From the NCBI RefSeq assembly GCF_011683915.1, contig NZ_JAAQPH010000002.1:310001-374000 (forward strand): a stretch of DNA of 64,000 bases, written 5' to 3'. This document shows, in pieces, positions 1-64,000 of the stretch. The notes beneath the pieces were generated by a model. The model did no database searches and was not told where the DNA came from. It saw only the letters and a program-made list of their open reading frames with translations. The first letter of the stretch is position 1. Every line of letters starts with the position of its first letter. The position numbers and the translations under genes are program-made. This stretch comes from Pelagibius litoralis. GTDB lineage: Bacteria > Pseudomonadota > Alphaproteobacteria > Kiloniellales > Kiloniellaceae.

Positions 1-593
1 CGCGGGACCGCGTGGTCGACCGTGATCTCGACCACCTTGTCGGACCGCCCGCGCAGCTTGCGCCACTGCGCATAGCTGTGGGCCTTGGCGGCGGTGAAAG
101 TCGAGAGGCCGCGCCGGGCGGCTTTGCGAATGGTGGCGCCGGAGTTGATCGGGCAGAGGCAGAGCGTGTCTAGATGGGCTTCAGCGACACGCAGCGTGTC
201 GAAAACCAGCACCTCTCTCTGCCGCCCCTGGTTCATCCTTGCGCCAAGCAGGCGTTGAAGGCCGGCTTCGTCGGCCCAGAAGAACACCTTGCTGTTCAGG
301 ATACGCAGCCAGTCCGCGGGCGTCAGCCCGTCGTCAAGACAGGTTTCGAGCGCCTTTTCGGAGAGCGGCAGGTTGTCGTTCAAAACGGCGCTGCCGTGGC
401 GGGGGTGACGCAGCGATATGGCCGTCGCCCGGCGAGCGGTCATCAACCGTTCGCGTTCCTTTGCTTCGACCTCGAACAACGTCAGAATCTCGGCGGTGGA
501 CAGCAATCCATGTTCCCGAATGCTCCTATGGGTGCCGGGTTCGGTGACATGAAACAGCTTTGGATGGCGCTCCGTCAGTTCTTCCGGTGTCAT
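1..593 (-). CDS. DUF7002 family protein, 3' end cut by window edge
   Basis: An open minus-strand frame runs from an ATG at 591-593 off the left edge of the window without a stop, so the C-terminus is missing. The predicted protein starts MTPEELTERHPKLFHVTE and continues with GLLSTAEIL and LNDNLPLSEKALETCL. This is the layout I associate with the DUF7002 family: an N-terminal HPxLFHVT motif, then a region predicting an ART-like or RES-like small-molecule fold. A GGGAG lies about 15 bases upstream of the ATG, rather far for a ribosome-binding site. No biochemical role is known to me. It is convergent with nothing inside the window, and its neighbour 642..1091 is on the same strand 48 bases upstream. 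The family call is from recognition and not searched. Confidence 0.7.
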   Translation of the reverse strand, partial: MTPEELTERHPKLFHVTEPGTHRSIREHGLLSTAEILTLFEVEAKERERLMTARRATAISLRHPRHGSAVLNDNLPLSEKALETCLDDGLTPADWLRILNSKVFFWADEAGLQRLLGARMNQGRQREVLVFDTLRVAEAHLDTLCLCPINSGATIRKAARRGLSTFTAAKAHSYAQWRKLRGRSDKVVEITVDHAVP

Positions 594-641
594 ATTTTTT
601 TCAGGCCTATCTCCCGCTCTTAAGAAAGCAATCGGGAAAAA

Positions 642-1091
642 CTAACCGCATTTGCGATCAATGGGGTAACCGACGGCGGGGTCCCTTTCCCGGGAGTAGC
701 CGTCGATGCAGGGCAGGTTATCGGCAAAGACGACCCAAGGCAGTCTCTGACGCCAGAACGCATGGGCCTGCGGGGGAAAGCGTTCCGGGGCATCCATAAA
801 ACCGATGCTCAGATAAAGCTCGTTGGCGGTGCCATCGTCGCGATAGCCGATGGAGGTGCCGCAGTCGGCACAGAAGCTGCGCGTTACCCCCGGCGTTTTC
901 GAGAAAGTCTTGGGGGTGCCCCTTGTGAAGCGGAACTGCGCCGGTCGAACGCCGATCCAGACGGTCAGGGGGCCGCCGGTAGCGCGGCGGCAGTCGTCGT
1001 CATGGTCGTAAGTGATCCAGAACGGCTCGCCGCGCAACTCCGCCGCGATTGCCCCGCAAAAGCAGGAGCCGGTTTCGACACGGTCGTTCAT
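642..1091 (-). CDS. GFA-fold (CENP-V/GFA) protein with altered zinc site
   Basis: A 149-residue GFA/CENP-V-like protein, named after the glutathione-dependent formaldehyde-activating enzyme. The first zinc-ligand pair CxCG (C10, C12) and the later pair CADC (C74, C77), which form the structural zinc site, are intact. The second cluster, normally CHCxxC, reads DHDDDC here (residues 29-34). Two of the three cysteines of the catalytic zinc site are therefore Asp, and a formaldehyde-activating role is unlikely. The start at 1091 is preferred over an upstream ATG at 1133 because GGAG sits 8 bases before it and because the family begins just before the GSCFCG motif. The substrate is unknown; sulfur- or thiol-linked chemistry is only a family guess. 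Confidence 0.8.
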   Translation of the reverse strand: MNDRVETGSCFCGAIAAELRGEPFWITYDHDDDCRRATGGPLTVWIGVRPAQFRFTRGTPKTFSKTPGVTRSFCADCGTSIGYRDDGTANELYLSIGFMDAPERFPPQAHAFWRQRLPWVVFADNLPCIDGYSRERDPAVGYPIDRKCG

Positions 1092-1219
1092 GTCTGTGAA
1101 CTCCAATTCCTTTAGATTCGCTTCATCTATCATCGTACTTCAGCTTTGTCGGTCAAGGCTTCAACAAAGGCGCAATGGACAGTTGGTTCAAGGCCTCTAG
1201 GGACATAGAAGAAGCGGGA

Positions 1220-1783
1220 TCAGCCGGTAAGCCGCCGCACCACCTTCGCCGGGTTGCCGACCACGACGGCGTTCGGCGCCACATCCTTCACCACGACGGA
1301 ACCGGCGCCGACCACCGCGTTATCGCCGAGGATGACACCGGGGCAGAGGACGGCGGCGCCGCCGACCCAGACGTTCTGGCCGATGGTGATGGCTTCTGCG
1401 GTCTCGGTCCCCTTGGCCCGCTCTACAGGGTCGAGCGGATGCACCGCCGTATAGATCTGCACCGCCGGGCCGAACATGGAACCGTCGCCGATCTCCACCT
1501 TGCCGCAGTCCAGGATCGCGCAGCCTGAATTGATATAGACATTGTCGCCAAGGAAGAGGTTCACGCCATAGGCGCAGTGGAACGGTGTCTCGATGAAGAC
1601 GTTGCGGCCCATCGCCCCAAGCAGGTCGCGCAGCGCCTGCGTGGGGCCGTCTTCTTCCAAGGCAACCGACTGGTTGTGGGCCTGGAGTGCCCGGCGGACG
1701 GCGGCGCGCTGGGCGGCCAGTTCCGGGTCTGAAATATCGTAGGGCAGGCCCGCCAGGGCCTTCTGCCGCTCGCTCATGGTCAT
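1220..1783 (-). CDS. Maltose/galactoside O-acetyltransferase family (LbH hexapeptide repeats)
   Basis: A 187-residue acetyl-CoA-dependent sugar O-acetyltransferase of the Maa/LacA/NodL type. The N-terminal Mac domain (residues 1-55) is followed by a left-handed beta-helix of hexapeptide repeats: FLGDNVYINSGCAILD, VEIGDGSMFGPAVQIY, ITIGQNVWVGGAAVLC and VILGDNAVVGAGSVVV. The catalytic His lies in the YTAVHPLD segment (about residue 114). Length is normal for the family. The protein is cytosolic and would act as a trimer. The acceptor sugar cannot be told from sequence. It stands alone, divergent from the small secreted protein at 2005, and no pathway partner is visible next to it. Confidence 0.9.
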   Translation of the reverse strand: MTMSERQKALAGLPYDISDPELAAQRAAVRRALQAHNQSVALEEDGPTQALRDLLGAMGRNVFIETPFHCAYGVNLFLGDNVYINSGCAILDCGKVEIGDGSMFGPAVQIYTAVHPLDPVERAKGTETAEAITIGQNVWVGGAAVLCPGVILGDNAVVGAGSVVVKDVAPNAVVVGNPAKVVRRLTG

Positions 1784-2004
1784 CGCATGTCATCCATCCG
1801 AAAGAAGCGGCAGCCTAGCTGACCCGCTGACCTGTTGGAACAGGCGGAAACACAACAGAGGTGCCAACGGCACAAATGAAACCAGAAACGCTGGCCTGAG
1901 TGCCAAAGCTGAAACATCAGATCTCTAGACGTCTATGGATTGGTCCGGGCCCTGGCTGCCGCCAAGACCGGGACTCCGCCGCCAGTCTGACGGAGAAAGT
2001 TCTT
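1784..2004. other. Divergent intergenic region
   Basis: This 221-base spacer separates the acetyltransferase (leftward) and the secreted protein (rightward) and must hold both promoters. The only site I can name is the ribosome-binding sequence CGGAGAAAG at 1991-1999, six bases before the ATG at 2005. I see no tRNA, repeat or convincing operator. Confidence 0.5.
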
Positions 2005-2298
2005 ATGATTTCGTATCGAAAGCGAATGCTTGCTGCTGCGGTCCTGATGGCCGGTGTTGTTGCTGTGCCGGTGTTGGCGGATGATTCCCGCGCGCCCGTG
2101 CCAGGCGCCAACGAGGTGAAGGCGACACGGGTGCAGGTCGAAGTGAACTGCCAGCGCGAGGGCGGCAATTCCTACGGCACTTACGGCTTCGGCGGTTACG
2201 GCTGTGCCAAAAGCAACGGCGCCCGGATCGACTGTAAACCGGACGGCAGCTGCCGGAGTAACTCGGCCTACCGGCAGGCGCAGAAGCAAAGCGACTGA
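2005..2298 (+). CDS. Small secreted protein of unknown function
   Basis: A 97-residue protein with a clear Sec signal peptide: basic start MISYRKR, hydrophobic core LAAAVLMAGVVAVPV, and probable cleavage after VLA near residue 25. The mature part is short and polar with four cysteines, enough for two disulfides, and a Gly/Tyr-rich centre (YGTYGFGGYGCAK). An upstream in-frame ATG at 1900 is open, but the ATG at 2005 is preceded by CGGAGAAAG and gives a proper signal peptide. I do not recognise the family. It is not in an operon. Confidence 0.65.
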   Translation: MISYRKRMLAAAVLMAGVVAVPVLADDSRAPVPGANEVKATRVQVEVNCQREGGNSYGTYGFGGYGCAKSNGARIDCKPDGSCRSNSAYRQAQKQSD

Positions 2299-2325
2299 GG
2301 ACGCCAGGGCTACGGATGTTCGCGT

Positions 2326-3102
2326 CTAGCCGGCTTTGATCAACCGCGCGGACTCCGGTACCGCCTTGGCCTCGACCGCCAGGCCATTGCGCAGGGCGCC
2401 GATGTCGGAAATCCCCAGGACAAGGGTGTAGCCCAGGTCGAAGAGTGTCTGGGCGTCGGCATTGGCGCGCGGCACGGTGCCGAGGGCGATGTTCTGCGCC
2501 TTGGCCACGGCCTCGACCTTGGCGATGGCCTCCAGCACGACAGGGCTGCCGGTCGCGCCAAGCTCGTCGATCGCGCCGGAGAGGTCGTAGGGCCCGATGA
2601 ACAGCATGTCGACGCCTTCGACGGAAGCGATCGCCTCCGCATTCGCCACGGCTTCGCCGGTTTCGATCTGAACCATGATGGTCAGGTCCTTGTGCGCTTC
2701 CTTCGCGTAGTTCGCGATCTGGCCGTAGCGCGAGGCCCGCACCGTGCGGGCGAAACCGCGGCGGCCGTGCGGGGGGTAGAGGCAGGCGGCGACCGTTGCC
2801 GCCGCTTCCTCTGCGGTGTCGACCTGCGGCACCAGCAGCCCGCTCGGCCCCAGTTCCATGATCCGTTTCAGATAGATCGGATCGCTGGAGGGCACGCGCA
2901 CGATGACCTCTCCGCCGTTGGCCTCGGCCGCCCGCATCATGGCCAGGGTGGTCTCCAGCGAGGCGCCGGCATGCTCGTTGTCGATCAGCACCAGGGGAAA
3001 GCCGGTGGCGACCAGCGCCTCGGTCACGTTGGCTGAGGCGAATTGCAGCCAGGCGCCGTAGGTCGGGGTTTTCGCCAGCACACGCTTCTTAAGGTCGTTC
3101 AT
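2326..3102 (-). CDS. HpcH/HpaI-family aldolase (2-oxo acid class II aldolase)
   Basis: A 258-residue class II pyruvate aldolase of the HpcH/HpaI family, which splits 4-hydroxy-2-oxo acids into pyruvate and an aldehyde with a divalent metal. Visible motifs are LIDNEHAGAS (residues about 41-50), VRVPSSDP, LVPQVDTAEEA, and the metal-ligand segment VQIETGEAVAN followed by FIGPYDLSG. The start at 3102 follows GAGGAA. It is the last gene of the tctC-tctB-tctA-aldolase operon, 25 bases after tctA, so the likely role is to split a hydroxy-oxo-dicarboxylate or related acid brought in by the transporter. The exact substrate is unknown; 4-hydroxy-2-oxoheptanedioate, 2-keto-3-deoxyrhamnonate and 2-dehydro-3-deoxyglucarate are family alternatives. 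Confidence 0.88.
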   Translation of the reverse strand: MNDLKKRVLAKTPTYGAWLQFASANVTEALVATGFPLVLIDNEHAGASLETTLAMMRAAEANGGEVIVRVPSSDPIYLKRIMELGPSGLLVPQVDTAEEAAATVAACLYPPHGRRGFARTVRASRYGQIANYAKEAHKDLTIMVQIETGEAVANAEAIASVEGVDMLFIGPYDLSGAIDELGATGSPVVLEAIAKVEAVAKAQNIALGTVPRANADAQTLFDLGYTLVLGISDIGALRNGLAVEAKAVPESARLIKAG

Positions 3103-3127
3103 CAAGATTCCTCGCTTCTTATTTGAT

Positions 3128-4621
3128 CTAGTGTCTTTTTTCTCTGATCCAGTGCACCAACGGTCCCAGGCAGAGATAAGCCCAGAGCGCGACGGTGGCG
3201 ATGCCCAGGCCGGCGGCGATGGGTCGCTCGAAAAAGCCCAGCAGGTCGCCCTGGGTCTTGATCATGGTGATCAGGAAGTTCTTCTCGATCACCTTGCCCA
3301 GCACGATACCGAGGATGGCCGGCGCGATGGGGATATCGTTGCTCTCCATGAAGTAGGCGAGCAGGCCGAGAACCAGCATGACCCAGATCGAAAATGTCGT
3401 GTTGTCGACGGCATAGGCGCCCAGAATGCTGAACGCCAGGATCAGCGGCATGAGGATGCGCTTGGGCACAGACAGCACATGGCGGGCGGAACGGATTGCC
3501 AGGATGCCAAGGGGCAGCATGATCAGGTTGGCGATGATAAAGGCGAAGAAGATGGCGTAGATCAGGTCGCCGTCGGTCTGGAACACCCGCGGGCTGGGCG
3601 TGATGCCTTTCAGCATCAGGACGCCGATACCGATGGCGGTAACGGAATCGCCGGGAATGCCGAACACCAGTGCCGGAACCCAGGCACCGGCGACGGCGGA
3701 GTTGTTGGCCGAGCCGGCATCGACGATGCCTTCCTCGTAACCCGTGCCGAACTTCTCCGGCGTCTTCGAGAAGCGCTTGGAGAGGCTGTAGGCGATCCAG
3801 GCGGCAATGTCCGCCCCGGCGCCGGGCAGGGCGCCCAGGGCGTTGCCCAGCAGGCTGGAGCGCAGGATGTTCGGCCAGAAGCGCCGGACGGTGGCGATCA
3901 TGTAGCCGGTGAGCGAGCCGATCTTGGTGACGACGGTCTTGCTCTGCAGATCCGAGGTGACGGTGCGTAGGATCTGGCTGAGCGCGAACATGCCGATCAT
4001 CGCCGGGATGAAGGAAACGCCGTCCAGCAGGTCGATGGCGCCGAAGGTAAAGCGCGGGTGGCCCGTGGCGATATCGATCCCGACGGTGGAGATCATCAAA
4101 CCGATGAGCAGCGAGAGAGCCGAGCGCAGGACCGAGGCGCTGGCGACCGCCACCGCCGAAGTCAGCCCCAGGCAGCCGAGCCAGAAATACTCCATGGAGG
4201 AAAAGCGCACGGCGATGCCGGCCAGCTGGTTGGCGAAGAGGGTGAGCAGCAGCACGCCGATCACTCCGCCGATCGCCGCCGTCACCAGGCTGGCGCCCAG
4301 GCCCTTTTCGCTCTCGCCTTTCTGGGTCAGGGCGAAGGCCTCGTTCACATAGGCGGCGGAGGCCGGCGTGCCGGGAATGCGCAGCAGCGCGCCGGGAATG
4401 TCGCCGGCGAAGATTGCCGTTGCCGTGGTGGTGACGATGGCGGCGACCGCCGGAACGGGGTCGAGGAAAAAGGTAATGGGGACCAGCAGCGCCACCGACA
4501 TGGTGGCGGTCAGGCCGGGGATCGATCCGACAAAGAGCCCGTAGAGGGCCGAGAGAAGGATGGTCAGCAGGACTTCGAAGGTCAGAACCGAGGCCAGGGC
4601 GGCAGAAAGGGTTTCGATCAT
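3128..4621 (-). CDS. tctA: Tripartite tricarboxylate transporter large membrane subunit TctA
   Basis: A 497-residue integral membrane protein with about 11-12 hydrophobic segments. It shows the TctA signatures: the first GLFVGSIPGLTATMSVALLVP (residues 29-50), TATAIFAGDIPGALLRIPGTPASA, the second inverted-repeat copy LLGNALGALPGAGADIAAW, and FGIPGDSVTAIGIGVL. In the family this large subunit forms the translocation path and uses the ion gradient to take up solute delivered by TctC. The gene follows tctB after 9 bases and precedes the aldolase. Length is typical for the family. Confidence 0.95.
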   Translation of the reverse strand: MIETLSAALASVLTFEVLLTILLSALYGLFVGSIPGLTATMSVALLVPITFFLDPVPAVAAIVTTTATAIFAGDIPGALLRIPGTPASAAYVNEAFALTQKGESEKGLGASLVTAAIGGVIGVLLLTLFANQLAGIAVRFSSMEYFWLGCLGLTSAVAVASASVLRSALSLLIGLMISTVGIDIATGHPRFTFGAIDLLDGVSFIPAMIGMFALSQILRTVTSDLQSKTVVTKIGSLTGYMIATVRRFWPNILRSSLLGNALGALPGAGADIAAWIAYSLSKRFSKTPEKFGTGYEEGIVDAGSANNSAVAGAWVPALVFGIPGDSVTAIGIGVLMLKGITPSPRVFQTDGDLIYAIFFAFIIANLIMLPLGILAIRSARHVLSVPKRILMPLILAFSILGAYAVDNTTFSIWVMLVLGLLAYFMESNDIPIAPAILGIVLGKVIEKNFLITMIKTQGDLLGFFERPIAAGLGIATVALWAYLCLGPLVHWIREKRH

Positions 4622-4630
4622 GCCCCGGCC

Positions 4631-5113
4631 CTAGAACAACAGGGTTTCAACGAAGCCGCGGGGCAGGGGAACCCGCAGCAGGCTGGTGAAACAGAAATGC
4701 AGGGCGAAAGGAAGGCCGAGCGCCAACGCGAGGCTGATACCCCAGCCGGCAGCCAAGCAGCGCAGCAGAAAGAACAGCAGCAGCGCCAGGGTAAGCAGAA
4801 AGCCCAAGGGTTTCACCAGCAGCACGAAGGCGATAACGGTGACCAATACCGCAGCGGCACGCAGCAGGGCCTTGCCCTGTTTGAGAGAGGGTTCGACTGA
4901 AACCAGGGCCTCACGCTTGCCGGTCAGGCGCCGGCGCAGGTCGCCGGCAATCAGCACCAGGCCGCAGAGGCAGAAACCGGCGCCGACGATGATCGGAAAG
5001 AATTCCGGACCATAGGCCATGCCGCCCATTTCCGGAAAACTCATCGCCTCCAGCACCACGGCCAGACCGAACAGCCCGGCCAGCAGCCCGAGCGGAAGGT
5101 CGCCCAGTTTCAT
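4631..5113 (-). CDS. tctB: Tripartite tricarboxylate transporter small membrane subunit TctB
   Basis: A 160-residue membrane protein with four or five predicted transmembrane helices. These include an N-terminal pair around LPLGLLAGLFGLAVVLEAMSF and a C-terminal cluster that contains a run of leucines and phenylalanines. It matches the small, weakly conserved TctB subunit by size, topology and position between tctC and tctA. AGGAAA precedes the start. The gap to tctC upstream is 98 bases and holds a strong hairpin (5162-5197), so expression is probably lower than that of the binding protein. Confidence 0.9.
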   Translation of the reverse strand: MKLGDLPLGLLAGLFGLAVVLEAMSFPEMGGMAYGPEFFPIIVGAGFCLCGLVLIAGDLRRRLTGKREALVSVEPSLKQGKALLRAAAVLVTVIAFVLLVKPLGFLLTLALLLFFLLRCLAAGWGISLALALGLPFALHFCFTSLLRVPLPRGFVETLLF

Positions 5114-5161
5114 CTGCCGTTTCCTATTGCAGCTGTGCCTTGCCTGGCACTTACGGAAAAG

Positions 5162-5197
5162 GAAACGGCCCCTCTTTGCCTGAAGAGAGGCCGTTTC
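5162..5197 (-). terminator. Intercistronic hairpin between tctC and tctB
   Basis: The arms 5162-5176 and 5183-5197 pair over 15 positions with one mismatch, around a six-base loop. Read in the direction of transcription, the stem lies 15 bases after the tctC stop and is followed by only a short pyrimidine stretch (CTTTTCC). It looks like an attenuator or a 3'-end stabiliser of the tctC message rather than a full terminator. This fits the usual need for more binding protein than membrane subunits. Confidence 0.7.
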
Positions 5198-5211
5198 TTT
5201 CGTTCAGGGTC

Positions 5212-6195
5212 TTACTTCGCCAGACCGATGGCCTTCATGGTGGCGCCCAGGTTGTCGGAGGTGTCCTGCATCATGACGGCCAGATCCTTGCCGCCCATCA
5301 TGACGACCTCGGAGCCGCGCGATGCCTTGAAGTCGGCCCAGTCCTGCTGGCCGAAGGCTTCCATCGCCACTTTCTCATAGCTGCAGGCGATTTCCTCCGG
5401 CATGCCCTTGGGGCCGCTGACGCTGATGAAGGCTGCCAGGGTCCACTTGGAATCCAGCAGCTCCTTGGTGGTCGGCACGTCGGGCAGGGCGCCCATGCGG
5501 GTGTCGTGCATGTAGGCCAGGGCCTTCAGCTCGCCTGACTCGATCAGCGCCTTGCCTTCGGAAAGGGCGGGGGTCGCCACATCGACGCCGCCGGCCACCA
5601 GCTCCTGCATGGCCGCGGCGGCACCGTTGGAGGGCACCCAGCGGATTGCGGCGGGATCCATACCCTCGGACTGCAGCATGCCGGCCAGGGCCAGATGCCA
5701 GATGCCGCCCTGGGCGGTGCCGGAGCCGGTCAGCTTGCCGGGGTTCGCCTTGGCGTAGGTCAGCAGGTCGTTCAGGCTGTTGAACTCTGAATCCTTGGAG
5801 ACCAGAACACTGGAGGGAACGATATCGACCAGGGCGATGGGGGTCAGGTTGGTGTGGTTCAGTTCGGTCAGGCCGGCGTGATGCATGGTCGTGATCTCGA
5901 CAGTTGCCGCGCCGATGGTGTAGCCGTCCGGTTCCGCGTTGGCGATGGCGCTATGGCCCACCACGCCGTTGCCGCCGGTGCGGTTGACGACATTGAAGGG
6001 CACGCCGAAGTGCTTCTCCATCATGCTGGCCAGCATGCGGGAGTTGGCATCGGTACCGCCGCCGGCGCCCCAGGGCACAACGTAGGTTACAGGCCGCTCA
6101 GGCTTCCAGTCGCAGGCAGCCATGGCTGCGCCGGCTGAGAACAGGGTTGCGGCTGCAACCGCCAGAATCACTCCGCTTTTGCGATATGTCCGCAT
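5212..6195 (-). CDS. tctC: Tripartite tricarboxylate transporter substrate-binding protein (TctC/Bug family)
   Basis: A 327-residue periplasmic binding protein. The signal peptide (residues 1-26, cleavage after AMA) is followed by the Bug-family start WKPERPVTYVVPWGAGGGTD and NVVNRTGGNGVVG, which form the carboxylate-binding loop region. GGGAGGATACCC precedes the ATG. It is the promoter-proximal gene of the tctCBA-aldolase operon. Bug proteins bind carboxylates and related acids and pass them to TctAB. The ligand is not readable from sequence, but the linked aldolase suggests a hydroxy-oxo acid or a precursor of one. Confidence 0.95.
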   Translation of the reverse strand: MRTYRKSGVILAVAAATLFSAGAAMAACDWKPERPVTYVVPWGAGGGTDANSRMLASMMEKHFGVPFNVVNRTGGNGVVGHSAIANAEPDGYTIGAATVEITTMHHAGLTELNHTNLTPIALVDIVPSSVLVSKDSEFNSLNDLLTYAKANPGKLTGSGTAQGGIWHLALAGMLQSEGMDPAAIRWVPSNGAAAAMQELVAGGVDVATPALSEGKALIESGELKALAYMHDTRMGALPDVPTTKELLDSKWTLAAFISVSGPKGMPEEIACSYEKVAMEAFGQQDWADFKASRGSEVVMMGGKDLAVMMQDTSDNLGATMKAIGLAK

Positions 6196-6358
6196 GGGTA
6201 TCCTCCCGCTTGAGATGTCAAAAAGGGCTGGCCGGGTGGGGGCGGTTCTCTTTGCTTGCCGTCCTTTATGAAGGCCACAAAGGGAATGCTAGAGAGACGC
6301 CAGCGGTTTGGCAATGTTACGAAAAGCGCGGTGCTGCTTCGACGTAAGTCGAAAACGC

Positions 6359-7573
6359 TTAACGCCAAAGCGTATCCGGATTGTTCAGCAGCTTGGGCGG
6401 CACCGCCAGGCAGTAGCGCCCCAGCGACCAGAGGTGCTTGCAGGCTTCCCCGGCATCGCGCTGCTCCAGGTCGACCAGCAGCGCCGTGTAGAGTTGCGGA
6501 TCGTGGCGCAGCTTGGCGACAACGGCCGGGCGGCCCTTCTTGGTAATGCTCTTGAGGGCCTGCTGCTGGTCCTTGACCACATCGTTGGCCTGGGCTTTCG
6601 AGGCAAAGGAGCCGAGAACGAGGCCCCAGCCCGGCAGCTTCCCATCGGTCGGGGCGGTGCCGACGGCGACGGCGACCGGGCATTTGTCGCCGGGCAGAAC
6701 GTAAGGGGCGGTGGCGTTGGTTGCGGCGGGAAGCGCCCCGAGATGAACTGTGTTTTCCGTCTCTACCTCTGGCGCCGGCGCGGCAAAGGCGGCGTTCATC
6801 AGTTTCGTCATGCGGCCGTTGCGGGCGCCGCTGCTGATGCCGCCCAGGACCACCGCGACCACACGGCGCCCATCGCGCTCCACCGAAGCAACCAGATTGT
6901 AACCGGAACCGCAGGTGAAGCCGGTCTTCATACCGTCGGCGCCGGGATAGCCGGCCATCCAGCCGTTCACCGTGGGCCGGACCTTGCGGTTGAGCATGAA
7001 CTGGGTTTTTGAAAAAAGCCCGTAGTGTTCCGGGAAGTCGCGCCTGACAGCCTGGGCGAGGATTGCCATATCGCGGGCCGTGGTGACCTGATCCGGGTCG
7101 GGCAGGCCCGAAGCATTCATGAAGCGGCTGGCCCGCATACCGAGCTTGTAGGCCTGGCGGGTCATGGCCCGGGCGAAGGCCTCTTCGCTGCCGCTGACCG
7201 CTTCGGCCAGCACCACCGCCGCATCGTTGGCCGAGCGGACGATCATGGCGTCGAGAAGCACCTTCACCGCGACCTGCTTGCCCTTGCCGAGGCCCAGCTT
7301 GGTGGGCGACTGGCCGGCGGCATGGGCGGAAACGGGAACCTTTTCGTCCAGCGCCAGCCAGCCCTCGGCCAGCGCGTCGAACACCATGTAAGCGGTCATC
7401 ACCTTGGTGAGGGAGGCGGGATACCAGGGTTGGGTTGCGTTTTCGGCTTCCAGCACGGCGCCGGTCTCTGCCTCGATCACCAGCACAGCGGGCTTGGGGG
7501 CAGCCTGCACAACAGCAGGCTGTGCCCAGAGACCTGTGGCGATCAGAATCGCAGATATCGCAACAATGCGCAT
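6359..7573 (-). CDS. D-alanyl-D-alanine carboxypeptidase (penicillin-binding protein, S11) with C-terminal SPOR-like domain
   Basis: A 404-residue periplasmic serine peptidase that trims the terminal D-Ala of peptidoglycan stem peptides. A signal peptide spans residues 1-24. The three penicillin-binding motifs are present: PASLTK (S54, K57), RSAND (S114-N116) and GMKTGFT near residue 215. The C-terminal roughly 80 residues (GWGLVLGSFASKAQAND onward) look like a SPOR peptidoglycan-binding domain, the arrangement usual in alphaproteobacterial DacA/DacC-like enzymes. An upstream in-frame start at 7630 is open, but the ATG at 7573 has GGGGAAA before it and begins directly with the signal peptide. 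It is monocistronic. Confidence 0.93.
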   Translation of the reverse strand: MRIVAISAILIATGLWAQPAVVQAAPKPAVLVIEAETGAVLEAENATQPWYPASLTKVMTAYMVFDALAEGWLALDEKVPVSAHAAGQSPTKLGLGKGKQVAVKVLLDAMIVRSANDAAVVLAEAVSGSEEAFARAMTRQAYKLGMRASRFMNASGLPDPDQVTTARDMAILAQAVRRDFPEHYGLFSKTQFMLNRKVRPTVNGWMAGYPGADGMKTGFTCGSGYNLVASVERDGRRVVAVVLGGISSGARNGRMTKLMNAAFAAPAPEVETENTVHLGALPAATNATAPYVLPGDKCPVAVAVGTAPTDGKLPGWGLVLGSFASKAQANDVVKDQQQALKSITKKGRPAVVAKLRHDPQLYTALLVDLEQRDAGEACKHLWSLGRYCLAVPPKLLNNPDTLWR

Positions 7574-7718
7574 GATTTCCCCGGCACGACCACTTCCCTG
7601 TCTGTGGAAGATACTACGTGGGAAGTTCAACGAGAAGCTTCACCTTGGGCTTACCTATTTTGTCCAGGTTTCCCGCGCAGCTGGTTCCGGCGCTGCAACA
7701 TCATCACGCGTCAGGCAG

Positions 7719-8651
7719 TCAATATCCCTGCGCGACATCGACCATGTCGGGCACCGGCTCGCCGGCGATGAAGCGTTTCAGGTTGCCGGCGATGATCTTG
7801 GCGCCCGCCGCCGGGTCGATAAGGCTGGCGACATGGGGCGTCAGCAGGATGCCCGGATGATCCCAGAAGGGATGATCGGTTTCCGGCGGTTCCTGGCAGA
7901 GCACATCCAGGGTGGCGCGGGAAAGCTGACCGGAATCAAGCGCCGGGATCAGGTCCTCCTCCACCAGGTGCTGGCCGCGGCCCACGTTGATCAGGTTGGC
8001 GCCCTTGGGCATCCGGGCGAAGAGGTCCTTGTTAAGGATCCCCTGGGTCTCCGCCGTCAGGGGCAGTAGGCAGACCAGGATCTCGCTCTGTTTCAGGACG
8101 TCGCTCAGGCCGGCGCTGCCGTGATGGCACTCCACCCCCGCGACCTCCTTGGGCCGCCGCGACCAGCCGAGCACCGAAAACCCGAGACCCGCCAAGGCCT
8201 GGGCGACATCCGCGCCCATGTTTCCGAGGCCGAGGATGCCGACGCGGCGATCCGGTGCGGTCGGGGTGATGATCTGGTCCCAGTCGTGGCGGCGCTGCCC
8301 GGCCTCGATATCCGGCAGGCGGCGGTGCAGGCGCAGCACATGCAGCACCACGTATTCGCGCATGCGCTGGCGCAGATCGGTTCCGACCGTGCGGATGATC
8401 GGGACATGCTTGGGATAATCAGGGTCGCGCAGCAGGATGTGGTCGACCCCGGCGCCCATGGAAACGATGCATTTCAGATTGCGAAAGGTCTTCAGTTCGC
8501 CGATAGGCGGTTGCCAGACGACGGCGTAGTCGACCTCGTCTTTATCACCGGCTTCGCCCCAAAGGCGGCACTCCACATCCGGCAGCAAGTCTTGCAGAGT
8601 ATCGCGCCACCAGACTTCCCGCGCCGGCCCGACGCGCACCACCAATGCCAT
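7719..8651 (-). CDS. ghrA: Glyoxylate/hydroxypyruvate reductase A (D-2-hydroxyacid dehydrogenase family)
   Basis: A 310-residue cytosolic NAD(P)H-dependent reductase of the D-isomer-specific 2-hydroxyacid dehydrogenase family, GhrA branch. The nucleotide-binding motif GILGLGNMGADVA is followed by WSRRPK, whose arginines at the end of beta-2 favour NADPH. The catalytic residues are in NVGRG (Arg), CQEPPETDHPFW (Glu) and LTPHVAS (His). It reduces glyoxylate or hydroxypyruvate. The rutR-like gene lies 56 bases upstream on the same strand, so the two may share a transcript, though no functional link is evident. Confidence 0.9.
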   Translation of the reverse strand: MALVVRVGPAREVWWRDTLQDLLPDVECRLWGEAGDKDEVDYAVVWQPPIGELKTFRNLKCIVSMGAGVDHILLRDPDYPKHVPIIRTVGTDLRQRMREYVVLHVLRLHRRLPDIEAGQRRHDWDQIITPTAPDRRVGILGLGNMGADVAQALAGLGFSVLGWSRRPKEVAGVECHHGSAGLSDVLKQSEILVCLLPLTAETQGILNKDLFARMPKGANLINVGRGQHLVEEDLIPALDSGQLSRATLDVLCQEPPETDHPFWDHPGILLTPHVASLIDPAAGAKIIAGNLKRFIAGEPVPDMVDVAQGY

Positions 8652-8707
8652 AATCCATTACCCCGCCGAATTGAGAAGAGACCGCCCCGCCGGCGCGGCC
8701 CGTCCGG

Positions 8708-9391
8708 CTACTCGGCTGCCTTGCCGTAGTGCAGACCGCAGCCGCGCAGCACCATACGTACTATGGTATCGGCTGCCTCGTCAAAATCCCGCGCAGTCAT
8801 CTGGCGCCGCCCCACCAGGGCGGCGACCTGAACCTCGAAGTCGGCGTAGTGCTGGGTCGCGGCCCAGATCACGGAAAACAGGTGAACCGGGTCGATCGGT
8901 TCCATCTTGCCTTGCGCCACCCAGCTTTCCAGCACCCGCGACTTGCGCTTCACCAGGCTTTTCAGATCGTTCTTCAGAAAGTCGCCGGTGTGCTTGGCGC
9001 CGCGGATCATTTCGTTGGCATAGACGCGTGAGGCGAGGGGCCGTTCACGGGAGTGAACGACCTTGGCCTTGATGTAGTCGGCCAGGGCTTCGGCGGGGTC
9101 GCTGTCCTCGGTCAGGCGGTCGAGCTCACCCAGCCAGAGCGCCAGAATGTCGTCGAGCACGGCGCGGTAGAGCGTTTCCTTGGTGCCGAAGTAGTAATGG
9201 ACGTTGGCCTTGGGCAGGCCGGCGCGCTCGGCAATGGCGGCGGTGGTCGCCCCGCGGTAACCCTGTTCGGCAAAGACCTCTTCGGCGGCCTGCAGGATGA
9301 GCGCCCGGTTGCGCAGCCGGATATGGCCCGGACCGGTCTCCTCCTTCTCAACCTCTTTGCCGAGGTTTTCTTTCGTTGCCGTTTCGCTCAT
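8708..9391 (-). CDS. rutR: TetR-family regulator, RutR-like
   Basis: A 227-residue TetR regulator. The HTH region (about residues 24-70) contains AAEEVFAEQGYRGATTAAIAERAGL and the recognition helix segment PKANVHYYFGTKETLY; the YYF-K-LY pattern is typical. The C-terminal domain (WAATQHYADFEVQ) matches the RutR/YcdC-type ligand domain, which in E. coli binds uracil and thymine. The start at 9391 is preferred over an upstream in-frame codon at 9484 because it leaves the normal short N-terminus. It is divergent from preT, and the intergenic region contains two near-consensus RutR palindromes. The gene therefore very likely represses the pyrimidine genes here and itself. Confidence 0.88.
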   Translation of the reverse strand: MSETATKENLGKEVEKEETGPGHIRLRNRALILQAAEEVFAEQGYRGATTAAIAERAGLPKANVHYYFGTKETLYRAVLDDILALWLGELDRLTEDSDPAEALADYIKAKVVHSRERPLASRVYANEMIRGAKHTGDFLKNDLKSLVKRKSRVLESWVAQGKMEPIDPVHLFSVIWAATQHYADFEVQVAALVGRRQMTARDFDEAADTIVRMVLRGCGLHYGKAAE

Positions 9392-9468
9392 CGGCCGGGG
9401 CCATCCTCTATCGATCGTTCGTCTGCGGGCTTCTTTGGCCCGCGGCAGGCACTTGGAGTTTCTAAAAC

Positions 9469-9484
9469 CTGACCAATTGGTCAA
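9469..9484. promoter_or_regulatory. RutR-type operator 1 (rutR-preT region)
   Basis: CTGACCAATTGGTCAA is a near-perfect palindrome that differs at one base from the E. coli RutR consensus TTGACCAnnTGGTCAA. It lies between the divergent rutR and preT genes. Its centre is 22 bp, about two helical turns, from operator 2. Confidence 0.85.
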
Positions 9485-9490
9485 AATTAA

Positions 9491-9506
9491 TTGACCGCTT
9501 GGTCAA
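9491..9506. promoter_or_regulatory. RutR-type operator 2, overlapping the preT promoter
   Basis: TTGACCGCTTGGTCAA matches the RutR consensus except for G at position 7. Its first six bases also make a good -35 element for preT. A candidate -10, TACAGT, lies at 9515-9520 after an 18-bp spacer, so bound regulator would block RNA polymerase. The promoter assignment is inference. Confidence 0.8.
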
Positions 9507-9584
9507 GGTAAGGCTACAGTCTTATACAACAACGACGCAAGGCGCCGTAAGAGCGTAAGCAGTCAAATGATCGGGGAGATCAGG

Positions 9585-10934
9585 ATGGGTACCCAACCGG
9601 ACATCGTGGCCGGGCGTTTGCCTGATTCCGCCTACGCGGAAAACTTCAGCGATGTGCATCCGCCGCTCGACCGCAAGGCGGCATTGATCGAATCCAGCCG
9701 TTGCTACTTCTGCTACGACGCGCCCTGTATCGAGGCCTGTCCGACCGGCATCGATATTCCCAGCTTCATTCGTAAAATCTCCACCGACAATGTCCGTGGG
9801 GCGGCGCAGGATATCCTGGACGAGAACATCATGGGCGGCGCCTGTGCCAGGGTCTGCCCGACCGAGGTTCTGTGTGAGGAAGCCTGTGTGCGCAACACAC
9901 AGGAGCACAAGCCGGTGCAGATCGGCCTGCTGCAGCGCTATGCCACCGACGCGTTGATGGACGAGGGGACGCACCCCTTCACCCGCGCGGCGTCCAGCGG
10001 CAAGCGCATCGCCGTTGTGGGTGCCGGTCCGGCCGGGCTGTCCTGCGCGCATCGCGCGGCCATGCTGGGCCATGACGTGGTGGTCTTCGAGGCCAAACCC
10101 AAAGCCGGCGGGCTGAACGAGTACGGCATTGCGGCCTACAAACTGCCCGACGAATTCGCCAGGCGTGAAGTCGACTTCATTCTCGACATCGGCGGCATTG
10201 AGATCCGTAACGATCAGGCCCTGGGCCGGGACTTCTCCCTGGCCGACCTGCGGCGCGACTATGATGCTGTGTTTCTGGGCATGGGCCTCGGCGGCGTGCG
10301 CGCCCTCGGCTTGGAGGGCGAAGACCTGGAAGGCGTCTATAACGCCGTCGACTACATCGCCGAGCTGCGCCAGAGCGACGATCTGAAGTCCCTGCCGGTC
10401 GGCCGCAAGGTGGTAGTGATCGGTGGCGGCAACACCGCCATCGACATCGCCGTGCAGGTCAAGCGCCTGGGCGCGGAGGACGTCACCCTGGTCTATCGCC
10501 GGGGCGCCGATGCCATGTCGGCCACCGGGCATGAGCAGGAATTCGCCCAGGTCAACGGCGTGAAGATCAAGCACTGGGCCCAGCCGCGTGAGCTGCGCGG
10601 CGCGCATGGGCGCATCACCGATGTCGTCTTTGAGTACACGCAGCTCGACGACAGCGGGCGTCTCGCCGGGACCGGCGATGCTTTCAGCCTGCCGGCCGAC
10701 ATGGTCTTCAAGGCGATCGGCCAGCAGATGCTGCCATTGCCCCAGGCGAACGGCGGTTCCGAGTTGCTGGAGATGGACGGCGCCTGCATCGCGGTGAACG
10801 AGGATCGTCAAAGTTCCCTGCCGGATGTCTGGGCCGGCGGCGACTGCGTTTCAATCAGCGAAGACCTGACGGTGGCTGCCGTACAGGACGGCAAACTGGC
10901 CGCCCAGGCCATCGATTCCTTCCTGCGCCGCTGA
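9585..10934 (+). CDS. preT: NAD-dependent dihydropyrimidine dehydrogenase subunit PreT
   Basis: A 449-residue FAD/NAD(H) subunit of bacterial dihydropyrimidine dehydrogenase, which reduces uracil and thymine to the 5,6-dihydro forms with PreA. The N-terminal iron-sulfur domain has CYFCYDAPCIEACPTGID and CARVCPTEVLCEEAC. Next come the FAD motif VVGAGPAGLSCA, the NADH motif VVIGGGNTAIDIA, and the C-terminal AGGDCV flavin contact. The start at 9585 is preferred to 9567 because GGGGAG lies 7-8 bases before it. It is the first gene of a rightward operon with preA, the M20 hydrolase and an ABC importer, and is controlled from the RutR-type boxes just upstream. Confidence 0.95.
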   Translation: MGTQPDIVAGRLPDSAYAENFSDVHPPLDRKAALIESSRCYFCYDAPCIEACPTGIDIPSFIRKISTDNVRGAAQDILDENIMGGACARVCPTEVLCEEACVRNTQEHKPVQIGLLQRYATDALMDEGTHPFTRAASSGKRIAVVGAGPAGLSCAHRAAMLGHDVVVFEAKPKAGGLNEYGIAAYKLPDEFARREVDFILDIGGIEIRNDQALGRDFSLADLRRDYDAVFLGMGLGGVRALGLEGEDLEGVYNAVDYIAELRQSDDLKSLPVGRKVVVIGGGNTAIDIAVQVKRLGAEDVTLVYRRGADAMSATGHEQEFAQVNGVKIKHWAQPRELRGAHGRITDVVFEYTQLDDSGRLAGTGDAFSLPADMVFKAIGQQMLPLPQANGGSELLEMDGACIAVNEDRQSSLPDVWAGGDCVSISEDLTVAAVQDGKLAAQAIDSFLRR

Positions 10935-10971
10935 GGCGGGCCGCGGGAAACCGAACCAAGGGAGACGAGAT

Positions 10972-12249
10972 ATGGCTGACCTTCGTTGCGAAATCGGCGG
11001 CGTGAAGTCGCCCAATCCCTTCTGGCTGGCCTCGGCGCCGCCGACGGATAAAGAGTATAACGTGGTCCGCGCCTTCAAGGCGGGCTGGGGCGGCGTCGTC
11101 TGGAAGACCCTGGGCGAAGACCCGCCGGTGGTGAATGTCTCCTCGCGCTATGGGGCCATGAGCTACAACGGCACCCGCATGGCCGGCTTCAACAATATCG
11201 AGCTGATCACTGACCGCCCCCTGGATGTGAACCTGCGCGAGATCAAGCAGGTAAAGAAGGACTGGCCGGACCGCGCCATGGTGGTCTCGCTGATGGTGCC
11301 CTGCGAGGAAGAGAACTGGCGCGCCATTCTGGCGAAGGTCGAGGAGACCGGTGCCGACGGCGTCGAACTGAACTTCGGCTGCCCGCACGGCATGTCGGAG
11401 CGCGGCATGGGCTCGGCCGTCGGCCAGGTGCCGGAATACATCGAGATGGTGACCCGTTGGTGCAAGAAGCACACCCGCATGCCGGTCCTGGTCAAGCTGA
11501 CGCCCAACGTGACCAACGTGCTGGGCCCGGCGCGCGCCGCCAAGGCGGGGGGCGCCGACGCAGTTTCCCTGATCAACACCATCAACTCCATTGTCTCGGT
11601 CGATCTGGACGTCATGGCGCCGACCCCCACGGTGGACGGCAAGGGCACCCACGGCGGTTACTGCGGCCCCGCGGTGAAACCCATCGCCATGCATATGGTA
11701 GCGGAGATCGCCCGCGACCAGGAATGCGCCGGCATACCGATTTCCGGCATCGGCGGCATCAGCAACTGGCGCGACGCGGCGGAATTCATGACCCTGGGCG
11801 CCGGTTCGGTCCAGGTCTGCACCGCCGCCATGCACAAGGGCTTCAAGATCGTCGAGGATATGATCGACGGCCTGGGTTATTGGATGGACGAAAAGGGTTA
11901 TGGAACCCTGGACGACTTCCGCGGCGCCGCGGTGCCCAACGTGACCGACTGGAAGTACCTCGACCTCAATTATGAAACCGTCGCCAAGATCGACCAGGAC
12001 CTTTGCATCAAATGCGGGCTCTGCCACATTGCCTGCGAAGATACCTCGCACCAGGCCATCGCCGCGGAGAAGAACGGCGGGGCCAGGCGCTACGAGGTGA
12101 TCGATGCCGAGTGCGTCGGCTGTAACCTCTGCATGCATGTCTGCCCGGTGGAGGACTGCATCACCATGGTCGAGGTCGACAACGGCAAGGACTACATGAA
12201 CTGGACGCAGGACCCGCGCAATCCGATGAACCAGAAGGCAGCGGAGTAA
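10972..12249 (+). CDS. preA: NAD-dependent dihydropyrimidine dehydrogenase subunit PreA
   Basis: A 425-residue FMN-containing catalytic subunit. An N-terminal DHOD-like TIM barrel (residues 1-310) carries ELNFGCPHGMSERGMG, KLTPNVTNV and PISGIGGI. The C-terminal ferredoxin domain has two 4Fe-4S motifs, CIKCGLCHIACED (from C345) and CVGCNLCMHVCP (from C381). In the mobile active-site loop the position of the human catalytic Cys671 (GMGLACGQ) is Val150 here (GMGSAVGQ). I believe bacterial PreA proteins vary at this site, so this need not mean loss of activity. It lies 37 bases after preT. Confidence 0.95.
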   Translation: MADLRCEIGGVKSPNPFWLASAPPTDKEYNVVRAFKAGWGGVVWKTLGEDPPVVNVSSRYGAMSYNGTRMAGFNNIELITDRPLDVNLREIKQVKKDWPDRAMVVSLMVPCEEENWRAILAKVEETGADGVELNFGCPHGMSERGMGSAVGQVPEYIEMVTRWCKKHTRMPVLVKLTPNVTNVLGPARAAKAGGADAVSLINTINSIVSVDLDVMAPTPTVDGKGTHGGYCGPAVKPIAMHMVAEIARDQECAGIPISGIGGISNWRDAAEFMTLGAGSVQVCTAAMHKGFKIVEDMIDGLGYWMDEKGYGTLDDFRGAAVPNVTDWKYLDLNYETVAKIDQDLCIKCGLCHIACEDTSHQAIAAEKNGGARRYEVIDAECVGCNLCMHVCPVEDCITMVEVDNGKDYMNWTQDPRNPMNQKAAE

Positions 12250-12282
12250 GCGGCGCGCGTTTGAACAGGGGATTGGCAATCG

Positions 12283-13521
12283 ATGACGTTGAAAAACCTG
12301 ACGGTCAACCAGGACCGGCTTTGGGACTCCTTGATGGAAATGGCCAAGATCGGCCCGGGCATCGCCGGCGGTAACTGCCGCCTGGCGCTCAGCGATTTTG
12401 ACCGCGAGGGCAGGGACCTCTTCGTTCGCTGGTGCCAGGAAGCAGGCTGTTCGATCACCGTGGACAAGATGGGCAACATCTTCGCGCGGCGGCCGGGCAC
12501 CGATCCCTCGATGGCCCCGGTGACCACCGGCAGCCACCTGGATACCCAGCCGACCGGCGGCAAGTTCGACGGCGTTTTCGGGGTGCTGGCGGGGCTGGAG
12601 GTCATCCGGACCCTGAACGATCACGGCGTCGAGACGACGGCGCCGGTCGAGGTGTCGGTCTGGACCAATGAAGAGGGTTCGCGCTTTGCTCCGGCCATGG
12701 TCGCCTCCGGCGTTTTCGCCGGGGTTTTCGACCTGGACTACGGGCACTCCCGCGCCGATATCGACGGCAAGACCATCGGCGATGAACTGGAGCGCATCGG
12801 TTACAAGGGCGACGAGACGCCGGGCGAACACCCGATCCGCGCCTTTTTCGAAGCCCACATCGAACAGGGCCCGATCCTGGAAGCCGAGGAAAAGACCATT
12901 GGTGTGGTGACCGGCGCCCAGGGACAGCGCTGGTTCGAGGCGACGCTGACCGGTTCGGAGTCCCACGCCGGGACGACGCCGATGAACCGGCGCAAGGATG
13001 CCCTGGTGGCGGCTTCGAAACTGGTGACCGCCATCAACGAGATCGCGCTGGCCAATGCCCCCCATGCGGTCACCACCGTCGGCATGATGCAGGTCAGTCC
13101 GAATTCGCGGAACACGATTCCCGGCTCGGTTTTCATGACCATCGACCTGCGGCACCCCGACGATGCCACACTAAGCCGGATGGAAGAGGAACTGCGCAGC
13201 GCCTGCGCCGGGATCTGCGATCCGGTGGGGATTGCGGCGGAACTGGAGAACATCTGGTACTCGCCGCCGATCAGCTTTGATCCGGATTGTGTCTCGGCCG
13301 TGAAGAATGCGGCAGGGACCGCCGGCTACGGCAACATGGATATCATTTCCGGCGCCGGCCACGATGCCTGCTACATCAGCCGGGTGGCGCCGACCGCCAT
13401 GATCTTTGTCCCTTGCGAGGACGGCGTCAGCCACAACGAGGCCGAGAGCGCCACGCCCCAGGACCTGGCTGCCGGCTGCAACGTGCTGCTGCACGCCATG
13501 CTGGAGCGGGCTAGTGCTTGA
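12283..13521 (+). CDS. Zn-dependent M20-family hydrolase (allantoate amidohydrolase / N-carbamoyl-amino-acid hydrolase type)
   Basis: A 412-residue binuclear-metal amidohydrolase of peptidase family M20, the group that includes AllC, AmaB/HyuC and bacterial beta-ureidopropionases. Metal and catalytic motifs are TGSHLDTQPTGGKFDG (His, Asp), VWTNEEGSRFAP (Glu-Glu), AFFEAHIEQGP (His) and a C-terminal His in DGVSHNEAE. The substrate-contact segment is SESHAGTTPMNRRKD. In this operon, directly after preTA, cleavage of N-carbamoyl-beta-alanine (third step of reductive pyrimidine degradation) is the best guess. A second, unrelated beta-ureidopropionase sits at 28170, so one of the two may serve another carbamoyl compound. 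Confidence 0.88.
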   Translation: MTLKNLTVNQDRLWDSLMEMAKIGPGIAGGNCRLALSDFDREGRDLFVRWCQEAGCSITVDKMGNIFARRPGTDPSMAPVTTGSHLDTQPTGGKFDGVFGVLAGLEVIRTLNDHGVETTAPVEVSVWTNEEGSRFAPAMVASGVFAGVFDLDYGHSRADIDGKTIGDELERIGYKGDETPGEHPIRAFFEAHIEQGPILEAEEKTIGVVTGAQGQRWFEATLTGSESHAGTTPMNRRKDALVAASKLVTAINEIALANAPHAVTTVGMMQVSPNSRNTIPGSVFMTIDLRHPDDATLSRMEEELRSACAGICDPVGIAAELENIWYSPPISFDPDCVSAVKNAAGTAGYGNMDIISGAGHDACYISRVAPTAMIFVPCEDGVSHNEAESATPQDLAAGCNVLLHAMLERASA

Positions 13522-13581
13522 CCTTTCCGGCCGAACAGGCAGGAATGACGCCAACTCCCTAACAAGGGGGGCGTGACGGGG

Positions 13582-14415
13582 ATGGCGTTAGAGGCGGTTA
13601 TGCAGCAGGGGGAAGCGGAAACGGCAGGCAGTGCGGCCAGGCCGGTCATCGAGGTCGAGAATCTTTCGCTCACCTTCGAGACCGCCGATGCGCCGGTCTA
13701 CGCCCTCTCCGAAGTGAATCTCACCGTCAATGCCGGTGACTTCGTTTCCTTTATCGGGCCCTCGGGTTGCGGCAAGACCACCCTTTTGCGGGTCATCGCC
13801 GATCTTGAGCATCAGACCGGCGGCACGATCAGCGTGAACGGCGTCTCGCCGGAAGAGGCGCGCCGGGCGCGGGCCTACGGCTACGTCTTCCAGGCCCCGG
13901 CGCTCTATCCCTGGCGTACGGTGGAGCGCAACGTCATGCTGCCGCTGGAAATCATGGGGATGACCAGTGCCGAACGGCAGGCGCGGGCGGCGCGCTACCT
14001 GGATCTCGTAAATCTTGGGGGTTTCGAGAAGAAGTTTCCCTGGCAGCTTTCCGGCGGTATGCAGCAGCGCGTCTCCATCGCCCGCGCGCTCTCCTTCGAG
14101 CCCGATCTGCTGTTGATGGACGAGCCCTTCGGCGCCTTGGACGAGATCACCCGCGATCATCTGAACGAACAGCTTCTGCGCTTGTGGGAGCGTACCGGCA
14201 AGACCGTGGTTTTCGTGACCCATTCGATTCCGGAGGCGGTGTTCCTGTCTTCTAAGATCGTCGTCATGTCACCGCGCCCCGGCCGTATCATCGACGTCAT
14301 CGACTGCAACCTGCCGGCGGACCGCACGCTGGACAGCCGCGAGAGCAACGAGTTCGCGGAGATCGCCCATCGGGTCCGCGAAGGCCTGCGGGCCGGACAC
14401 AGCTATGACGACTGA
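13582..14415 (+). CDS. ABC transporter ATP-binding protein (NitT/TauT-type)
   Basis: A 277-residue cytosolic ATPase. Walker A is GPSGCGKTT, followed by a Q-loop YVFQAPALYPW, signature LSGGMQQR, Walker B LLLMDEPFGALD and switch His in VFVTHSI. It is similar to SsuB/TauB/ThiZ-type subunits. The ATG at 13582 has AAGGGGGG ten bases upstream, while the in-frame GTG at 13573 is only one base from that purine tract. It overlaps the next gene by 11 bases. It powers the importer formed with the two permeases and the NMT1-like binding protein downstream, in an operon dedicated to pyrimidine degradation. Confidence 0.92.
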   Translation: MALEAVMQQGEAETAGSAARPVIEVENLSLTFETADAPVYALSEVNLTVNAGDFVSFIGPSGCGKTTLLRVIADLEHQTGGTISVNGVSPEEARRARAYGYVFQAPALYPWRTVERNVMLPLEIMGMTSAERQARAARYLDLVNLGGFEKKFPWQLSGGMQQRVSIARALSFEPDLLLMDEPFGALDEITRDHLNEQLLRLWERTGKTVVFVTHSIPEAVFLSSKIVVMSPRPGRIIDVIDCNLPADRTLDSRESNEFAEIAHRVREGLRAGHSYDD

Positions 14416-15331
14416 GGCCATCGCCGGGCCTTCCAAATCCACTCCCGGGCTGCTGTCCCGGGCTTTCGCCGGCCGTAGCGGCCCGCTTGCGGTGGTCTGC
14501 CTGGCGATCTTCGTGCTCTGGTATCTTGGAACGGTCTGGCTGAACGCGCCTCTCCTGATCGACCGCTATGAGCGGGAGGGACAGGACTGGTCGATCACCG
14601 GTCTGGCCGGGGACGCCATGGCGATGGAGCGGCCAATCCTGCCGGCGCCCCACCAGGTGGTTGAGGAACTGAACAAGTCGATCCTGCAGCGCAGCGTCAC
14701 CTCCAAGCGCAGCCTGATCTACCACGCTTGGGTGACGCTTTCCTCGACCTTGCTGGGCTTTGCCATGGGTACGCTGCTGGGGATCGTACTCGCTGTCGGC
14801 ATTGTCCATGTGAACACGCTCGACCGCTCACTGCTGCCCTGGGTGATCGCTTCCCAGACCATTCCGATCCTGGCGATTGCCCCCATGGTCATCGTGGTGC
14901 TAGGCAACATCGGCTTTACGGGGCTGGTGCCCAAGGCCTTGATTTCCATGTATCTCTGTTTCTTCCCGGTGACCATCGGCATGGTGAAGGGCCTGCGCTC
15001 GCCCGATCCGCTGCAGATGGACCTGATGCGCACCTACAGCGCCAGCAAGGTGCAGGTCTTCTGGCAGCTGCGCTGGCCGTCGTCGGTGCCTTTCCTCTTC
15101 GCCAGCCTGAAGGTGGCCATCGCCATCTCGCTGGTCGGCGCCATCGTCGGCGAACTGCCGACCGGTGCCCAGGCCGGCATCGGCGCGCGCCTGCTGGTCG
15201 GTAGCTACTACGGCCAGACGGTGCAGATCTGGGCGGCGCTGCTGACCGCCGCCGCCATGGCGGGGATGCTGGTCGCCGCCATGGGCGGCATCGAGCGGCT
15301 GGTGCTGCGCCGTTCGGGGGCACGGCCATGA
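14405..15331 (+). CDS. ABC transporter permease (NitT/TauT-type), first subunit
   Basis: A 308-residue inner-membrane permease with about six transmembrane helices. The EAA-like loop lies around MRTYSASKVQVFWQLRWPSS, followed by ASLKVAIAISLVGAIVGE, both typical of the SsuC/ThiX branch. An extra loop of about 60 residues after the first helix (LNAPLLIDRYEREGQDW to VTSKRSLIYHAW) faces the periplasm. It overlaps the ATPase gene upstream and shares an ATGA start/stop overlap with the second permease, so the genes are translationally coupled. Confidence 0.9.
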   Translation: MTTEAIAGPSKSTPGLLSRAFAGRSGPLAVVCLAIFVLWYLGTVWLNAPLLIDRYEREGQDWSITGLAGDAMAMERPILPAPHQVVEELNKSILQRSVTSKRSLIYHAWVTLSSTLLGFAMGTLLGIVLAVGIVHVNTLDRSLLPWVIASQTIPILAIAPMVIVVLGNIGFTGLVPKALISMYLCFFPVTIGMVKGLRSPDPLQMDLMRTYSASKVQVFWQLRWPSSVPFLFASLKVAIAISLVGAIVGELPTGAQAGIGARLLVGSYYGQTVQIWAALLTAAAMAGMLVAAMGGIERLVLRRSGARP

Positions 15332-16473
15332 AGACCTTGCGGCAAGAGAGCGCTGTCCTGGCGTCAATGTCCATACTGCTCGCAGCATTGTTGCTGCCGC
15401 TGGGGCATTCCCCCGACGGGCGCAGTATCGGCTGGTTCGAGTGGCCGGAACTCGTGGTTGGCGTGTTAGTGCCGGTGACTGCACTCATCGTTCAGAGGTT
15501 CATCGGGCGCCGCGGATTCTTGTCCGGCCTTATGCTGGCAGCCGCCGCAACGGTTGGCGCCTGGGCACCCTTGACGGCCATTGAGAAGTTGCAGGCCGCA
15601 GAATGGACGATCGGCGCCGGGGCTTTAGGGATCTGGCTCTTTGTCTTCGGTCTCTGCTTCCTGGTTTGGCAGTCGCTCAACCTTCTCTCCGAGGCGTCTT
15701 CCGAACGAGGCGCGCCTCGGATTCTCGGCCTGCTGGTGCCCGGGCTCTTCGGTGCCTGGCTGATCTATCTCTGGCAGGTCGGGGTGACCGGCTTCGACGT
15801 GCCCTCGGTGCTGCTGCCGTCGCCGGGGCGCATCGCCGATGTCTTCATGGCCTCGACCGATACCCTGCAGGCGGACTTCTACCAGACCTTTCTCAAGTCG
15901 GTGCTCTCGGGCTTCGTCATGGGCTGCGGCAGCGGTTTCCTGGTTGCGGTTCTGGTGGACCGGGTGCCCTTCCTGCAGCGCGGCCTGCTGCCCCTCGGCA
16001 ACTTCGTCTCCGCGCTGCCCATCGTCGGCGTGGCGCCGATCATGGTGATGTGGTTCGGCTTTGACTGGCAGTCCAAGGCCGCGGTCGTGGTCATAATGAC
16101 CTTCTTTCCCATGCTGGTGAACACCATCGCTGGCCTGCACGCGACCCAGGCGATGGAGCGCGATCTGATGCGCTCCTATGGCGCCAGCTATCTGCAGACC
16201 CTGGTCCGCGTCAGGCTGCCCAATGCGCTGCCGTTCATTTTCAATGCCTTGAAGATCAACTCCACCCTTGCGCTGATCGGGGCAATCGTGGCCGAATTCT
16301 TCGGCACCCCGATTGTCGGCATGGGTTTTCGGATCTCGACCGAGATCGGCCGCATGAATGTGGAGATGGTCTGGGCGACCATCGCCGTGGCGGCGGTCGC
16401 CGGCTCCCTGTTTTACGGTCTGCTGGCGGTGGCGGAGCGGGCGACGACTTTCTGGCACCCGTCTTATCGATAA
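15328..16473 (+). CDS. ABC transporter permease (NitT/TauT-type) with N-terminal membrane extension
   Basis: A 381-residue permease. The C-terminal roughly 250 residues are a normal NitT/TauT permease, with MRSYGASYLQTLVRVRLPNALPF split between the EAA loop and helix entry, then ALIGAIVAEFFGTP. The N-terminal roughly 125 residues add about four hydrophobic segments (LASMSILLAALLLPLGHS, ELVVGVLVPVTALIV and others) not found in ordinary family members. Pairing two different permeases with one ATPase suggests a heterodimeric channel. It is followed after about 85 bases by the binding protein. Confidence 0.88.
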   Translation: MKTLRQESAVLASMSILLAALLLPLGHSPDGRSIGWFEWPELVVGVLVPVTALIVQRFIGRRGFLSGLMLAAAATVGAWAPLTAIEKLQAAEWTIGAGALGIWLFVFGLCFLVWQSLNLLSEASSERGAPRILGLLVPGLFGAWLIYLWQVGVTGFDVPSVLLPSPGRIADVFMASTDTLQADFYQTFLKSVLSGFVMGCGSGFLVAVLVDRVPFLQRGLLPLGNFVSALPIVGVAPIMVMWFGFDWQSKAAVVVIMTFFPMLVNTIAGLHATQAMERDLMRSYGASYLQTLVRVRLPNALPFIFNALKINSTLALIGAIVAEFFGTPIVGMGFRISTEIGRMNVEMVWATIAVAAVAGSLFYGLLAVAERATTFWHPSYR

Positions 16474-16559
16474 ATGAAGTATAACAACGCCATGGACGGC
16501 GGTTCGGCGAGGAAACCTTAAGAAATAATCGACAAATCTCAATGAAGAGGAGAGGCAAG

Positions 16560-17561
16560 ATGAGAAAACTGATTTCACTGGCGGCAGGGGCGGGGCTGCT
16601 GCTGACGGCGGGCACGGCAAGTGCCGCCGACAAGGTGACGCTGCAGTTGAAGTGGGTGACCCAGGCCCAGTTCGCCGGCTACTTCGTGGCCCAGGACAAA
16701 GGCTTCTACAAAGATGCCGGTCTCGATGTGACCATCAAGCCGGGCGGCCCGGACGTCGCTCCGCCGCAGGTCATCGCCGGTGGCGGCGCCGATGTGGTGA
16801 TCGACTGGATGCCCTCTGCCCTGGCGTCGCGGGAAAAGGGCGTGCCCCTGGTGAACATCGCCCAGGTCTTCAAGAAGTCCGGCATGATGCTGACCTGCCG
16901 CAAGGACAGCGGCATCACCTCGCCGGCTGACTTCAAGGGCCGCACCCTGGGCGTCTGGTTCTTCGGCAACGAATACCCGTTCCTGTCCTGGATGGCCAAG
17001 CTGGGCCTGCCGACCGACGGCAGCGATGGCGGCGTCACGGTTCTGAAGCAGGGTTTCAACGTCGATCCGATCCTGCAGAAGCAGGCCGATTGCGTTTCCA
17101 CCATGACCTACAACGAGTACTGGCAGATCATTGACGCCGGCCTCACCGCCGACGACCTGATCGTCTACAAGTACGAGGACCAGGGTGTGGCCACCCTGGA
17201 AGACGGCCTCTACGTCATGGAAGAAAACCTTGATGATCCGGCCTTCGTCGAAAAGATGTCGCGCTTCGTGGCGGCTTCCCTGAAGGGCTGGGACTACGCC
17301 AAGAACAACGTCAACGAAGCGGCTGATATCGTTCTGGAAAACGATGAAACCGGCGCGCAGACGGAAAAGCATCAGCGGCGCATGATGAGCGAGATTGCCA
17401 AGCTGTTGGAAGGCGGAACCAAAGGGCTGGGATATCTTGAGCCGGGCGACTATGATCGTACGGTCGATACATTGCTGGCCAACGCCTCAACCCCGGTCAT
17501 CACCAAAAAGCCGGAGGGAGCTTGGACCCACGCGGTCTGGGAGAAAGCTTCGGGGATGTAA
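16560..17561 (+). CDS. ABC transporter substrate-binding protein (NMT1/THI5-like)
   Basis: A 333-residue periplasmic protein. The signal peptide spans residues 1-22 (cleavage after ASA). The mature start KVTLQLKWVTQAQFAGYFVA is the signature of the NMT1/THI5-like family, whose members bind pyrimidine precursors of thiamine, riboflavin or other small heterocycles. The ATG at 16560 is preferred to 16542 because GAAGAGGAGAGG lies directly before it. It is the last gene of the preT operon and is followed by a strong terminator. By context the ligand is probably a pyrimidine or dihydropyrimidine/hydantoin-like compound; this is inference. Confidence 0.92.
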   Translation: MRKLISLAAGAGLLLTAGTASAADKVTLQLKWVTQAQFAGYFVAQDKGFYKDAGLDVTIKPGGPDVAPPQVIAGGGADVVIDWMPSALASREKGVPLVNIAQVFKKSGMMLTCRKDSGITSPADFKGRTLGVWFFGNEYPFLSWMAKLGLPTDGSDGGVTVLKQGFNVDPILQKQADCVSTMTYNEYWQIIDAGLTADDLIVYKYEDQGVATLEDGLYVMEENLDDPAFVEKMSRFVAASLKGWDYAKNNVNEAADIVLENDETGAQTEKHQRRMMSEIAKLLEGGTKGLGYLEPGDYDRTVDTLLANASTPVITKKPEGAWTHAVWEKASGM

Positions 17562-17583
17562 GATCTTCACTCCGGGGGGTGGA

Positions 17584-17613
17584 GGGGGAGCGCATTGGCG
17601 CTCCCCCTTTTTT
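17584..17613 (+). terminator. Rho-independent terminator of the preT operon
   Basis: GGGGGAGCGC (17584-17593) pairs perfectly with GCGCTCCCCC (17598-17607) around a four-base loop, followed directly by six T. It lies 22 bases after the stop of the binding-protein gene and also separates it from the convergent Cys-rich gene. Confidence 0.95.
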
Positions 17614-17615
17614 AT

Positions 17616-17930
17616 TCACTGACGAGTCTGAAATTTGTTCGGTGTCGACTGCAGAGGCGTCGACGCCGTATCTTCCTCGCAAGATACCTTGTTGTTGGAT
17701 ATTGAGCACTCAGCCTTGATCAGACCCGACCCGCAGGTAAGCCCTTCCGGTCCGGAGTTGCAGCCGGTGCAGCCGTTCTGATCGCAGGAGTCACAGCAAG
17801 CCGGAAACTCCACTTCCCCCGGTGGCGGGGTGGCTTTCAAGTCGGTACTGCGTTGTTGAGCCTGGGTGATATCAGCCGTCATCAGCACCATGCCGAGAGC
17901 AAAGACACAAAAACAGATTCGAAAGATCAT
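17616..17930 (-). CDS. Small secreted 8-Cys protein, paralogue A
   Basis: A 104-residue exported protein of unknown function. The signal peptide spans residues 1-24 (cleavage after TQA). The mature part has eight cysteines (45, 46, 49, 54, 57, 66, 75, 84) in the pattern CCDSC-x4-C-x2-C...CGSGLIKAxC...C. The gene just upstream (17964..18374) encodes a paralogue with all eight cysteines at matching spacing. AAGGATAG precedes the ATG. The two genes are 33 bases apart on the same strand and probably form one transcript. I do not recognise the domain; the CGSGLIKA core and paired cysteines suggest a compact disulfide-bonded or metal-binding fold. Confidence 0.8.
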   Translation of the reverse strand: MIFRICFCVFALGMVLMTADITQAQQRSTDLKATPPPGEVEFPACCDSCDQNGCTGCNSGPEGLTCGSGLIKAECSISNNKVSCEEDTASTPLQSTPNKFQTRQ

Positions 17931-17963
17931 TGAACTATCCTTATCGGTGGTAGCCGGAGGCCC

Positions 17964-18374
17964 TTAGCCGTCGTCTTTGACGCAGGTGACCGTGTCGTCG
18001 ACGACCTGACAGTTGGCCTTGATGAGACCGCTGCCGCAGTTGAGGTGTGGGACGCCAGGATAGGAATTGCAGCCGGTACAGCCGCCCGCAGGACAGGAAT
18101 CGCAACAGGCCTCAAACGCCGGCGGGCCGCTGGGCGTTGCCTGGAAGGATTGCGGCCCCTCGGGGCGCGGCGGGTCCTGCAGAACTCTTTTCTTAAGCTG
18201 CTGAACCTGGGCAACGGTGATCGCAGCAGGTTCTTGCACCTGAACAGGCGCAGCAACTGCCGCTTCCTGCGATCGCATAATGGTGTTCGTATCGGGCGCT
18301 TCCGCCCGAACGCTGTGTGAGAGGGCCAACAGCGCACAAACCATGGCTGTGGCGAATAAATTTCGTAGATTCAT
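17964..18374 (-). CDS. Small secreted 8-Cys protein, paralogue B
   Basis: A 136-residue exported protein with a signal peptide (residues 1-24), a 60-residue Ala/Gln/Pro-rich linker, and the same C-terminal module as the next gene. Its cysteines are 90, 91, 94, 99, 102, 113, 122 and 131. The intervals are 1, 3, 5, 3, 11, 9, 9; paralogue A has 1, 3, 5, 3, 9, 9, 9. An upstream ATG at 18455 is open, but the ATG at 18374 follows GAGGAG and starts a normal signal peptide. Function is unknown. The linker may tether or extend the Cys module away from the membrane or a partner. Confidence 0.8.
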   Translation of the reverse strand: MNLRNLFATAMVCALLALSHSVRAEAPDTNTIMRSQEAAVAAPVQVQEPAAITVAQVQQLKKRVLQDPPRPEGPQSFQATPSGPPAFEACCDSCPAGGCTGCNSYPGVPHLNCGSGLIKANCQVVDDTVTCVKDDG

Positions 18375-18508
18375 TGTCAGGATGCTCCTCAAGTTGAGGC
18401 GCCTGAAGATAGTGGGCGCCGACGATTGGTCGGGCGCAGCTGTTCTGAGGTTCACTTTTACGGAGTCAGCCGCTGCGAGAAGTCGCTCGGCGGTCGATCA
18501 GAACCGCT

Positions 18509-19006
18509 CTATTCAGCGGCGACCGGACCCTGCTTCGCAAGCACGAACGTTCCGGATATCCAATCGTGCAGTCCCTGGTTTTGAGGCGATATGACGATGT
18601 AAAGACAGGCCCAGAACGACATCCCAAGGGCGGCCATAACGAAGGTGTCGCCTATGTCGGTCTGTACCATGGCATTCAGCCCGAGCGCTAAATTTCCCAG
18701 ATACATAGGCCAACATCTGACTGCGGCTGTGGGGAAGGAAAGCCTTCTGCCCCGCAGGTCGGTGACATAGACCTTAATCGCGAGCTTACCCAATGTGGCT
18801 TGCAGTCGCGAGCTCTCCATGCCGCCTTGATAGACTGCCCACAAGCCAACAAGAAGAAAGTAGGTAAGCGGCTTTTCTTGATGATTCGACGGATCTGAGA
18901 TGAGTTCAGGTTCTGACAACAAGACAATGGTAATGCTGGGGACGATCAGCGCCACCACATCGATCAGCCCCGCAAGAACCCTCGCCCAGAAACCTGCATA
19001 TTTCAT
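18509..19006 (-). CDS. RDD family membrane protein
   Basis: A 165-residue inner-membrane protein with three or four transmembrane helices. The RDD hallmarks are visible: YAGFWARVLAGLIDVV at the N-terminus (Arg and Asp of the name), LGKLAIKVYVTDLRGRRLSF in the middle, and GLHDWISGTFV near the end (the second Asp). RDD proteins are poorly understood; some act in Na+ or Li+/H+ transport. It has no clear operon partner, though it lies on the same strand upstream of the two Cys-rich genes. Confidence 0.88.
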   Translation of the reverse strand: MKYAGFWARVLAGLIDVVALIVPSITIVLLSEPELISDPSNHQEKPLTYFLLVGLWAVYQGGMESSRLQATLGKLAIKVYVTDLRGRRLSFPTAAVRCWPMYLGNLALGLNAMVQTDIGDTFVMAALGMSFWACLYIVISPQNQGLHDWISGTFVLAKQGPVAAE

Positions 19007-19076
19007 CCAAATCCTCAGGTGACAATGCCGCGCGACTTTATTCTATACCTTAGAGATTCAAGGCGCTTAACCTCGC

Positions 19077-20312
19077 TCAAAGGCTCTGATCCAACGCCTT
19101 GATCAGCTTCTCGATTTCTTCGGGGCTGGTGTAGTGTACGAAGGAGAGGCGCAGCACGCCGGGTTCCGCGGCGACGCCCATGGCCTCGACCAGACGCACC
19201 GCGTAGAAGTTGCTGACGCAGGCGGCAATGTTGTGCTGACGCAGGTTTTCGACCACTTCTGGTGCCGGCTTGTTCTTCGCGTGGATCGCCACCGTAGGCG
19301 CACGGACGGCGGGATTGCTCGGCCCCAGGATACGGATGTCGTTGCGCTGCCTCAGGTAGTCCAGCAGGGGCGCGAGAAGGGTTTTTTCCTGTGCCTCCAG
19401 CAGTGCATGAACCTGGCGGCCGCATTCTGCCGGATCGGCGACAGGACTGTCCGTGAAGTGATGGGCGTGGAGCGCATCGAAGTAATCGGCGATACCGGCG
19501 GAGGCGGCGATCTGGGCATGGTCCGGCCCCGCGGGCGTCAGTTTCTTTGTGATCTGATCGGCATTGAAGTAGTGGCTCTGGTTGGGCAGGCGCTCGGCCA
19601 GTGCGCGCTTCACCGTCATCAGGCCCTGATGCGGCCCGAAGGTCTTGTAGAGCGAGAAGAGATAGATGTCCGCACCCAGGGCCTGGATATCCGGAAAGCC
19701 GTGGGGCGCGTAGGAGACACCGTCCACCACCACCACGGCACCGGTGGCCTGGGCCTTGGCGGCAATCTCCGCCACCGGATTCACATGGCCGACGATGTTG
19801 GAGCAATGCGGGAAGGCGACCACGCGGGTCTTGTCGTTCAGCAGGCTGTCGAGGTCGCCGGGGTCGAGCTGGCCGCTTTCCGGATCGACCTGCCATTCGC
19901 GCACCACAATGCCGCGCTCGGCCAGACGGCGCCAGGCGCCGGAGTTGGCCTCGTGATCCTGATTGGTGACGACGATCTCGTCGCCGTCCTGCATCATCCC
20001 GCGAAAGGCCTGGGCCAGAACGTAGGTGTTCTGCGTCGTCGAGGGCCCGAAGTGCACCTCGTCCTCCGCGACGTTCAGATAGCCGGCGAGGCGGCGGCGC
20101 GCTTCGTCCATTTCCTGCCCGCCACGCTCCGAAGCCGGGAAGGGGCCGTAAGGCTGCACCTTGGTCTCCCGGTAAAAGCGCGTGAGGCGGTCGATGACCG
20201 GCCCGCAGGCATAGGACCCGCCGGCATTCTCAAAGAACGCCCAGTCCTTCAGGGAAGGCTCGGAGAAAGCGGGAAATTGGGCGCGGGCGAAGGCGAGATC
20301 GAGTTGGGGCAA
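19077..20312 (-). CDS. Aminotransferase class V PLP enzyme, cysteine-desulfurase-like (VC1184-type)
   Basis: A 411-residue fold-type I PLP enzyme. The N-terminal FFENAGGSYACGPVID, the PLP-anchoring HCSNIVGHVNPV and VVVDGVSYAPHG (Asp), and the Schiff-base lysine in YLFSLYKTFGPHQG are visible. The active-site Cys of true desulfurases is not obvious, and the sequence fits the desulfurase-like VC1184 subfamily of unknown reaction. It is the last gene of the seven-gene leftward operon dihydropyrimidinase, BMP importer, cytosine deaminase, class V enzyme. A role in handling beta-alanine or another amine product is possible but unproven. Confidence 0.85.
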   Translation of the reverse strand: MPQLDLAFARAQFPAFSEPSLKDWAFFENAGGSYACGPVIDRLTRFYRETKVQPYGPFPASERGGQEMDEARRRLAGYLNVAEDEVHFGPSTTQNTYVLAQAFRGMMQDGDEIVVTNQDHEANSGAWRRLAERGIVVREWQVDPESGQLDPGDLDSLLNDKTRVVAFPHCSNIVGHVNPVAEIAAKAQATGAVVVVDGVSYAPHGFPDIQALGADIYLFSLYKTFGPHQGLMTVKRALAERLPNQSHYFNADQITKKLTPAGPDHAQIAASAGIADYFDALHAHHFTDSPVADPAECGRQVHALLEAQEKTLLAPLLDYLRQRNDIRILGPSNPAVRAPTVAIHAKNKPAPEVVENLRQHNIAACVSNFYAVRLVEAMGVAAEPGVLRLSFVHYTSPEEIEKLIKALDQSL

Positions 20313-20336
20313 AGTGAATTCCTCGGGGCAAAGTTC

Positions 20337-21605
20337 TTATTTCAGAAAATCGATAGCCTCATTGCCCAGCACCTTCAACTGCGATTGTACCGGCGGGGTT
20401 TCGGCGATCACCTGGCCGCGGCGGATGACGGTGAGGCGGACGGGGCGCAGGCGGAGAGCCTCCAGCACGTCGCCGGCCTGGAGGATCACCAGGTCGGCCT
20501 TGCAGCCCGGCGTCAGACCGTAACCCTCCAACCCCAGGGTCTTGGCGCCGTTGGCGGTGACGGCGGCGAAGCAGGCATTCTGTTCCTCGACCCCGGTCAT
20601 CTGGGCGACGTGGAGGCCCATATGGGCCACTTCGATCATGTCGTGGCTGCCCAGCGGATACCAAGGGTCCATGACGCAGTCGTGGCCGAAGGAAACGTTG
20701 ATGTCCTGTGCTAACAACTCTTTCACCCGGGTCATGCCGCGGCGCTTGGGGTAGCTATCGTGGCGGCCCTGGATGGTGATGTTGATCAGCGGGTTGGCGA
20801 CGGCGTGCACGCCGGCCTCGGCCATCAGCGGCAAAAGCTTGGAGACGTAGTAGTTGTCCATGGAGTGCATGGACGTGAGGTGGGAGCCGGTGACCCGGCC
20901 CTGCAAACCGAGGCGCTGGGTCTCGTGTGACAGGCTCTCGATGTGGCGTGACAGCGGGTCGTCGGTCTCGTCGCAGTGCATGTCGACCATCAGGCCGCGC
21001 TCTGCCGCGATCTCGCAGAGCAGGCGCACGGACTCCGCTCCGTCACTCATCGTGCGTTCGAAGTGCGGGATGCCGCCGACGATATCCACGCCCTTGCCGA
21101 GCGCGCGCTTCAGGTTTTCCCGGGCCGTGGGTGAGCGCAGGTAGCCGTCCTGCGGAAAGGCGACGAGCTGCAGGTCGATATAGTCTTTGACGGTTTCGCG
21201 CACTTCCAGCAAGGCCTCTACCGCCAGCAGCCGGTCATCGCAGATGTCGACATGGCTGCGGATGGCAAGGGTGCCCTTGGCGATGGACCAGCGGCAGAGC
21301 GCCAGGGCGCGCTCTTTGAGGGCCTCGACTGTCAGGTCCGGTTTCAGTTCGCCCCACAGCGCAATGCCTTCCAGCAGGGTGCCGCTCTCGTTCAGCCGCG
21401 GCAGGCCGAGGCTGAGGGTGGCATCCATGTGGAAGTGGCTGTCGACGAAGGGCGGCGTGACGAGATGCCCGGCGGCATCGATGACCTCTGTCGCCTCGGC
21501 CTCGATACTCGGTGCAACCTCGGCAATCAGGCCGTCTTTCACCGCGATATCCTGCCCGGCCTCACCGCTCGGCAGGCTGGCGTTACGGACAATAAGATCG
21601 AGCAT
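20337..21605 (-). CDS. codA: Cytosine deaminase-like amidohydrolase (CodA family)
   Basis: A 422-residue metal-dependent amidohydrolase. The motifs SHFHMDATLS (metal His pair), DMHCDETDD (His and catalytic Glu region), TGSHLTSMHS and SFGHDCVMDPWYPLGSHDM (metal Asp and the CodA-specific tail) all match the cytosine deaminase branch. It would convert cytosine to uracil and ammonia and feed the reductive pathway here; related family members act on creatinine or isoguanine. It lies 21 bases after the nucleoside-type permease and 24 before the class V gene, in the middle of the leftward pyrimidine operon. Confidence 0.9.
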   Translation of the reverse strand: MLDLIVRNASLPSGEAGQDIAVKDGLIAEVAPSIEAEATEVIDAAGHLVTPPFVDSHFHMDATLSLGLPRLNESGTLLEGIALWGELKPDLTVEALKERALALCRWSIAKGTLAIRSHVDICDDRLLAVEALLEVRETVKDYIDLQLVAFPQDGYLRSPTARENLKRALGKGVDIVGGIPHFERTMSDGAESVRLLCEIAAERGLMVDMHCDETDDPLSRHIESLSHETQRLGLQGRVTGSHLTSMHSMDNYYVSKLLPLMAEAGVHAVANPLINITIQGRHDSYPKRRGMTRVKELLAQDINVSFGHDCVMDPWYPLGSHDMIEVAHMGLHVAQMTGVEEQNACFAAVTANGAKTLGLEGYGLTPGCKADLVILQAGDVLEALRLRPVRLTVIRRGQVIAETPPVQSQLKVLGNEAIDFLK

Positions 21606-21626
21606 CTTGCCTCCGGTTTAAGTTTC

Positions 21627-22568
21627 CTAACGCTCGCCCTTGCGGAAGGGCACCAGCAGCGCCTTGGGATAGGCGGCCCGCCGCGACATGACGATCATCG
21701 CCAGGATGCTCAGAACATAAGGCATCATGAGGAAGAATTGATAGGGAATGAAGGCCGAGGCCGACTGCTGGACGCGGATCTGCAGGGCTTCGAAGGCGGC
21801 AAACAGCAGCGCGCCGAGCAGCGCCTTGCCCGGCCGCCAGGAGGCGAAGATCACCAGGGCGATGCAGATCCAGCCGCGGCCGTTGATCATGCCGATGTAG
21901 AAAGCATCGAAGACCGAAATGGTGAGGAAGGCGCCGCCGACCGCCATGAAGGCGCTGCCCAGCATCACCGCTGCGGTGCGCAGGCGGTGAACGTCGATGC
22001 CCTGAGCCTCCACCGCCATCGGATTTTCGCCGACCATACGGAGGGCGAGGCCGAGCGGCGTGCGGTAGAGCCCGTAGCCCACCACCGGCACCAGCAGGAA
22101 CGCCAGATAGGTGAGGGGGCTTTGGGTGAAGAGCACCTCACCGAGGAACGGCAGCTCCGACAGGCCGGGAATGGGATAGGGCTTGAAGGGGTCGATCTTC
22201 GGCGGCGTGGTGACGTCGGGCAGCAGCATGCGAAAGGCGAAGTAGCTGAGGGCCGAGGCCAGTAGGGTGATGCCGATGCCGGTAACATGTTGGGAGACGC
22301 CCAGATAGACGCTGAAACCCGAATGCAGCAGGCCGAAGAGGGCGCCGAAGATGGCGGCCACCAGCACCGCGGTCCAGAGATCGCCGCCCTGATAGACCCA
22401 CATCCAGGCGACCATCGCGCCCATGGTCATGATCCCCTCGATCCCGAGGTTCAGAACTCCGGCGCGCTCGCAGATCAGCTCGCCCAGGGTACCGAAGACC
22501 AGCGGCGTGGCCATGCGCACCAGGGCGGCCCAGAAGCCGAGAGAGACGAAGATGTCGAGGAGATCCAT
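21627..22568 (-). CDS. ABC transporter permease, BMP/nucleoside type (YufQ-like)
   Basis: A 313-residue inner-membrane permease with about eight hydrophobic segments. The segment TPLVFGTLGELICERAGVLNLGIEGIM, divided here only for reference, contains the ERAGVLNLGIEG signature of the BPD_transp_2 branch that takes up nucleosides with BMP-family binding proteins. RMVGENPMAVEAQGID and FDAFYIGMINGRGWICIA are further hallmarks. Its ATG follows the stop of the previous permease with no gap (TAAATG). Confidence 0.93.
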   Translation of the reverse strand: MDLLDIFVSLGFWAALVRMATPLVFGTLGELICERAGVLNLGIEGIMTMGAMVAWMWVYQGGDLWTAVLVAAIFGALFGLLHSGFSVYLGVSQHVTGIGITLLASALSYFAFRMLLPDVTTPPKIDPFKPYPIPGLSELPFLGEVLFTQSPLTYLAFLLVPVVGYGLYRTPLGLALRMVGENPMAVEAQGIDVHRLRTAAVMLGSAFMAVGGAFLTISVFDAFYIGMINGRGWICIALVIFASWRPGKALLGALLFAAFEALQIRVQQSASAFIPYQFFLMMPYVLSILAMIVMSRRAAYPKALLVPFRKGER

Positions 22569-23621
22569 TTAACGGAGTCTCGGCCTGAAGCGGACGAAAA
22601 GCACGGAGGCCAGCACCAGCAGCAGCGCCGTTGCCGTCATCACGTCGGCCAGATAGTTGGAGATCGACATGGCCCGGCTCATGGCATCGGCGCCGTTGTA
22701 GATCGCGGCGATGAAGATCGCCGAGGCGATGACGCCCAGGGGATGCAGCCCCGCCAGCATGGCCACCGCAATGCCGGTGTAGCCGAAGCCCGGGGAGAGA
22801 TCGAGGGTGAGGTAGCCTTTCAGCCCGGCCAGTTCGCAGACCCCGGCCATGCCGGCCAGGCCGCCGGACATCATCGCTGTGCGCAGCACCGTCGCGCCCA
22901 GGGGAATACCGGCGAAATCGGCAGCGGTGGGGTTGTTGCCCACGGCGCGGATCTCGAAGCCCCACTTCGAATAGCGGATGAAAGCCCAGGCGCAGACGGC
23001 GAAGAAGACGGCCCAGATCAGACCGGAATGCAGGCGGGTGCGCGCGATCAGCGGGGACAGGACCCCTTCGTCGATGATCGGCGCGGCCTGCGGCCAGCCC
23101 ATGGCCAGGGGATCTTTCCAGGGCCCGAAGAGCAGGTAGTTGGCGAACAGCAGCACCACGAAGTTCAACAGCAGCGTGGTGACGACCTCGTCGACCCGCA
23201 ATTTCAGTTTCAGAATCACCGGCAGCAGAAGGAGAAGCCCGCCGGCGATGGCCCCGACCAGGAAGAGAAAGGGGATCATCAGAAAAGGCGGCAGCTCGAT
23301 GAGCCCGGTGCCGAAATAGGTCGCGGCCAGGGCGCCGGCATAGAGCTGGCCTTCGCCGCCGATGTTCCAGAGCTTGGCGCGAAAGGCCACGGCGGCGGCA
23401 AGTCCGGTGAAGATCAGCGGCGCGGCGCGGGTCAGGGTCTCGCTGATGGCGAAGACCGATCCGAAGGCGCCGTTCAAGAGCGCCCCATAGGCAGCGAAGA
23501 CCGGCGCGCCCGCCCAGACGATCAGCAGGGCGCAGAGCACAAAGGCCAGGGCGACTGCCGAGAGGGGGGCCGCCAGGTTCAGCCAGAGCGGCACATGGCT
23601 GCGGGGCTCAAGGCGCATCAA
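22569..23621 (-). CDS. ABC transporter permease, BMP/nucleoside type (YufP-like)
   Basis: A 350-residue permease of the same branch, with about nine or ten hydrophobic segments. Family motifs are TGLAAAVAFRAKLWNIGGEG, LRVDEVVTTLLLNFVVLL and FEIRAVGNNPTAADFAGIP. It forms the channel with the permease encoded next. It overlaps the ATPase gene upstream by 14 bases, and the start of the next gene is flush with its stop, so the three are tightly coupled. Confidence 0.93.
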   Translation of the reverse strand: MMRLEPRSHVPLWLNLAAPLSAVALAFVLCALLIVWAGAPVFAAYGALLNGAFGSVFAISETLTRAAPLIFTGLAAAVAFRAKLWNIGGEGQLYAGALAATYFGTGLIELPPFLMIPFLFLVGAIAGGLLLLLPVILKLKLRVDEVVTTLLLNFVVLLFANYLLFGPWKDPLAMGWPQAAPIIDEGVLSPLIARTRLHSGLIWAVFFAVCAWAFIRYSKWGFEIRAVGNNPTAADFAGIPLGATVLRTAMMSGGLAGMAGVCELAGLKGYLTLDLSPGFGYTGIAVAMLAGLHPLGVIASAIFIAAIYNGADAMSRAMSISNYLADVMTATALLLVLASVLFVRFRPRLR

Positions 23622-25179
23622 TCGCCTCCGCAGGGCTGTGCCCGGCCATCATCAGGCCGAGCGTCCTCAGGTCCGCGTCCTCGACCGGCATGGCTTGACT
23701 GAGCTGGCCCTGGTAAAGCACGGCGACGCGGTCGGACATCTGCAGCAGCTCTTCCAGATCCTCGGAAATCAGGATGACACCGGCGCCGCCGGCACAGGCC
23801 TCGAACAGCAGGCGCTGCATCGTGGCCGCCGCGCCGACATCGAGACCGCGGGTCGGCTGATTGGCCAGAATGACTTTGGGTTTCTCGGTCAGGACACGCG
23901 CCAAGATGACCTTCTGCATGTTGCCGCCGGAAAGGCTGCGCGTGGTGGTCTGCGGGTCGGCGCCCCGGATATCGAAGTCTTCGATCAGGGTTTCGGCGTT
24001 GCGGCGGATCGCGGTGCCCTTCAGAAATCCCAGGCGCGAAAAACGGCTGTCGCCATAGACCTCGAGAACGAGGTTCTCCTCCACCGCGAAATCGCCGATG
24101 ACGCCGGTGGCGTGGCGGTCTTCCGGTACCCGGCCAATCCCGCGCGCCAGCATGGCGGCGGGCGAGACCCGGGTCACCGCTTCGCCCAGGACTTCCAGGT
24201 CGCCTTCATCCGGGGTCACCAGACCCGACAGCAGATCGGCCAGAGCGCCCTGGCCGTTGCCGGAAACGCCGGCGATGCCGAGAACCTCCCTGGCTCTGAG
24301 GGTTAGCGTCACATTCTTCAGGAGGGTTTGGCCGTCGCCATTACGCAAGCTGAGGTTCCGCATTGCCAGAACGGTGGCGCCCGGCGCCAGGGCGTTGCGT
24401 TCCGGTAAAGCTACCGCCCGCCCGACCATGGCTTCGGCCAGACTCTCACGGCTTGCCTCGGCGATGGGGAAGTCGGCCACCAGGCTGCCCTGGCGCAGGA
24501 CGGCCACGCGGTCGGCGATGGCCATGACCTCGTTCAGTTTGTGGGAGATGAAGATGATCGACAGCCCGTCGGCGACCATGGCCTTCAGGGTCGCGAAAAA
24601 GCTTTCGACCTCCTGCGGCGTCAACACCGCGGTCGGTTCGTCGAGGATCAGGATGCGGGCGCCACGATAGAGCGCCTTCAGGATCTCGACCCGCTGACGC
24701 TCGCCGACGGAGAGATCGCGCACCAGCCGCTGCGCCTCGATGTCCAGGCCGAAGCGTTCCGCCAGGGTCTCGATCTTACGTTTCGCGGCGCCACTGTTCT
24801 GGCCGAGCGACCAGAGCGCTTCGGTTCCCAGGACGATGTTGTCGAGGACCGAGAGATTCTCGCCGAGGGTGAAGTGCTGATGCACCATGCCGATACCGGC
24901 CGATATGGCGGCCTTGGGGGAGCCGGCGGGCAGGGGAGCGCCGAAAGCTTCGATCCCACCCTCATCGGCAACGTAGTGGCCGAAGAGGATGCTCATCAGA
25001 GTGGTCTTGCCGGCACCGTTTTCCCCCAGCAGCGCCAGGATCTCCCCGGGTTGAAGCTGGAGGGAGATGACGTCGTTGGCGGTGAGCGCACCGAACCGCT
25101 TGGTGATGCCGGACAGCCGCAGAACCGGCTGAACACCGGCGTCAACGGCGGCAGGCTGCTGCGCCTCCGGCATCGTCAA
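23608..25179 (-). CDS. ABC transporter ATP-binding protein with two ABC domains (nucleoside type, YufO-like)
   Basis: A 523-residue double ATPase. The first domain has Walker A GENGAGKTT, signature LSVGERQR and Walker B LILDEPTAVLTP. The second domain has degenerate Walker A GVSGNGQGAL, signature LSGGNMQK and ILANQPTRGLD in place of a normal Walker B. This is the standard asymmetric pattern of BMP and ribose-type importers, in which only the first site hydrolyses efficiently. Length is typical. It sits 80 bases after the BMP binding-protein gene. Confidence 0.94.
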   Translation of the reverse strand: MTMPEAQQPAAVDAGVQPVLRLSGITKRFGALTANDVISLQLQPGEILALLGENGAGKTTLMSILFGHYVADEGGIEAFGAPLPAGSPKAAISAGIGMVHQHFTLGENLSVLDNIVLGTEALWSLGQNSGAAKRKIETLAERFGLDIEAQRLVRDLSVGERQRVEILKALYRGARILILDEPTAVLTPQEVESFFATLKAMVADGLSIIFISHKLNEVMAIADRVAVLRQGSLVADFPIAEASRESLAEAMVGRAVALPERNALAPGATVLAMRNLSLRNGDGQTLLKNVTLTLRAREVLGIAGVSGNGQGALADLLSGLVTPDEGDLEVLGEAVTRVSPAAMLARGIGRVPEDRHATGVIGDFAVEENLVLEVYGDSRFSRLGFLKGTAIRRNAETLIEDFDIRGADPQTTTRSLSGGNMQKVILARVLTEKPKVILANQPTRGLDVGAAATMQRLLFEACAGGAGVILISEDLEELLQMSDRVAVLYQGQLSQAMPVEDADLRTLGLMMAGHSPAEAIDAP

Positions 25180-25259
25180 TTCCCCCGAAACAAGAAAAAG
25201 GTCAGAGCGGCCAGAGCGGCACCGGATCGGGCACCGCTCCGCCGTTCTGACGTGTCAGA

Positions 25260-26318
25260 CTAGAACGTCGACTTCGGTTCTTCGTCGTTGGTTTCTACGA
25301 CGAAATCCCCGGCTTTGATCTGCTGGGCCAGGGCTTCGACTTTCGCCCTGGTCTCCGCTGGAATCTTGCCGTCGAACTCGTAGAAGGGCGAGAGGGAGGC
25401 GCCGCCGGCCTTCATCATCGTCCATTCCTTATAGTCTTCGGCTGCGAATTTGCCGGCCTTCACCTGGGCGATGGCATAGTCGATGGCCGGTTCCATGTGC
25501 CAGAGGGCCGAGGCGACCACGACATCGGTGCCGTTCTCGGCCTTGTTCATGTCGTTCACGTTGCCGAAGGCGACGATGCCTTTTTCGCGCGCCGCATCGA
25601 CGACCCCGGCACGCTCGGCGTAGAGCACGTCGACGCCCGATTCGACCTGGGCGAAGGCGAATTCCTTGGCCTTCGGCGGGTCGTACCAGGAACCGATGAA
25701 GGAGACCTTGAACTCGACGTCCGGATTGACCGAGCGGGCGCCCGCCATGAAGGCATGGAACAGGCGGTTCACCTCACCGATGGGGAAGCCGCCGACCATG
25801 CCGATCTTGTTGGTCTTGGTCATGGTGCCGGCAACGACGCCCATCAGGTAGCAGGGTTCGTGAATCCAGTTGTCGAAGACCGAGAAATTCTCGCCGTGGG
25901 GGCCGCCGGGATCGCCCATCAGAAAGGCGATCTCAGGATAGTCGTCGGATACCTTGCGCGCTTCGCGGCTGATGCCGAAAGCCTCGCCGACCACCATGTT
26001 CACGCCGCTCTCGGCGTATTCGCGCATCACCCTTACGTAGTCGGTGTTCGCCACTTTCTCCGAGAAGCTGTATTCGATCTCGCCGCGTTCCTTGGCGGCG
26101 GTGAGGGCCCGGTGCAGGGTGCCCACCCACTTCTGCTGGATAGGCACGGTGTAGATGCCCGCGACTTTCAGTTTTTCCGCCAAGGCGTCCGTGGCGGAGA
26201 GGTTCAGGGCCGTTGCCGCAACGACTGCCATTGCCCCGGCGCGCAGTCCAAAGCCTAGAAGGGTCCGGCGCCCGTAACCTTCCAATACCTTCTCGTTCCC
26301 CTTTTTCAGAGACGTCAT
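25260..26318 (-). CDS. BMP-family ABC transporter substrate-binding protein
   Basis: A 352-residue periplasmic binding protein of the Bmp/PnrA lipoprotein-like family that binds nucleosides or bases. The N-terminus has a twin-arginine pair in GYGRRTLLGFG followed by a hydrophobic stretch ending ATDALA (about residue 48), so export may be by Tat. The mature start LKVAGIYTVPIQQKWVGT and later GMVGGFPIGEVNRL and DVLYAERAGVVDAA fit the family. The frame stays open far upstream into the hydantoinase gene, but the ATG at 26318 with GGGGAGC nine bases before it is the true start. It is second in the leftward operon. Confidence 0.93.
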   Translation of the reverse strand: MTSLKKGNEKVLEGYGRRTLLGFGLRAGAMAVVAATALNLSATDALAEKLKVAGIYTVPIQQKWVGTLHRALTAAKERGEIEYSFSEKVANTDYVRVMREYAESGVNMVVGEAFGISREARKVSDDYPEIAFLMGDPGGPHGENFSVFDNWIHEPCYLMGVVAGTMTKTNKIGMVGGFPIGEVNRLFHAFMAGARSVNPDVEFKVSFIGSWYDPPKAKEFAFAQVESGVDVLYAERAGVVDAAREKGIVAFGNVNDMNKAENGTDVVVASALWHMEPAIDYAIAQVKAGKFAAEDYKEWTMMKAGGASLSPFYEFDGKIPAETRAKVEALAQQIKAGDFVVETNDEEPKSTF

Positions 26319-26377
26319 ACCCCAAGCTCCCCTGTTATTGAGTTTGTCTGGTGTTACCCGGCTTGAAGGCCGGGCAA

Positions 26378-28135
<1,758 letters not shown>

Positions 28136-28169
28136 TCAGGAACAGCGGAAAAACAGGGGAGCTAAGTCG

Positions 28170-29033
28170 ATGGCGAACGTGCGTGCCGGTCTCATTCAGA
28201 TGGCCTTGAAAGCGGATACCGGCGACAGCCCGGCGGCGATCCGCGACAAGATGAACGAGGCCCACCTGCCGCTGATCGACGAGGCCGGCGCCAAGGGCGT
28301 GCAGGTGCTCTGCATGCAGGAGGTGTTCAACCAGCCCTACTTCTGCCCGAGCCAGGATGCCAAGTGGTACGCCGCCGCGGAGAAGGTGCCCGACGGCCCG
28401 ACCGTCCGGCTGATGCAGGTCTATGCCAAAAAGCACTCCATGGTGATCGTGGTGCCGATCTACGAGGAAGACATCACCGGGGTCTATTACAACACCGCCG
28501 CGGTGATCGACGCCGACGGCAAGTACCTCGGCAAGTACCGTAAATCGCACATTCCCCAGGTCGCCGGCTTCTATGAGAAGTTCTTCTTCAAGCCCGGCAA
28601 CTCCGGCTGGCCGATGTTCCAGACCGCCTACTGCAAACTGGGGGTCTACATCTGCTACGACCGCCATTTCCCGGAGGGCTGGCGCGCCCTGGCGCTCAGC
28701 GGAGCGGAGTACATCGTCAATCCCTCGGCGACCGTGGCCGGGCTCAGCCAGTACCTTTGGAAGCTGGAACAGCCGGCCTCGGCCGTCGCCAACGGCTGCT
28801 ACATCGGCGCAATCAACAGGGTCGGCACGGAAGCGCCCTGGGATATCGGCAAGTTCTACGGCTCCAGCTATGTCGTAAATCCGCGCGGCGAGTTCCTGGT
28901 CGAGGCCAGCGAGGACAAGGACGAACTGGTGGTCGCCGACATGGACATGGACCTGGTTCGCGAAGTCAGGAACCTCTGGCAGTTCTTCCGCGACCGCCGG
29001 CCGGAGGCTTACGGGCCGCTGACGGATATCTGA
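28170..29033 (+). CDS. Beta-ureidopropionase (nitrilase superfamily, N-carbamoyl-beta-alanine amidohydrolase)
   Basis: A 287-residue cytosolic carbon-nitrogen hydrolase. The nitrilase triad is visible: Glu in LCMQEVFNQPYFC, Lys in GKYRKSHIPQV, and Cys in GVYICYDRHFPEGW. The YxxFCPSQD and PEGWRALAL context is characteristic of the beta-ureidopropionase branch, which yields beta-alanine, CO2 and ammonia. AGGGGAGC precedes the ATG. It is divergent from dihydropyrimidinase, with RutR-type boxes between, so all three steps of the reductive pyrimidine pathway are under the same predicted regulator. Confidence 0.93.
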   Translation: MANVRAGLIQMALKADTGDSPAAIRDKMNEAHLPLIDEAGAKGVQVLCMQEVFNQPYFCPSQDAKWYAAAEKVPDGPTVRLMQVYAKKHSMVIVVPIYEEDITGVYYNTAAVIDADGKYLGKYRKSHIPQVAGFYEKFFFKPGNSGWPMFQTAYCKLGVYICYDRHFPEGWRALALSGAEYIVNPSATVAGLSQYLWKLEQPASAVANGCYIGAINRVGTEAPWDIGKFYGSSYVVNPRGEFLVEASEDKDELVVADMDMDLVREVRNLWQFFRDRRPEAYGPLTDI

Positions 29034-29039
29034 TCGCCG

Positions 29040-29795
29040 TCAGGCCCCTTTGCCGATTGCACCGGCGAGCGTCTCTGCCGTTCGACGGACGTGATCCGGC
29101 GCGATGTCGCCGATAACCAGGAAGGCGTAGCCTCCGGCAATCCAGGAGGCCGCCGAGAGGCCCTTCAGGTTGGCGCTTTCGACCGGACGATCAGCGGCCC
29201 CGGTCGGGGTCACGCAGAACGCCAAGGGCTGCTGGTTGCCGTCGAGATAGGCGAACTGCACAAGGGGGGCATCTTCGAAACCCAGCAATTGGGCGCGGCG
29301 ATAGCTCAATCCATCCAGGTTCATCAGGGTTTTGCCGTCGATATCCAGGCCCAGTCTGGCAACGACCCGGGCCCGCTCGCGCTCCAGGGCGTCGTCCTCT
29401 CTGACGAGATGGGAAAGCGTCTCACTGCGATAGAGCAACTGGTACTCCGCCACCGCCATGCGCCAATCTTCAGTCTCCGGCGGTGCGGAAAAGCGGCCCA
29501 TGGTGAATCCGAGAGCAGCGACGATCAGCAGGCTGGCGGCAATTGCGGTGGCCCGGCGGCCAATCAAAGCGGGCGGTGGCGCCGTTGTATTTTTCAGCAT
29601 GCCGGCCGGGGCCTGATCCAGAAGTGAATCAAAGGCGGACCTGACCGCCGCGGTGTCGATCTGCAGCGCCGAAAGGCGGTCGCGCAGGGTGACGTCTGAT
29701 TCCAAAGCGGCGCGTATCTGTGCTGCCCGTTCGGCAGAAAGCTCGCCGTCGAGGTAGGCCACCAGGTCTTCATCGTCGATGCCGTTTGCTGTCAT
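29040..29795 (-). CDS. Anti-sigma factor, membrane-spanning (pair 1)
   Basis: A 251-residue single-pass membrane protein. The N-terminal cytoplasmic part (DEDLVAYLDGELSAERAAQI) has the anti-sigma start but lacks the Zn-binding HxxxCxxC of classic ZAS proteins. One transmembrane helix (about residues 80-102, RRATAIASLLIVAALGF region) leads to a periplasmic domain of 150 residues with the motif LKGLSAASWIAGGYAFLVIGD. This is the common domain architecture of alphaproteobacterial anti-ECF proteins. It follows its sigma gene by seven bases, and the two are surely co-transcribed. Confidence 0.88.
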   Translation of the reverse strand: MTANGIDDEDLVAYLDGELSAERAAQIRAALESDVTLRDRLSALQIDTAAVRSAFDSLLDQAPAGMLKNTTAPPPALIGRRATAIAASLLIVAALGFTMGRFSAPPETEDWRMAVAEYQLLYRSETLSHLVREDDALERERARVVARLGLDIDGKTLMNLDGLSYRRAQLLGFEDAPLVQFAYLDGNQQPLAFCVTPTGAADRPVESANLKGLSAASWIAGGYAFLVIGDIAPDHVRRTAETLAGAIGKGA

Positions 29796-29802
29796 CTCTT
29801 AC

Positions 29803-30333
29803 CTAGAGGCTTTGCCGCGTCGCGGCGTCCGCGTTGGGATTGTAGGCCGCCAATTTGCTGCGGGCTGCCGCCAGCCTGCTCATGACCGTGCCGATGGGGA
29901 TCTGCAGGTGCTCGGCGGCTTCCTTGTAGGAAAAGCCCTCCACATAGACCAGGAAGACGGTGATCCTTTGTGCTTCGGGTAAAGCCATCACCGCCCTTAA
30001 CACCTCGGCATGAAAAATATTCGTCTCGGCGTTCGGGTCCGGCGACGCCAGGGCGATGTCATCGCTCGCGACAAGGCCGCCGCCCCGGCGTACTTTCTCG
30101 GCCCGCAGCTGATTGAACCAGAGATTACGTGCAATCCGAAATACCCAGCGATCAGAATTGCTTGCTGGCTGAAGCTGATCTGATTTCTCGAGAGCGCGCA
30201 GGCAGGCGCTCTGGCACAGATCCTCTGCTGCTGTCCGTTCGCCGGAGAGCGCAAGGCAGTAGCGCCAGAGACGGGGGTGGAACCCCTGTATCTCCTGCGC
30301 CAGGCGCGCTCTTGCTGCTTTTTTGTCGGGCAA
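29803..30333 (-). CDS. ECF-family RNA polymerase sigma factor (pair 1)
   Basis: A 176-residue ECF sigma factor. Region 2 is LWRYCLALSGERTAAEDLCQSACLRA and SDRWVFRIARNLWFNQLR. Region 4 is LPEAQRITVFLVYVEGFSYKEAAEHLQIPIGTV, divided here for reading, ending MSRLAAARSKL. The start codon appears to be TTG, with GGAAG eight bases upstream; no in-frame ATG lies before region 2. It is divergent from the DUF4399 gene at 30422, which may be a target. The signal is unknown. Confidence 0.9.
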   Translation of the reverse strand: MPDKKAARARLAQEIQGFHPRLWRYCLALSGERTAAEDLCQSACLRALEKSDQLQPASNSDRWVFRIARNLWFNQLRAEKVRRGGGLVASDDIALASPDPNAETNIFHAEVLRAVMALPEAQRITVFLVYVEGFSYKEAAEHLQIPIGTVMSRLAAARSKLAAYNPNADAATRQSL

Positions 30334-30421
30334 TCGAATAACTTCCGGGTGGTCGGTGTTCTTTAGGTCAGATCATGTCCGATCCGGCCATGAAACTTAA
30401 GCCGACAAGGGAGGATATTCC

Positions 30422-30844
30422 ATGCGCATTCCTGTTATCGCAGCAAGCCTCGTTCTCGCAACGGGTATTGCCTATGCCGGCGAGACGCCGTCACCGCCGG
30501 GCGCAAAAGTCTATTTCATCGGCCTGGAAGACGGTCAGAGCGTATCCTCGCCGGTCACCGTGCGCTTCGGTCTTTCGGGCATGGGCGTCGCCCCCGCCGG
30601 CGTCGATGACAAGCCCAAGACCGGCCACCATCACCTGATCATCAACGAAGCCATTGAAGGCGAGGAGCTGAACGAGCCGATCCCGGCCGACGATCAGCAT
30701 ATCCACTTCGGTGGCGGCCAGACCGAGACCACGGTCGAGCTGCCGGCGGGAACCCATGTCCTGCAGCTGGTGCTCGCGGATTGGAGCCATATTCCCCACA
30801 ACCCCCCGGTCATGTCGGAACGAATCACCATCACCGTGAAGTAG
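30422..30844 (+). CDS. DUF4399 domain periplasmic protein
   Basis: A 140-residue exported protein with a signal peptide of about 19 residues (cleavage after AYA). The mature sequence carries the DUF4399 features AKVYFIGLEDGQSVSSPVTVRFGLSGMGV (an Ig-like start), TGHHHLIIN, DQHIHFGGGQTE and LQLVLADWSHIPH. The clustered histidines suggest metal binding, but no function is established to my knowledge. GGGAGGATATTCC precedes the ATG. It is divergent from the first ECF sigma/anti-sigma pair. Confidence 0.9.
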   Translation: MRIPVIAASLVLATGIAYAGETPSPPGAKVYFIGLEDGQSVSSPVTVRFGLSGMGVAPAGVDDKPKTGHHHLIINEAIEGEELNEPIPADDQHIHFGGGQTETTVELPAGTHVLQLVLADWSHIPHNPPVMSERITITVK

Positions 30845-31030
30845 CGGCGTTCCGCGGCGCCGGGCGTCAGGGCCCGGCCCTGAACGGCTCGGCTGCTGCG
30901 GTATACCCCCTTTTTTTCGGGCAGATCTGCGGGGTTTGGCGACTGACTGCAGGCTCAAACCTAGTTGAATTGTGTATTTTCGGCCGTAAATGCGCTATTC
31001 CTAGTTCCCTACTCGGATTTAGGGGGCGAA

Positions 31031-32821
31031 ATGAGCAAGGGCGACCGCGAGCAGCGTTTCTGTATCGAGTTGATCAAGCCATCGCACTACGACGACGACG
31101 GCTACGTCATTCAGTGGGCGAAAGCCTGGGTTCCGTCCAATACCCTATCCAGTCTCTACGGTATTACGCTGGATGTCATGGAGCGCAGGCTTCTCGGTGA
31201 CGATGTCGAAATAGAACTCAACGCCTACGACGAAACCAACACCATCATCCCGATCAAGAACATCATCCGGCGTTTGACCGACCCCGATGTGAAGGGGATC
31301 GTCTGTCTTGTCGGCGTGCAGTCCAATCAGTTTCCCCGCGCCATGGACATGGCCCGACAGTTTCGCGCCAAGGGTATTCAGGTCGCCATCGGCGGTTTTC
31401 ACCCCAGCGGTTGCCTCTCCATGCTGCCGGAGTTGCCGCCCGACCTGCAGGAGGCGCTGGATCTCGGCATCTCGCTCTACGCCGGCGAGGGGGAGGGACG
31501 GCTGCATCTCTTCTATCAGGATGCCCTGAACCAGAACCTGAAGCCGATCTACAACTATATGAACGACCTGCCGGGGATCGACAACCAGCCGACGCCCTAC
31601 CTGCCGGAATCCATGGTCCGGCGCTACGGCGGTTCGGTGGCCTGTTTCGACGCGGGCCGCGGCTGCCCCTTTCAGTGCAGCTTCTGCACCATCATCAACG
31701 TGCAGGGCCGCAAGTCGCGCTTCCGTGAGGCCGACGATGTCGAGCGCCTGGTGCGCGCCAATATCGAGCAGGGCATAAACCGCTTCTTCATCACCGACGA
31801 CAACTTCGCCCGCAACAAGAACTGGGAAGCGATCTTCGACCGGCTTGGCGACCTGAAGGAGGAAACCGGCCTGCCGTTTTCCATCATCATTCAGGTCGAT
31901 ACGCTCTGCCACAAGATCGAGAACTTTATCGCCAAGGCCAAGCGGGCCGGGGTGGCGCGGGTCTTCATCGGGCTGGAAAACATCAATCCCGATAACCTGA
32001 TGGCGGCCAAGAAGCGCCAGAACCGCATCACCGAATACCGGCTGATGCTTCAGGAATGGCGCAATCACCAGATCCTGACCTATGCCGGCTATATCCTGGG
32101 CTTCCCGGCGGATACGCCGGAGAAGATCGCCCACGACATCGAGGTCATCAAACGCGAGCTGCCCATCGACATCCTGGAGTTCTTCTGCCTGACTCCGTTA
32201 CCCGGTTCCGAGGACCACCAGAGTCTTCACAAGCACGGGATCGCGATGGACCCGGACATGAACATCTACGACCTGGAACATGTCTGCACCGGCCACGCGC
32301 TGATGACCAAGGACGAGTGGCAGGGCATCTACAACAAGGCCTGGGATCTCTATTACTCCGACGATCACCTTGAAACCCTGATGAAACGGATGCTGGTCAG
32401 CGGTAACAAGCCGGAACGGATCTGGGCCCACGCCCTGCAGTTCGCCGGCTCCATCCGCTATGAAAAAGTCCATCCGCTGCAGGGTGGCTACTTCCGGCGC
32501 AAGGTCCGCACCCAGCGCCGCTCGACCATGCCCCTGGAATCGCCCCTGGTGTTCTATCCGCGCCGGGTCTGGGAAACGCTGACGACCTATATTCCCTTTG
32601 CCGGCTTTGCGCTGCGGCTCTGGATCAAGTGCCAGCAGGTGAAGCGCGACCCGGCCAACAAGAACTACACGGATCTCGCTTTGACGCCGGTCACCGACCA
32701 TGGCGAAGACGAATCCCTGGAGATGTTCGCCCACACCGGCGCCGCCCAGGCGGCCGTCGCCAAGGCCCAGAAAGAAGCTGCGGCGCGGGAGAAGCACGCA
32801 AAGGTGGCGGCTGCGGGATAG
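31031..32821 (+). CDS. Radical SAM protein with N-terminal B12-binding-like domain, function unknown
   Basis: A 596-residue protein. Residues about 20-190 resemble the Rossmann-like cobalamin-binding region seen before many radical SAM domains (GIVCLVGVQSNQFPRAMDMA, IQVAIGGFHPSG), though no DxHxxG cobalamin motif is visible. The radical SAM core starts with the 4Fe-4S motif CPFQCSFC and continues with FITDDNFARNKNW, FIGLENINPDNL and YILGFPADTPE. The C-terminal roughly 180 residues are specific and end in an Ala/Lys-rich tail. AGGGGGCGA precedes the ATG. No biosynthetic partner lies nearby, so the substrate cannot be guessed; methyltransferases and ring-forming enzymes share this architecture. 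Confidence 0.85.
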   Translation: MSKGDREQRFCIELIKPSHYDDDGYVIQWAKAWVPSNTLSSLYGITLDVMERRLLGDDVEIELNAYDETNTIIPIKNIIRRLTDPDVKGIVCLVGVQSNQFPRAMDMARQFRAKGIQVAIGGFHPSGCLSMLPELPPDLQEALDLGISLYAGEGEGRLHLFYQDALNQNLKPIYNYMNDLPGIDNQPTPYLPESMVRRYGGSVACFDAGRGCPFQCSFCTIINVQGRKSRFREADDVERLVRANIEQGINRFFITDDNFARNKNWEAIFDRLGDLKEETGLPFSIIIQVDTLCHKIENFIAKAKRAGVARVFIGLENINPDNLMAAKKRQNRITEYRLMLQEWRNHQILTYAGYILGFPADTPEKIAHDIEVIKRELPIDILEFFCLTPLPGSEDHQSLHKHGIAMDPDMNIYDLEHVCTGHALMTKDEWQGIYNKAWDLYYSDDHLETLMKRMLVSGNKPERIWAHALQFAGSIRYEKVHPLQGGYFRRKVRTQRRSTMPLESPLVFYPRRVWETLTTYIPFAGFALRLWIKCQQVKRDPANKNYTDLALTPVTDHGEDESLEMFAHTGAAQAAVAKAQKEAAAREKHAKVAAAG

Positions 32822-32855
32822 CGCCTGTCACGCTTCTGCCGAAGCCTGGAAGTGT

Positions 32856-33326
32856 CTAGAAAAGCGGCCGGTCGTCCAGGTCGAACAACGAGGCGCCCCC
32901 CAGGCTGTCCACGATCAGGCCGTCATCGGCGAAAGGCAGCAGCAGCCGGTGGTAGGACAGTTCCCGGTCTGGCAGCCATCGGGCCGAGCGTTCAGCATAG
33001 TGCGGTTGGCCGGTATGAACCGCATGGTCGAACTCACGCCGGATGGCGGCGGCCTTATCCGCCGGATGGATCTCGTCGAATGTTTTACCGCGCATCTCAT
33101 AACCGACGGTGGCGCAGAGCATCGACCCGGCCAGACGCATGCGGTAGTCCAGCGGTTGGTGGGTCACATCATAGAGAAAGAAGTGAGGCACAAGGTCGGC
33201 CGGGAGCAGCGCCGGATCGAGCCCGTGGCGAGACGGAAGCGGGTTGCCGTTCTTCAGGCTTTGCCAATAGTTTAGCAGCGTGATCAGTCGTGGATCGCTG
33301 ATAACCGTTGCCTGGCTGCCGTCCAT
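32856..33326 (-). CDS. PAS_5-type PAS domain protein
   Basis: A 156-residue single-domain protein. The sequence LLNYWQSLKNGNPLPSRHGLDPALL and DYRMRLAGSMLCATVGYEMRGKTFDEI fits the alphaproteobacterial PAS_5 family (PF07310), usually 140-190 residues and found as free-standing proteins. No kinase, cyclase or output domain is attached, so it may act through partners. It is divergent from the glycerophosphodiesterase gene and convergent with the radical SAM gene, 34 bases apart. Ligand and role are unknown. Confidence 0.85.
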   Translation of the reverse strand: MDGSQATVISDPRLITLLNYWQSLKNGNPLPSRHGLDPALLPADLVPHFFLYDVTHQPLDYRMRLAGSMLCATVGYEMRGKTFDEIHPADKAAAIRREFDHAVHTGQPHYAERSARWLPDRELSYHRLLLPFADDGLIVDSLGGASLFDLDDRPLF

Positions 33327-33569
33327 CTATCCCCCCTGGGCGCAATTGGTATCGGCCCGCTAATGAGACCGCCGGATTTGCCTTTGACACCCGCGACAGC
33401 CAGTATAGGAAACCGGGCAGAGAAGCGGCAATACCTGAAGAAACCTGCGCGATAGAGCGCGCTCCGCCGGATGCGGTCTTCACAGCCCTGTCACTTACGC
33501 GTCATCAGGGTGTCACGGTTCCTTGCCCAACTGCCTTTTTTTCGTGAGTACGACATCGGAGTCAGGAAC

Positions 33570-34784
33570 ATGAGAAGTGTAAAGTCGCTGTTGCTCGCGC
33601 TGGGTTGCACGGTTATGGCAAGCGCGGCGCTGGCCGCCGGCGTGGAAGTCGGGCCGCGCCCCCATTTCCTGATCGATCAAATGGATGATAACGCTCTGAA
33701 ATCAAAGCTGCTTTCCTGTGCGGAGCGGCCGTTGGAACGAAAGCTCTTCTCCATCGGTCATCGGGGCGCGCCCTTGATGTTTCCGGAGCACACGGTCGAA
33801 TCCTATACCGCGGCAGCCCGCATGGGTGCGGGGATCCTGGAGTGCGATGTCACCTTCACCAAGGACAGGGAACTGGTCTGTCGCCATGCCCAGAATGACC
33901 TTCACACCACAACCAATATCCTGAAATCGCCCCTGGCGCCGAAATGCACGGCGGGGTTTTCACCCGCATCGGGGGACACCAACGCTTCGGCAGAGTGCCG
34001 CGCGAGCGATATCACGTTGGCGGAGTTCAGAACCCTTGACGGGAAAATGGATGCTGCGAACAAGAAGGCGCAGACCGTCGACGACTATATCGACGGCACC
34101 GCCAAGTGGCGGACCGACCTCTATGCGGCAAGCGCGGGCACCCTGATGACCCACGCTGAATCGATTGAGTTGTTGCGCAAGCTCGGCACCAAGTTCACCC
34201 CGGAACTGAAATCGCCGTCCGTCGAGATGCCTTTCGAGGGTTTCACCCAGCAGGACTATGCCCAGAAGCTGATCGACGAGTACAAGGCCGCAGGCATACC
34301 GGCCAGCGACGTCTGGGCCCAGTCGTTCAACCTGGACGACGTTCTTTACTGGATCGAAAACGAACCTGATTTCGGCAAGCAGGCCGTGTACCTGGATGAC
34401 CGCTATAACGTCGAGGGGTTCGACCCGATGAAGCCGGCGACCTTCGAGCCGAGTATGCAGGACCTGAAAAGCAAGGGTGTCAACTACATCGCTCCGCCGA
34501 TGTGGATGCTGGTGACAACCGAGAACGGCAAGATGGTTCCTTCGGCTTACGCCAGGGAAGCGCAGAAGGCGGACCTGAAAATCATCACCTGGACGCTGGA
34601 GCGGTCGGGCCCCTTGGGGACCGGTGGCGGCTGGTACTATCAGTCCGTCAAAGAGGTGACCAAGTCTGATGGCGCCATGTTCGAGTTGCTGCACGTCCTG
34701 GCACAAGACGTCGGTATCGAAGGTATCTTCTCCGACTGGCCGGCGACGGTAACCTATTACGCGAACTGCATGGACCTGAACTAG
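33570..34784 (+). CDS. Secreted glycerophosphodiester phosphodiesterase (GlpQ family)
   Basis: A 404-residue exported enzyme that hydrolyses glycerophosphodiesters to glycerol 3-phosphate and an alcohol. The signal peptide is residues 1-22. The TIM-barrel active site is visible: [18 protein letters not shown] (His, Arg, Glu), [17 protein letters not shown] (Glu, Asp, His) and [10 protein letters not shown] long insert after the His motif (residues about 120-190) is typical of the bacterial secreted form. GGAGTCAGGAAC precedes the ATG. Its stop codon TAG (34782-34784) is part of the CTAG target duplication of the insertion element that follows immediately. Confidence 0.92.
34781..34784. repeat. 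Target-site duplication, left copy (CTAG)
   Basis: CTAG directly precedes the left end of the element and is repeated at 36388-36391 after its right end. A 4-bp YTAR duplication is the known target pattern of IS5 relatives. The last three bases are the stop codon of the phosphodiesterase gene. Confidence 0.85.
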
Positions 34785-34793
34785 GGTCAGGAC

Positions 34794-35232
34794 TCATAAC
34801 CAGAAGATGATAGTGGCAGCGAGATAGACGGCGGAACGAAAAGTGTGTGCGCATCTGTCGTATCGGGTTGCGATGCGTCGCCAGTCTTTGAGCTTGGCGA
34901 ATAGGTTCTCCACCCTGTGCCGGGCTTTGTAGGTGGCCTTGCAGTAGTTGATTGTTTCTTTGCGGTTTTTCTTTGGCGGAATGCAGGGCGTAACTTCTTG
35001 CTTGGCTAGCATGGTGCGGATTTTATTGCTGTCATATCCGCGATCACCAATCAGGGTTTCGGCTTTCGGTAGGTCTTTGAGCAAAACATCCGCACCTTTG
35101 AAGTCGCTGCGCTGCCCTTCGGTCAGGTAGAGTCGAACTGGCCGCCCGAGGTTGTCTGACAGGGCGTGCAACTTTGTATTCAGTCCGCCCTTGGTTCGCC
35201 CAAGCAGCCTTGGCTCATCGCCCCTTTTTTGA
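34794..35232 (-). CDS. IS5-family transposase, ORF B (C-terminal part, reached by -1 frameshift)
   Basis: This is the minus-strand -1 frame relative to ORF A. It carries the end of the DDE domain: GRTKGGLNTKLHALSD, the second catalytic Asp in TLIGDRGYDS, and the Glu in ARHRVENLFAKLKDWRRIATRYDR, split by normal spacing. It has no ribosome-binding site of its own at the first Met (35171). The expected product is a fusion with ORF A made at the A-tract 35225-35230, giving about 252 residues in all, a normal length for this group. Confidence 0.85.
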
Positions 35233-35551
35233 GGCTGGAGGCGGTGCGGTGGGCCTTCAGGTGGGTCGCGTCGATCATCAAGACATTGCCAGCGCCATCC
35301 TGCGGTTTGGCAAGTTCTTCAAAGATACGCTCGAACACGCCGTTCTCCGACCATCGCCTGAACCGGTTGTACAATGTCTTGTGCGGGCCGTATTCAGCGG
35401 GAGCATCCGCCCATTGCAACCCGTTCTTGATGACATAGATGATTCCGCTCAGAACCTTGCGATCATCGGCACGATCAACGCCGCGCGCCTTTGGAAAGAA
35501 CGGGCTGATCCGTTCAATCTGTTCTTCTGTAAGCCAAAACAATCGTGACAT
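35180..35551 (-). CDS. IS5-family transposase, ORF A (N-terminal part)
   Basis: It begins MSRLFWLTEEQIERISPFFP, a standard IS5/IS427-group start, and contains the first catalytic Asp in VLMIDATHLKAHR. AGGAGG lies nine bases before the ATG at 35551. The frame ends 15 codons after a run of six A (minus strand, 35225-35230) preceded by C and followed by GGGG. A one-base slip back on this run joins it to ORF B. This is the known programmed -1 frameshift arrangement in the group, so I read the pair as active rather than broken. Confidence 0.87.
   Translation of the reverse strand: MSRLFWLTEEQIERISPFFPKARGVDRADDRKVLSGIIYVIKNGLQWADAPAEYGPHKTLYNRFRRWSENGVFERIFEELAKPQDGAGNVLMIDATHLKAHRTASSLKKGAMSQGCLGEPRAD
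35225..35231 (-). promoter_or_regulatory. Slippery A6 tract for -1 frameshifting
   Basis: On the minus strand the codons CTC AAA AAA GGG lie at the point where ORF A and ORF B overlap. A -1 slip continues as AGG GGC GAT GAG and restores the conserved GRTKGGLN transposase segment. Confidence 0.7.
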
Positions 35552-35759
35552 GGGCGATCCTCCTAGCCCGATGAATGACAAAAGGGGCGCAAGATGAATC
35601 CCGAATGTGTTAAGATCGCTTTGCGGGACAAAACAGTCATACCCGATTCTTGACGCCCCCCGTCCAGAAAGGACTTAATCTTTCTTGGTTGTTTGGGCGC
35701 ACTGAAATCCTGATAGGGTCAACTCGCGCCATAGCAAGGTGTCGATAGGCGCTAGAGAA

Positions 35760-35779
35760 GACGCTTCCGAGTAAGCGTC
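35760..35779. repeat. Short palindrome in the leader of the DinB gene
   Basis: GACGCTT and AAGCGTC pair perfectly around a six-base loop, 42 bases before the DinB start. It lies inside the mobile element in the 239-base spacer between the divergent transposase and passenger genes. It may be a regulatory hairpin or a protein site; nothing more can be said. Confidence 0.5.
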
Positions 35780-35820
35780 CCAAAATCACCCCACATCGAA
35801 AATGGAGGGAGTCTGAGAAG

Positions 35821-36318
35821 ATGATCTCAGCCGAATACTGCCGATTCATGGCCCGCTACAATACTTGGCAAAACAACTCTTTGGTAACCGCCGCGGGCGG
35901 GCTCACCGACGCGGCCCGCTGGAAGAAACGAGGTGCCTTCTTCCAATCAATAGCAGCCACCCTGAACCACGTTTATTGGGCTGATGCCTTGATACTGCAA
36001 CGATTGAAGGGAAACGAACGACCAGAGGAGAACATCGTACATTCCCTTGCCAGCCCATCGGACTGGGAAGACTTCAAGATCCTGCGGTCGAAACGCAACA
36101 AGGAAATTGAAGAATGGGCGGGCCATTTGGTCGATAACGACTTGGATGGAATGGTTGTTTGGTATCCTGGTGACGGCTCAAGCCGGATTGAAAAGCCAAA
36201 GGTTCTTTGTGCTGCTGAGCTCTTCAATCACCAGACCCACCACCGAGGTCAAATCCACTCAATGTTGACAGCGGCAGGTGCCGAGCCTGAACCAACCAAC
36301 CTGTCAATGATGCCATAG
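35821..36318 (+). CDS. DinB-family protein, passenger of the IS element
   Basis: A 165-residue four-helix-bundle protein of the DinB superfamily, which includes thiol-dependent (bacillithiol, mycothiol, glutathione-like) transferases. The metal-binding histidines are in TLNHVYWADALILQRL and ELFNHQTHHRGQIHSML. GGAGGGAG lies before the ATG. Base composition and codon use are visibly more A+T-rich than those of the surrounding genes, in line with acquired DNA. It lies wholly between the inverted repeats of the IS5 element, divergent from the transposase. Substrate unknown; a detoxification role is only a family guess. Confidence 0.87.
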   Translation: MISAEYCRFMARYNTWQNNSLVTAAGGLTDAARWKKRGAFFQSIAATLNHVYWADALILQRLKGNERPEENIVHSLASPSDWEDFKILRSKRNKEIEEWAGHLVDNDLDGMVVWYPGDGSSRIEKPKVLCAAELFNHQTHHRGQIHSMLTAAGAEPEPTNLSMMP

Positions 36319-36387
36319 TTCGTCCGCTGGGGGTTCCAAAACAGTATTCAGATTCGTCAAGAACGTGGTAATTTATAGGTCCTGACC

Positions 36388-36391
36388 CTAG
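36388..36391. repeat. Target-site duplication, right copy (CTAG)
   Basis: CTAG follows the right inverted repeat and matches 34781-34784. Removing the element and one copy gives a continuous sequence in which the phosphodiesterase stop runs straight into the palindrome at 36391. Confidence 0.85.
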
Positions 36392-36450
36392 ATCGGATCA
36401 TGTTTTGACGGAACCACTTCGTGGTTTCGACAAAACATGTGAATCCGATC
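36391..36450. repeat. Long imperfect palindrome 1 (REP-like)
   Basis: GATCGGATCATGTTTTGACG to 36450 folds back on itself. The arms (about 28 bases each) share GATCGGAT, ATGTTTTG and AACCAC, with a TTCG tip at 36418-36421 and a two-base bulge. Before the IS insertion it lay immediately after the phosphodiesterase stop, where it could end or stabilise that message. The sequence style is that of dispersed alphaproteobacterial palindromic repeats. Confidence 0.7.
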
Positions 36451-36463
36451 GACATCAAGTAGT

Positions 36464-36527
36464 TAGAGCAGATTCACCGGGTTGATGGATCGCTTTCAGC
36501 GATTCTATCCTACCCGGATCTGTTCTA
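36464..36527. repeat. Long imperfect palindrome 2 (REP-like), overlapping a stop codon
   Basis: TAGAGCAGAT...ATCTGTTCTA forms a long stem with CCGGGT/ACCCGG and ATCGCTTTCAGCGAT parts paired and small mismatches. It overlaps the TAG stop of the leftward kinase gene (36525-36527), and so probably acts as the 3' end structure of the sugar operon. There is no T run, so it is not a classic terminator. Confidence 0.7.
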
Positions 36528-37817
36528 GGCTCCACCTTCACACCCAAAGCGGGCGAGGCGGGCCGCACCATAGGCGGCTTCCGTATTGGCCGCTGCCGTA
36601 ACCGGGACCCCGAGCACGCGCGCGCGGATCTGCGTCCAGGCCGCGTTCGCGGCGCCACCGCCGACCGTGAGCACCTGGCGAAGCGGTGTTGCGCCAAGCT
36701 CGGCCAGGCGCGCGTAGGCATCGCGCTCGATTCCGGCGATCCCTTCCAGAAGGCCCTGCAGGAAAATCGCGTCGTCTTCGGGCCTGGGCGTCTCCACCGG
36801 CGCCTTTTGGGGATCGGCGACCGGGAAGCGCTCGCCGGGCGAGGGCAGGGGGTAGTATTCCAGGCCCGTCGGCTCCTCGGGGCGGAGCGCCGGGGTTAGC
36901 CGTTCGATCTCCGCGACCGAGAAATGACATGCAATTGCGGCGCCCCCGGTATTGCTGGCGCCGCCAGCCAGCCAATGGCCGAGGAGCTTGTGGCTGTAGA
37001 CGCCATAGTCCGGCGCGAAGACCGGAGCGGCCGAAACCAGTTTCAGGGTAAGGGTGCTGCCCAATGACGTAACCGCTGTGCCCGGCTCGAAGGCGCCGGC
37101 GGCCAGGAAGGCGGCATTGCCGTCGGTGGTGCCGTGAACCACCTGACAGTCTGGCGGCAGGCCATAGCGCCTGGCCATCGCCGGCAACAGCACGGTGAGG
37201 GGGGTGCCCGGCGCGGCTACCCGCGGAAGCAGGGAAAGATCGAAGCCGAGCGCCGACATCCAGTCCGGCCAGCGTTCCGCAGCCACGTCAAAACCCAGCT
37301 TCAGGCAGTTGTTGAAGTCGCTCCGGCCGAACCGGCCTGTCAGCCGGGCGGCGATCCAGTCGGCCTGATGGAGGGCGTAGGCCACCTTGCCGTCGCCGAC
37401 TTCTTCCAGCAGGGTCAGCAGGCGGGCCAGCGATCCACCGGTTCCCCGTGCCATGCTGTCCACAGCGGCGACCCGGTCGATCCGCTCGCCCGCGGCCACG
37501 GCGGAGCGGTCGTTGTACATCCGCGCTGATGCAAGAGGCTCGCCGGCGGCATCGCTGACGAGGATAGTGCCGGAGGTGCCGTCGACGCAGAGGCCGACCA
37601 CGGTCTCCAGGGCGGCTTTCTCACTGAGTTCAAGAAGGACCCGGTCGACGGCTTCCCACCAGAGGTGCGGATCCTGACGGACGGCACCGTCCTTTGCGTC
37701 AGGTGCGGGCAAAGGCGTCTGCGCCTGCGCGACAATCTCATCCTGGCCCTTGGTCATCACGGCGCGCACGCCGCTGGTGCCGAGGTCGATGCCGATATAG
37801 CAGGGGGCGGGCGTCAC
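36525..37817 (-). CDS. FGGY-family kinase, D-ribulokinase-like (plant/cyanobacterial XK-1 type)
   Basis: A 430-residue sugar kinase. The N-terminal phosphate motif GIDLGTSGVRAVM, the sugar loop CVDGTSGTILVSD and MYNDRSA, and the C-terminal segments AVTSLGSTLTLKL, GVYSHKL, GGASNTGGA and LTVGGGAANAAW resemble the short FGGY branch that includes Arabidopsis XK-1 and its cyanobacterial homologue, which prefer D-ribulose. The start is GTG, flush with the stop of rpiB, so the two are coupled. It is last in the nine-gene leftward operon. A D-ribulokinase next to a ribose-5-phosphate isomerase would route ribulose into the pentose phosphate pathway. Confidence 0.85.
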   Translation of the reverse strand: MTPAPCYIGIDLGTSGVRAVMTKGQDEIVAQAQTPLPAPDAKDGAVRQDPHLWWEAVDRVLLELSEKAALETVVGLCVDGTSGTILVSDAAGEPLASARMYNDRSAVAAGERIDRVAAVDSMARGTGGSLARLLTLLEEVGDGKVAYALHQADWIAARLTGRFGRSDFNNCLKLGFDVAAERWPDWMSALGFDLSLLPRVAAPGTPLTVLLPAMARRYGLPPDCQVVHGTTDGNAAFLAAGAFEPGTAVTSLGSTLTLKLVSAAPVFAPDYGVYSHKLLGHWLAGGASNTGGAAIACHFSVAEIERLTPALRPEEPTGLEYYPLPSPGERFPVADPQKAPVETPRPEDDAIFLQGLLEGIAGIERDAYARLAELGATPLRQVLTVGGGAANAAWTQIRARVLGVPVTAAANTEAAYGAARLARFGCEGGA

Positions 37818-38279
37818 CTAACGGTCGAGCGCTTCTAACTTGGCGACCTTCGGGGCCGAACGGCCGCCCTGGAAGTTGTTGCTGAGATAGATGTCGGTCA
37901 GCATGCGTGCGACGGAGGGGCCGATGATCTGGGCGCCGAAAGTGATCACCTGGGCATTGTTCGAGGCAATCGCCCGTTCGGCTGTGTAGGGATCCATCAC
38001 ACAGACGGCGCGCACGCCCGGGATCTTGTTAGCGGCGATTGCCATGCCGGCCCCGGTACCGCAAACCAGGATGCCCCGCTCGAAGGCGCCGTCGGCAAGC
38101 CGCCGCGCCAATTCTGCACCGATATCTGGATAGTCGACGGGCGATTCATCTTCGACACCGATGTCGATAACGGTGAAACCCTGCGAAATCAGATGGTCTT
38201 TCAGATCGTTTTTCATCGCCAGCCCCAGATGGTCGCAGCCCAGGCCAACGGTTATGCTGCGGCTTTCCGTGGTCGTCAT
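37818..38279 (-). CDS. rpiB: RpiB/LacAB-family sugar-phosphate isomerase
   Basis: A 153-residue isomerase. The family start VGLGCDHLGLAMKNDL, the phosphate-binding DYPDIGAELARRLADG and the active-site VCGTGAGMAIAANKIPG (catalytic Cys) are all present. The frame is open to 38345, but the ATG at 38279 has GAGGTGAG upstream and matches the family start. RpiB interconverts ribose and ribulose 5-phosphate; homologues in erythritol operons act on tetrose phosphates. It is placed between the GpsA-like dehydrogenase and the ribulokinase-like kinase. Confidence 0.9.
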   Translation of the reverse strand: MTTTESRSITVGLGCDHLGLAMKNDLKDHLISQGFTVIDIGVEDESPVDYPDIGAELARRLADGAFERGILVCGTGAGMAIAANKIPGVRAVCVMDPYTAERAIASNNAQVITFGAQIIGPSVARMLTDIYLSNNFQGGRSAPKVAKLEALDR

Positions 38280-38295
38280 AACACTCACCTCACTA

Positions 38296-39354
38296 TCAAA
38301 CGAAGTCGATGGCAGTAAAGTCAATCGCCAAGGGTTTTCCGTCACGAATGGTCGCGATCAAGGCCCGGGTGATCGGATAATCAGCCGGGTCCAGCCGCCC
38401 TGCTGCGAAGGCGCCCTCCAGGGGGGCGGCCAGCACCAGCCCGGTATCGGCACCCTCAAGGGTTTCGCCGGACAGGGGGCCCGAAAGCGCTGCCTCCAAG
38501 GCCATATCCTCACCGAGCAGAAACCCCAGGCGGCTGTTACGTCCGCCGCCGACGGTGACGTTGAGGTCGCCAAGCCCTGCGACACCATAAGCGGTTTCCG
38601 ATCGACCGCCAAACCAGCGCGCAAGACCCGCCATTTCGCGCACCGCCTGGCTGAAGGCGGCCGCGCCGGGGTTCATGGCCTTGGTCTTGTGCGGTTGCGG
38701 ATTGACTTCCCGATAGCGGGTCCACATTGCGCTGACGGCGATCGCCAGGAAGTTCTTGAGCGCGGCACAGACCTCGACTCCCTCCAGGTCGTCACTGAGG
38801 GCAACCCGGTAATAGGCAGTCTGCATCGTATCGCGAAACCGTTCCAGACAGTCACGGTCCTGGCCCGCGAAGATCACCGCTGTGGGCTGCCGGTCCGCCA
38901 GTTCTTTCGCGATACAGGGGCCGCCGATGCCCATGACCATTCGTTGGGTCACGCCTTGGTCTGCGAGGGCCTCGGCAACGCTCTCGGTGAAGGAGCGTAA
39001 GCGGCCCTCCCAGGGCTGCAGGCCTTTGGTCACCAGGGCGATTGGCCGCGGCTCGGGCATCAGGCTCCGGAGCTTATCGATGGTCCAGCCGATCCCCGGG
39101 CTCGACACGCCGACGATCACCATGTCGGCAGTGCGAAAAGATTCACTGCTCAGCGCCTCTATTTCGAGGGGGGTGATTGCCTCGGGGATAGGCGCCTTCA
39201 ATCTGGGATGCCTGCTGCGATCGGCTTTGAGGGCCTTGATGATCTCACCGTCCAGATGCGTGCCCACCAGGGTAACCTGATGACCATTGTCGGCGGCGGG
39301 AACCGCAATCGCGCTGCCCATGACACCGGCGCCGAGGATGAGAAGTCTGGCCAT
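38296..39354 (-). CDS. GpsA-like NAD(P)-dependent glycerol-3-phosphate dehydrogenase family
   Basis: A 352-residue dehydrogenase. The N-terminal nucleotide-binding motif LLILGAGVMGSAIAVP, the catalytic Lys region AALKNFLAIAVSAM and the C-terminal GVAGLGDLNVTVGGGRNSRLGFLLGE belong to the GpsA family, but the sequence is divergent around the substrate loop (REVNPQPHKTKAMNPGA). Within a sugar/polyol operon it is more likely to oxidise a polyol phosphate than to make phospholipid precursor. Its ATG overlaps the stop of the ATPase gene by one base (TGATG). Confidence 0.85.
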   Translation of the reverse strand: MARLLILGAGVMGSAIAVPAADNGHQVTLVGTHLDGEIIKALKADRSRHPRLKAPIPEAITPLEIEALSSESFRTADMVIVGVSSPGIGWTIDKLRSLMPEPRPIALVTKGLQPWEGRLRSFTESVAEALADQGVTQRMVMGIGGPCIAKELADRQPTAVIFAGQDRDCLERFRDTMQTAYYRVALSDDLEGVEVCAALKNFLAIAVSAMWTRYREVNPQPHKTKAMNPGAAAFSQAVREMAGLARWFGGRSETAYGVAGLGDLNVTVGGGRNSRLGFLLGEDMALEAALSGPLSGETLEGADTGLVLAAPLEGAFAAGRLDPADYPITRALIATIRDGKPLAIDFTAIDFV

Positions 39355-40421
39355 CAGTTGATCCGCTGCTCGCTGCCTGCATCGAAGAGGTGGAGGGTCG
39401 CCGGGTCTATGCTGAGGCCGCAGATATCCCCCGGCCTTGCCCGAAGGCGCCCCTGGGCCACGGCGCGAATTTCCTGTCCGTCGATGGTCAGCAGCAGGTG
39501 CGATTCGGCGCCGGTGCTTTCCACCAGCACGACCTCGGCTTTGACCGGCCCGTCCGGCCCCACGGCGATATCCACCGGCCGGATGCCGCAGGTCACCTTC
39601 TGGCCGGGCTCTGCCTTGGTTTGCGCTGGCAGCGGCAAGACCATGCCGCCGGCATGAAACGTCTGCTGTCCGGCGGTTCCCTGGATTTCTCCCTTCAGGA
39701 AGTTGATCGAGGGGGAGCCGATGAAGTCGGCCACGAAGCAGTTGGCCGGGCGGTCGTAGATTTCTTCCGGCGTTCCAATCTGCTCGATTTCACCGTCGCG
39801 CATGACGACGATCTCATCGGCCATGGTCATGGCCTCGATCTGATCGTGAGTCACATAGATCGTCGTCGTCTGCAGCCGGTCGTGAAGCCGCCTGATCTCA
39901 TAGCGCATCTGTCCGCGCAGCTTCGCATCCAGATTCGAAAGCGGCTCGTCGAACAGAAACACCTGGGGGTGGCGCACCAGGGCACGCCCCATCGCCACGC
40001 GTTGGCGCTGGCCGCCGGAAAGTTCCTTGGGATAACGGGCCAGGTAGGGTGTCAGGTTCAGCAGTTCGGCCGCCCACTCGACCTGCTTTTTGACTTCGTC
40101 CTTGGACTGGCGGCGGACCTGCAGGCTGAAGGCGATGTTGTCAAAAACCTTCAGGGTCGGATAGAGGGCGTAGTTCTGAAACACCATGGCGATGTCTCGG
40201 TCGCGGGGATGTACGTTGTTCATCCGCTTTCCACCGATGTGGATTTCACCATCGGCAATGGTTTCCAGGCCGGCGGTCATCCGCAGCAGGGTTGTCTTGC
40301 CGCAGCCGGACGGCCCCAGCAGAACGACGAACTTCTGGTCGCTGATGGTGAAGGAGATATCCTCCATCACCTTCACGGCGCCGAAGCTCTTGCCGACATT
40401 CACATACTCGACCGATGCCAT
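39354..40421 (-). CDS. ABC transporter ATP-binding protein, CUT1 type (UgpC/MalK-like)
   Basis: A 355-residue ATPase. Walker A GPSGCGKTT, signature LSGGQRQR, Walker B VFLFDEPLSNLDAKLR and switch His in YVTHDQ are followed by a C-terminal TOBE regulatory domain from about residue 235 (TCGIRPVDIAV). MalK-type ATPases pair with two permeases of the type encoded at 44979 and 45858. The gene is separated from them by the binding protein, a kinase and the EgsA-like enzyme, but all lie on one strand with short gaps. Confidence 0.93.
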   Translation of the reverse strand: MASVEYVNVGKSFGAVKVMEDISFTISDQKFVVLLGPSGCGKTTLLRMTAGLETIADGEIHIGGKRMNNVHPRDRDIAMVFQNYALYPTLKVFDNIAFSLQVRRQSKDEVKKQVEWAAELLNLTPYLARYPKELSGGQRQRVAMGRALVRHPQVFLFDEPLSNLDAKLRGQMRYEIRRLHDRLQTTTIYVTHDQIEAMTMADEIVVMRDGEIEQIGTPEEIYDRPANCFVADFIGSPSINFLKGEIQGTAGQQTFHAGGMVLPLPAQTKAEPGQKVTCGIRPVDIAVGPDGPVKAEVVLVESTGAESHLLLTIDGQEIRAVAQGRLRARPGDICGLSIDPATLHLFDAGSEQRIN

Positions 40422-40446
40422 ATGTTTTTCCTGTTGTCCTGTCTTG

Positions 40447-41778
40447 TCAGCAATGGGTCGAAACGAAAGAGGTCAGCAGGCCACTGTCATCGGCGAGATC
40501 CAAGGCCGTAAAGCGATCGCGGGTGAAGCGGCCGTCGCTCACGATCTGCTGGTAGAACGCGGGATCGAGGCCCAGGTCGGCGGCATTCTGCTGACAGCCG
40601 GCCGCCGCCATGGGCTCCTGAAGCCGCGAGAAAGGCAGCATCGCCTCGCGCAGCGGTGCGACGAAGCCTGCCCAATTATCAGAGAGCTTTTTGTTCAGGC
40701 GATCCGCCATTGCCCCATCGATGGCTTTCTTGCCCGCCTGTTCGGCCATCATGGTCGCAAACTCAGGACCGTAACGCTCGGTCAGGCGCCCGACCGGAAT
40801 CTCGGTGGGCCTGATCTGCGGCGGTGCCTCGGCGCCCAGGAGTTGGTTCTGCAAGGCGGAAAGGGTGAGGGTGGTGACGCCGACCTGCTCGCCATGAGAG
40901 GTACCCGGATGCGCCGCGCCGGCGAACATGTCGATGCAGTGGGAGATCATGTGCTCGGCCATACTGCCGGAATGGGTGGTGCCGGTGAAGATCGTGCCCA
41001 GGCCCATAATCGTTGAAATGCGGGTCAGCATCGCCAGGGAATCAAGGCTGCCGGAAGTCAGTTCCCCGGCGTGATCCAAAAGCCCTTCTTCGTCATAGGC
41101 CAGCAGCGTGTAAGGCGTTGGTGTGTAGACGGTATCGAAAAGCAGGTGTGACATCAGCCAGTCGACCTGTGCCGTGGTGCGGCAGACCACGTCGGCAAAG
41201 GCGGCGCGGATCAGCCGTGTCGGGCAGCCGGCGAGGATCTCCAGGTCGAAAAAGACGCCCCGCGCCGAATGGCAGGTGATCGACTTCTTCATGCCGGACG
41301 AAGAGACCGAGGCCGTCGGCGTGGTATAGGCATTCATCGGCGAGGTCGGGAAGACCGAGTACTCGCGCCCGTCCTGGAAGGTTGCGTACTTTACGCTGTC
41401 GCTGACGGTGCCGGAGCCGACGGCGATCAAGGCCTCGTGACCGCGGGTCGCCTCCATCAGCTCCGCCACGCCTTCGTCGCTGCAGCGCGGTTTCTTCCAG
41501 ATGAATTCCTCGACCTTGCCGAGCGGCTTCAGGGCGCGGTAGAGGCGTTCGCCCAGAACGTCGCGGGTGATCTCGTCGCAGACGATCAGAAGGGATTTCC
41601 CGCGATGCAGGTGCGCGATGAGATCGGCTTCGTGACCGTCCAGGGAGGCCTCGATCACGATGTTCTCAATGGGCAGTTTGACCGGCGCCTTCGTTGTCGG
41701 GTCGATCCACTCGCCCGCAACCAGCTGATCGATGACCCCGCCGTAGGATTTTCCGCGCTGGGATTGGCTGACCGTCAT
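40447..41778 (-). CDS. sn-Glycerol-1-phosphate dehydrogenase-like protein (EgsA/AraM family)
   Basis: A 443-residue member of the iron/zinc alcohol-dehydrogenase fold, EgsA/AraM branch. The nucleotide motif is AVGSGTVSDSVKYAT. The metal ligands lie in FADVVCRTTAQVDW (Asp), SGSMAEHMISH (His) and HPGTSHGEQVG (His). B. subtilis AraM belongs to this family and sits in the arabinose operon. Here it is placed between a kinase and the ATPase gene, so oxidation of a phosphorylated polyol formed by one of the kinases is the likely task. It overlaps the kinase gene upstream by four bases (ATGA). Confidence 0.88.
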   Translation of the reverse strand: MTVSQSQRGKSYGGVIDQLVAGEWIDPTTKAPVKLPIENIVIEASLDGHEADLIAHLHRGKSLLIVCDEITRDVLGERLYRALKPLGKVEEFIWKKPRCSDEGVAELMEATRGHEALIAVGSGTVSDSVKYATFQDGREYSVFPTSPMNAYTTPTASVSSSGMKKSITCHSARGVFFDLEILAGCPTRLIRAAFADVVCRTTAQVDWLMSHLLFDTVYTPTPYTLLAYDEEGLLDHAGELTSGSLDSLAMLTRISTIMGLGTIFTGTTHSGSMAEHMISHCIDMFAGAAHPGTSHGEQVGVTTLTLSALQNQLLGAEAPPQIRPTEIPVGRLTERYGPEFATMMAEQAGKKAIDGAMADRLNKKLSDNWAGFVAPLREAMLPFSRLQEPMAAAGCQQNAADLGLDPAFYQQIVSDGRFTRDRFTALDLADDSGLLTSFVSTHC

Positions 41779-43307
41779 ACTTCCGCTCCACGTGATGCGA
41801 AAGCGACGAGCTTGCGGTTGATCTCCGCCGTTGCGTCATAGAGTCCGCGATAGATCTCAAGCAATTCCTGGTAATCCTTCCTGCTGTTGCTATTCGGTTC
41901 CACCACCTCGGTGGTCCCGGTCATTGCCTCGGCGGCTTCCACGATGGAGGCGTACCAGCCGGCACCGAAGGCGGCAATCATGCCGGCACCCAGCGCCGAG
42001 GCTTCGACGGTATCGGAAACAAGAACGGGTTTGCCGGTGGCATCGGCCAGCATCTGCCGCCACAGCGGGCTTGCCGCGCCGCCGCCGATGGCGAGGTATT
42101 CCTTGATCTCCAGGCCCGCATTGCGCTCCAACAGTTCGCCGCGCATGGCCTGATCCAGTGTCATGCCCTCGATCAGGGCGCGGTAAACATGGGCGGTGCT
42201 GTGGCCGCCGCCAAAGCCGATCAGGCAGCCCCGGGCGGCGGTATCCCAGTGCGGGTCCATAACGCCGGACCAGTAGGGTAGGGCCATCAAACCGTCGCAG
42301 CCGCGGGGAATGGCGCTTGCAGCCTCTTCGAGCTGCCTGAAGATCTCAGGGTTCTCCCGGTCGCCGGCTGTGAACTGGTCGACGAACCAGTTGATCAGAA
42401 AGGTGCCGGACCGCAGGCAGTTTTCAAGGATGTAACCCTCACCCTGTGCGGCTATCTCTGTTCGCCAAGCCTTGTCGTAAGCATAGTTTTGCGACCAGAC
42501 GCCGGAGACGACGGCGGTACCCAGGTTGATGTAGGCCCGACCAGGCGCGGTGCAGTTCGTGCCCAGGCCGGCCAGTTGGCCATCGCCGCCGGCGGCAAAG
42601 ATCGCAGTGTCTGCAAGCAGGCCGGTTTCCGCCGCCGCCCGGTCGCTGACGTCGCCAAGATGTGTACCTGGCGGATAAACCGCGGGCATCTGTTCCTCGC
42701 TCAGGTCCAGGGCGTTCAGGATCTCCGGTGACCATTGTTTTTTCTGAAGGTCGAAAAGGCCCATGGGGTCGGCTGAAATCCAGCCGGTCTTCAACTGGCC
42801 TGAGAGGCGGTGGACTAAGAAAGACTGAACGTCGGCAAAGCACGCGGTTCGCGAAAAGATCTCCGGCTCGTGCCGCTTCATCCAAAGATAGCAATAGACG
42901 CAGGGCGTGATGTCGGGAAAACGGCCGGTGATGCGATGAATTGTATCGGCGCCGAGTTCAGCGCTCAGGTCCTCGACTTCCTGGCGCGCGCGCTCATCAA
43001 GCCAGGTGATCGCCGGACGCATCGATTTTCTTTCAGCGTCCAGAAAGGCGACGGTTTCGCGCTGGTTGGAGATGGCAATCGCTGCCACCCTGTCAGGAGA
43101 GACCTGGGTGAAGAGTTCTTTGAGGGCCGTGACGCAGGCGGTCCACCAACTCTCCGGATCCTGTTCGAAGTGGTAGAGTTTCGGATTGGACAGCGCGAGC
43201 GGCGCACGCCCCTCCGCCTCGGCAAAGCCCTCCCGGGTCCAGGCGATCGCCTTCGTGCTCTGGGTCGAAGAATCTATCCCGACGACAAGATCGCGAGAGG
43301 AAGTCAT
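41775..43307 (-). CDS. FGGY-family carbohydrate kinase (xylulokinase/glycerol-kinase-like)
   Basis: A 510-residue kinase of normal FGGY length. The phosphate motif GIDSSTQSTKAIAW, ISNQRETVAFLD, TWLDERAR, the Asp-bearing AAGGDGQLAGLGTN and the C-terminal ATP site AIGGGAASPLWRQMLADATGKPV are clear. The polyol or ketose it phosphorylates cannot be read directly. It is distinct from the shorter kinase at 36525, so the operon encodes two separate phosphorylation steps or two substrates. It lies just downstream of a strong hairpin that follows the binding-protein gene. Confidence 0.9.
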   Translation of the reverse strand: MTSSRDLVVGIDSSTQSTKAIAWTREGFAEAEGRAPLALSNPKLYHFEQDPESWWTACVTALKELFTQVSPDRVAAIAISNQRETVAFLDAERKSMRPAITWLDERARQEVEDLSAELGADTIHRITGRFPDITPCVYCYLWMKRHEPEIFSRTACFADVQSFLVHRLSGQLKTGWISADPMGLFDLQKKQWSPEILNALDLSEEQMPAVYPPGTHLGDVSDRAAAETGLLADTAIFAAGGDGQLAGLGTNCTAPGRAYINLGTAVVSGVWSQNYAYDKAWRTEIAAQGEGYILENCLRSGTFLINWFVDQFTAGDRENPEIFRQLEEAASAIPRGCDGLMALPYWSGVMDPHWDTAARGCLIGFGGGHSTAHVYRALIEGMTLDQAMRGELLERNAGLEIKEYLAIGGGAASPLWRQMLADATGKPVLVSDTVEASALGAGMIAAFGAGWYASIVEAAEAMTGTTEVVEPNSNSRKDYQELLEIYRGLYDATAEINRKLVAFASRGAEV

Positions 43308-43340
43308 GGCGCCCTTGGTCAGATTATCTACCTGTTTTAC

Positions 43341-43378
43341 AAAAAAAGGGGGTGGGCCACGGAACCCCGTGGCCCACC
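43341..43378 (-). terminator. Rho-independent terminator after the binding-protein gene
   Basis: GGTGGGCCACGG (43351-43362) pairs perfectly with CCGTGGCCCACC (43367-43378) around AACC. Read leftward it is followed by CCC and seven T (43341-43347). It stands 14 bases after the SBP stop and inside the operon, so it should reduce read-through into the enzymes and favour transporter expression. Confidence 0.9.
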
Positions 43379-43391
43379 GCCGTACCCTGCC

Positions 43392-44900
43392 TCAGCCCGC
43401 TACGATCTTATTGACTTTGTCGGCAATGGAATCCATCGCCGCCTTCGGATTGTCGTATTCGCCGGCAAAGAAACGGCCAAGTTCAACAGGGATAGTGTCG
43501 TTGGAGAGCTCCGCCCATTCCGGCAGATCCGGCTCGGAGCCCATGTGGTTGTCGATGGTGTCGCGCACCACGTTCAGGTGGCGGGTGGTGCCCGGGATAC
43601 CCGGCTTGGCGTTGGCTTTCACGCGGGCGTCATCGTAGACGCTGGTGCGCGTCGGGCCGGTGCCGCCGCCCAGGGTGGTAATGAAGACCTGGGTGTCGGC
43701 CGAGGTGGCCCACTGGGCGAAAAGCCAGGCGGCATCCTGGCTCTTGGAGTACTTCGAAACCGCCAGCGACGAGCCGCCCTGGTGGCCGACGCCGGGGATT
43801 TCGCCGAAGCCGGTTTCGCCCACGGTGCGAAGTGCCTTGGGTGCCGGCGGCACCGCCGCTTCCATCAGCCCCGATACCCGCGATGACTCCGGATTGTCCC
43901 AGGAGGGGAAGAATTCGCCCCAACTCAGCACCTGGCCGGCGATGCCCTGACCGACCGACTGGCCCTGGCCGTCCCAGGTCCAGGAGGTCACGCCCGGGGG
44001 CATGTTTTCCTTCAGTTTAACCCAGTATTCCATGGCAGCGAGGCCGGCATCGTCGTTCCCGCTGAACTTGCTGTCCGGCCCGAAGACCGAACCGCCGTGC
44101 CCCCAGAGCCACGCCGTCCAATCGCACTCCAGGCTATAGTGCCCGGATTTCATCTGGCCGGTGGTGCCGTAGATGTCCGGACCCTTGGCCTTCTGGATCG
44201 CCTGGGCATTGGCCAGGAACTCATCCATCGTCGTCGCGACCTTCAGGCCCAATTCGTCGTAGACGTCCTTGCGGTACATATAAATGAAGATCGGGATGTC
44301 GTAAGGCACGCCGACCATGGTGTCCTCGTACATCGAGATGCCGTCCACCAGGGGCTTCAGGAAGTCGTCGAAGTTGTAGTTCGGCATCGCTAGTGCGCTG
44401 CTTGCGGCATACTTTTCGCGCGGGTCGATGACATCGCCGGAGAAGCTCGCCATCCAGCTCTGGTCGAGGTAGTAGAGATCGTAGGTGCCGAGGCCCGAGG
44501 CCACATCGAGTGTCAGCTTCTGCAGAACCTGCTCCAGCGGCAGGACCTCGATCTCGACATTGATCCCCGTCGCTTCCTCGAAGAAGGGCTTCAGGTGCTG
44601 ATTGATCGCGTTCGACGGTGGGGTCGATTCGGTTGCGAGGCGGATGGTCTGCCCGGCGAAAGGCTTCGCAACGTCTTTCAGCCAAGCCATCATATCGGCA
44701 TCCGGAGAAATCTCGGCGGCGGCGGCGCTGTTGAAGAATCCTTGGCGGGCCCCGAAGGGCAGGGTGGCGGTGAGGCCGAGCGCCCCGGCACCGAGCCCCA
44801 GCTTACCTGCGGCCTGCAGGAAGTTACGTCGGGACAGTTCGCCCCGGACATAGCGGTCCGTGACGGAGGCAAGGAACAACTTTCTATCTGACTCTCTCAT
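43392..44900 (-). CDS. Extracellular solute-binding protein of a CUT1 sugar/polyol ABC transporter
   Basis: A 502-residue binding protein of family 1. Its N-terminus has a twin-arginine motif SRRNFLQ (residues about 23-29) before a hydrophobic segment ending SAAAAE, so Tat export of the folded protein is probable. Mature features INQHLKPFFEEATGINVEIEVLP and YDIPIFIYMYRKDVYDELG are typical of the family. GGGAGGAAATGCG precedes the ATG. It follows the two permease genes and is itself followed by a strong terminator. Length is larger than maltose-type proteins and closer to polyol and glycerol-type ones. Confidence 0.92.
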   Translation of the reverse strand: MRESDRKLFLASVTDRYVRGELSRRNFLQAAGKLGLGAGALGLTATLPFGARQGFFNSAAAAEISPDADMMAWLKDVAKPFAGQTIRLATESTPPSNAINQHLKPFFEEATGINVEIEVLPLEQVLQKLTLDVASGLGTYDLYYLDQSWMASFSGDVIDPREKYAASSALAMPNYNFDDFLKPLVDGISMYEDTMVGVPYDIPIFIYMYRKDVYDELGLKVATTMDEFLANAQAIQKAKGPDIYGTTGQMKSGHYSLECDWTAWLWGHGGSVFGPDSKFSGNDDAGLAAMEYWVKLKENMPPGVTSWTWDGQGQSVGQGIAGQVLSWGEFFPSWDNPESSRVSGLMEAAVPPAPKALRTVGETGFGEIPGVGHQGGSSLAVSKYSKSQDAAWLFAQWATSADTQVFITTLGGGTGPTRTSVYDDARVKANAKPGIPGTTRHLNVVRDTIDNHMGSEPDLPEWAELSNDTIPVELGRFFAGEYDNPKAAMDSIADKVNKIVAG

Positions 44901-44978
44901 CGCATTTCCTCCCGTTTTATAGGCCCAGGCGGGCCGCTTTCAGGTCAGCAGACAACCGCGCTGTACCCAGGTGTTTAC

Positions 44979-45854
44979 TCACTGTTTCACTGATCCAAGG
45001 GTCAGCCCGCGCACCAAATTCTTTTGCACGAGCAGGATGAACACAAAGGCCGGCAACATGGCCGCGGTGCCGAGGGCGGCCATGTTGCCCCAGGCGGTTC
45101 CGGTCGAGGTAACGAAGGTCGAAGAGACGACCGGCACGGTCTTCAAGCTGGTCTGGGTCAAGGTCAGAGCGAAGAGAAACTCCGTCCAGGAAAAGATGAA
45201 GCACAACACGGCCGTCGCGGCGATCCCGCCCAGGGCCATTGGCAGCACCAGCTTGCGGAAGATCAGAAAGCGCGACGCGCCGTCGATCAGGGCGGCTTCG
45301 TCGATCTCTTTGGGGATGTCGTCGAAGAAACTTTTCAGCAGCAGCACCGCCAGCGGCATGTTCATCAATGCGTGAACGAGGACGATGCCGGTATAAGTGT
45401 CGAGCAGGCCGAAATCCTTGTAGATGAAGAACATCGGAATGGCGACGGCGACCGGCGGCATCATGCGGGTGGAGAGGATCCAGAACACGAAATGATGCTG
45501 GCCGCGAAAGCGCATGCGCGACAGCGCATAGGCCGCCAGGGTGGCGACCAGAACCGCCACTGCCGTTGAGAAGACCGCAATGATGATCGAGTCCATCAGC
45601 CGTGGCGCCATATAGAAGTCGCCGCCGCCGGGCAGCACGGCGATACCCTTCTCGAAGCCCAGCGATATGCCGAAAACTTCCTCATAGGACTTCGCGGAAG
45701 TTTCGAAAGAGAAAATTTTCGGGGGGATCGCAAAGATGTCTCGTCCGAGCTTGATGGAGACCGTGATCCAGTAGTAGATCGGAAAGGCAAACAGCATCAC
45801 CACTGCCCAGGCGACAAGGGCGCGTAGAATTCTCTGGGCCGGTGTGAGCACCAT
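44979..45854 (-). CDS. ABC transporter permease, CUT1 type (MalG-like)
   Basis: A 291-residue permease with six transmembrane helices. The MalG-type EAA loop IPKEIDEAALIDGASRFLIFRKLVLPMA, read in two parts around EAALIDGAS, contacts the ATPase. PIYYWITVSIKLGRDIF near the N-terminus is also typical. It lies three bases after the partner permease and is the second gene of the operon. Confidence 0.93.
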   Translation of the reverse strand: MVLTPAQRILRALVAWAVVMLFAFPIYYWITVSIKLGRDIFAIPPKIFSFETSAKSYEEVFGISLGFEKGIAVLPGGGDFYMAPRLMDSIIIAVFSTAVAVLVATLAAYALSRMRFRGQHHFVFWILSTRMMPPVAVAIPMFFIYKDFGLLDTYTGIVLVHALMNMPLAVLLLKSFFDDIPKEIDEAALIDGASRFLIFRKLVLPMALGGIAATAVLCFIFSWTEFLFALTLTQTSLKTVPVVSSTFVTSTGTAWGNMAALGTAAMLPAFVFILLVQKNLVRGLTLGSVKQ

Positions 45855-45857
45855 GAC

Positions 45858-46766
45858 CTACCACCTGACCTTGAAGATTTTCACGAAAAGGTTCGCCGCG
45901 ATCAGGATCACAAACAGCGCGAAGAGGCTGAGGGTGGCGCCGTAGCCCCACTTGATGAAGCTGAAGGTTTGCTGCCAGGCGTAGAGACTGAGTGTGTAGG
46001 TCGCGGTGCCCGGCCCGCCGGAGGTCATGACGAAGACATAGTCGAACATGCGGAACAGGTCGATGCCGCGGATCAGCACGGCAATGGCGATGACTTTGCT
46101 CATCATCGGCAGGGTGATGCGCCGGAAGATCTGCCAGGCGCTGGCACCGTCGATCATGGCCGATTCAAAGGGATCGCGGGGCAGGGAACGCAGGCCGGCA
46201 ATGAAGATCAGCACCATGAAGGGCGTCCACTGCCAGACGTCGGCCAGAATCACCCCCCAGATCGCCAGCGACGAGGTCGCCAGGATCGGCGTCGCCGGGC
46301 TCAGCACGCCGAGGGACTGAAGTGTCCAACTGATCAGGCCGAACTGCGAGTCTTGCATCAGGAGGAACATCATCCCGGTGACCGCGGGTGGAATGACAAG
46401 GGTCAGGGTCATGACGCCGCGCAGGAAACCGAAGCCCCGGTCGTCGGAATCGATCAGCAGGGCGATGGCCATGCCGAGCACCAGCTGGATGGTCAGGCAA
46501 ACGCCGGTGTAGAACAGCGTGACGTAGAAAGCGCTCCACATGCGCGGATCGGCAAAGAGTTTCTGCCAGTTTTCGAAACCGACGGGCACCAGGGCCCGTT
46601 TGCGCGGTGCGAATTCGTGAAACGACAGAAAGATATTGTAGAAGAAGGGGTAGAGGGCGAAGACCACCAGGATGACGATCAGCGGCAGCAGCCATGGCAA
46701 GGGATGGTCGGAAACCATGAAGCGGGGGCCTTTGAGGGCGCGCGTCACCATCCGGCGATCATCCAT
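45858..46766 (-). CDS. ABC transporter permease, CUT1 type (MalF-like)
   Basis: A 302-residue permease with six transmembrane helices, starting WLLPLIVILVVFALYPFFYNIFLSF. The EAA loop contains ESAMIDGASAWQIFRRITLPM, and FVMTSGGPGTATYTL is the conserved MalF segment near the end. It is the promoter-proximal gene of the leftward nine-gene operon, divergent from the SorC regulator. A binding-protein gene usually comes first; here the permeases do. Confidence 0.92.
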   Translation of the reverse strand: MDDRRMVTRALKGPRFMVSDHPLPWLLPLIVILVVFALYPFFYNIFLSFHEFAPRKRALVPVGFENWQKLFADPRMWSAFYVTLFYTGVCLTIQLVLGMAIALLIDSDDRGFGFLRGVMTLTLVIPPAVTGMMFLLMQDSQFGLISWTLQSLGVLSPATPILATSSLAIWGVILADVWQWTPFMVLIFIAGLRSLPRDPFESAMIDGASAWQIFRRITLPMMSKVIAIAVLIRGIDLFRMFDYVFVMTSGGPGTATYTLSLYAWQQTFSFIKWGYGATLSLFALFVILIAANLFVKIFKVRW

Positions 46767-46988
46767 TGAAATCGCTTCATCGAGAATGCAGGCCGATCAG
46801 ATAGCCGTCGCCCTGAGAACACCACGCACCTCCCCAACAGCAGGCATTAATGAAATGCGCGCAGGATTACCCTGTCGCCAGCCTGTTCGTTCTTATTACG
46901 GTTAACGTCGCATAACATTTTTTTCCGTGCAATATCATTTGTTCATGTTAATGCTCATTGCCGGATATTCAAGAGAAGGCATGACCCT
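46767..46988. promoter_or_regulatory. Divergent promoter region between sugar operon and SorC regulator
   Basis: This 222-base spacer contains an A+T-rich block at about 46898-46965, with TATTACGG, CATAACATTTTTTT and ATATCATTTGTTCATG. It is the most A+T-rich stretch of the neighbourhood and the likely site of both promoters and of the SorC operator. The repeated TTCATG/CTCATT elements at 46942-46964 are a weak operator candidate. I cannot define a full palindrome. Confidence 0.45.
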
Positions 46989-47975
46989 ATGGCCCGGGCG
47001 ACACCGGACATTCTGAAGCTCGGCGACGAGGCCCAGCGCGAAGGCTGGCCCGAGCAGTTGGCCGTGCGCATCTGCTGGCACTACTACATGCTGGGCCGCA
47101 CCCAGCAGGAGATCGCCGAGGCGCTGGGTATCAACCGGGTCCGGGTAAACCGCCTGCTGGCCGAAGCCAGGCGGCGCGGCATCGTGCGGGTCACCATCCA
47201 TTCCAAGCTGACCGAGAACGTCGCCCTCGAACAACGCCTCGCAGAGACCTACGGGCTCGATCTGGTTGAGGTGGTGATCGGCGATGTCGCCGACGAGGCC
47301 CAGCTTGCCGAGGTTCTGGGGCGGGCGGCGGCGGGATCGGTCGCACCGCTCTATGAAGACGGCATGACCGTGGGGATTGCCTGGGGGATTACCCTGAAGG
47401 CCTTTGCGCAGGCGACAGAGGAGAAACCGCTGCACGATGCCGCGGTGGTTTCCATGCTCGGATCGCTGACCCGGCGTTCTTCCGTCGATGCTTACGAGGC
47501 AACGACCGATCTGGCCGCCCGCCTTCATGCCGAGTGCTACTATCTGCCCGGCCCCATCGTCTGCGACAGCGAGGAAAGCCGTAACACGATCCTGCAGCAG
47601 CCGATGATGCGGGAGGTCTTTTTGAAGACACGCTCGGCGGATCTGGCCCTGGCGAGTGTCGGCGGGCTGGACTCCAGCACCATCCGGCTCATGGGCTTCG
47701 TGAACGAAGCGGAGTTCGACGAGGTTTCCAAGGCCGGGGCCATCGGCAACTTCCTGGGCTACTACCTGGATGAGAAGGCGGAGATCCTCGACCATCCCAT
47801 CAATCGCCGGGTGCTCGGTTTTCCGCCCAGCGATTTCATCAAGATCCCCCGCCGAATCATGATTTCAGGTGGCCCCACCAAGGTGCCGGTGCTGCGCGCC
47901 TTGATCGAGCGCGGCTACTTCACAGACCTGGTCACCGACGCCGAGACTGCAAAGGCGCTGTTGGAGAGCGCGTAG
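46989..47975 (+). CDS. SorC/DeoR-family sugar-binding transcriptional regulator
   Basis: A 328-residue regulator. The N-terminal HTH (residues about 22-58) is YYMLGRTQQEIAEALGINRV and RVNRLLAEARRRGIV. The C-terminal sugar-phosphate-binding domain shows TVGIAWGITLKAFA, LASVGGLDSSTIRLMGF and KVPVLRALIERGYF. SorC proteins sense a phosphorylated intermediate and control the adjacent operon. It is divergent from the polyol ABC/kinase operon, which it most likely regulates. AGAAGG lies 8-13 bases before the ATG. Confidence 0.92.
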   Translation: MARATPDILKLGDEAQREGWPEQLAVRICWHYYMLGRTQQEIAEALGINRVRVNRLLAEARRRGIVRVTIHSKLTENVALEQRLAETYGLDLVEVVIGDVADEAQLAEVLGRAAAGSVAPLYEDGMTVGIAWGITLKAFAQATEEKPLHDAAVVSMLGSLTRRSSVDAYEATTDLAARLHAECYYLPGPIVCDSEESRNTILQQPMMREVFLKTRSADLALASVGGLDSSTIRLMGFVNEAEFDEVSKAGAIGNFLGYYLDEKAEILDHPINRRVLGFPPSDFIKIPRRIMISGGPTKVPVLRALIERGYFTDLVTDAETAKALLESA

Positions 47976-47994
47976 CGTTTCTGGTTCGGTGCGA

Positions 47995-48633
47995 TCAACT
48001 GTCGTAAAACAGCTCTTCGGCCAGGGTCCAGTTGCCGTCGGCCTCCCGGCAGGCAATCGCCCGTGTCGTTTCCTCGCTATCGACGGCAACTTTCACCGCA
48101 AGGTACTCCCGGCACCAATGATTCGATTTGCTGCGGTAGGTTCGCACCGGCGTCACCTCGCCATAGGTGCCGCTGTCCGGGTTTCGCCAGGCCAGTTTAT
48201 TGCCGGAAGCGGTTTCCTCAAGCGCCCGTGCCACGGCGTCGGACAGCAGGCGCTGGTCCTCCGCCTGCCGCGCCGCCAGGGATTCGAGCGTGCTGTGTAC
48301 CCGGTATTCTCCGGCCAGGTATCCCGCCACGCCGGCAACCACGGCCATCGCCAGCGCCGCCGCCAGGGCAGGGGACCAGCGCTTGGCCCTGGGTGTCGGG
48401 CGGCGGGCGGCAAAGCCACGGTCGATCGTATCGATCAGATGTTGCGGCGGATCTTCGTTCACCGGGCCCTGCATGGCCGAGCGCAACAAAGCGGCGGCAT
48501 CTCGCAGGGACTTCACTTGCGCCTGCGCCGCCATATCGCTTGCCAGGCGCTGCTCCACGTCGCGGGCGGCAGCCGGGTCCAACTCTCCATCGACATAGGC
48601 TTGAAGACTATCGTCGATTTCCTTTCTGCTCAT
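47995..48633 (-). CDS. Anti-sigma factor with C-terminal 17-kDa-surface-antigen-like domain (pair 2)
   Basis: A 212-residue single-pass membrane protein. The cytoplasmic part (DDSLQAYVDGELDPAAARDV, residues 7-26) has the anti-sigma start. A transmembrane helix spans about residues 87-108. The outer part ends in a domain (residues 144-204) with LAWRNPDSGTYGEVTP, SNHWCREY (C174) and AIACREADGNW (C195), the pattern of the rickettsial 17-kDa surface antigen / RT0821 domain. The lipoprotein encoded at 50403 carries the same domain, including the helix before it. The ATG overlaps the sigma stop (ATGA), and GGAGA precedes it. The fusion suggests the domain is the sensor. Confidence 0.88.
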   Translation of the reverse strand: MSRKEIDDSLQAYVDGELDPAAARDVEQRLASDMAAQAQVKSLRDAAALLRSAMQGPVNEDPPQHLIDTIDRGFAARRPTPRAKRWSPALAAALAMAVVAGVAGYLAGEYRVHSTLESLAARQAEDQRLLSDAVARALEETASGNKLAWRNPDSGTYGEVTPVRTYRSKSNHWCREYLAVKVAVDSEETTRAIACREADGNWTLAEELFYDS

Positions 48634-49181
48634 CTGCCGTTCTCCATCTTGCCATTCTCTATCCCGCCATCGGGGCTGCCGTCGGTGTTTGCCTCGGCGC
48701 CTTCTTCTTCCAGGTAACCGCGCATGGCCGAGCGGGCGCGGCCCAGGCGGCTGGTCACCGTGCCGACCGGCAGGCCGGTGATCTGCGATACCTCGCGGTA
48801 ACTGCGCCCCTCCACGCATATGAGCAGCAGTACGATGCGTTGCTCCTCCGGCAGGCGATCAATGAAGCGGCGCACGGCGGTGAGAGCGAAGCGGTCTTCC
48901 TGTTGCTTCTCGCCGTCCAGCGACCATTGGCTCTCAGAGCCGATCACCGCGAGATGGCGGGCGCGCGTCTTGCCGTCACGCAAGGCGTTGAAATGCAGGT
49001 TCTGTGCGATGCGGTACATCCAACTGTCCAACCGGGTTCCTTTTTCCCACTTTTCGAGGTTGGCTATGGCTCTCTCACAGGTTGCCTGAACCAGATCGTC
49101 GCCATCCGGCACCGAACCGGCCAACCCATAGGCGAAGCGGCGGAGCTGCGGCAGCAGCGCTACGATCTCGTCACGCAGCAT
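48630..49181 (-). CDS. ECF-family RNA polymerase sigma factor (pair 2)
   Basis: A 183-residue ECF sigma factor. Region 2 includes LRRFAYGLAGSVPDGDDLVQ and LDSWMYRIAQNLHFNALRD. Region 4 includes LPEEQRIVLLLICVEGRSYR followed by GLPVGTVTSRLGRARSAM. An open frame continues upstream into the antisense of the Hint gene, but the ATG at 49181 matches the family start. A short hydrophilic tail ends in GGIENGKMENGR. It is divergent from the Hint gene array at 49399, the obvious candidate target. I could not recognise a confident shared ECF promoter motif upstream of the two Hint genes. Confidence 0.9.
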   Translation of the reverse strand: MLRDEIVALLPQLRRFAYGLAGSVPDGDDLVQATCERAIANLEKWEKGTRLDSWMYRIAQNLHFNALRDGKTRARHLAVIGSESQWSLDGEKQQEDRFALTAVRRFIDRLPEEQRIVLLLICVEGRSYREVSQITGLPVGTVTSRLGRARSAMRGYLEEEGAEANTDGSPDGGIENGKMENGR

Positions 49182-49398
49182 CTCGTCCAAAAGATCCCCT
49201 CCAAGCCTCTGACGGGCATGTCGGTCGGGTTTCCAGTGCCTTACCGCTTCAACAACACACCAGACGGCAAAAGCTTCCCGAAACGGCTTCACTTTGCAGA
49301 AATATGAGAAAATGTAGCACGCTGGGGATGGATTCCGCTGCTGGCGTGTTATCGGAACAAGGACAAACTTCCAGGATGGCTTTGATGAAGGCAGGAAC

Positions 49399-50403
49399 AT
49401 GAAACAAAGCAACCGCGCCTTCACGCGCCTGATGGCGTCGACCAGTCTGATTGCCCTCTCGCTGACGATAGCACCCATTGCCCTAAGCCCTGATATCGGC
49501 GGCGCGAGCCTGGGCTTCGCCGACTCCGGCAGCAGCTGCTTTGTCGCCGGTACCCGGGTTTTGATGGCTGACGGCTCGGAAAAGGCGATTGAGTGTATCG
49601 AAGTGGGAGAGGCAATCCGCAACGGCCGCGGCGGCATCAGCCGCGTTCGCGCGATTGAGAGGCCTGCTCTCGGTACGCGGTTGCTTTTTGCTTTCAATGG
49701 CTCCCGGCCTTTTGTGACGGCAGAACATCCCTTTCTCACTATGATGGGTTGGAAAGCCGTCGATCCGGCAGCAACGGCCCGTGAGAATCCATCACTGCCG
49801 GTTTTGACGCTGCGCCAAGGCGACCTGCTGACCCGGGCACATCCGGCGCGGTCCGGAAGTGTTTCCGGGAACCTTGCCCTGGCGGATGACATTGAGTACG
49901 CGCTGGAGCCGTTACGGCGCCTGACGGCATCTGCCGCGCCGCCTGAAACCGTCGTCTATAATCTCATCCTGGAAGGTGATCGCAGCTTCATTGCCGACGG
50001 CTATGTGGTTCACAACAAGGGCGGTGAAGGGGGTGAGTCCGGCGGAGATTCCGGCGGCGAATCAGGAGGCGGCGATTCAGGGGGCGGCGGAGAGTCCGGA
50101 GGAGGAAATTCCGGCAGCGGCGGCGGCGGCGAATCTGGCGAGAGCGACAGTTCGGGCGAAGGCGGCGAATCTGGCGAGAGCGACAGCTCGGGCGAAGGCG
50201 GCGAATCTGGCGAGAGCGGCAGTTCGGACGAAGGCGGCGAATCTGGCGAGAGCGGCAGTTCGGGTGAAGGCGGTGAATCGGGCGATAGCGGTGAGTCCGG
50301 AGAAAGCGGCGAAGCGGGCGAATTCTCTGGTGATGCGGGCGAAGCTGGCGAAGATCTCAACGACGATGAAGAGGCGGATTTAATCCGCCGGGGTTGGCAG
50401 TGA
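49399..50403 (+). CDS. Secreted Hint-domain protein with Gly/Glu/Ser repeat tail, paralogue 1
   Basis: A 334-residue exported protein. A signal-peptide-like N-terminus (residues 1-41) is followed by a Hint (hedgehog/intein) domain at residues 47-206. The nucleophile is in SCFVAGTRVLMADGS (C47), the block B motif is FVTAEHPFLT (T107, H110), and the domain ends in GYVVHN (H205, N206). The next residue is Lys, not Cys, Ser or Thr, so splicing is not expected, but Asn-dependent cleavage would free the tail. That tail (207-334) is KGGEGGESGG, then four 12-residue repeats, and ends DLIRRGWQ. AGGAA precedes the ATG. Its stop overlaps the lipoprotein start (TGATG). Host target unknown. Confidence 0.88.
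   Translation: MKQSNRAFTRLMASTSLIALSLTIAPIALSPDIGGASLGFADSGSSCFVAGTRVLMADGSEKAIECIEVGEAIRNGRGGISRVRAIERPALGTRLLFAFNGSRPFVTAEHPFLTMMGWKAVDPAATARENPSLPVLTLRQGDLLTRAHPARSGSVSGNLALADDIEYALEPLRRLTASAAPPETVVYNLILEGDRSFIADGYVVHNKGGEGGESGGDSGGESGGGDSGGGGESGGGNSGSGGGGESGESDSSGEGGESGESDSSGEGGESGESGSSDEGGESGESGSSGEGGESGDSGESGESGEAGEFSGDAGEAGEDLNDDEEADLIRRGWQ
50125..50268 (+). repeat. 36-bp in-frame tandem repeat, four copies
   Basis: Four consecutive 36-bp units start at 50125, 50161, 50197 and 50233 and differ by a few bases each; a degenerate copy follows. They encode GGESGES(D/G)SS(G/D)E in the tail of the first Hint protein. Such arrays change length by slippage, so the copy number may vary among strains. 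Confidence 0.92.
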
Positions 50404-50777
50404 TGTCGGCGCTTGGTTTGAAGGGCCCGAAGACGCTGACGTTACTGGGAGTGGTATTCTTCCTGAGCGCCTGCGCGCAGTCGCAACCGGCGGGCGACCC
50501 GTCCTATGCCGCGCTGGCCCCCCGCGCCGAGGTGCTGGCGCGCAATACGGTGCAGACCGCCCTGGAGACCGCGCAGAGCCGATCGAGCCTGGGGTGGAGC
50601 TTTGTGGAGGACGGCAGCAGTGGCGCAATAACCCCCTTGCGCAGTTACAAGAGCACCACGGGCTATTACTGCCGCGAGTATGTCGAGGTGATTGAGACGG
50701 CTGCGAACGGTAGCAATTCCAGGCAAAGGACGGCATGCCGCGATGTCGACGGCGTCTGGAAACCGATACGGTCTTGA
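50403..50777 (+). CDS. Lipoprotein with 17-kDa-surface-antigen-like domain
   Basis: A 124-residue lipoprotein. The lipobox LSAC (C24) follows a hydrophobic stretch, so it should be anchored to a membrane by lipid. Residues 41-119 contain LARNTVQTALETAQ, SSLGWSFVEDG, ITPLRSYKSTTGYYCREY (C90) and TACRDVDGVW (C112). The same helix plus domain forms the outer part of the anti-sigma factor at 47995. The start at 50403 overlaps the Hint stop, so translation is coupled. It may compete with or signal to the anti-sigma factor; that is inference. It is followed four bases later by the oxygenase gene. Confidence 0.87.
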   Translation: MSALGLKGPKTLTLLGVVFFLSACAQSQPAGDPSYAALAPRAEVLARNTVQTALETAQSRSSLGWSFVEDGSSGAITPLRSYKSTTGYYCREYVEVIETAANGSNSRQRTACRDVDGVWKPIRS

Positions 50778-50780
50778 GTG

Positions 50781-51452
50781 ATGCTTGCGACTATTGACGG
50801 GGTGCTCGATTGGCCCGCCTTGAAACAGCTGCGCGCCGCCTTGGCCGACGGTGCGTTTGTCGACGGACAGACCACGGCAGGCTTTCGGGCAAAAAGAGTT
50901 AAACACAACGAGCAGTTAAGCCCCAAGGCTGCGGATCGTAAGTCTCTGGATGATATGATTTTGAATGCGCTGCGTGGCCATGACGACTTCCAGCGACTGG
51001 CTTTCCCCAAGGCCATCCAAAGGCCGCTGTTCAGCCGTTACGGCGTCGGGATGAACTATGGCCTCCACGTCGACGACGCTTTGATGGGTAAGGAAAGACG
51101 GATCAGGAGCGACCTCTCGGTCACGGTCTTTTTGAATAACCCGGACGACTACGATGGTGGCGAGCTGGAGATGATGAGCGCCTTCGGGCCCCAGGAGGTC
51201 AAGCTGCCCGCCGGATCGGCCGTTCTCTATCCCTCCAGCACTTTGCACAGGGTCAAACCGGTAGCGGCTGGCGAGCGGCTGGCCGCGGTAACCTGGGTTC
51301 AGAGCTTCATTGCCGATCCGGCAAGAAGGGAGATTCTGATCGATGTTGATCGCATGCGACGGCGACTGACCTCGGTGGATCCTGACGGTGAGGAAACCGA
51401 CCTCGCATTCAAGACCTACGCCAACCTTCTACGCATGTGGTCCGACGTTTAA
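50781..51452 (+). CDS. PKHD-type Fe(II)/2-oxoglutarate-dependent hydroxylase (PiuC/YbiX family)
   Basis: A 223-residue oxygenase of the PKHD-type hydroxylase family. The iron ligands are H96 and D98 in MNYGLHVDDALMG and H156 in SSTLHRVKPV, and the 2-oxoglutarate Arg lies in AGERLAAVTWVQS. The family name comes from similarity to prolyl hydroxylases; PiuC members often lie beside TonB siderophore receptors, but none is here. Instead it stands between two Hint genes and right after the lipoprotein, which raises the chance that it modifies one of these products or responds to iron. GTG at 50778 is an alternative start; the ATG fits the family. Confidence 0.9.
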   Translation: MLATIDGVLDWPALKQLRAALADGAFVDGQTTAGFRAKRVKHNEQLSPKAADRKSLDDMILNALRGHDDFQRLAFPKAIQRPLFSRYGVGMNYGLHVDDALMGKERRIRSDLSVTVFLNNPDDYDGGELEMMSAFGPQEVKLPAGSAVLYPSSTLHRVKPVAAGERLAAVTWVQSFIADPARREILIDVDRMRRRLTSVDPDGEETDLAFKTYANLLRMWSDV

Positions 51453-51541
51453 CTGCTGGGCCGAAGATTACTGTTCTTGGGGGATGATTTCCGTTTCCCG
51501 CGGGTTGTCTCAGTAGATCAACCCCAAGCGAGGAAAGCCCC
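51453..51541 (+). promoter_or_regulatory. Leader of the second Hint gene
   Basis: The 89 bases between the oxygenase stop and the second Hint start are long enough for a separate promoter. The sequence GCGAGGAAAG at 51527-51536 is the ribosome-binding site. I see no terminator and no convincing sigma-type box shared with the region before the first Hint gene. Confidence 0.4.
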
Positions 51542-52528
51542 ATGCCGAGCCATTCAACGTCGAAGAATTTGCGCCTGCTTGCAGGCACCAGCCTCTTGGC
51601 ACTTTCCTTTGCCGCGAGCCCCCTGACGGTATCAATCGATTGGCAGGACGGCCCATTGACGCTGCAGAGCGCAGAGGCGAAGAGCTGCTTCACCGCAGAG
51701 ACCCGCGTACTCATGGCGGACGGAAGCGAGAAGCCGATCTGCGAAATCGTGCCGGGTGATTCGGTTTTGGGTGGCAATGGGCGCATGAACCGGGTCGTCG
51801 CGGTAGAGCGTCCCGGCCTGGGTGAGCGCAAGCTGTTCGCCTTCAATGGTGGCGAAGCCTTCGTGACGGCGGAACATCCTTTTCTGACACCGGCTGGTTG
51901 GAAAGCCATCGATCCGATTGCGACCGCCGATGAAAACCCGACTCTGAAGGTTGCCCGGTTGGCAGTGGGCGACCTGCTCATGGCAGCCTTACCGGCGGGT
52001 GCGGAAAGCCAAGGCAATCTGGCTCTGGTAGCGGAAGTGGTGACGCGGCCTTTACCGTTGGAGCGGATCGAAAGCGTCTCGGCCGATCCCGCCATGCTGG
52101 TCTACAACCTTCTGCTGGATGGTGACCATAGCTACATCGCCAATGGCCTGATCGTGCACAACAAGGGCGGTGAAGGCGGCGAGTCCGGCGGCGGAAATAG
52201 TGGTGGCGGCGAACATGGCGGCGGTGAGAGCGGTGAACACGGCGGTGGTGAGAGCGGTGAACACGGCGGTGGTGAGAGCGGTGAACACGGCGGCGGTGAG
52301 AGCGGCGAACACGGCGGCGGTGAGAGCGGCGAACATGGCGGCGGTGAGAGCGGTGAGCATGGTGAAAGCGGCGAGTCTGCCGAAACCGATGACGATGACG
52401 ATCATCGTGGGCGCGGCCGAGGTCGGGGCCGTGGCGATGACCAGTATTTTGCCGATGGCAATGCTCAGGGCGATGGTGAGTTGTCCTCTGATCAGGAGGC
52501 GGCTGCCATCAACGAAGGCTGGCAGTAA
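51542..52528 (+). CDS. Secreted Hint-domain protein with His-containing repeat tail, paralogue 2
   Basis: A 328-residue paralogue of the protein at 49399. An N-terminal export signal (residues 8-27 hydrophobic) precedes the Hint domain at 49-207, with nucleophile C49 in KSCFTAETRVLMADGS, block B FVTAEHPFLT (T109, H112) and terminal LIVHN (H206, N207). The residues after Asn, KGGEGGESGG, are identical to those of paralogue 1. The tail then has six GGGESGEH repeats, an acidic stretch DDDDDH, an RG-rich patch and ends AAAINEGWQ. The shared C-terminal pattern is [DE]L-x2-D-x-E-A-x2-I-x2-GWQ. The His repeats could bind metal. Function unknown. Confidence 0.88.
   Translation: MPSHSTSKNLRLLAGTSLLALSFAASPLTVSIDWQDGPLTLQSAEAKSCFTAETRVLMADGSEKPICEIVPGDSVLGGNGRMNRVVAVERPGLGERKLFAFNGGEAFVTAEHPFLTPAGWKAIDPIATADENPTLKVARLAVGDLLMAALPAGAESQGNLALVAEVVTRPLPLERIESVSADPAMLVYNLLLDGDHSYIANGLIVHNKGGEGGESGGGNSGGGEHGGGESGEHGGGESGEHGGGESGEHGGGESGEHGGGESGEHGGGESGEHGESGESAETDDDDDHRGRGRGRGRGDDQYFADGNAQGDGELSSDQEAAAINEGWQ
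52217..52360 (+). repeat. 24-bp in-frame tandem repeat, six copies
   Basis: Six consecutive 24-bp units starting at 52217 encode GGGESGEH in the tail of the second Hint protein. The units are nearly identical, differing mainly at third codon positions. There are no spacers, so it is a protein-coding tandem repeat and not a CRISPR. Confidence 0.93.
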
Positions 52529-52574
52529 GCATTTGTGAATATCCTCCGGCCGCTTCCTCTTCGCCAACAGGCGT

Positions 52575-53771
52575 TCAGTCGTCGGGTCGGCGATGGAGAC
52601 GTGCGGTCGGGTTCGGGGGCGATGACGTGGGCAAGGTCCAAGCAAGCCCAAGGCGGGCGTAGTGGGCGGCCCTCAACGGACTCTTGTCCCGCAGTTGTTC
52701 CCTGATGCGCCAAACGAGCCCGCGCGCCAGCCCGCGCGCGATCTGCCGTCCGGTTTCCGACTGCCGGCTGAGCGCCCGGATGCGGTGGGAAATACTTTTA
52801 TCTTGAAGTATCTCGTCGCATCCGTATTTCGACAGCATGGCACGCTTGAGTAGGTTCTTTTCTGTGTTGGAGAGTTTCGCTCCCCCAATGCTGGCCGCGG
52901 CCTCAAAGTCGTTGAGTGCTGGTTCCCACAGTTTCTTCCGCGCCATGATCGCGGCGCGCTGCAGGGTTGCCCGTCTCGTGGCTTCGGGGCCATCGATCCG
53001 TCGGGAGGGCAGAAACTCCGACAGGTCGAGTTCTGCGTAGCAGCGTTGCAGGATTTCTTTGTCGGCTTTTATCCATCTGGCAACGCGCTGATCCGAACTG
53101 AAGCGCCCCGAAGCGGTGCCGCGGTACCCGTCATGCTGGCGCTGAAGAAAGACGATGGTTTCGGTGGCAACCGACCTGGCAACCCGGGCCAGCCGGATCA
53201 GCATGTCGTAATCCTGGGAACGGGGCAGTCCTTCGTTGAAAGGGCCGACCCGGTCGTAAAGCGATCTCCGCACCAGCATGCCGGGTTGATGAACAAAGAA
53301 ATCCTCAAGCGTGGCGGTTAGAAAATCATCCGGCGCAGACTGCCGCCAATAGCCGGTATCGAAGATGTGTCGGCAGCCGGTTTCCGGATCAACCGAGAAG
53401 CGGTTGTAACGGCCATAGGCAAAGCCGGCTTTCCCATCCGTTTTGATTAGGTCCGTCAGCACGGCGAGGGCATCCGGAAGGACGAGGTCGTCATCATCGA
53501 CAATCCAGATCAATGGATGTCTGGCCCTTGCCAGGGCCACGTTCAAGCCCGCGGACTTTCCGCGGTTTGGCATCCTGACGACCTCGACGGCATTCCCGAA
53601 TCGGCGGAGTGTTTCTTCCGTTCCGTCATTGGACCCGTCGTCGACAACGATGATCTGGGCCGGTTGCAACGACTGTGCAAGGATTGCGTTCAAGCACTCC
53701 GTAAGGAAAACGGCTCTATTGAACGTCGGAACGACTGCTGTTGTGGAAAGATCGCCGCTAAATCGCGCCAT
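52575..53771 (-). CDS. Glycosyltransferase family 2
   Basis: A 398-residue cytosolic or membrane-associated glycosyltransferase. The GT2 fold start AVVPTFNRAVFLTECLNAIL, the nucleotide-sugar Asp in IIVVDDGSNDGTEE, and the metal motif DDDD in LIWIVDDDDLVLPDAL are clear; EGLPRSQDYDMLIRLA holds the acceptor-side acid. The C-terminal roughly 150 residues are helical and basic, with no transmembrane segment obvious. It is convergent with the second Hint gene (46-base gap) and divergent from the other glycosyltransferases. Sugar and acceptor are unknown; surface polysaccharide or protein glycosylation are the options. Confidence 0.88.
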   Translation of the reverse strand: MARFSGDLSTTAVVPTFNRAVFLTECLNAILAQSLQPAQIIVVDDGSNDGTEETLRRFGNAVEVVRMPNRGKSAGLNVALARARHPLIWIVDDDDLVLPDALAVLTDLIKTDGKAGFAYGRYNRFSVDPETGCRHIFDTGYWRQSAPDDFLTATLEDFFVHQPGMLVRRSLYDRVGPFNEGLPRSQDYDMLIRLARVARSVATETIVFLQRQHDGYRGTASGRFSSDQRVARWIKADKEILQRCYAELDLSEFLPSRRIDGPEATRRATLQRAAIMARKKLWEPALNDFEAAASIGGAKLSNTEKNLLKRAMLSKYGCDEILQDKSISHRIRALSRQSETGRQIARGLARGLVWRIREQLRDKSPLRAAHYARLGLAWTLPTSSPPNPTARLHRRPDD

Positions 53772-54076
53772 GCCTCATTCAGTACCCGCTGGCCAAGGGA
53801 CTTATACCGGGGCGCAGGATCGCCATATTACCTCACCGATGATTTCAATGTGATGGGCACTCGATTTCAATTCGGGGGTAGCAACCGAAGGTGCCACACC
53901 AACGTATGACTATGCCAAACCGCAGCTACGAAAAAGGCCGTATATATTTGATTATCAACGAAAATATGCTTTTCTGAATCATCTGAAGCGGTCTGATCAA
54001 TACGCCGCGTCCCCATCGGTTTATTCATATAGTCGGACTACCGGTTGTGATCTCTATGTGTCGCGGCGAATGAACA
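53772..54076. other. Gene-free divergent region
   Basis: These 305 bases separate the leftward GT2 gene from the rightward GT4 gene. The part at about 53930-54030 is more A+T-rich than its surroundings (GTATATATTTGATTATC, GAAAATATGCTTTTCTG) and is the likely promoter area. I see no tRNA, terminator or operator in it, and short frames across it lack ribosome-binding sites. Confidence 0.5.
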
Positions 54077-55438
54077 GTGGTGTCGGGCCTGCCGGATGAT
54101 ATTTTGCAGAGCGCCGGTAGCGCTGAACTGTGGGTAGCCGAACAGTGGAAGAGCACGCGCTTGCAAGTGGCATTTTTCACCAATGCATTTCCCATGATGT
54201 CGGAGCCCTTCATTGCGCTGTCGGCAGCGTCGCTTATCGACCGAGGTCACGACGTCGACGTCTACGGTCTGTCAAACGTAACGCCGACAGGTTTTTCTTC
54301 CGCACCCTCCGTTCAGGCGAAGCTGCGGGATCGCTTCCGAAACGCGCAGTGGCCATTGCGCTTCAGCGAACGCATGAAGCAGTTGCCGACAGCGGCGTCT
54401 GACTTGGCAAGGCGGCGGGGGATCGCCTCGCTGCCGATCTGGAAGCCGGGTACCTACCGCCGCAACTGGTCGGACCTCACGGCAGTCTATCAGGCCCGGG
54501 TGATCGCCGAGCCTGGTGAGTACGACATTCTCCATTGTCAGTTCGCGACACTGGCTGAATACGTCGTCAAACACCGGAGAGCGGGAATCCTGAAGGGCCG
54601 GCTTGTGGTCCACTTTCGCGGCTATGACATATCCGAAGTTGTCCAGCGTTTCGGACCAGACGTCTATGACTACCTCTGGAGCGCGGCGGACCGCTTCATC
54701 GCGAACTGCGATCATTTTAAGGAGCGCGCGATCGCCCTGGGCTGTCCCGCCGACAAGATTGATGTCGTTGGTTCAGGCATCGATTTACAGGGCTTTGCCT
54801 ATCAGGAGCCGAGAAGCACCGATGGCGGCCCTGTGCAGTGCCTCACGGTTGGCCGCCTGACTCCCCGAAAAGGTATCCACATCGCGATAGAGGCGCTTCG
54901 CCGTCTGGTCGCGGAAGGCTGCGATATCAATCTCGCTATCGTCGGTGATGGCGAGCAGCGCCGGGAGCTGGAAGAACAGGCAAGCGCCGGCGGACTCGGT
55001 GAGCGCGTGAAATTCCTCGGATCGCGCCCGCACAGTGAGATTCAGACTTTGCTCGAGGCCAGCCATATCTTCATCGCAGCCTCCCTGACCAGCAGTGCAG
55101 GCGGGGTCGACGCGCCGGTGAACACGATCAAGGAAGCCATGGCCGTCGGCGTACCGACCTGCGCAACCGATCATGGCGGTATACCGGAGTTGGTAGAGGA
55201 GGGGAGCACCGGGGTTCTTGCGCGGGAAAACGACCCGGCGAGCCTGGCGGCGGCCCTCCGGCGCTTGCTGGCCCGCGAAGCAAATTGGCCGACCCTATCC
55301 AGGGCCGGTCGTTTACGTGTGGAGCGGGATTACGGAAATGACATCGTTACCGACAAACTCCTGAAGGTCTACGAGATGGCGCTTGCCGATCGGGCAAAGC
55401 CCGAGCGGATGATTTCACCAGTCCGGGCAGCCCAGTAA
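54077..55438 (+). CDS. Glycosyltransferase family 4
   Basis: A glycosyltransferase of the GT-B fold, GT4 family. The N-terminal LQVAFFTNAFPMMSEPFI, the central VVGSGIDLQGF and TVGRLTPRKGIHIAIEAL, and the donor-site AASLTSSAGGVDAPVNTIKE with GIPELVEEG are typical. The start is uncertain. GTG codons at 54077 and 54080 open the frame but lack a good ribosome-binding site, while TTG at 54161 has GGAAGAG upstream and begins right at the first beta-strand (about 425 residues). It heads a three-gene set with a GT2 and a flippase, so the product is probably a surface polysaccharide or a lipid-linked oligosaccharide. Confidence 0.87.
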   Translation: MVSGLPDDILQSAGSAELWVAEQWKSTRLQVAFFTNAFPMMSEPFIALSAASLIDRGHDVDVYGLSNVTPTGFSSAPSVQAKLRDRFRNAQWPLRFSERMKQLPTAASDLARRRGIASLPIWKPGTYRRNWSDLTAVYQARVIAEPGEYDILHCQFATLAEYVVKHRRAGILKGRLVVHFRGYDISEVVQRFGPDVYDYLWSAADRFIANCDHFKERAIALGCPADKIDVVGSGIDLQGFAYQEPRSTDGGPVQCLTVGRLTPRKGIHIAIEALRRLVAEGCDINLAIVGDGEQRRELEEQASAGGLGERVKFLGSRPHSEIQTLLEASHIFIAASLTSSAGGVDAPVNTIKEAMAVGVPTCATDHGGIPELVEEGSTGVLARENDPASLAAALRRLLAREANWPTLSRAGRLRVERDYGNDIVTDKLLKVYEMALADRAKPERMISPVRAAQ

Positions 55439-55469
55439 TTCTACTTCAGCAATCACGAGGTTGCCTGAG

Positions 55470-56531
55470 ATGCCAGACAACATTGAGTTGACAGACAACG
55501 CCGTGAAGCCGGTTATTGAAGCGACCATTGTCGTGACACCGCGTGAGCGCTTTGGGGTTGCGGAAGAATCGCTCTTGAGCATCGTTGGGGACACGGAGGA
55601 GCCTTATCAGCTCATCTACCTCGACGGCGCCAGTCCGGCAAAGACCGCGGCCAAGGTCGCCGCTATCTGCGCAGAACGAGGGTTCCGCTATCTGCGTTAC
55701 GAAGACTATCTGACGCCGAACCAGGCCAGAAACATCGGCCAGCGCCTCGTAGAGACAGACTACGTGGTTTTCGTCGATAACGACGTGATCGTATCCAAAG
55801 GTTGGTTGGCCGCCCTGATCGCCTGTGCGCGGGAGACGGATGCCGACGTCGTTGCGCCTCTTACCTGCCAGCGCCTGCCCCTTCACAGCGAGATCCATCA
55901 GGCCGGCGGCGAGTTCGCAGAAGACCTGAAGGCTTTTTTGAAGAGCAAACCGGAGGAGCGGCGGATTACGGATGTGCATCTGCGTCAGGGCGAGCAGGTG
56001 AGGGATGTCGCGCTTCAAAGGGGGGAAACCCAGTGCTGCGAATTTCACTGCGCGCTGGTTCGCAAGGATGCTTTTGCACGCTTTGGCGCGCTCGACGAGA
56101 ATTTGCTCGCCACCAAAGAGCACATCGATTTCTGCATGACGGTCTGGACCAAGGGCGGCCGCGTTATGTTCGAGCCGACCGCCGTCGTGACCTATCTGTT
56201 CCCAAGCCGGGCGCGGCCCTTGACGAAGGAGGATTGGCCCTACTTTGCGCTCCGCTGGTCGCCTTTATGGCAGCAAAAGAGCCTCGATCATTTTCAGCGC
56301 AAATGGGCATTGTTTGACGATCCGTATTTTGAGAAGCGCAAGGGCATGCTGCACTTCCGCCATTCGGAGGGTATCGCCAGGCCGGTTCTGCGCCGGGTTC
56401 CCCTTCTGCGCAGCAGCTACACGGCCCAGAAGCTGGGTGTCGCTCTGCTGACCCGGCTTATCGATCTCTGGAGCGCGTGGCTGGCGCGCCGGCAACCGAA
56501 CACTTTGCCGGCTACGGCAGAGCGCGGCTGA
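55470..56531 (+). CDS. Glycosyltransferase family 2-like protein
   Basis: A 353-residue GT2-like protein. It begins the Rossmann-like fold at EATIVVTPRERFGVAEESLLS, has a DxD-like pair in YVVFVDNDVIVSKGW, and LATKEHIDFCMTVWTKGG near the acceptor site. The C-terminal part is basic with a possible amphipathic helix. ATG at 55470 is preceded by GAGG at nine bases; TTG at 55461 is less likely. It lies 31 bases after the GT4 gene and 14 before the flippase gene, clearly one operon. Confidence 0.87.
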   Translation: MPDNIELTDNAVKPVIEATIVVTPRERFGVAEESLLSIVGDTEEPYQLIYLDGASPAKTAAKVAAICAERGFRYLRYEDYLTPNQARNIGQRLVETDYVVFVDNDVIVSKGWLAALIACARETDADVVAPLTCQRLPLHSEIHQAGGEFAEDLKAFLKSKPEERRITDVHLRQGEQVRDVALQRGETQCCEFHCALVRKDAFARFGALDENLLATKEHIDFCMTVWTKGGRVMFEPTAVVTYLFPSRARPLTKEDWPYFALRWSPLWQQKSLDHFQRKWALFDDPYFEKRKGMLHFRHSEGIARPVLRRVPLLRSSYTAQKLGVALLTRLIDLWSAWLARRQPNTLPATAERG

Positions 56532-56545
56532 AAGCGGCGGGATCT

Positions 56546-58039
56546 ATGGGACGGGCCCGAAAGCTGATCGGCCAAACGATCTGGGCATCGATGGGTCAGT
56601 TCGTCCAGTTGGTGGTCGGATTGATCGGCTTGATCATTCTCGTCAGGATCCTGGGGCCGGAGACCTATGGCCTCTTTGCGCTTGGCTTGCTGTTCATAAA
56701 CCTTGCGGAAGTTTTCGTCGGCGGGCACGCGGCCGACGGCGTGGTGCAGAAGGAAGACCTCAGCGAGGCGGAGAAAACAGCCACCTATGCCGCGCTCATG
56801 GCCACCGGCGGGCTCTGCGCCTCCATCATCATTGCGTCCGCCGGGCTCGTCGCGGCGGTGTTCGACGCGCCGTCCTTGATCGCCCTTCTGCCTGTCATGG
56901 CGGCGCTGCCTGTTCTGACAGCGGCTGTCAGCGTTCCAAACCAGCTCCTGGTTCGTGATTTACGGTTTGCCGCTTTGGCCAAGGCCTCGGCAACGGCGAG
57001 TCTGCTGGCGGTTTGTGTCGGGATTTTTCTGGCCGTTGCCGGTTATGGGATCTGGAGCCTGCTCTGGATGGAGTTGGCGCGCCGCGCGGCGATGCTGGTC
57101 TTGGTCCACATCGCGACAAAGTGGCTGCCCGGTGCGGCCTTTTCGCGGCGCGACCTTTGGCCGATGCTGCGGTTTGCGGTCCGGCGTATCGAGAACAAGG
57201 GATTGCATTACATCTCGGTGGAGGCGCTGCCGCGCGGTTTCATCGGTTATGTTCTCGGTGCCGAGGCTCTGGGTTACTTTGCCGTGGCCCGCCGTTTTCT
57301 GGGCCAGTTGAACGGGGTTCTCAGCGGGCCGGTCTCGGCCGTCAGCTTCCCGGCAGCCGCAAGGCTGCAGTCCAGCCCGGCGCTCCTGGAACGCCTGATC
57401 GTATCGGTGATCCGCGTTTCCACCTGGACATTCTGGCCCGCCTTGCTGGGGGCCATCGTCATTGCACCGGTTTTGTTTCCGATCATGCTCGGCGAGAACT
57501 GGGGCGCTTCGATCGCGGTGATGCAGATTCTTGCGCTCGCCGCGCTCCGTTCACCCATCGTCGGGTTCTCGACCGCCGTTCTAACCGCCTTCGGCGCCAT
57601 GGGCGACATCAGCCGGGTCCACATCGCCGCGATCGTTATCGGTGCCATCGGCTGCATCATCGGTATTCAGTTCGGCTTGATCGGGATTGCTGCGGCCTTG
57701 GCCTTTCGGCAATGGCTGCTTTGGCCGGTCATCGCATTTTTCGTGAAGAAGCGGACCGGCTTCGCGCCGCTGCGACAGGTCACCATCATGCTGCAGGCCG
57801 CCGTACCGGCGCTTGTGATGGCGGCGGCAGTGCTCTCTCTGCGCCTGGCCCTTGATGGCCTGGTGGCACCGATGATCGAACTCCTGGTTCTCATCGCCAG
57901 CGGCGTCTTCGTCTACCTGCTCGCCTGGTTGGCCTGGAACGGCGCCGCGCGGGCCAGCGCCCTTGAAGCCGTGACGGGATTGCTCCGTGGTGACCGCGAC
58001 GCCGCCACACGCTCCCTGAAGGCCGTCATCGCGCCCTGA
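56546..58039 (+). CDS. Oligosaccharide flippase (Wzx-like, MATE/MOP superfamily)
   Basis: A 497-residue inner-membrane protein with 12-14 hydrophobic segments. The start MGRARKLIGQTIWASMGQFVQLVVG, read in parts, and ILVRILGPETYGLFALGLLFI are the polysaccharide-synthesis (WzxC-type) signature, and LRDLRFAALAKASATASLLA and GYVLGAEALGYFAVARRFLG are further matches. It would flip a lipid-linked sugar unit across the inner membrane. The ATG at 56546 is preferred over the frame opening at 56477, which overlaps the GT2 gene. It is last in the GT4-GT2-flippase operon. No Wzy polymerase is seen nearby. Confidence 0.9.
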   Translation: MGRARKLIGQTIWASMGQFVQLVVGLIGLIILVRILGPETYGLFALGLLFINLAEVFVGGHAADGVVQKEDLSEAEKTATYAALMATGGLCASIIIASAGLVAAVFDAPSLIALLPVMAALPVLTAAVSVPNQLLVRDLRFAALAKASATASLLAVCVGIFLAVAGYGIWSLLWMELARRAAMLVLVHIATKWLPGAAFSRRDLWPMLRFAVRRIENKGLHYISVEALPRGFIGYVLGAEALGYFAVARRFLGQLNGVLSGPVSAVSFPAAARLQSSPALLERLIVSVIRVSTWTFWPALLGAIVIAPVLFPIMLGENWGASIAVMQILALAALRSPIVGFSTAVLTAFGAMGDISRVHIAAIVIGAIGCIIGIQFGLIGIAAALAFRQWLLWPVIAFFVKKRTGFAPLRQVTIMLQAAVPALVMAAAVLSLRLALDGLVAPMIELLVLIASGVFVYLLAWLAWNGAARASALEAVTGLLRGDRDAATRSLKAVIAP

Positions 58040-58075
58040 CCGAGCGGAGGAGGGCGGCTACGCCCGCTTGGTTTG

Positions 58076-58576
58076 TCATAGCTCCAACAGACTTGTAATC
58101 CAGCCTGCCGCGTAGAGGCCGAGGCCGAAAACGCCGTGCGTGACCAGGCTGCGCAAGCGCGCGGCGGCAGGCTGGGGTGTGCGGCTGGCAGCGATGCCGG
58201 CGCCCATGCCCGGCTGCATTATCAGGAAGGGGGCCGCCACGCTGCCGATCCCCACGATCAGCGCCGGGCCGAGCGTCGGGTGACGGGCCCAATCGGGGCC
58301 CCAGATGGCGAGCAACACGGCGGCGAAGACGATGCCGATCAGATAGTGGGCGACCCAGCCAATCAGGCGCTCACCCGGCACCGGTAGCGAGGCGGCGATA
58401 GGATTATGGCGAAAGCGCCCGCGCGTCAGCCAGACGAGCCAGCGGCCCACCAGAGCGTAGTCCAGCGAAGGGCTATCGAACAGCCATGCCCTGGCAGCCG
58501 CCCAGAGATCCATGACCGCCGTCGCGCCGGCCCCGATTAGAAGAGCGTACAGAAGATATTCGATCGCCTCAGGCAT
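58076..58576 (-). CDS. DUF2938 family membrane protein
   Basis: A 166-residue integral membrane protein with four transmembrane helices. The family features GAGATAVMDLWAAARAWLF, LVGRWLVWLTRGRFRHNPI, GWVAHYLIGIVFAAVLL and PFLIMQPGMGAGIAASRTPQP match DUF2938. No function is known to me. Its start overlaps the stop of the methyltransferase gene by eight bases, so both are expressed together, probably under the MerR-type operator upstream. Confidence 0.9.
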   Translation of the reverse strand: MPEAIEYLLYALLIGAGATAVMDLWAAARAWLFDSPSLDYALVGRWLVWLTRGRFRHNPIAASLPVPGERLIGWVAHYLIGIVFAAVLLAIWGPDWARHPTLGPALIVGIGSVAAPFLIMQPGMGAGIAASRTPQPAAARLRSLVTHGVFGLGLYAAGWITSLLEL

Positions 58577-59450
58577 CGCCCTTTCCCTTCGGCATGGTCG
58601 AGCGGGACGGTGCTCTGGCGCCGGCCATCCAGCAGGCTGCGGTAAAGCGGACTTCCGCGCCCTTCACGTAGGGATCAAAGGCTGTGCGGACCGTCTCGAT
58701 GACCTGGGCGCGGGTCCGCTCGTCAGTCTCCTGCAGGATCTGGCCCAGAGGACCGATCCGGGTGAAGTAATGAATCAGGTCCTTTTCGAGGAAGCTGCAG
58801 GCGAGGTCGACGGGTCGGATCTCGATCTCGGCCCAGCCGCTTTGCTGCAAGACGCGGCGGCCAACGGCTTCTTCCGCAAAGGCGAGGGGGCCAGGCGCGC
58901 CCACGCGACGGGCAGGGATATCCGGCAGCAGCGGTGCCGACGCGCGCTCCGGTGTCGTCAGGAACGGATTCTCTTCAGGCCCCCGCCACGCGATGAAGCT
59001 TAGCGCCGCTTTCTCCCGGGCGGCATGCCGCAGGTTCTCAAAGGCCCGGACGGGGTTATCGAAGAACATCACACCAAGGCGCGAGACGATCACGTCAAAC
59101 CCGGCGGGCTCAAAACCGTAGGCCTGTGCGTCGGCGCAGATGAACGCCGCCGGCAGGCCTGCGCGGTCGGCACGGGCCTGCGCGGCTGCGATCATCGGTT
59201 CCGAAACGTCCATACCGACGCAGCGCCCGTGTTCTCCGACCTTTCGCGCAACCGCCAACGTTGTGCTGCCTGTGCCGCAGCCAACGTCCAGAACTCGGTG
59301 TCCGGCAGCGACGGCAGGCGTTTCAAGAAGCAGATCCTCAAGCGGCGCGAACATCTGATCGAGTACGGGCTGTACATCGACCCAGGCACGCCCGGTCATG
59401 CCGTTCCAATGCTCTACCTGCGCGCTGTTGGCCCCATATGGCGTATCCAT
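58569..59450 (-). CDS. Class I SAM-dependent methyltransferase
   Basis: A 293-residue methyltransferase. The SAM-binding motif I is RVLDVGCGTGSTTLAVA (residues about 50-66), motif II CVGMDVSEPMIAAAQARA, then ICADAQAYGF and DVIVSRLGVMFFDNPVRAF. GGGAGG precedes the ATG at 59450; an upstream in-frame codon at 59504 is less suitable. It is divergent from the MerR regulator and has a MerR-type promoter. The substrate is unknown. It is the kind of small-molecule methyltransferase often paired with MerR regulators. Confidence 0.9.
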   Translation of the reverse strand: MDTPYGANSAQVEHWNGMTGRAWVDVQPVLDQMFAPLEDLLLETPAVAAGHRVLDVGCGTGSTTLAVARKVGEHGRCVGMDVSEPMIAAAQARADRAGLPAAFICADAQAYGFEPAGFDVIVSRLGVMFFDNPVRAFENLRHAAREKAALSFIAWRGPEENPFLTTPERASAPLLPDIPARRVGAPGPLAFAEEAVGRRVLQQSGWAEIEIRPVDLACSFLEKDLIHYFTRIGPLGQILQETDERTRAQVIETVRTAFDPYVKGAEVRFTAACWMAGARAPSRSTMPKGKGDA

Positions 59451-59489
59451 GCAACCTCCCTCGGCTTGCTTTTGAAAAGCGATGGCCGC

Positions 59490-59520
59490 AGAGTGCCACT
59501 TCAAGTCGACTTGAGGTCAA
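59490..59520 (-). promoter_or_regulatory. MerR-type promoter/operator for the methyltransferase operon
   Basis: On the minus strand, TTGACC (59520-59515) and CACTCT (59495-59490) are separated by 19 bp, the elongated spacer typical of MerR-activated promoters. The spacer region holds the palindrome CCTCAAGTCGACTTGAAG (59516-59499). This matches the E. coli SoxR box CCTCAAGTTAACTTGAGG at 15 of 18 positions. It lies 8 bases upstream of the merR-like ATG, so the regulator may also affect its own gene. Confidence 0.78.
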
Positions 59521-59524
59521 TAGG

Positions 59525-59956
59525 ATGAGAGACCTGGACATTACGGAGGTGGCAAAGCGCTCTGCCGTGCCTGCCTCGACGCTGCGATACTATGAGGAGA
59601 AGGGGCTGATCGTTTCCATCGGCAGGCGGGGCTTGCGCCGTCTGTTCGATCCCGGCGTGCTGGAACGGCTGGCACTGATCGCGCTGGGGCGGGCCGCCGG
59701 CTTTTCGCTCGACGAGATCGCGGTCATGTTCGCACCGGATGGACAGCCGTGCATCGACCGGCAGATGCTCACGGAAAAGGCGGAGGAGTTGGACGTGACA
59801 ATCCGCAAACTCAGCGCCATGCGTGACGGCCTGCGGCACGCCGCCGCCTGTCCGGTGCCAAGCCATATGGAGTGCCCGACCTTTCGCCGCCTGCTGCGGG
59901 CTGCCGCGTCGGGCGCTATAAGAACGCCAGGGAAGTCGGTTCCGCAGCAGCGGTAA
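59525..59956 (+). CDS. MerR-family transcriptional regulator
   Basis: A 143-residue regulator. The winged-HTH is DITEVAKRSAVPASTLRYYEEKGL (residues 5-28) with GLRRLFDPGVLERLALI, followed by a long dimerisation helix (MLTEKAEELDVTIRKLSAMR). Cysteines near the end (CPVPSHMEC) could sense metal or redox state, though the spacing is not that of SoxR, which has a CxxCxCxxxxxC cluster. It is divergent from the methyltransferase operon, which it likely controls through the palindrome just upstream of its start. Confidence 0.9.
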   Translation: MRDLDITEVAKRSAVPASTLRYYEEKGLIVSIGRRGLRRLFDPGVLERLALIALGRAAGFSLDEIAVMFAPDGQPCIDRQMLTEKAEELDVTIRKLSAMRDGLRHAAACPVPSHMECPTFRRLLRAAASGAIRTPGKSVPQQR

Positions 59957-60087
59957 GACAGGCTTTGCCGGCAAAGCCGGGCCGCCAATCGCCGAACTGA
60001 AGGCTGGTTATCGGCGAAGGCAGTTATAGCGTGGCATCGCGGGACCCGCGGCGGATACCTTCGAACATCTCTGCCTAACACCGAGAG

Positions 60088-60177
60088 TGGCGGATGGGGT
60101 GGGATTCGAACCCACGAGACGCTCTCACGCCTGCCGGTTTTCAAGACCGGTGCCTTCAACCGCTCGGCCACCCATCC
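60088..60177 (-). tRNA. tRNA-Ser (anticodon TGA)
   Basis: The minus strand reads GGATGGG from 60177, a class II tRNA with a long variable arm (CAGGCGTGAGAGCGTCTC region), anticodon TGA in the loop CTTGAAA, T-loop GTGGG-TTCGAAT-CCCAC, and the acceptor complement CCCATCC at 60098-60092. The discriminator is G, and the 3' CCA is encoded (60090-60088). It decodes UCA and related Ser codons. I see no duplicated 3' end elsewhere in the window, so no integration is evident. Confidence 0.97.
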
Positions 60178-60419
60178 ATCGCGCCTGCCAGGGGGCAAAA
60201 CCCCCGCGGCCACCGGTTCTAAGCGGCCTGGGAATGAAAGGCAAGCGGCGGCACTCCGCCATGGTGGGACGTGGTCCTGGTTGGGGCGGGTCGTGAGGGT
60301 CGCCTACCGATGAGGGAAGAAGGCAAATTCCTGCAACCGTGTGGTTGTTGCGGCTCGGCGCATCTCGCGGCACACTCCCGCTTCGGTTCAGTCATAAAAA
60401 GACGGTAGGGGAAGCTATC

Positions 60420-61616
60420 ATGGGGAAATCGAACAAGAATCAGCCGAAGGGGCTTTCCCGGCGGAGCGTTCTGGCCGCCGGCACGGCAGCCGCCGGTCTG
60501 GCGGCGCTGCCGGGTCTCACAACGGCGGTGCGGGCCGCCGATGCGGTCAAGGTCGGCGCGGTGCTGCCGTTCAGCGGCGGGTTGGAGCTCTTCGGCAACC
60601 AGGCCAAGCTGGGCATCGATCTGGCGGTGAAGGAGATCAACGATGCCGGCGGCATCATGGGCCAGCCGCTGGAGGTTCTCTACGAAGACAACAAGACCGA
60701 TCCCAAGACCTCGGTGGAGAAGACGACCAAGCTGATCCGCGGCGACGGCGTGGTGGCCCTGACAGGGCCGATCACCTCCAATGCCCGCGATGCCATGACG
60801 GCGACGGTCAAGCGGCTGAAAACGCCGTTGCTCTATGCCACCAACTACGAGGGCGGAGCCTGCGACCGCTATCTCTTCTCCTTCAACACCGTGCCGAACC
60901 AGGAACTGGCAAAACTGCTGCCCTACCTTCAGGAGAATGTCGGCGGCAGCACCTACATGTTCGGCGCCGACTACGTCTGGCCGCAGAAGATGTTCGATGC
61001 CGCCAGAACCCTTGTCGAAGGGCAGGGCGGCTCGGTCGCCGGTGTGGAGTTCACCCCCTGGGGCGTGAAGGAGTTCGCGCCGGTCATCCGCCGGATTGCC
61101 GACAGCGGCGCCAAGACACTGTTGTTCGCACTGCCGGGCGGCGACGGGATCACCTTTATCAAGCAGGCCGAAGCCTTCGGGCTGTTCGAGAAGGTAACCG
61201 TGGGTTTCCTCGGCTTTGCCGAAACCTACCTCGGCGCTTTCGGCCCGGGCGGGGGGCAGAACATGTGGGTGACGGTACCCTTCGTCGCCTCCAACGAAAG
61301 CCCGGGGGTGAAGGACTTCGTTGCCCGCATTCGCGCTTCGGCTGGGGACAGCGTGCCGATTTCGCACTATGTGATGACCCACTACAACGCCATCAACGCC
61401 CTGCGCGATGCCCTGGTGCGCCAGGGCACGGTCAGCCGCGAGGCGGTCGTCGACGGGCTGGAAGGCCTGATCGTGGCATCGCCGGCGGGTCCGGTGACCA
61501 TCGGCGCCGCCGATCACCACGTCACCCTGCCGATGTTCCTGGCAAAGACCGAAGGCGACGGGCTGAAGACCGTCCAGGATCTCGGGCGTCTGGCACCGGA
61601 AGCCGGCTGCAGCTAA
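60420..61616 (+). CDS. ABC transporter substrate-binding protein, amide/urea type (UrtA/AmiC-like)
   Basis: A 398-residue periplasmic binding protein of the branched-chain amino-acid-like family 5/6 fold. A Tat-type signal (LSRRSVLAAG, then a hydrophobic stretch ending VRAAD near residue 41) precedes VKVGAVLPFSGGLELFGNQ. The segments INDAGGIMGQPLEVLYEDNKTDP, LYATNYEGGACDRYLFSF and GADYVWPQKMFD are closest in feel to UrtA/AmiC proteins that bind urea and short amides. AGGGGAAG precedes the ATG. It heads a rightward operon with a cysteine hydrolase, two ATPases and at least one permease. Confidence 0.9.
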   Translation: MGKSNKNQPKGLSRRSVLAAGTAAAGLAALPGLTTAVRAADAVKVGAVLPFSGGLELFGNQAKLGIDLAVKEINDAGGIMGQPLEVLYEDNKTDPKTSVEKTTKLIRGDGVVALTGPITSNARDAMTATVKRLKTPLLYATNYEGGACDRYLFSFNTVPNQELAKLLPYLQENVGGSTYMFGADYVWPQKMFDAARTLVEGQGGSVAGVEFTPWGVKEFAPVIRRIADSGAKTLLFALPGGDGITFIKQAEAFGLFEKVTVGFLGFAETYLGAFGPGGGQNMWVTVPFVASNESPGVKDFVARIRASAGDSVPISHYVMTHYNAINALRDALVRQGTVSREAVVDGLEGLIVASPAGPVTIGAADHHVTLPMFLAKTEGDGLKTVQDLGRLAPEAGCS

Positions 61617-61649
61617 TCTGACGGCGTCCCAGTAGCGAGGAGGGAGACC

Positions 61650-62393
61650 ATGCCGGATAGCATCGACCTGCCCCATCTGACCCGGGAGATCGCCGCCGCG
61701 ATGCCGGTTGTGCCTGTCGATCTTGTGTTGGGCCGGGAGAAAGTCGGCCTGGTCATTGTCGATGAGGTGAATGGCTTTGCGACCGTGGGGGCGGGCAACC
61801 TGGCGCCGCCGGCCCCCAACGCGCAGGTCAGCACCATGGTGGCGGAAACCGACCGGCTGGCCAGGGCCTTCACCGCGAAGGACTGGAAAATCCTGGCCTT
61901 TCTGGACACTCACGTGCCGGGCAAGGCCGAGCCGCCTTATCCGCCGCATTGCGAAGCGGGCACGGGCGAGGAAGAACTGGTGCCGGAACTGGCCTGGCTG
62001 GAGCAGGATGCCAACACCACCCTGGTGCGCAAGGACTGCATCAACGGCTTCGTCGGCGCGATCCGGCCGGACGGCAGCAACGCGGTGGTCGACTGGGTGA
62101 ATGCGGGTGACCTGCAGCGTCTGCTGGTGGTCGGTATCTGCACCGATATCTGCGTGATGGATTTCGTCCTGACGCTGCTGTCGGCGCGTAATCACGACCT
62201 TATGCCGAGCCTGAAGGACATCTCGGTCTATGCCGACGGCTGCTCAACCTATGACCTGCCGCTTTCGGTGGCCGAGAGTCTGGGGCTTCCCGGGACGGCG
62301 GCGCATCCGCAGGACCTGTCCCATCACATGGGGCTCTACTTCATGGCCTCGCGCGGTGCCGAGATCGTCGGCAAAGTCACCATGGACACCTGA
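61650..62393 (+). CDS. Cysteine hydrolase (isochorismatase/nicotinamidase-like)
   Basis: A 247-residue cytosolic hydrolase of the isochorismatase-like fold. The catalytic triad is visible: Asp in LVIVDEVNGF, Lys in TLVRKDCINGF and Cys in VGICTDICVMDFV. FLDTHVPGKAEPPYPPHC holds the metal-site acids and His. The sequence resembles nicotinamidase-like enzymes that hydrolyse primary amides. Its place between a binding protein and the ATPase genes of an amide/urea-type importer suggests that it cleaves the imported amide; nicotinamide is one possibility. Confidence 0.88.
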   Translation: MPDSIDLPHLTREIAAAMPVVPVDLVLGREKVGLVIVDEVNGFATVGAGNLAPPAPNAQVSTMVAETDRLARAFTAKDWKILAFLDTHVPGKAEPPYPPHCEAGTGEEELVPELAWLEQDANTTLVRKDCINGFVGAIRPDGSNAVVDWVNAGDLQRLLVVGICTDICVMDFVLTLLSARNHDLMPSLKDISVYADGCSTYDLPLSVAESLGLPGTAAHPQDLSHHMGLYFMASRGAEIVGKVTMDT

Positions 62394-62413
62394 GCCAGCA
62401 TTATGAGTAAAGC

Positions 62414-63124
62414 GTGAGCGCACTCCTGGAAGTCGCCGGTCTCGAAAAAGATTTCGGCGGCGTCAGGGCGGCGGACGGGTTGAACCTGTCTCTCGAAGCC
62501 GGAGAGATGCTCTGCCTGATCGGGCCCAACGGCTGCGGCAAGACGACGTTTTTCAATCTCATTTCCGGGGCCGTTGCCGCTGACAACGGCAAGCTGCAAT
62601 TCGATGGCGAGAGCCTGCGGGGACTGGAGCCTTACCAGATCGCCCGGCTCGGCATTCTGCGCAAGTTCCAGGTGCCTGGAATTTATCCGGATCTCACGGT
62701 GCGGGAGAATCTGCTGTTGGCGGCTGGCGGGCGGCCGGATGTCGTGGTGACCGACCTGGCCGAGCTGCTTGGTCTCGCACGTCTGTCGGACCGCGCGGAG
62801 GTTCAGGCAGGGGTGTTGGCCCATGGTGAAAAGCAATGGTTGGAAATCGTCATGGTGCTGGCGGGTCAGCCGCGTTTACTGCTCCTCGACGAGCCGACCA
62901 ACGGCATGACCGCCGCAGAAACGGCGGCGACAGTGGCGCTCATCAAAGACCTTCATCAGCGCTACGGCTGCGCCTTCATCGTCATCGAACATGACATGGG
63001 TTTCGTGCGCGAGCTTGACTGTGCCGTCGCCCTGATGCTGCAGGGTCGGATCCTGCGCCAGGGAAGCTTTGCAGAGTTGCAGGACGATCCCCTGGTGAAA
63101 GAAGCCTACCTGGGGCAGGCCTGA
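62414..63124 (+). CDS. ABC transporter ATP-binding protein, LivG/UrtD type
   Basis: A 236-residue ATPase. Walker A is GPNGCGKTT, the Q-loop follows in RKFQVPGIYPDLTV, the signature is AHGEKQWLEI (a UrtD-like variant of LSGGQ), and Walker B is LLLLDEPTNGMT with switch His in VIEHDM. The start is GTG with a weak ribosome-binding site. The variant signature is shared with urea-type UrtD proteins. It pairs with the ATPase encoded two bases after its stop. Confidence 0.92.
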   Translation: MSALLEVAGLEKDFGGVRAADGLNLSLEAGEMLCLIGPNGCGKTTFFNLISGAVAADNGKLQFDGESLRGLEPYQIARLGILRKFQVPGIYPDLTVRENLLLAAGGRPDVVVTDLAELLGLARLSDRAEVQAGVLAHGEKQWLEIVMVLAGQPRLLLLDEPTNGMTAAETAATVALIKDLHQRYGCAFIVIEHDMGFVRELDCAVALMLQGRILRQGSFAELQDDPLVKEAYLGQA

Positions 63125-63126
63125 TC

Positions 63127-63828
63127 ATGCTGCGGATCGACGGTCTGGTTTGCGGTTACGGTGGCAGCCAGGTGTTACGCGGCCTCGATTTGCAGATAGC
63201 GGCAGGCGAGAGCGTGGCGCTGCTTGGCCGCAACGGCATGGGCAAGACCACCCTGCTGCGCGCGATCATGGGCCTGCTGCCGGCAAAGGCCGGCAAGCTG
63301 TGGTTCGACGACCGGCGGATCGACGGCACCAAGACCGAAGCCATTGCCAAGGCCGGCCTGGCCTTTGTGCCCCAAGGCCGCGAGATTTTCCCGGACCTGA
63401 CGGTTGCGGAGAACCTGCAGCTCGGGGCCATGGGACGCCGTGGTCTGGGGGCGGGGATTCCGCAAGAGATCTTTCAGCGATTCCCGATTCTGGCCGAACG
63501 CTTGAAACAGAAGGGCGGCACGCTTTCCGGTGGCCAGCAACAACAGCTCGCCATCGGCCGCGCTTTGGCGGGACAGCCGAAGATGCTGCTGCTCGACGAA
63601 CCCTCTGACGGCCTGCAGCCCTCCATCGTGACCGAAGTCGGCCGCGCCATGCGCCGCGAGGTGGAAGAGCAGGGGCTGACCCTGATCACCGTGGAGCAGA
63701 ATGTCGCGCTTGCCCTTGCCATCGCCGAGCGCTGCCTGTTCATCGAGAACGGCATCCTGGTTGCGGAAACCAGTTCCGCGGCACTGCGTGCCGATGACAG
63801 CCTGATCCACCGGTACCTGGCGATCTAG
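63127..63828 (+). CDS. ABC transporter ATP-binding protein, LivF/UrtE type
   Basis: A 233-residue ATPase. Walker A is GRNGMGKTT, the Q-loop is FVPQGREIFPDLTV, the signature is LSGGQQQQLAIGRAL and Walker B is LLLLDEPSDGLQPSIV. The DGLQPSI segment is the UrtE-like form. It begins two bases after the previous stop and ends nine bases before the permease start. Confidence 0.93.
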   Translation: MLRIDGLVCGYGGSQVLRGLDLQIAAGESVALLGRNGMGKTTLLRAIMGLLPAKAGKLWFDDRRIDGTKTEAIAKAGLAFVPQGREIFPDLTVAENLQLGAMGRRGLGAGIPQEIFQRFPILAERLKQKGGTLSGGQQQQLAIGRALAGQPKMLLLDEPSDGLQPSIVTEVGRAMRREVEEQGLTLITVEQNVALALAIAERCLFIENGILVAETSSAALRADDSLIHRYLAI

Positions 63829-63837
63829 GGAGCGGGT

Positions 63838-64000
63838 ATGGATCAGGCACTGCTGCTTTTACTGGACGCTACCAACTATGTTCTGGTGATTGTCCTGGTC
63901 GCCATGGGCCTGGTGATCGTCTTCGGCCTGATGCGGGTCATCAATATGGCCCACGGTGAACTCTTCCTTCTGGGCGCCTATACCCTGGTTGTCCTGCAGC
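63838..64000 (+). CDS. ABC transporter permease, LivH/UrtB type, cut by right window edge
   Basis: The first 54 codons of a branched-chain-type permease are visible: a hydrophobic start MDQALLLLLDATNYVLVIVL and the LivH/UrtB hallmark IVFGLMRVINMAHGELFLLG. The rest lies beyond the window. It continues the amide/urea-type importer operon. Confidence 0.9.
   Translation, partial: MDQALLLLLDATNYVLVIVLVAMGLVIVFGLMRVINMAHGELFLLGAYTLVVLQ

Follow-up and report, generated by a model that had tools for sequence, protein, structure and literature searches.

A-type BIL domains carry an N-terminal Cys, a TxxH motif and a C-terminal His-Asn with no obligatory nucleophile after it, and C-terminal cleavage has been described for them (available sections of PMC7765530 and PMC5874633). 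The C-type BIL domains of Bdellovibrio have an associated PPS-1 domain (accessible part of PMC9185962). On the regulatory side, RpoE6 of S. meliloti activates its own gene and a facing gene for a poly-Asp subtilase, and the ECF26 promoter of this organism combines a GGAATA-like -35 element with a -10 element containing GT (excerpts of PMC6180224). In Caulobacter, the PiuC-type oxygenase CciO supports iron homeostasis together with the receptor CciT (excerpts of PMC12004947).

At positions 47995-52528 of our window, which is the whole stretch of 64,000 nucleotides of Pelagibius litoralis DNA that was analysed, a sequence-only reading had claimed six genes, and each of their frames is open. The gene set is real and conserved: other genomes have these genes in the same order, more than chance would give, and it was partly on such conservation that the reading had staked its proposal beforehand. 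Its view that a sigma/anti-sigma pair controls a locus for exported repeat peptides is supported, at the level of sequence, by the conserved neighbourhood and by a common promoter motif. The locus appears to be a sensor-controlled switch that makes bacteria export acidic, glycine-rich peptides, with the Hint domain and the oxygenase best read as its accessories. The features are as follows.

47995..48633, minus strand: anti-sigma factor (zf-HC2 21.5 bits; PF16998, 17kDa_Anti_2, 48.9 bits)
48630..49190, minus strand: ECF sigma factor (Sigma70_r4_2 58 bits; Sigma70_r2 47.7 bits)
49251..49279, minus strand: predicted promoter motif of sigma/anti-sigma, GGGAAG-N16-TGTTGTT (site in the training set)
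49325..49353, plus strand: predicted promoter motif of Hint 1-lipoprotein-oxygenase, GGGATG-N16-TGTTATC (site in the training set)
49399..50403, plus strand: Hint 1 protein, with leader, Hint domain, acidic Gly-rich tail and C-terminal motif LNDDEEADLIRRGW
49537..50016, plus strand: Hint domain of Hint 1, catalytic Cys47 to His205-Asn206
50017..50400, plus strand: tail of Hint 1, from Lys207
50403..50777, plus strand: lipoprotein, PF16998 (32 bits against a cut-off of 26.6), the domain also found in the anti-sigma factor
50778..51452, plus strand: PKHD-type Fe(II)/2-oxoglutarate oxygenase of the PiuC/YbiX family, HxD...H...R present
51481..51509, plus strand: predicted promoter motif of Hint 2, GGGATG-N16-GGTTGTC (not part of the training set)
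51542..52528, plus strand: Hint 2 protein, with leader, Hint domain, Gly/Glu/His-rich tail and C-terminal motif LSSDQEAAAINEGW
51686..52162, plus strand: Hint domain of Hint 2, catalytic Cys49 to His206-Asn207
52163..52525, plus strand: tail of Hint 2, from Lys208

The sigma factor more likely starts at the TTG at 49190, which is preceded by GGAGG, than at the ATG at 49181, and its frame is open upstream, right through the promoter. The anti-sigma factor is built from an N-terminal anti-sigma domain (just below the Pfam zf-HC2 cut-off of 22.2 bits), one membrane helix and, in the periplasm, a 17kDa_Anti_2 domain that has two conserved Cys. This outer domain shares the family PF16998 with the lipoprotein, and both score above the Pfam cut-off of 26.6 bits. 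Among solved structures, the N-terminal part aligns with RslA (Z 6.6) and MucA (Z 6.2); the outer domain had no match above Z 6.5, a level that may reflect merely a common arrangement, and a search with the lipoprotein profile gave no match down to E=1. A sigma factor at 78.9 kb of pSymA in S. meliloti, which faces a subtilase gene, has 45% identity over 150 residues with that of the locus; its record is unannotated, and we take it to be RpoE6 from the gene arrangement. The regulator half thus probably belongs near ECF26. Six loci given to Pfam, the second copy G000:C38 and five others, have the divergent serine protease gene. In the sigma tree L153-L164 are labelled as subtilase loci, six by Pfam, L162 by eye, and L157-L159 and L164 by resemblance; the facing gene of L161 is unreadable.

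One motif is common to the regions upstream of sigma, Hint 1 and Hint 2, the last of which lies 89 bp past the oxygenase and has its own copy. The held-out Hint 2 site scored 18.4 against 15.1 for the best shuffle. In its strict form the motif has nine matches in the 6.03-Mb genome, as against two for a reversed-pattern control, and three of the nine are at the locus while six lie within long open frames, as do both further matches in the window (at 6727 and 19809). Trained on Hint loci, the motif was also found in both directions at all eight of the Hint-less loci described below (shuffle p≤0.008 each), and none of the five Hint genes behind an extra peptide (L021, L022, L024-L026) has a significant promoter motif of its own. 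The elements read GGGAAGA/GGGATGA and GTGTTRTC here and GGAATA and CGTT in subtilase loci. Between 46500 and 54500 no Rfam family was found, and the counts of sigma-70 promoters (0 against 0.8 expected) and terminator-like sites (4 against 4.6) are so near expectation as to be uninformative.

Hom_end_hint matched Hint 1 at 29.1 bits and Hint 2 at 34.9 bits (cut-off 32.1), Hint and intein models matched weakly, and TIGR01443 intein_Cterm passed its cut-off for Hint 2 only. A whole-genome search with Pfam Hint_2 returned no match at E≤0.001, because that model is too distant from this Hint group. Structure prediction for Hint 2 is confident across the Hint domain, and the model lies closest, among solved structures, to BIL2 of Tetrahymena BUBL1, PDB 6y75 (Foldseek E 2.8e-10; TM-score 0.77 on the target); the model has the Hint fold of a BIL domain. 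The catalytic Cys, TxxH, His-Asn and next Lys are invariant in 13/13 and 20/20 aligned rows, and among 56 relatives that could be read, His-Asn is followed by Lys in 55, four of them judged by eye. Many of these proteins stop within 1-2 residues of this Lys, so its conservation is not explained solely as the first residue of a released peptide. Two assignments were rejected: a classical intein needs Cys, Ser or Thr right after the domain, where Lys stands in 20/20 rows, and the Hedgehog type needs a C-terminal Hint behind a secreted signalling domain, whereas here Hint precedes the tail.

Across Alpha- and Gammaproteobacteria we tallied 30 loci with a signal peptide, Hint domain and tail. Sigma adjoins 17 of them, an anti-sigma factor with fused PF16998 is present in 15, the lipoprotein in 21 and the oxygenase in 11; all are lower bounds, since nine loci are incomplete, whether through a cut or break on the side of the lipoprotein or tail or in another way. 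The oxygenase, which the sequence-only reading had made part of the system, is thus present here but in only 11/30 such loci, and the two Hint genes, which it also included, were seen as a pair in this genome and in two congeneric ones only. L052 and L069, whose frames are broken in the repeat or Hint, were left unaltered, L023 has a sigma factor and no anti-sigma factor on its contig, and L116, a third region, where the leader match was weak, has none of the locus genes.

The tails are acidic, with net charges of -3 to -83 across the 31 examined, and that of Hint 2 is predicted to be disordered with a short C-terminal helix at residues 316-324. Most of these secreted proteins end in LSxxEEAxxIxxGW. 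The motif occurs in 30/31 tails, a count that is circular because the tails were picked by a similar pattern. A fairer tally, though the eight Hint-less genes were recognised partly by the motif, shows it tracking with a downstream lipoprotein gene: 25 have both, 6 the motif only, 2 the lipoprotein only and 33 neither (Fisher 1.9e-10, in a test that ignores kinship and treats relatives as independent). L034, L151 and L152 have the motif without an adjacent lipoprotein, and three Aeromonas Hint proteins have neither. The lipobox Cys, read by eye, is missing from at least 5 of 18 of these 'lipoproteins'.

Eight related loci (L114, L115, L147-L152) keep sigma, anti-sigma, promoter motifs and secreted protein and show no Hint match; the Hint domain is therefore not essential, and the idea that it is a needed element found no support as put forward. 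Hint sits between a signal-peptidase-like site and the tail, so that a cut after Asn would leave roughly the signal-peptidase product of the Hint-less relatives. Its absence from some relatives suggests that the Hint part is a self-removing insert and not a working part. In the sigma tree, Hint-less L114 stands beside Hint-bearing L022 and L021 (97/93 and 100/98); its tail end is kept, DLSSDEEAAAISKGWE, and its junction reads AQA-KGGEGG as against AQA-KC[CF...Hint...VHN]-KGGDGG in L021. Over the tree the Hint label changes at least 2 times, at best 5. Lys comes first in only 5/14 Hint-less junctions, the sites having been placed by eye. The leader of L114 is more like L114's own extra Hint-less peptides (78% and 76%), which are without the C-terminal motif, than like the leaders of Hint proteins (56% and 53%); L114 may therefore stem from recombination between neighbours rather than from clean Hint loss.

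The oxygenase scores 58.2 bits for 2OG-FeII_Oxy_3, 23.2 bits for PKHD_C and 256.6 bits for NCBIfam NF003974 (cut-off 143). All 14 aligned oxygenase rows have the HxD...H...R active-site residues, and no TonB-dependent receptor lies next to it among the locus genes.

The best explanation of the whole, evenly poised in our judgement between right and wrong, is that an exported low-complexity peptide has an ECF sigma/anti-sigma regulon dedicated to it, with Hint as a removable pro-module. Sigma would drive its own operon and the facing genes through the one common motif seen in the sequence. The secreted protein would leave by the general secretion route, and signal peptidase would cut an AxA-like site, judged by eye, 2-5 residues ahead of the Hint Cys. 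Where present, Hint, whose catalytic residues are invariant, would cleave after its terminal Asn and free an acidic Gly-rich peptide that starts with Lys-Gly and ends in the conserved helix-like motif. In Hint-less relatives signal peptidase alone would give almost this peptide, so Hint would be a removable pro-module rather than the part that does the work. The PF16998 lipoprotein would probably hold the peptide by its C-terminal motif, and the anti-sigma factor may read the state of peptide or lipoprotein with the same domain outside the membrane. The oxygenase, an accessory, might speculatively hydroxylate the peptide before export.

The Hint domain might instead be a selfish or neutral intein-like insertion that excises or cleaves itself without benefit, in a host gene that is merely a regulated secreted peptide. 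Its presence or absence at one position among close relatives and the repeated changes of label on the sigma tree speak for this; we nevertheless consider it unlikely, as the domain has no homing endonuclease (judged by length and by the lack of such a Pfam match), Lys replaces the C-terminal nucleophile needed for normal splicing, and the same Hint proteins occur in distant classes with invariant catalytic residues. That Hint stays attached, its Cys thioester linking a partner to the short N-terminal stretch or to some other amine in a Hedgehog- or BUBL-like ligation with the tail as a mere anchor, seems decidedly unlikely. The best structural match is indeed a BUBL1 domain, and many remote relatives end at VHNK or at most 2 residues past it, so that a cut at Asn-Lys would free nothing large in them; at this locus, however, the mature N-terminal side would have only 2-5 residues after the AxA site, and the tail end is conserved with or without Hint.

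Bufferin/MNIO systems have an MNIO (DUF692) enzyme in the operon. A comparable role here, in which the acidic/His-rich tail binds cations, the PiuC-type oxygenase modifies it and sigma answers metal stress, is somewhat unlikely: no MNIO enzyme was found among the seven locus proteins scanned with Pfam, the locus has no TonB receptor and most loci lack the oxygenase, against which stand the strongly negative tails and the link of CciO with iron homeostasis in Caulobacter (excerpts of PMC12004947). A polymorphic toxin, freed from its C-terminal position by Hint and neutralised by the lipoprotein as immunity protein, is highly improbable. Hint domains do release toxins in other systems (PT-HINT), but the Pfam scan of the locus proteins found no toxin family behind Hint, the low-complexity tails end in a conserved rather than a variable sequence, and the lipoprotein shares its domain with the anti-sigma factor.

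Beyond the regulon reading, we advance only tentatively, as possible more than probable, a new secreted-peptide system in which Hint is an optional self-removing pro-module, Hint-bearing and Hint-less alleles yield the same product, the anti-sigma factor senses that product with the domain by which the lipoprotein holds it, and the oxygenase tailors the peptide. If true, it would give bacterial intein-like domains a physiological job, namely to time the release of an exported peptide, and close relatives would offer a natural comparison with and without Hint. It would also be a simple case of an anti-sigma sensing domain that is a copy of a protein of its own regulon, and PF16998, a family so far uncharacterised, as well as a PiuC-type oxygenase without receptor would gain a testable context.

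The sequence-only reading knew of no described system of this kind; none of this composition appeared in the open-licence literature searched, although the regulator half has its described neighbour in ECF26. Like the locus, the S. meliloti RpoE6-EcfR6 pair has a kindred sigma, a one-membrane-helix anti-sigma factor with a periplasmic domain (its PF16998-type match is weak, 21 bits) and a divergent secreted low-complexity protein. That pair faces a poly-Asp subtilase, whereas our sigma faces the Hint/Gly-rich peptide, then lipoprotein and oxygenase, and the divergent serine protease gene of ECF26 was not found at this locus. RsiV-SigV of Bacillus subtilis, in which the anti-sigma outer domain is itself the receptor, offers a precedent, its ligand being lysozyme, unlike the one proposed here (excerpts of PMC4183432). 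The oxygenase shares family and active-site residues with PiuC, YbiX and CciO, but where CciO has a TonB receptor as partner, this one would share a transcript with Hint and lipoprotein (excerpts of PMC12004947). BIL2 of Tetrahymena BUBL1 resembles Hint 2 in structure, without its ubiquitin-like partner domains here, and relatives of our Hint ending in VHNKH were found in Bdellovibrionaceae MAGs, a point in common with the C-type BIL domains of Bdellovibrio (accessible part of PMC9185962). With the A-type BIL domains, as the available sections of PMC7765530 and PMC5874633 describe them, the Hint domain agrees in Cys, TxxH, His-Asn and the lack of a required Cys, Ser or Thr after it, and differs in its invariant Lys, its place directly behind a signal peptide within a regulated operon of its own, and the existence of Hint-less relatives.

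All six genes that the sequence-only reading had placed at the locus, namely a sigma factor and an anti-sigma factor on the minus strand facing Hint 1, a lipoprotein, a PKHD oxygenase and Hint 2 on the plus strand, are present as described, from gene reading and profile searches of the window. The Hint domains span the following residues:

Hint 1, plus strand: Hint domain, Cys47 to His-Asn 205-206
Hint 2, plus strand: Hint domain, Cys49 to His-Asn 206-207

The Hint Cys, TxxH, and His-Asn with the next Lys are invariant in two alignments of relatives (13/13 and 20/20). In the AlphaFold2 model of Hint 2, confidence is ≥90 in most ten-residue blocks between 51 and 200, the tail is disordered apart from a short C-terminal helix at 316-324, and the best solved-structure match is a bacterial intein-like (BIL) domain (PDB 6y75). 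The locus is flanked by a sugar-type ABC transporter (window 43392-46766) and by a polysaccharide cluster with glycosyltransferases and a flippase-like protein (window 52575-58039), neither of which was found beside the relatives' loci examined.

The neighbourhood, whose conservation in other genomes the earlier proposal had depended on, does recur. With Hint 2 as the query, 15 of 98 relatives' genomes, its own included, matched at E ≤ 0.001; strong matches occur in nine other genomes, and in eight of these nine a sigma faces Hint-lipoprotein-oxygenase. A scan of named genomes with Hint gave 51 loci, and a viral scan gave 11, most of them encoding large proteins whose Hint lies deep in the chain or at its end; the viral contigs L079-L089 carry close Hint relatives within large proteins, with two consecutive Hint domains in L081. 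For the tally we picked by reading 30 non-duplicate tail-type loci, in which a secreted protein is ordered signal peptide-Hint-tail. Several of these loci are truncated where a contig stops, so each figure is a minimum: sigma in at least 17, anti-sigma with fused PF16998 (17kDa_Anti_2) in at least 15, lipoprotein in at least 21, and oxygenase in at least 11. Aeromonas accounts for 11 of the 30, none with a sigma; these loci (L041, L045, L046 and others) have a Hint-tail gene, and their tails carry repeats like DDNGVDAVDANGNKLRGDG, resembling cation-binding loops. Among the Gammaproteobacteria, sigma is present at loci of, for example, Marinobacterium, Zobellella, and Motiliproteus, all without oxygenase. 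In remote relatives (L044, L059, L063, L067, L073, L074, L076, and others), Hint follows unrelated secreted regions at the extreme C-terminus, and the protein ends at VHNK or at most two residues past it.

In further related loci, the sigma/anti-sigma pair is opposite a subtilase-domain protein that is secreted and has a poly-Asp or Asp/Gly stretch. The six facing proteins given to Pfam all matched Peptidase_S8, one of them from the own genome's second locus, and two annotated plasmid loci have the same arrangement. That second locus (G000:C38, L163 432-3151) has a sigma/anti-sigma pair facing a secreted poly-Asp subtilase protein. In another locus, L160, the interval between the subtilase gene and sigma holds a further secreted low-complexity protein (3477-5594; 705 residues, no Pfam match).

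A two-part candidate promoter motif, CGGGAAGA-N13-GGTGTTGTC, precedes both sigma and the gene facing it. Sites used for training fit by construction, and the held-out sites are the tests. Against 760 shuffles (best 15.1), the held-out Hint 2 site in the window scored 18.4 and that in two genus mates 13.5 (p about 0.004), and eight Hint-less loci carry the motif in both directions (p ≤ 0.008 each vs 480 shuffles). Counting against the motif, it is missing ahead of five held-out Hint genes that follow an extra peptide gene. Sigma, Hint 1, and Hint 2 are three of the window's four best hits, and genome-wide (6.03 Mb) the strict pattern has 9 matches vs 2 for the reversed pattern; the six away from the locus fall within long open frames, some of which may not be genes.

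Judged from profiles and alignments, one domain is common to the anti-sigma and the lipoprotein: PF16998 scores 48.9 and 32.0 bits, respectively, and two Cys and a CRE/ACR...W pattern are kept in both families. The predicted anti-sigma structure has an N-terminal helical domain, a long helix with the membrane span, and an outer beta domain. Lipid anchoring of the PF16998 "lipoproteins" is not general, because in the alignment of 18, read by eye, at least 5 show no lipobox Cys. The secreted proteins share a tail end, LSxxEEAxxIxxGW or a close form, in 23 of the 26 tail-type Hint genes neither cut nor broken; the other three are all from Aeromonas loci without a lipoprotein gene. Among 66 genes with 700 bases downstream, remote Hint and subtilase genes included, 25 had both motif and lipoprotein, 6 motif only (three being second Hint paralogues in loci having a lipoprotein), 2 lipoprotein only (both broken frames), and 33 neither (Fisher 1.9e-10, a strength overstated as relatives are non-independent). 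This suggests a role for the PF16998 protein in handling the end of the tail, in which case the anti-sigma would read the same ligand.

The Hint module is optional. The stronger evidence, compared with the extra peptide genes described below, comes from eight loci (L114, L115, L147-L152) where the sigma and anti-sigma genes face one for a secreted protein that carries the C-terminal motif but contains no Hint; the lipoprotein adjoins in six of them, the oxygenase is present in L114, L115, and L150, and none of the eight genomes matched the Hint query. On the sigma tree, Hint-less L114 groups with Hint-bearing L022 (97/93) and L021 (100/98), and the Hint label needs five changes, two forced by well-supported branches. 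A small-x-Ala site lies 2-5 residues ahead of the catalytic Cys in the 16 Hint proteins compared. L114 reads AQA-KGGEGG where Hint proteins have AQA-(2-5 residues)-C...VHN-KGG; cleavage after Asn would therefore leave almost the signal-peptidase product of the Hint-less form, with signal-peptidase sites placed by eye. Lys is the first residue at only 5 of the 14 Hint-less junctions. It also comes directly after His-Asn in 55 of the 56 Hint relatives that could be read, many of which stop at that point, and this weakens the idea that Lys is there simply as the start of a product. An extra short gene lies between sigma and Hint in L021, L022, L024, L025, and L026, and its product has a Hint-protein-like leader (alignment scores 90-106, shuffle maxima 30-38, four compared), then a Gly-rich acidic stretch without Hint; the L114 leader is nearer to these peptides (78% and 76%) than to Hint leaders (56% and 53%), so L114 may have arisen by recombination between neighbours. 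In three Hint-less loci (L147 933-1622, L148 7474-8082, L149 1794-2465), an Arg-Arg-motif stretch occupies, by eye, the Hint position and looks similar to twin-arginine-like leaders on nearby Gly-rich proteins.

The view that no system of this composition had been described is consistent with the open-licence literature, to which the search was limited: we found no paper that combines a Hint domain with an ECF sigma and an anti-sigma factor, nothing on 17kDa_Anti_2, PF16998 or Lpp0805, and, in a broader search where five papers carried four of five terms, no paper with both Hint domain and anti-sigma among the matches listed. The locus is a genuine variant that seems not to have been described: ECF26-like control would act on an acidic peptide predicted to be exported, the intein-like module being optional, the lipoprotein having its domain in common with the sensor, and the oxygenase being an accessory. 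The locus oxygenases are probably active, since all 14 aligned retain HxD, the distal His, and Arg; the substrate, at a guess, would be the pre-export peptide. According to PMC12004947, their relative CciO works together with a TonB receptor in maintaining iron homeostasis, whereas no such receptor is among the genes of this locus. A parallel in regulation is on S. meliloti pSymA, where a sigma at 78.9 kb, 45% identical to the window sigma over 150 residues, faces a poly-Asp subtilase, whereas the window sigma faces Hint 1. We take it to be rpoE6 from the gene arrangement, the record being unannotated there. RpoE6 (group ECF26) activates its own operon and a divergent serine protease, as PMC6180224 reports, and this gives the proposed regulatory step its experimental precedent.
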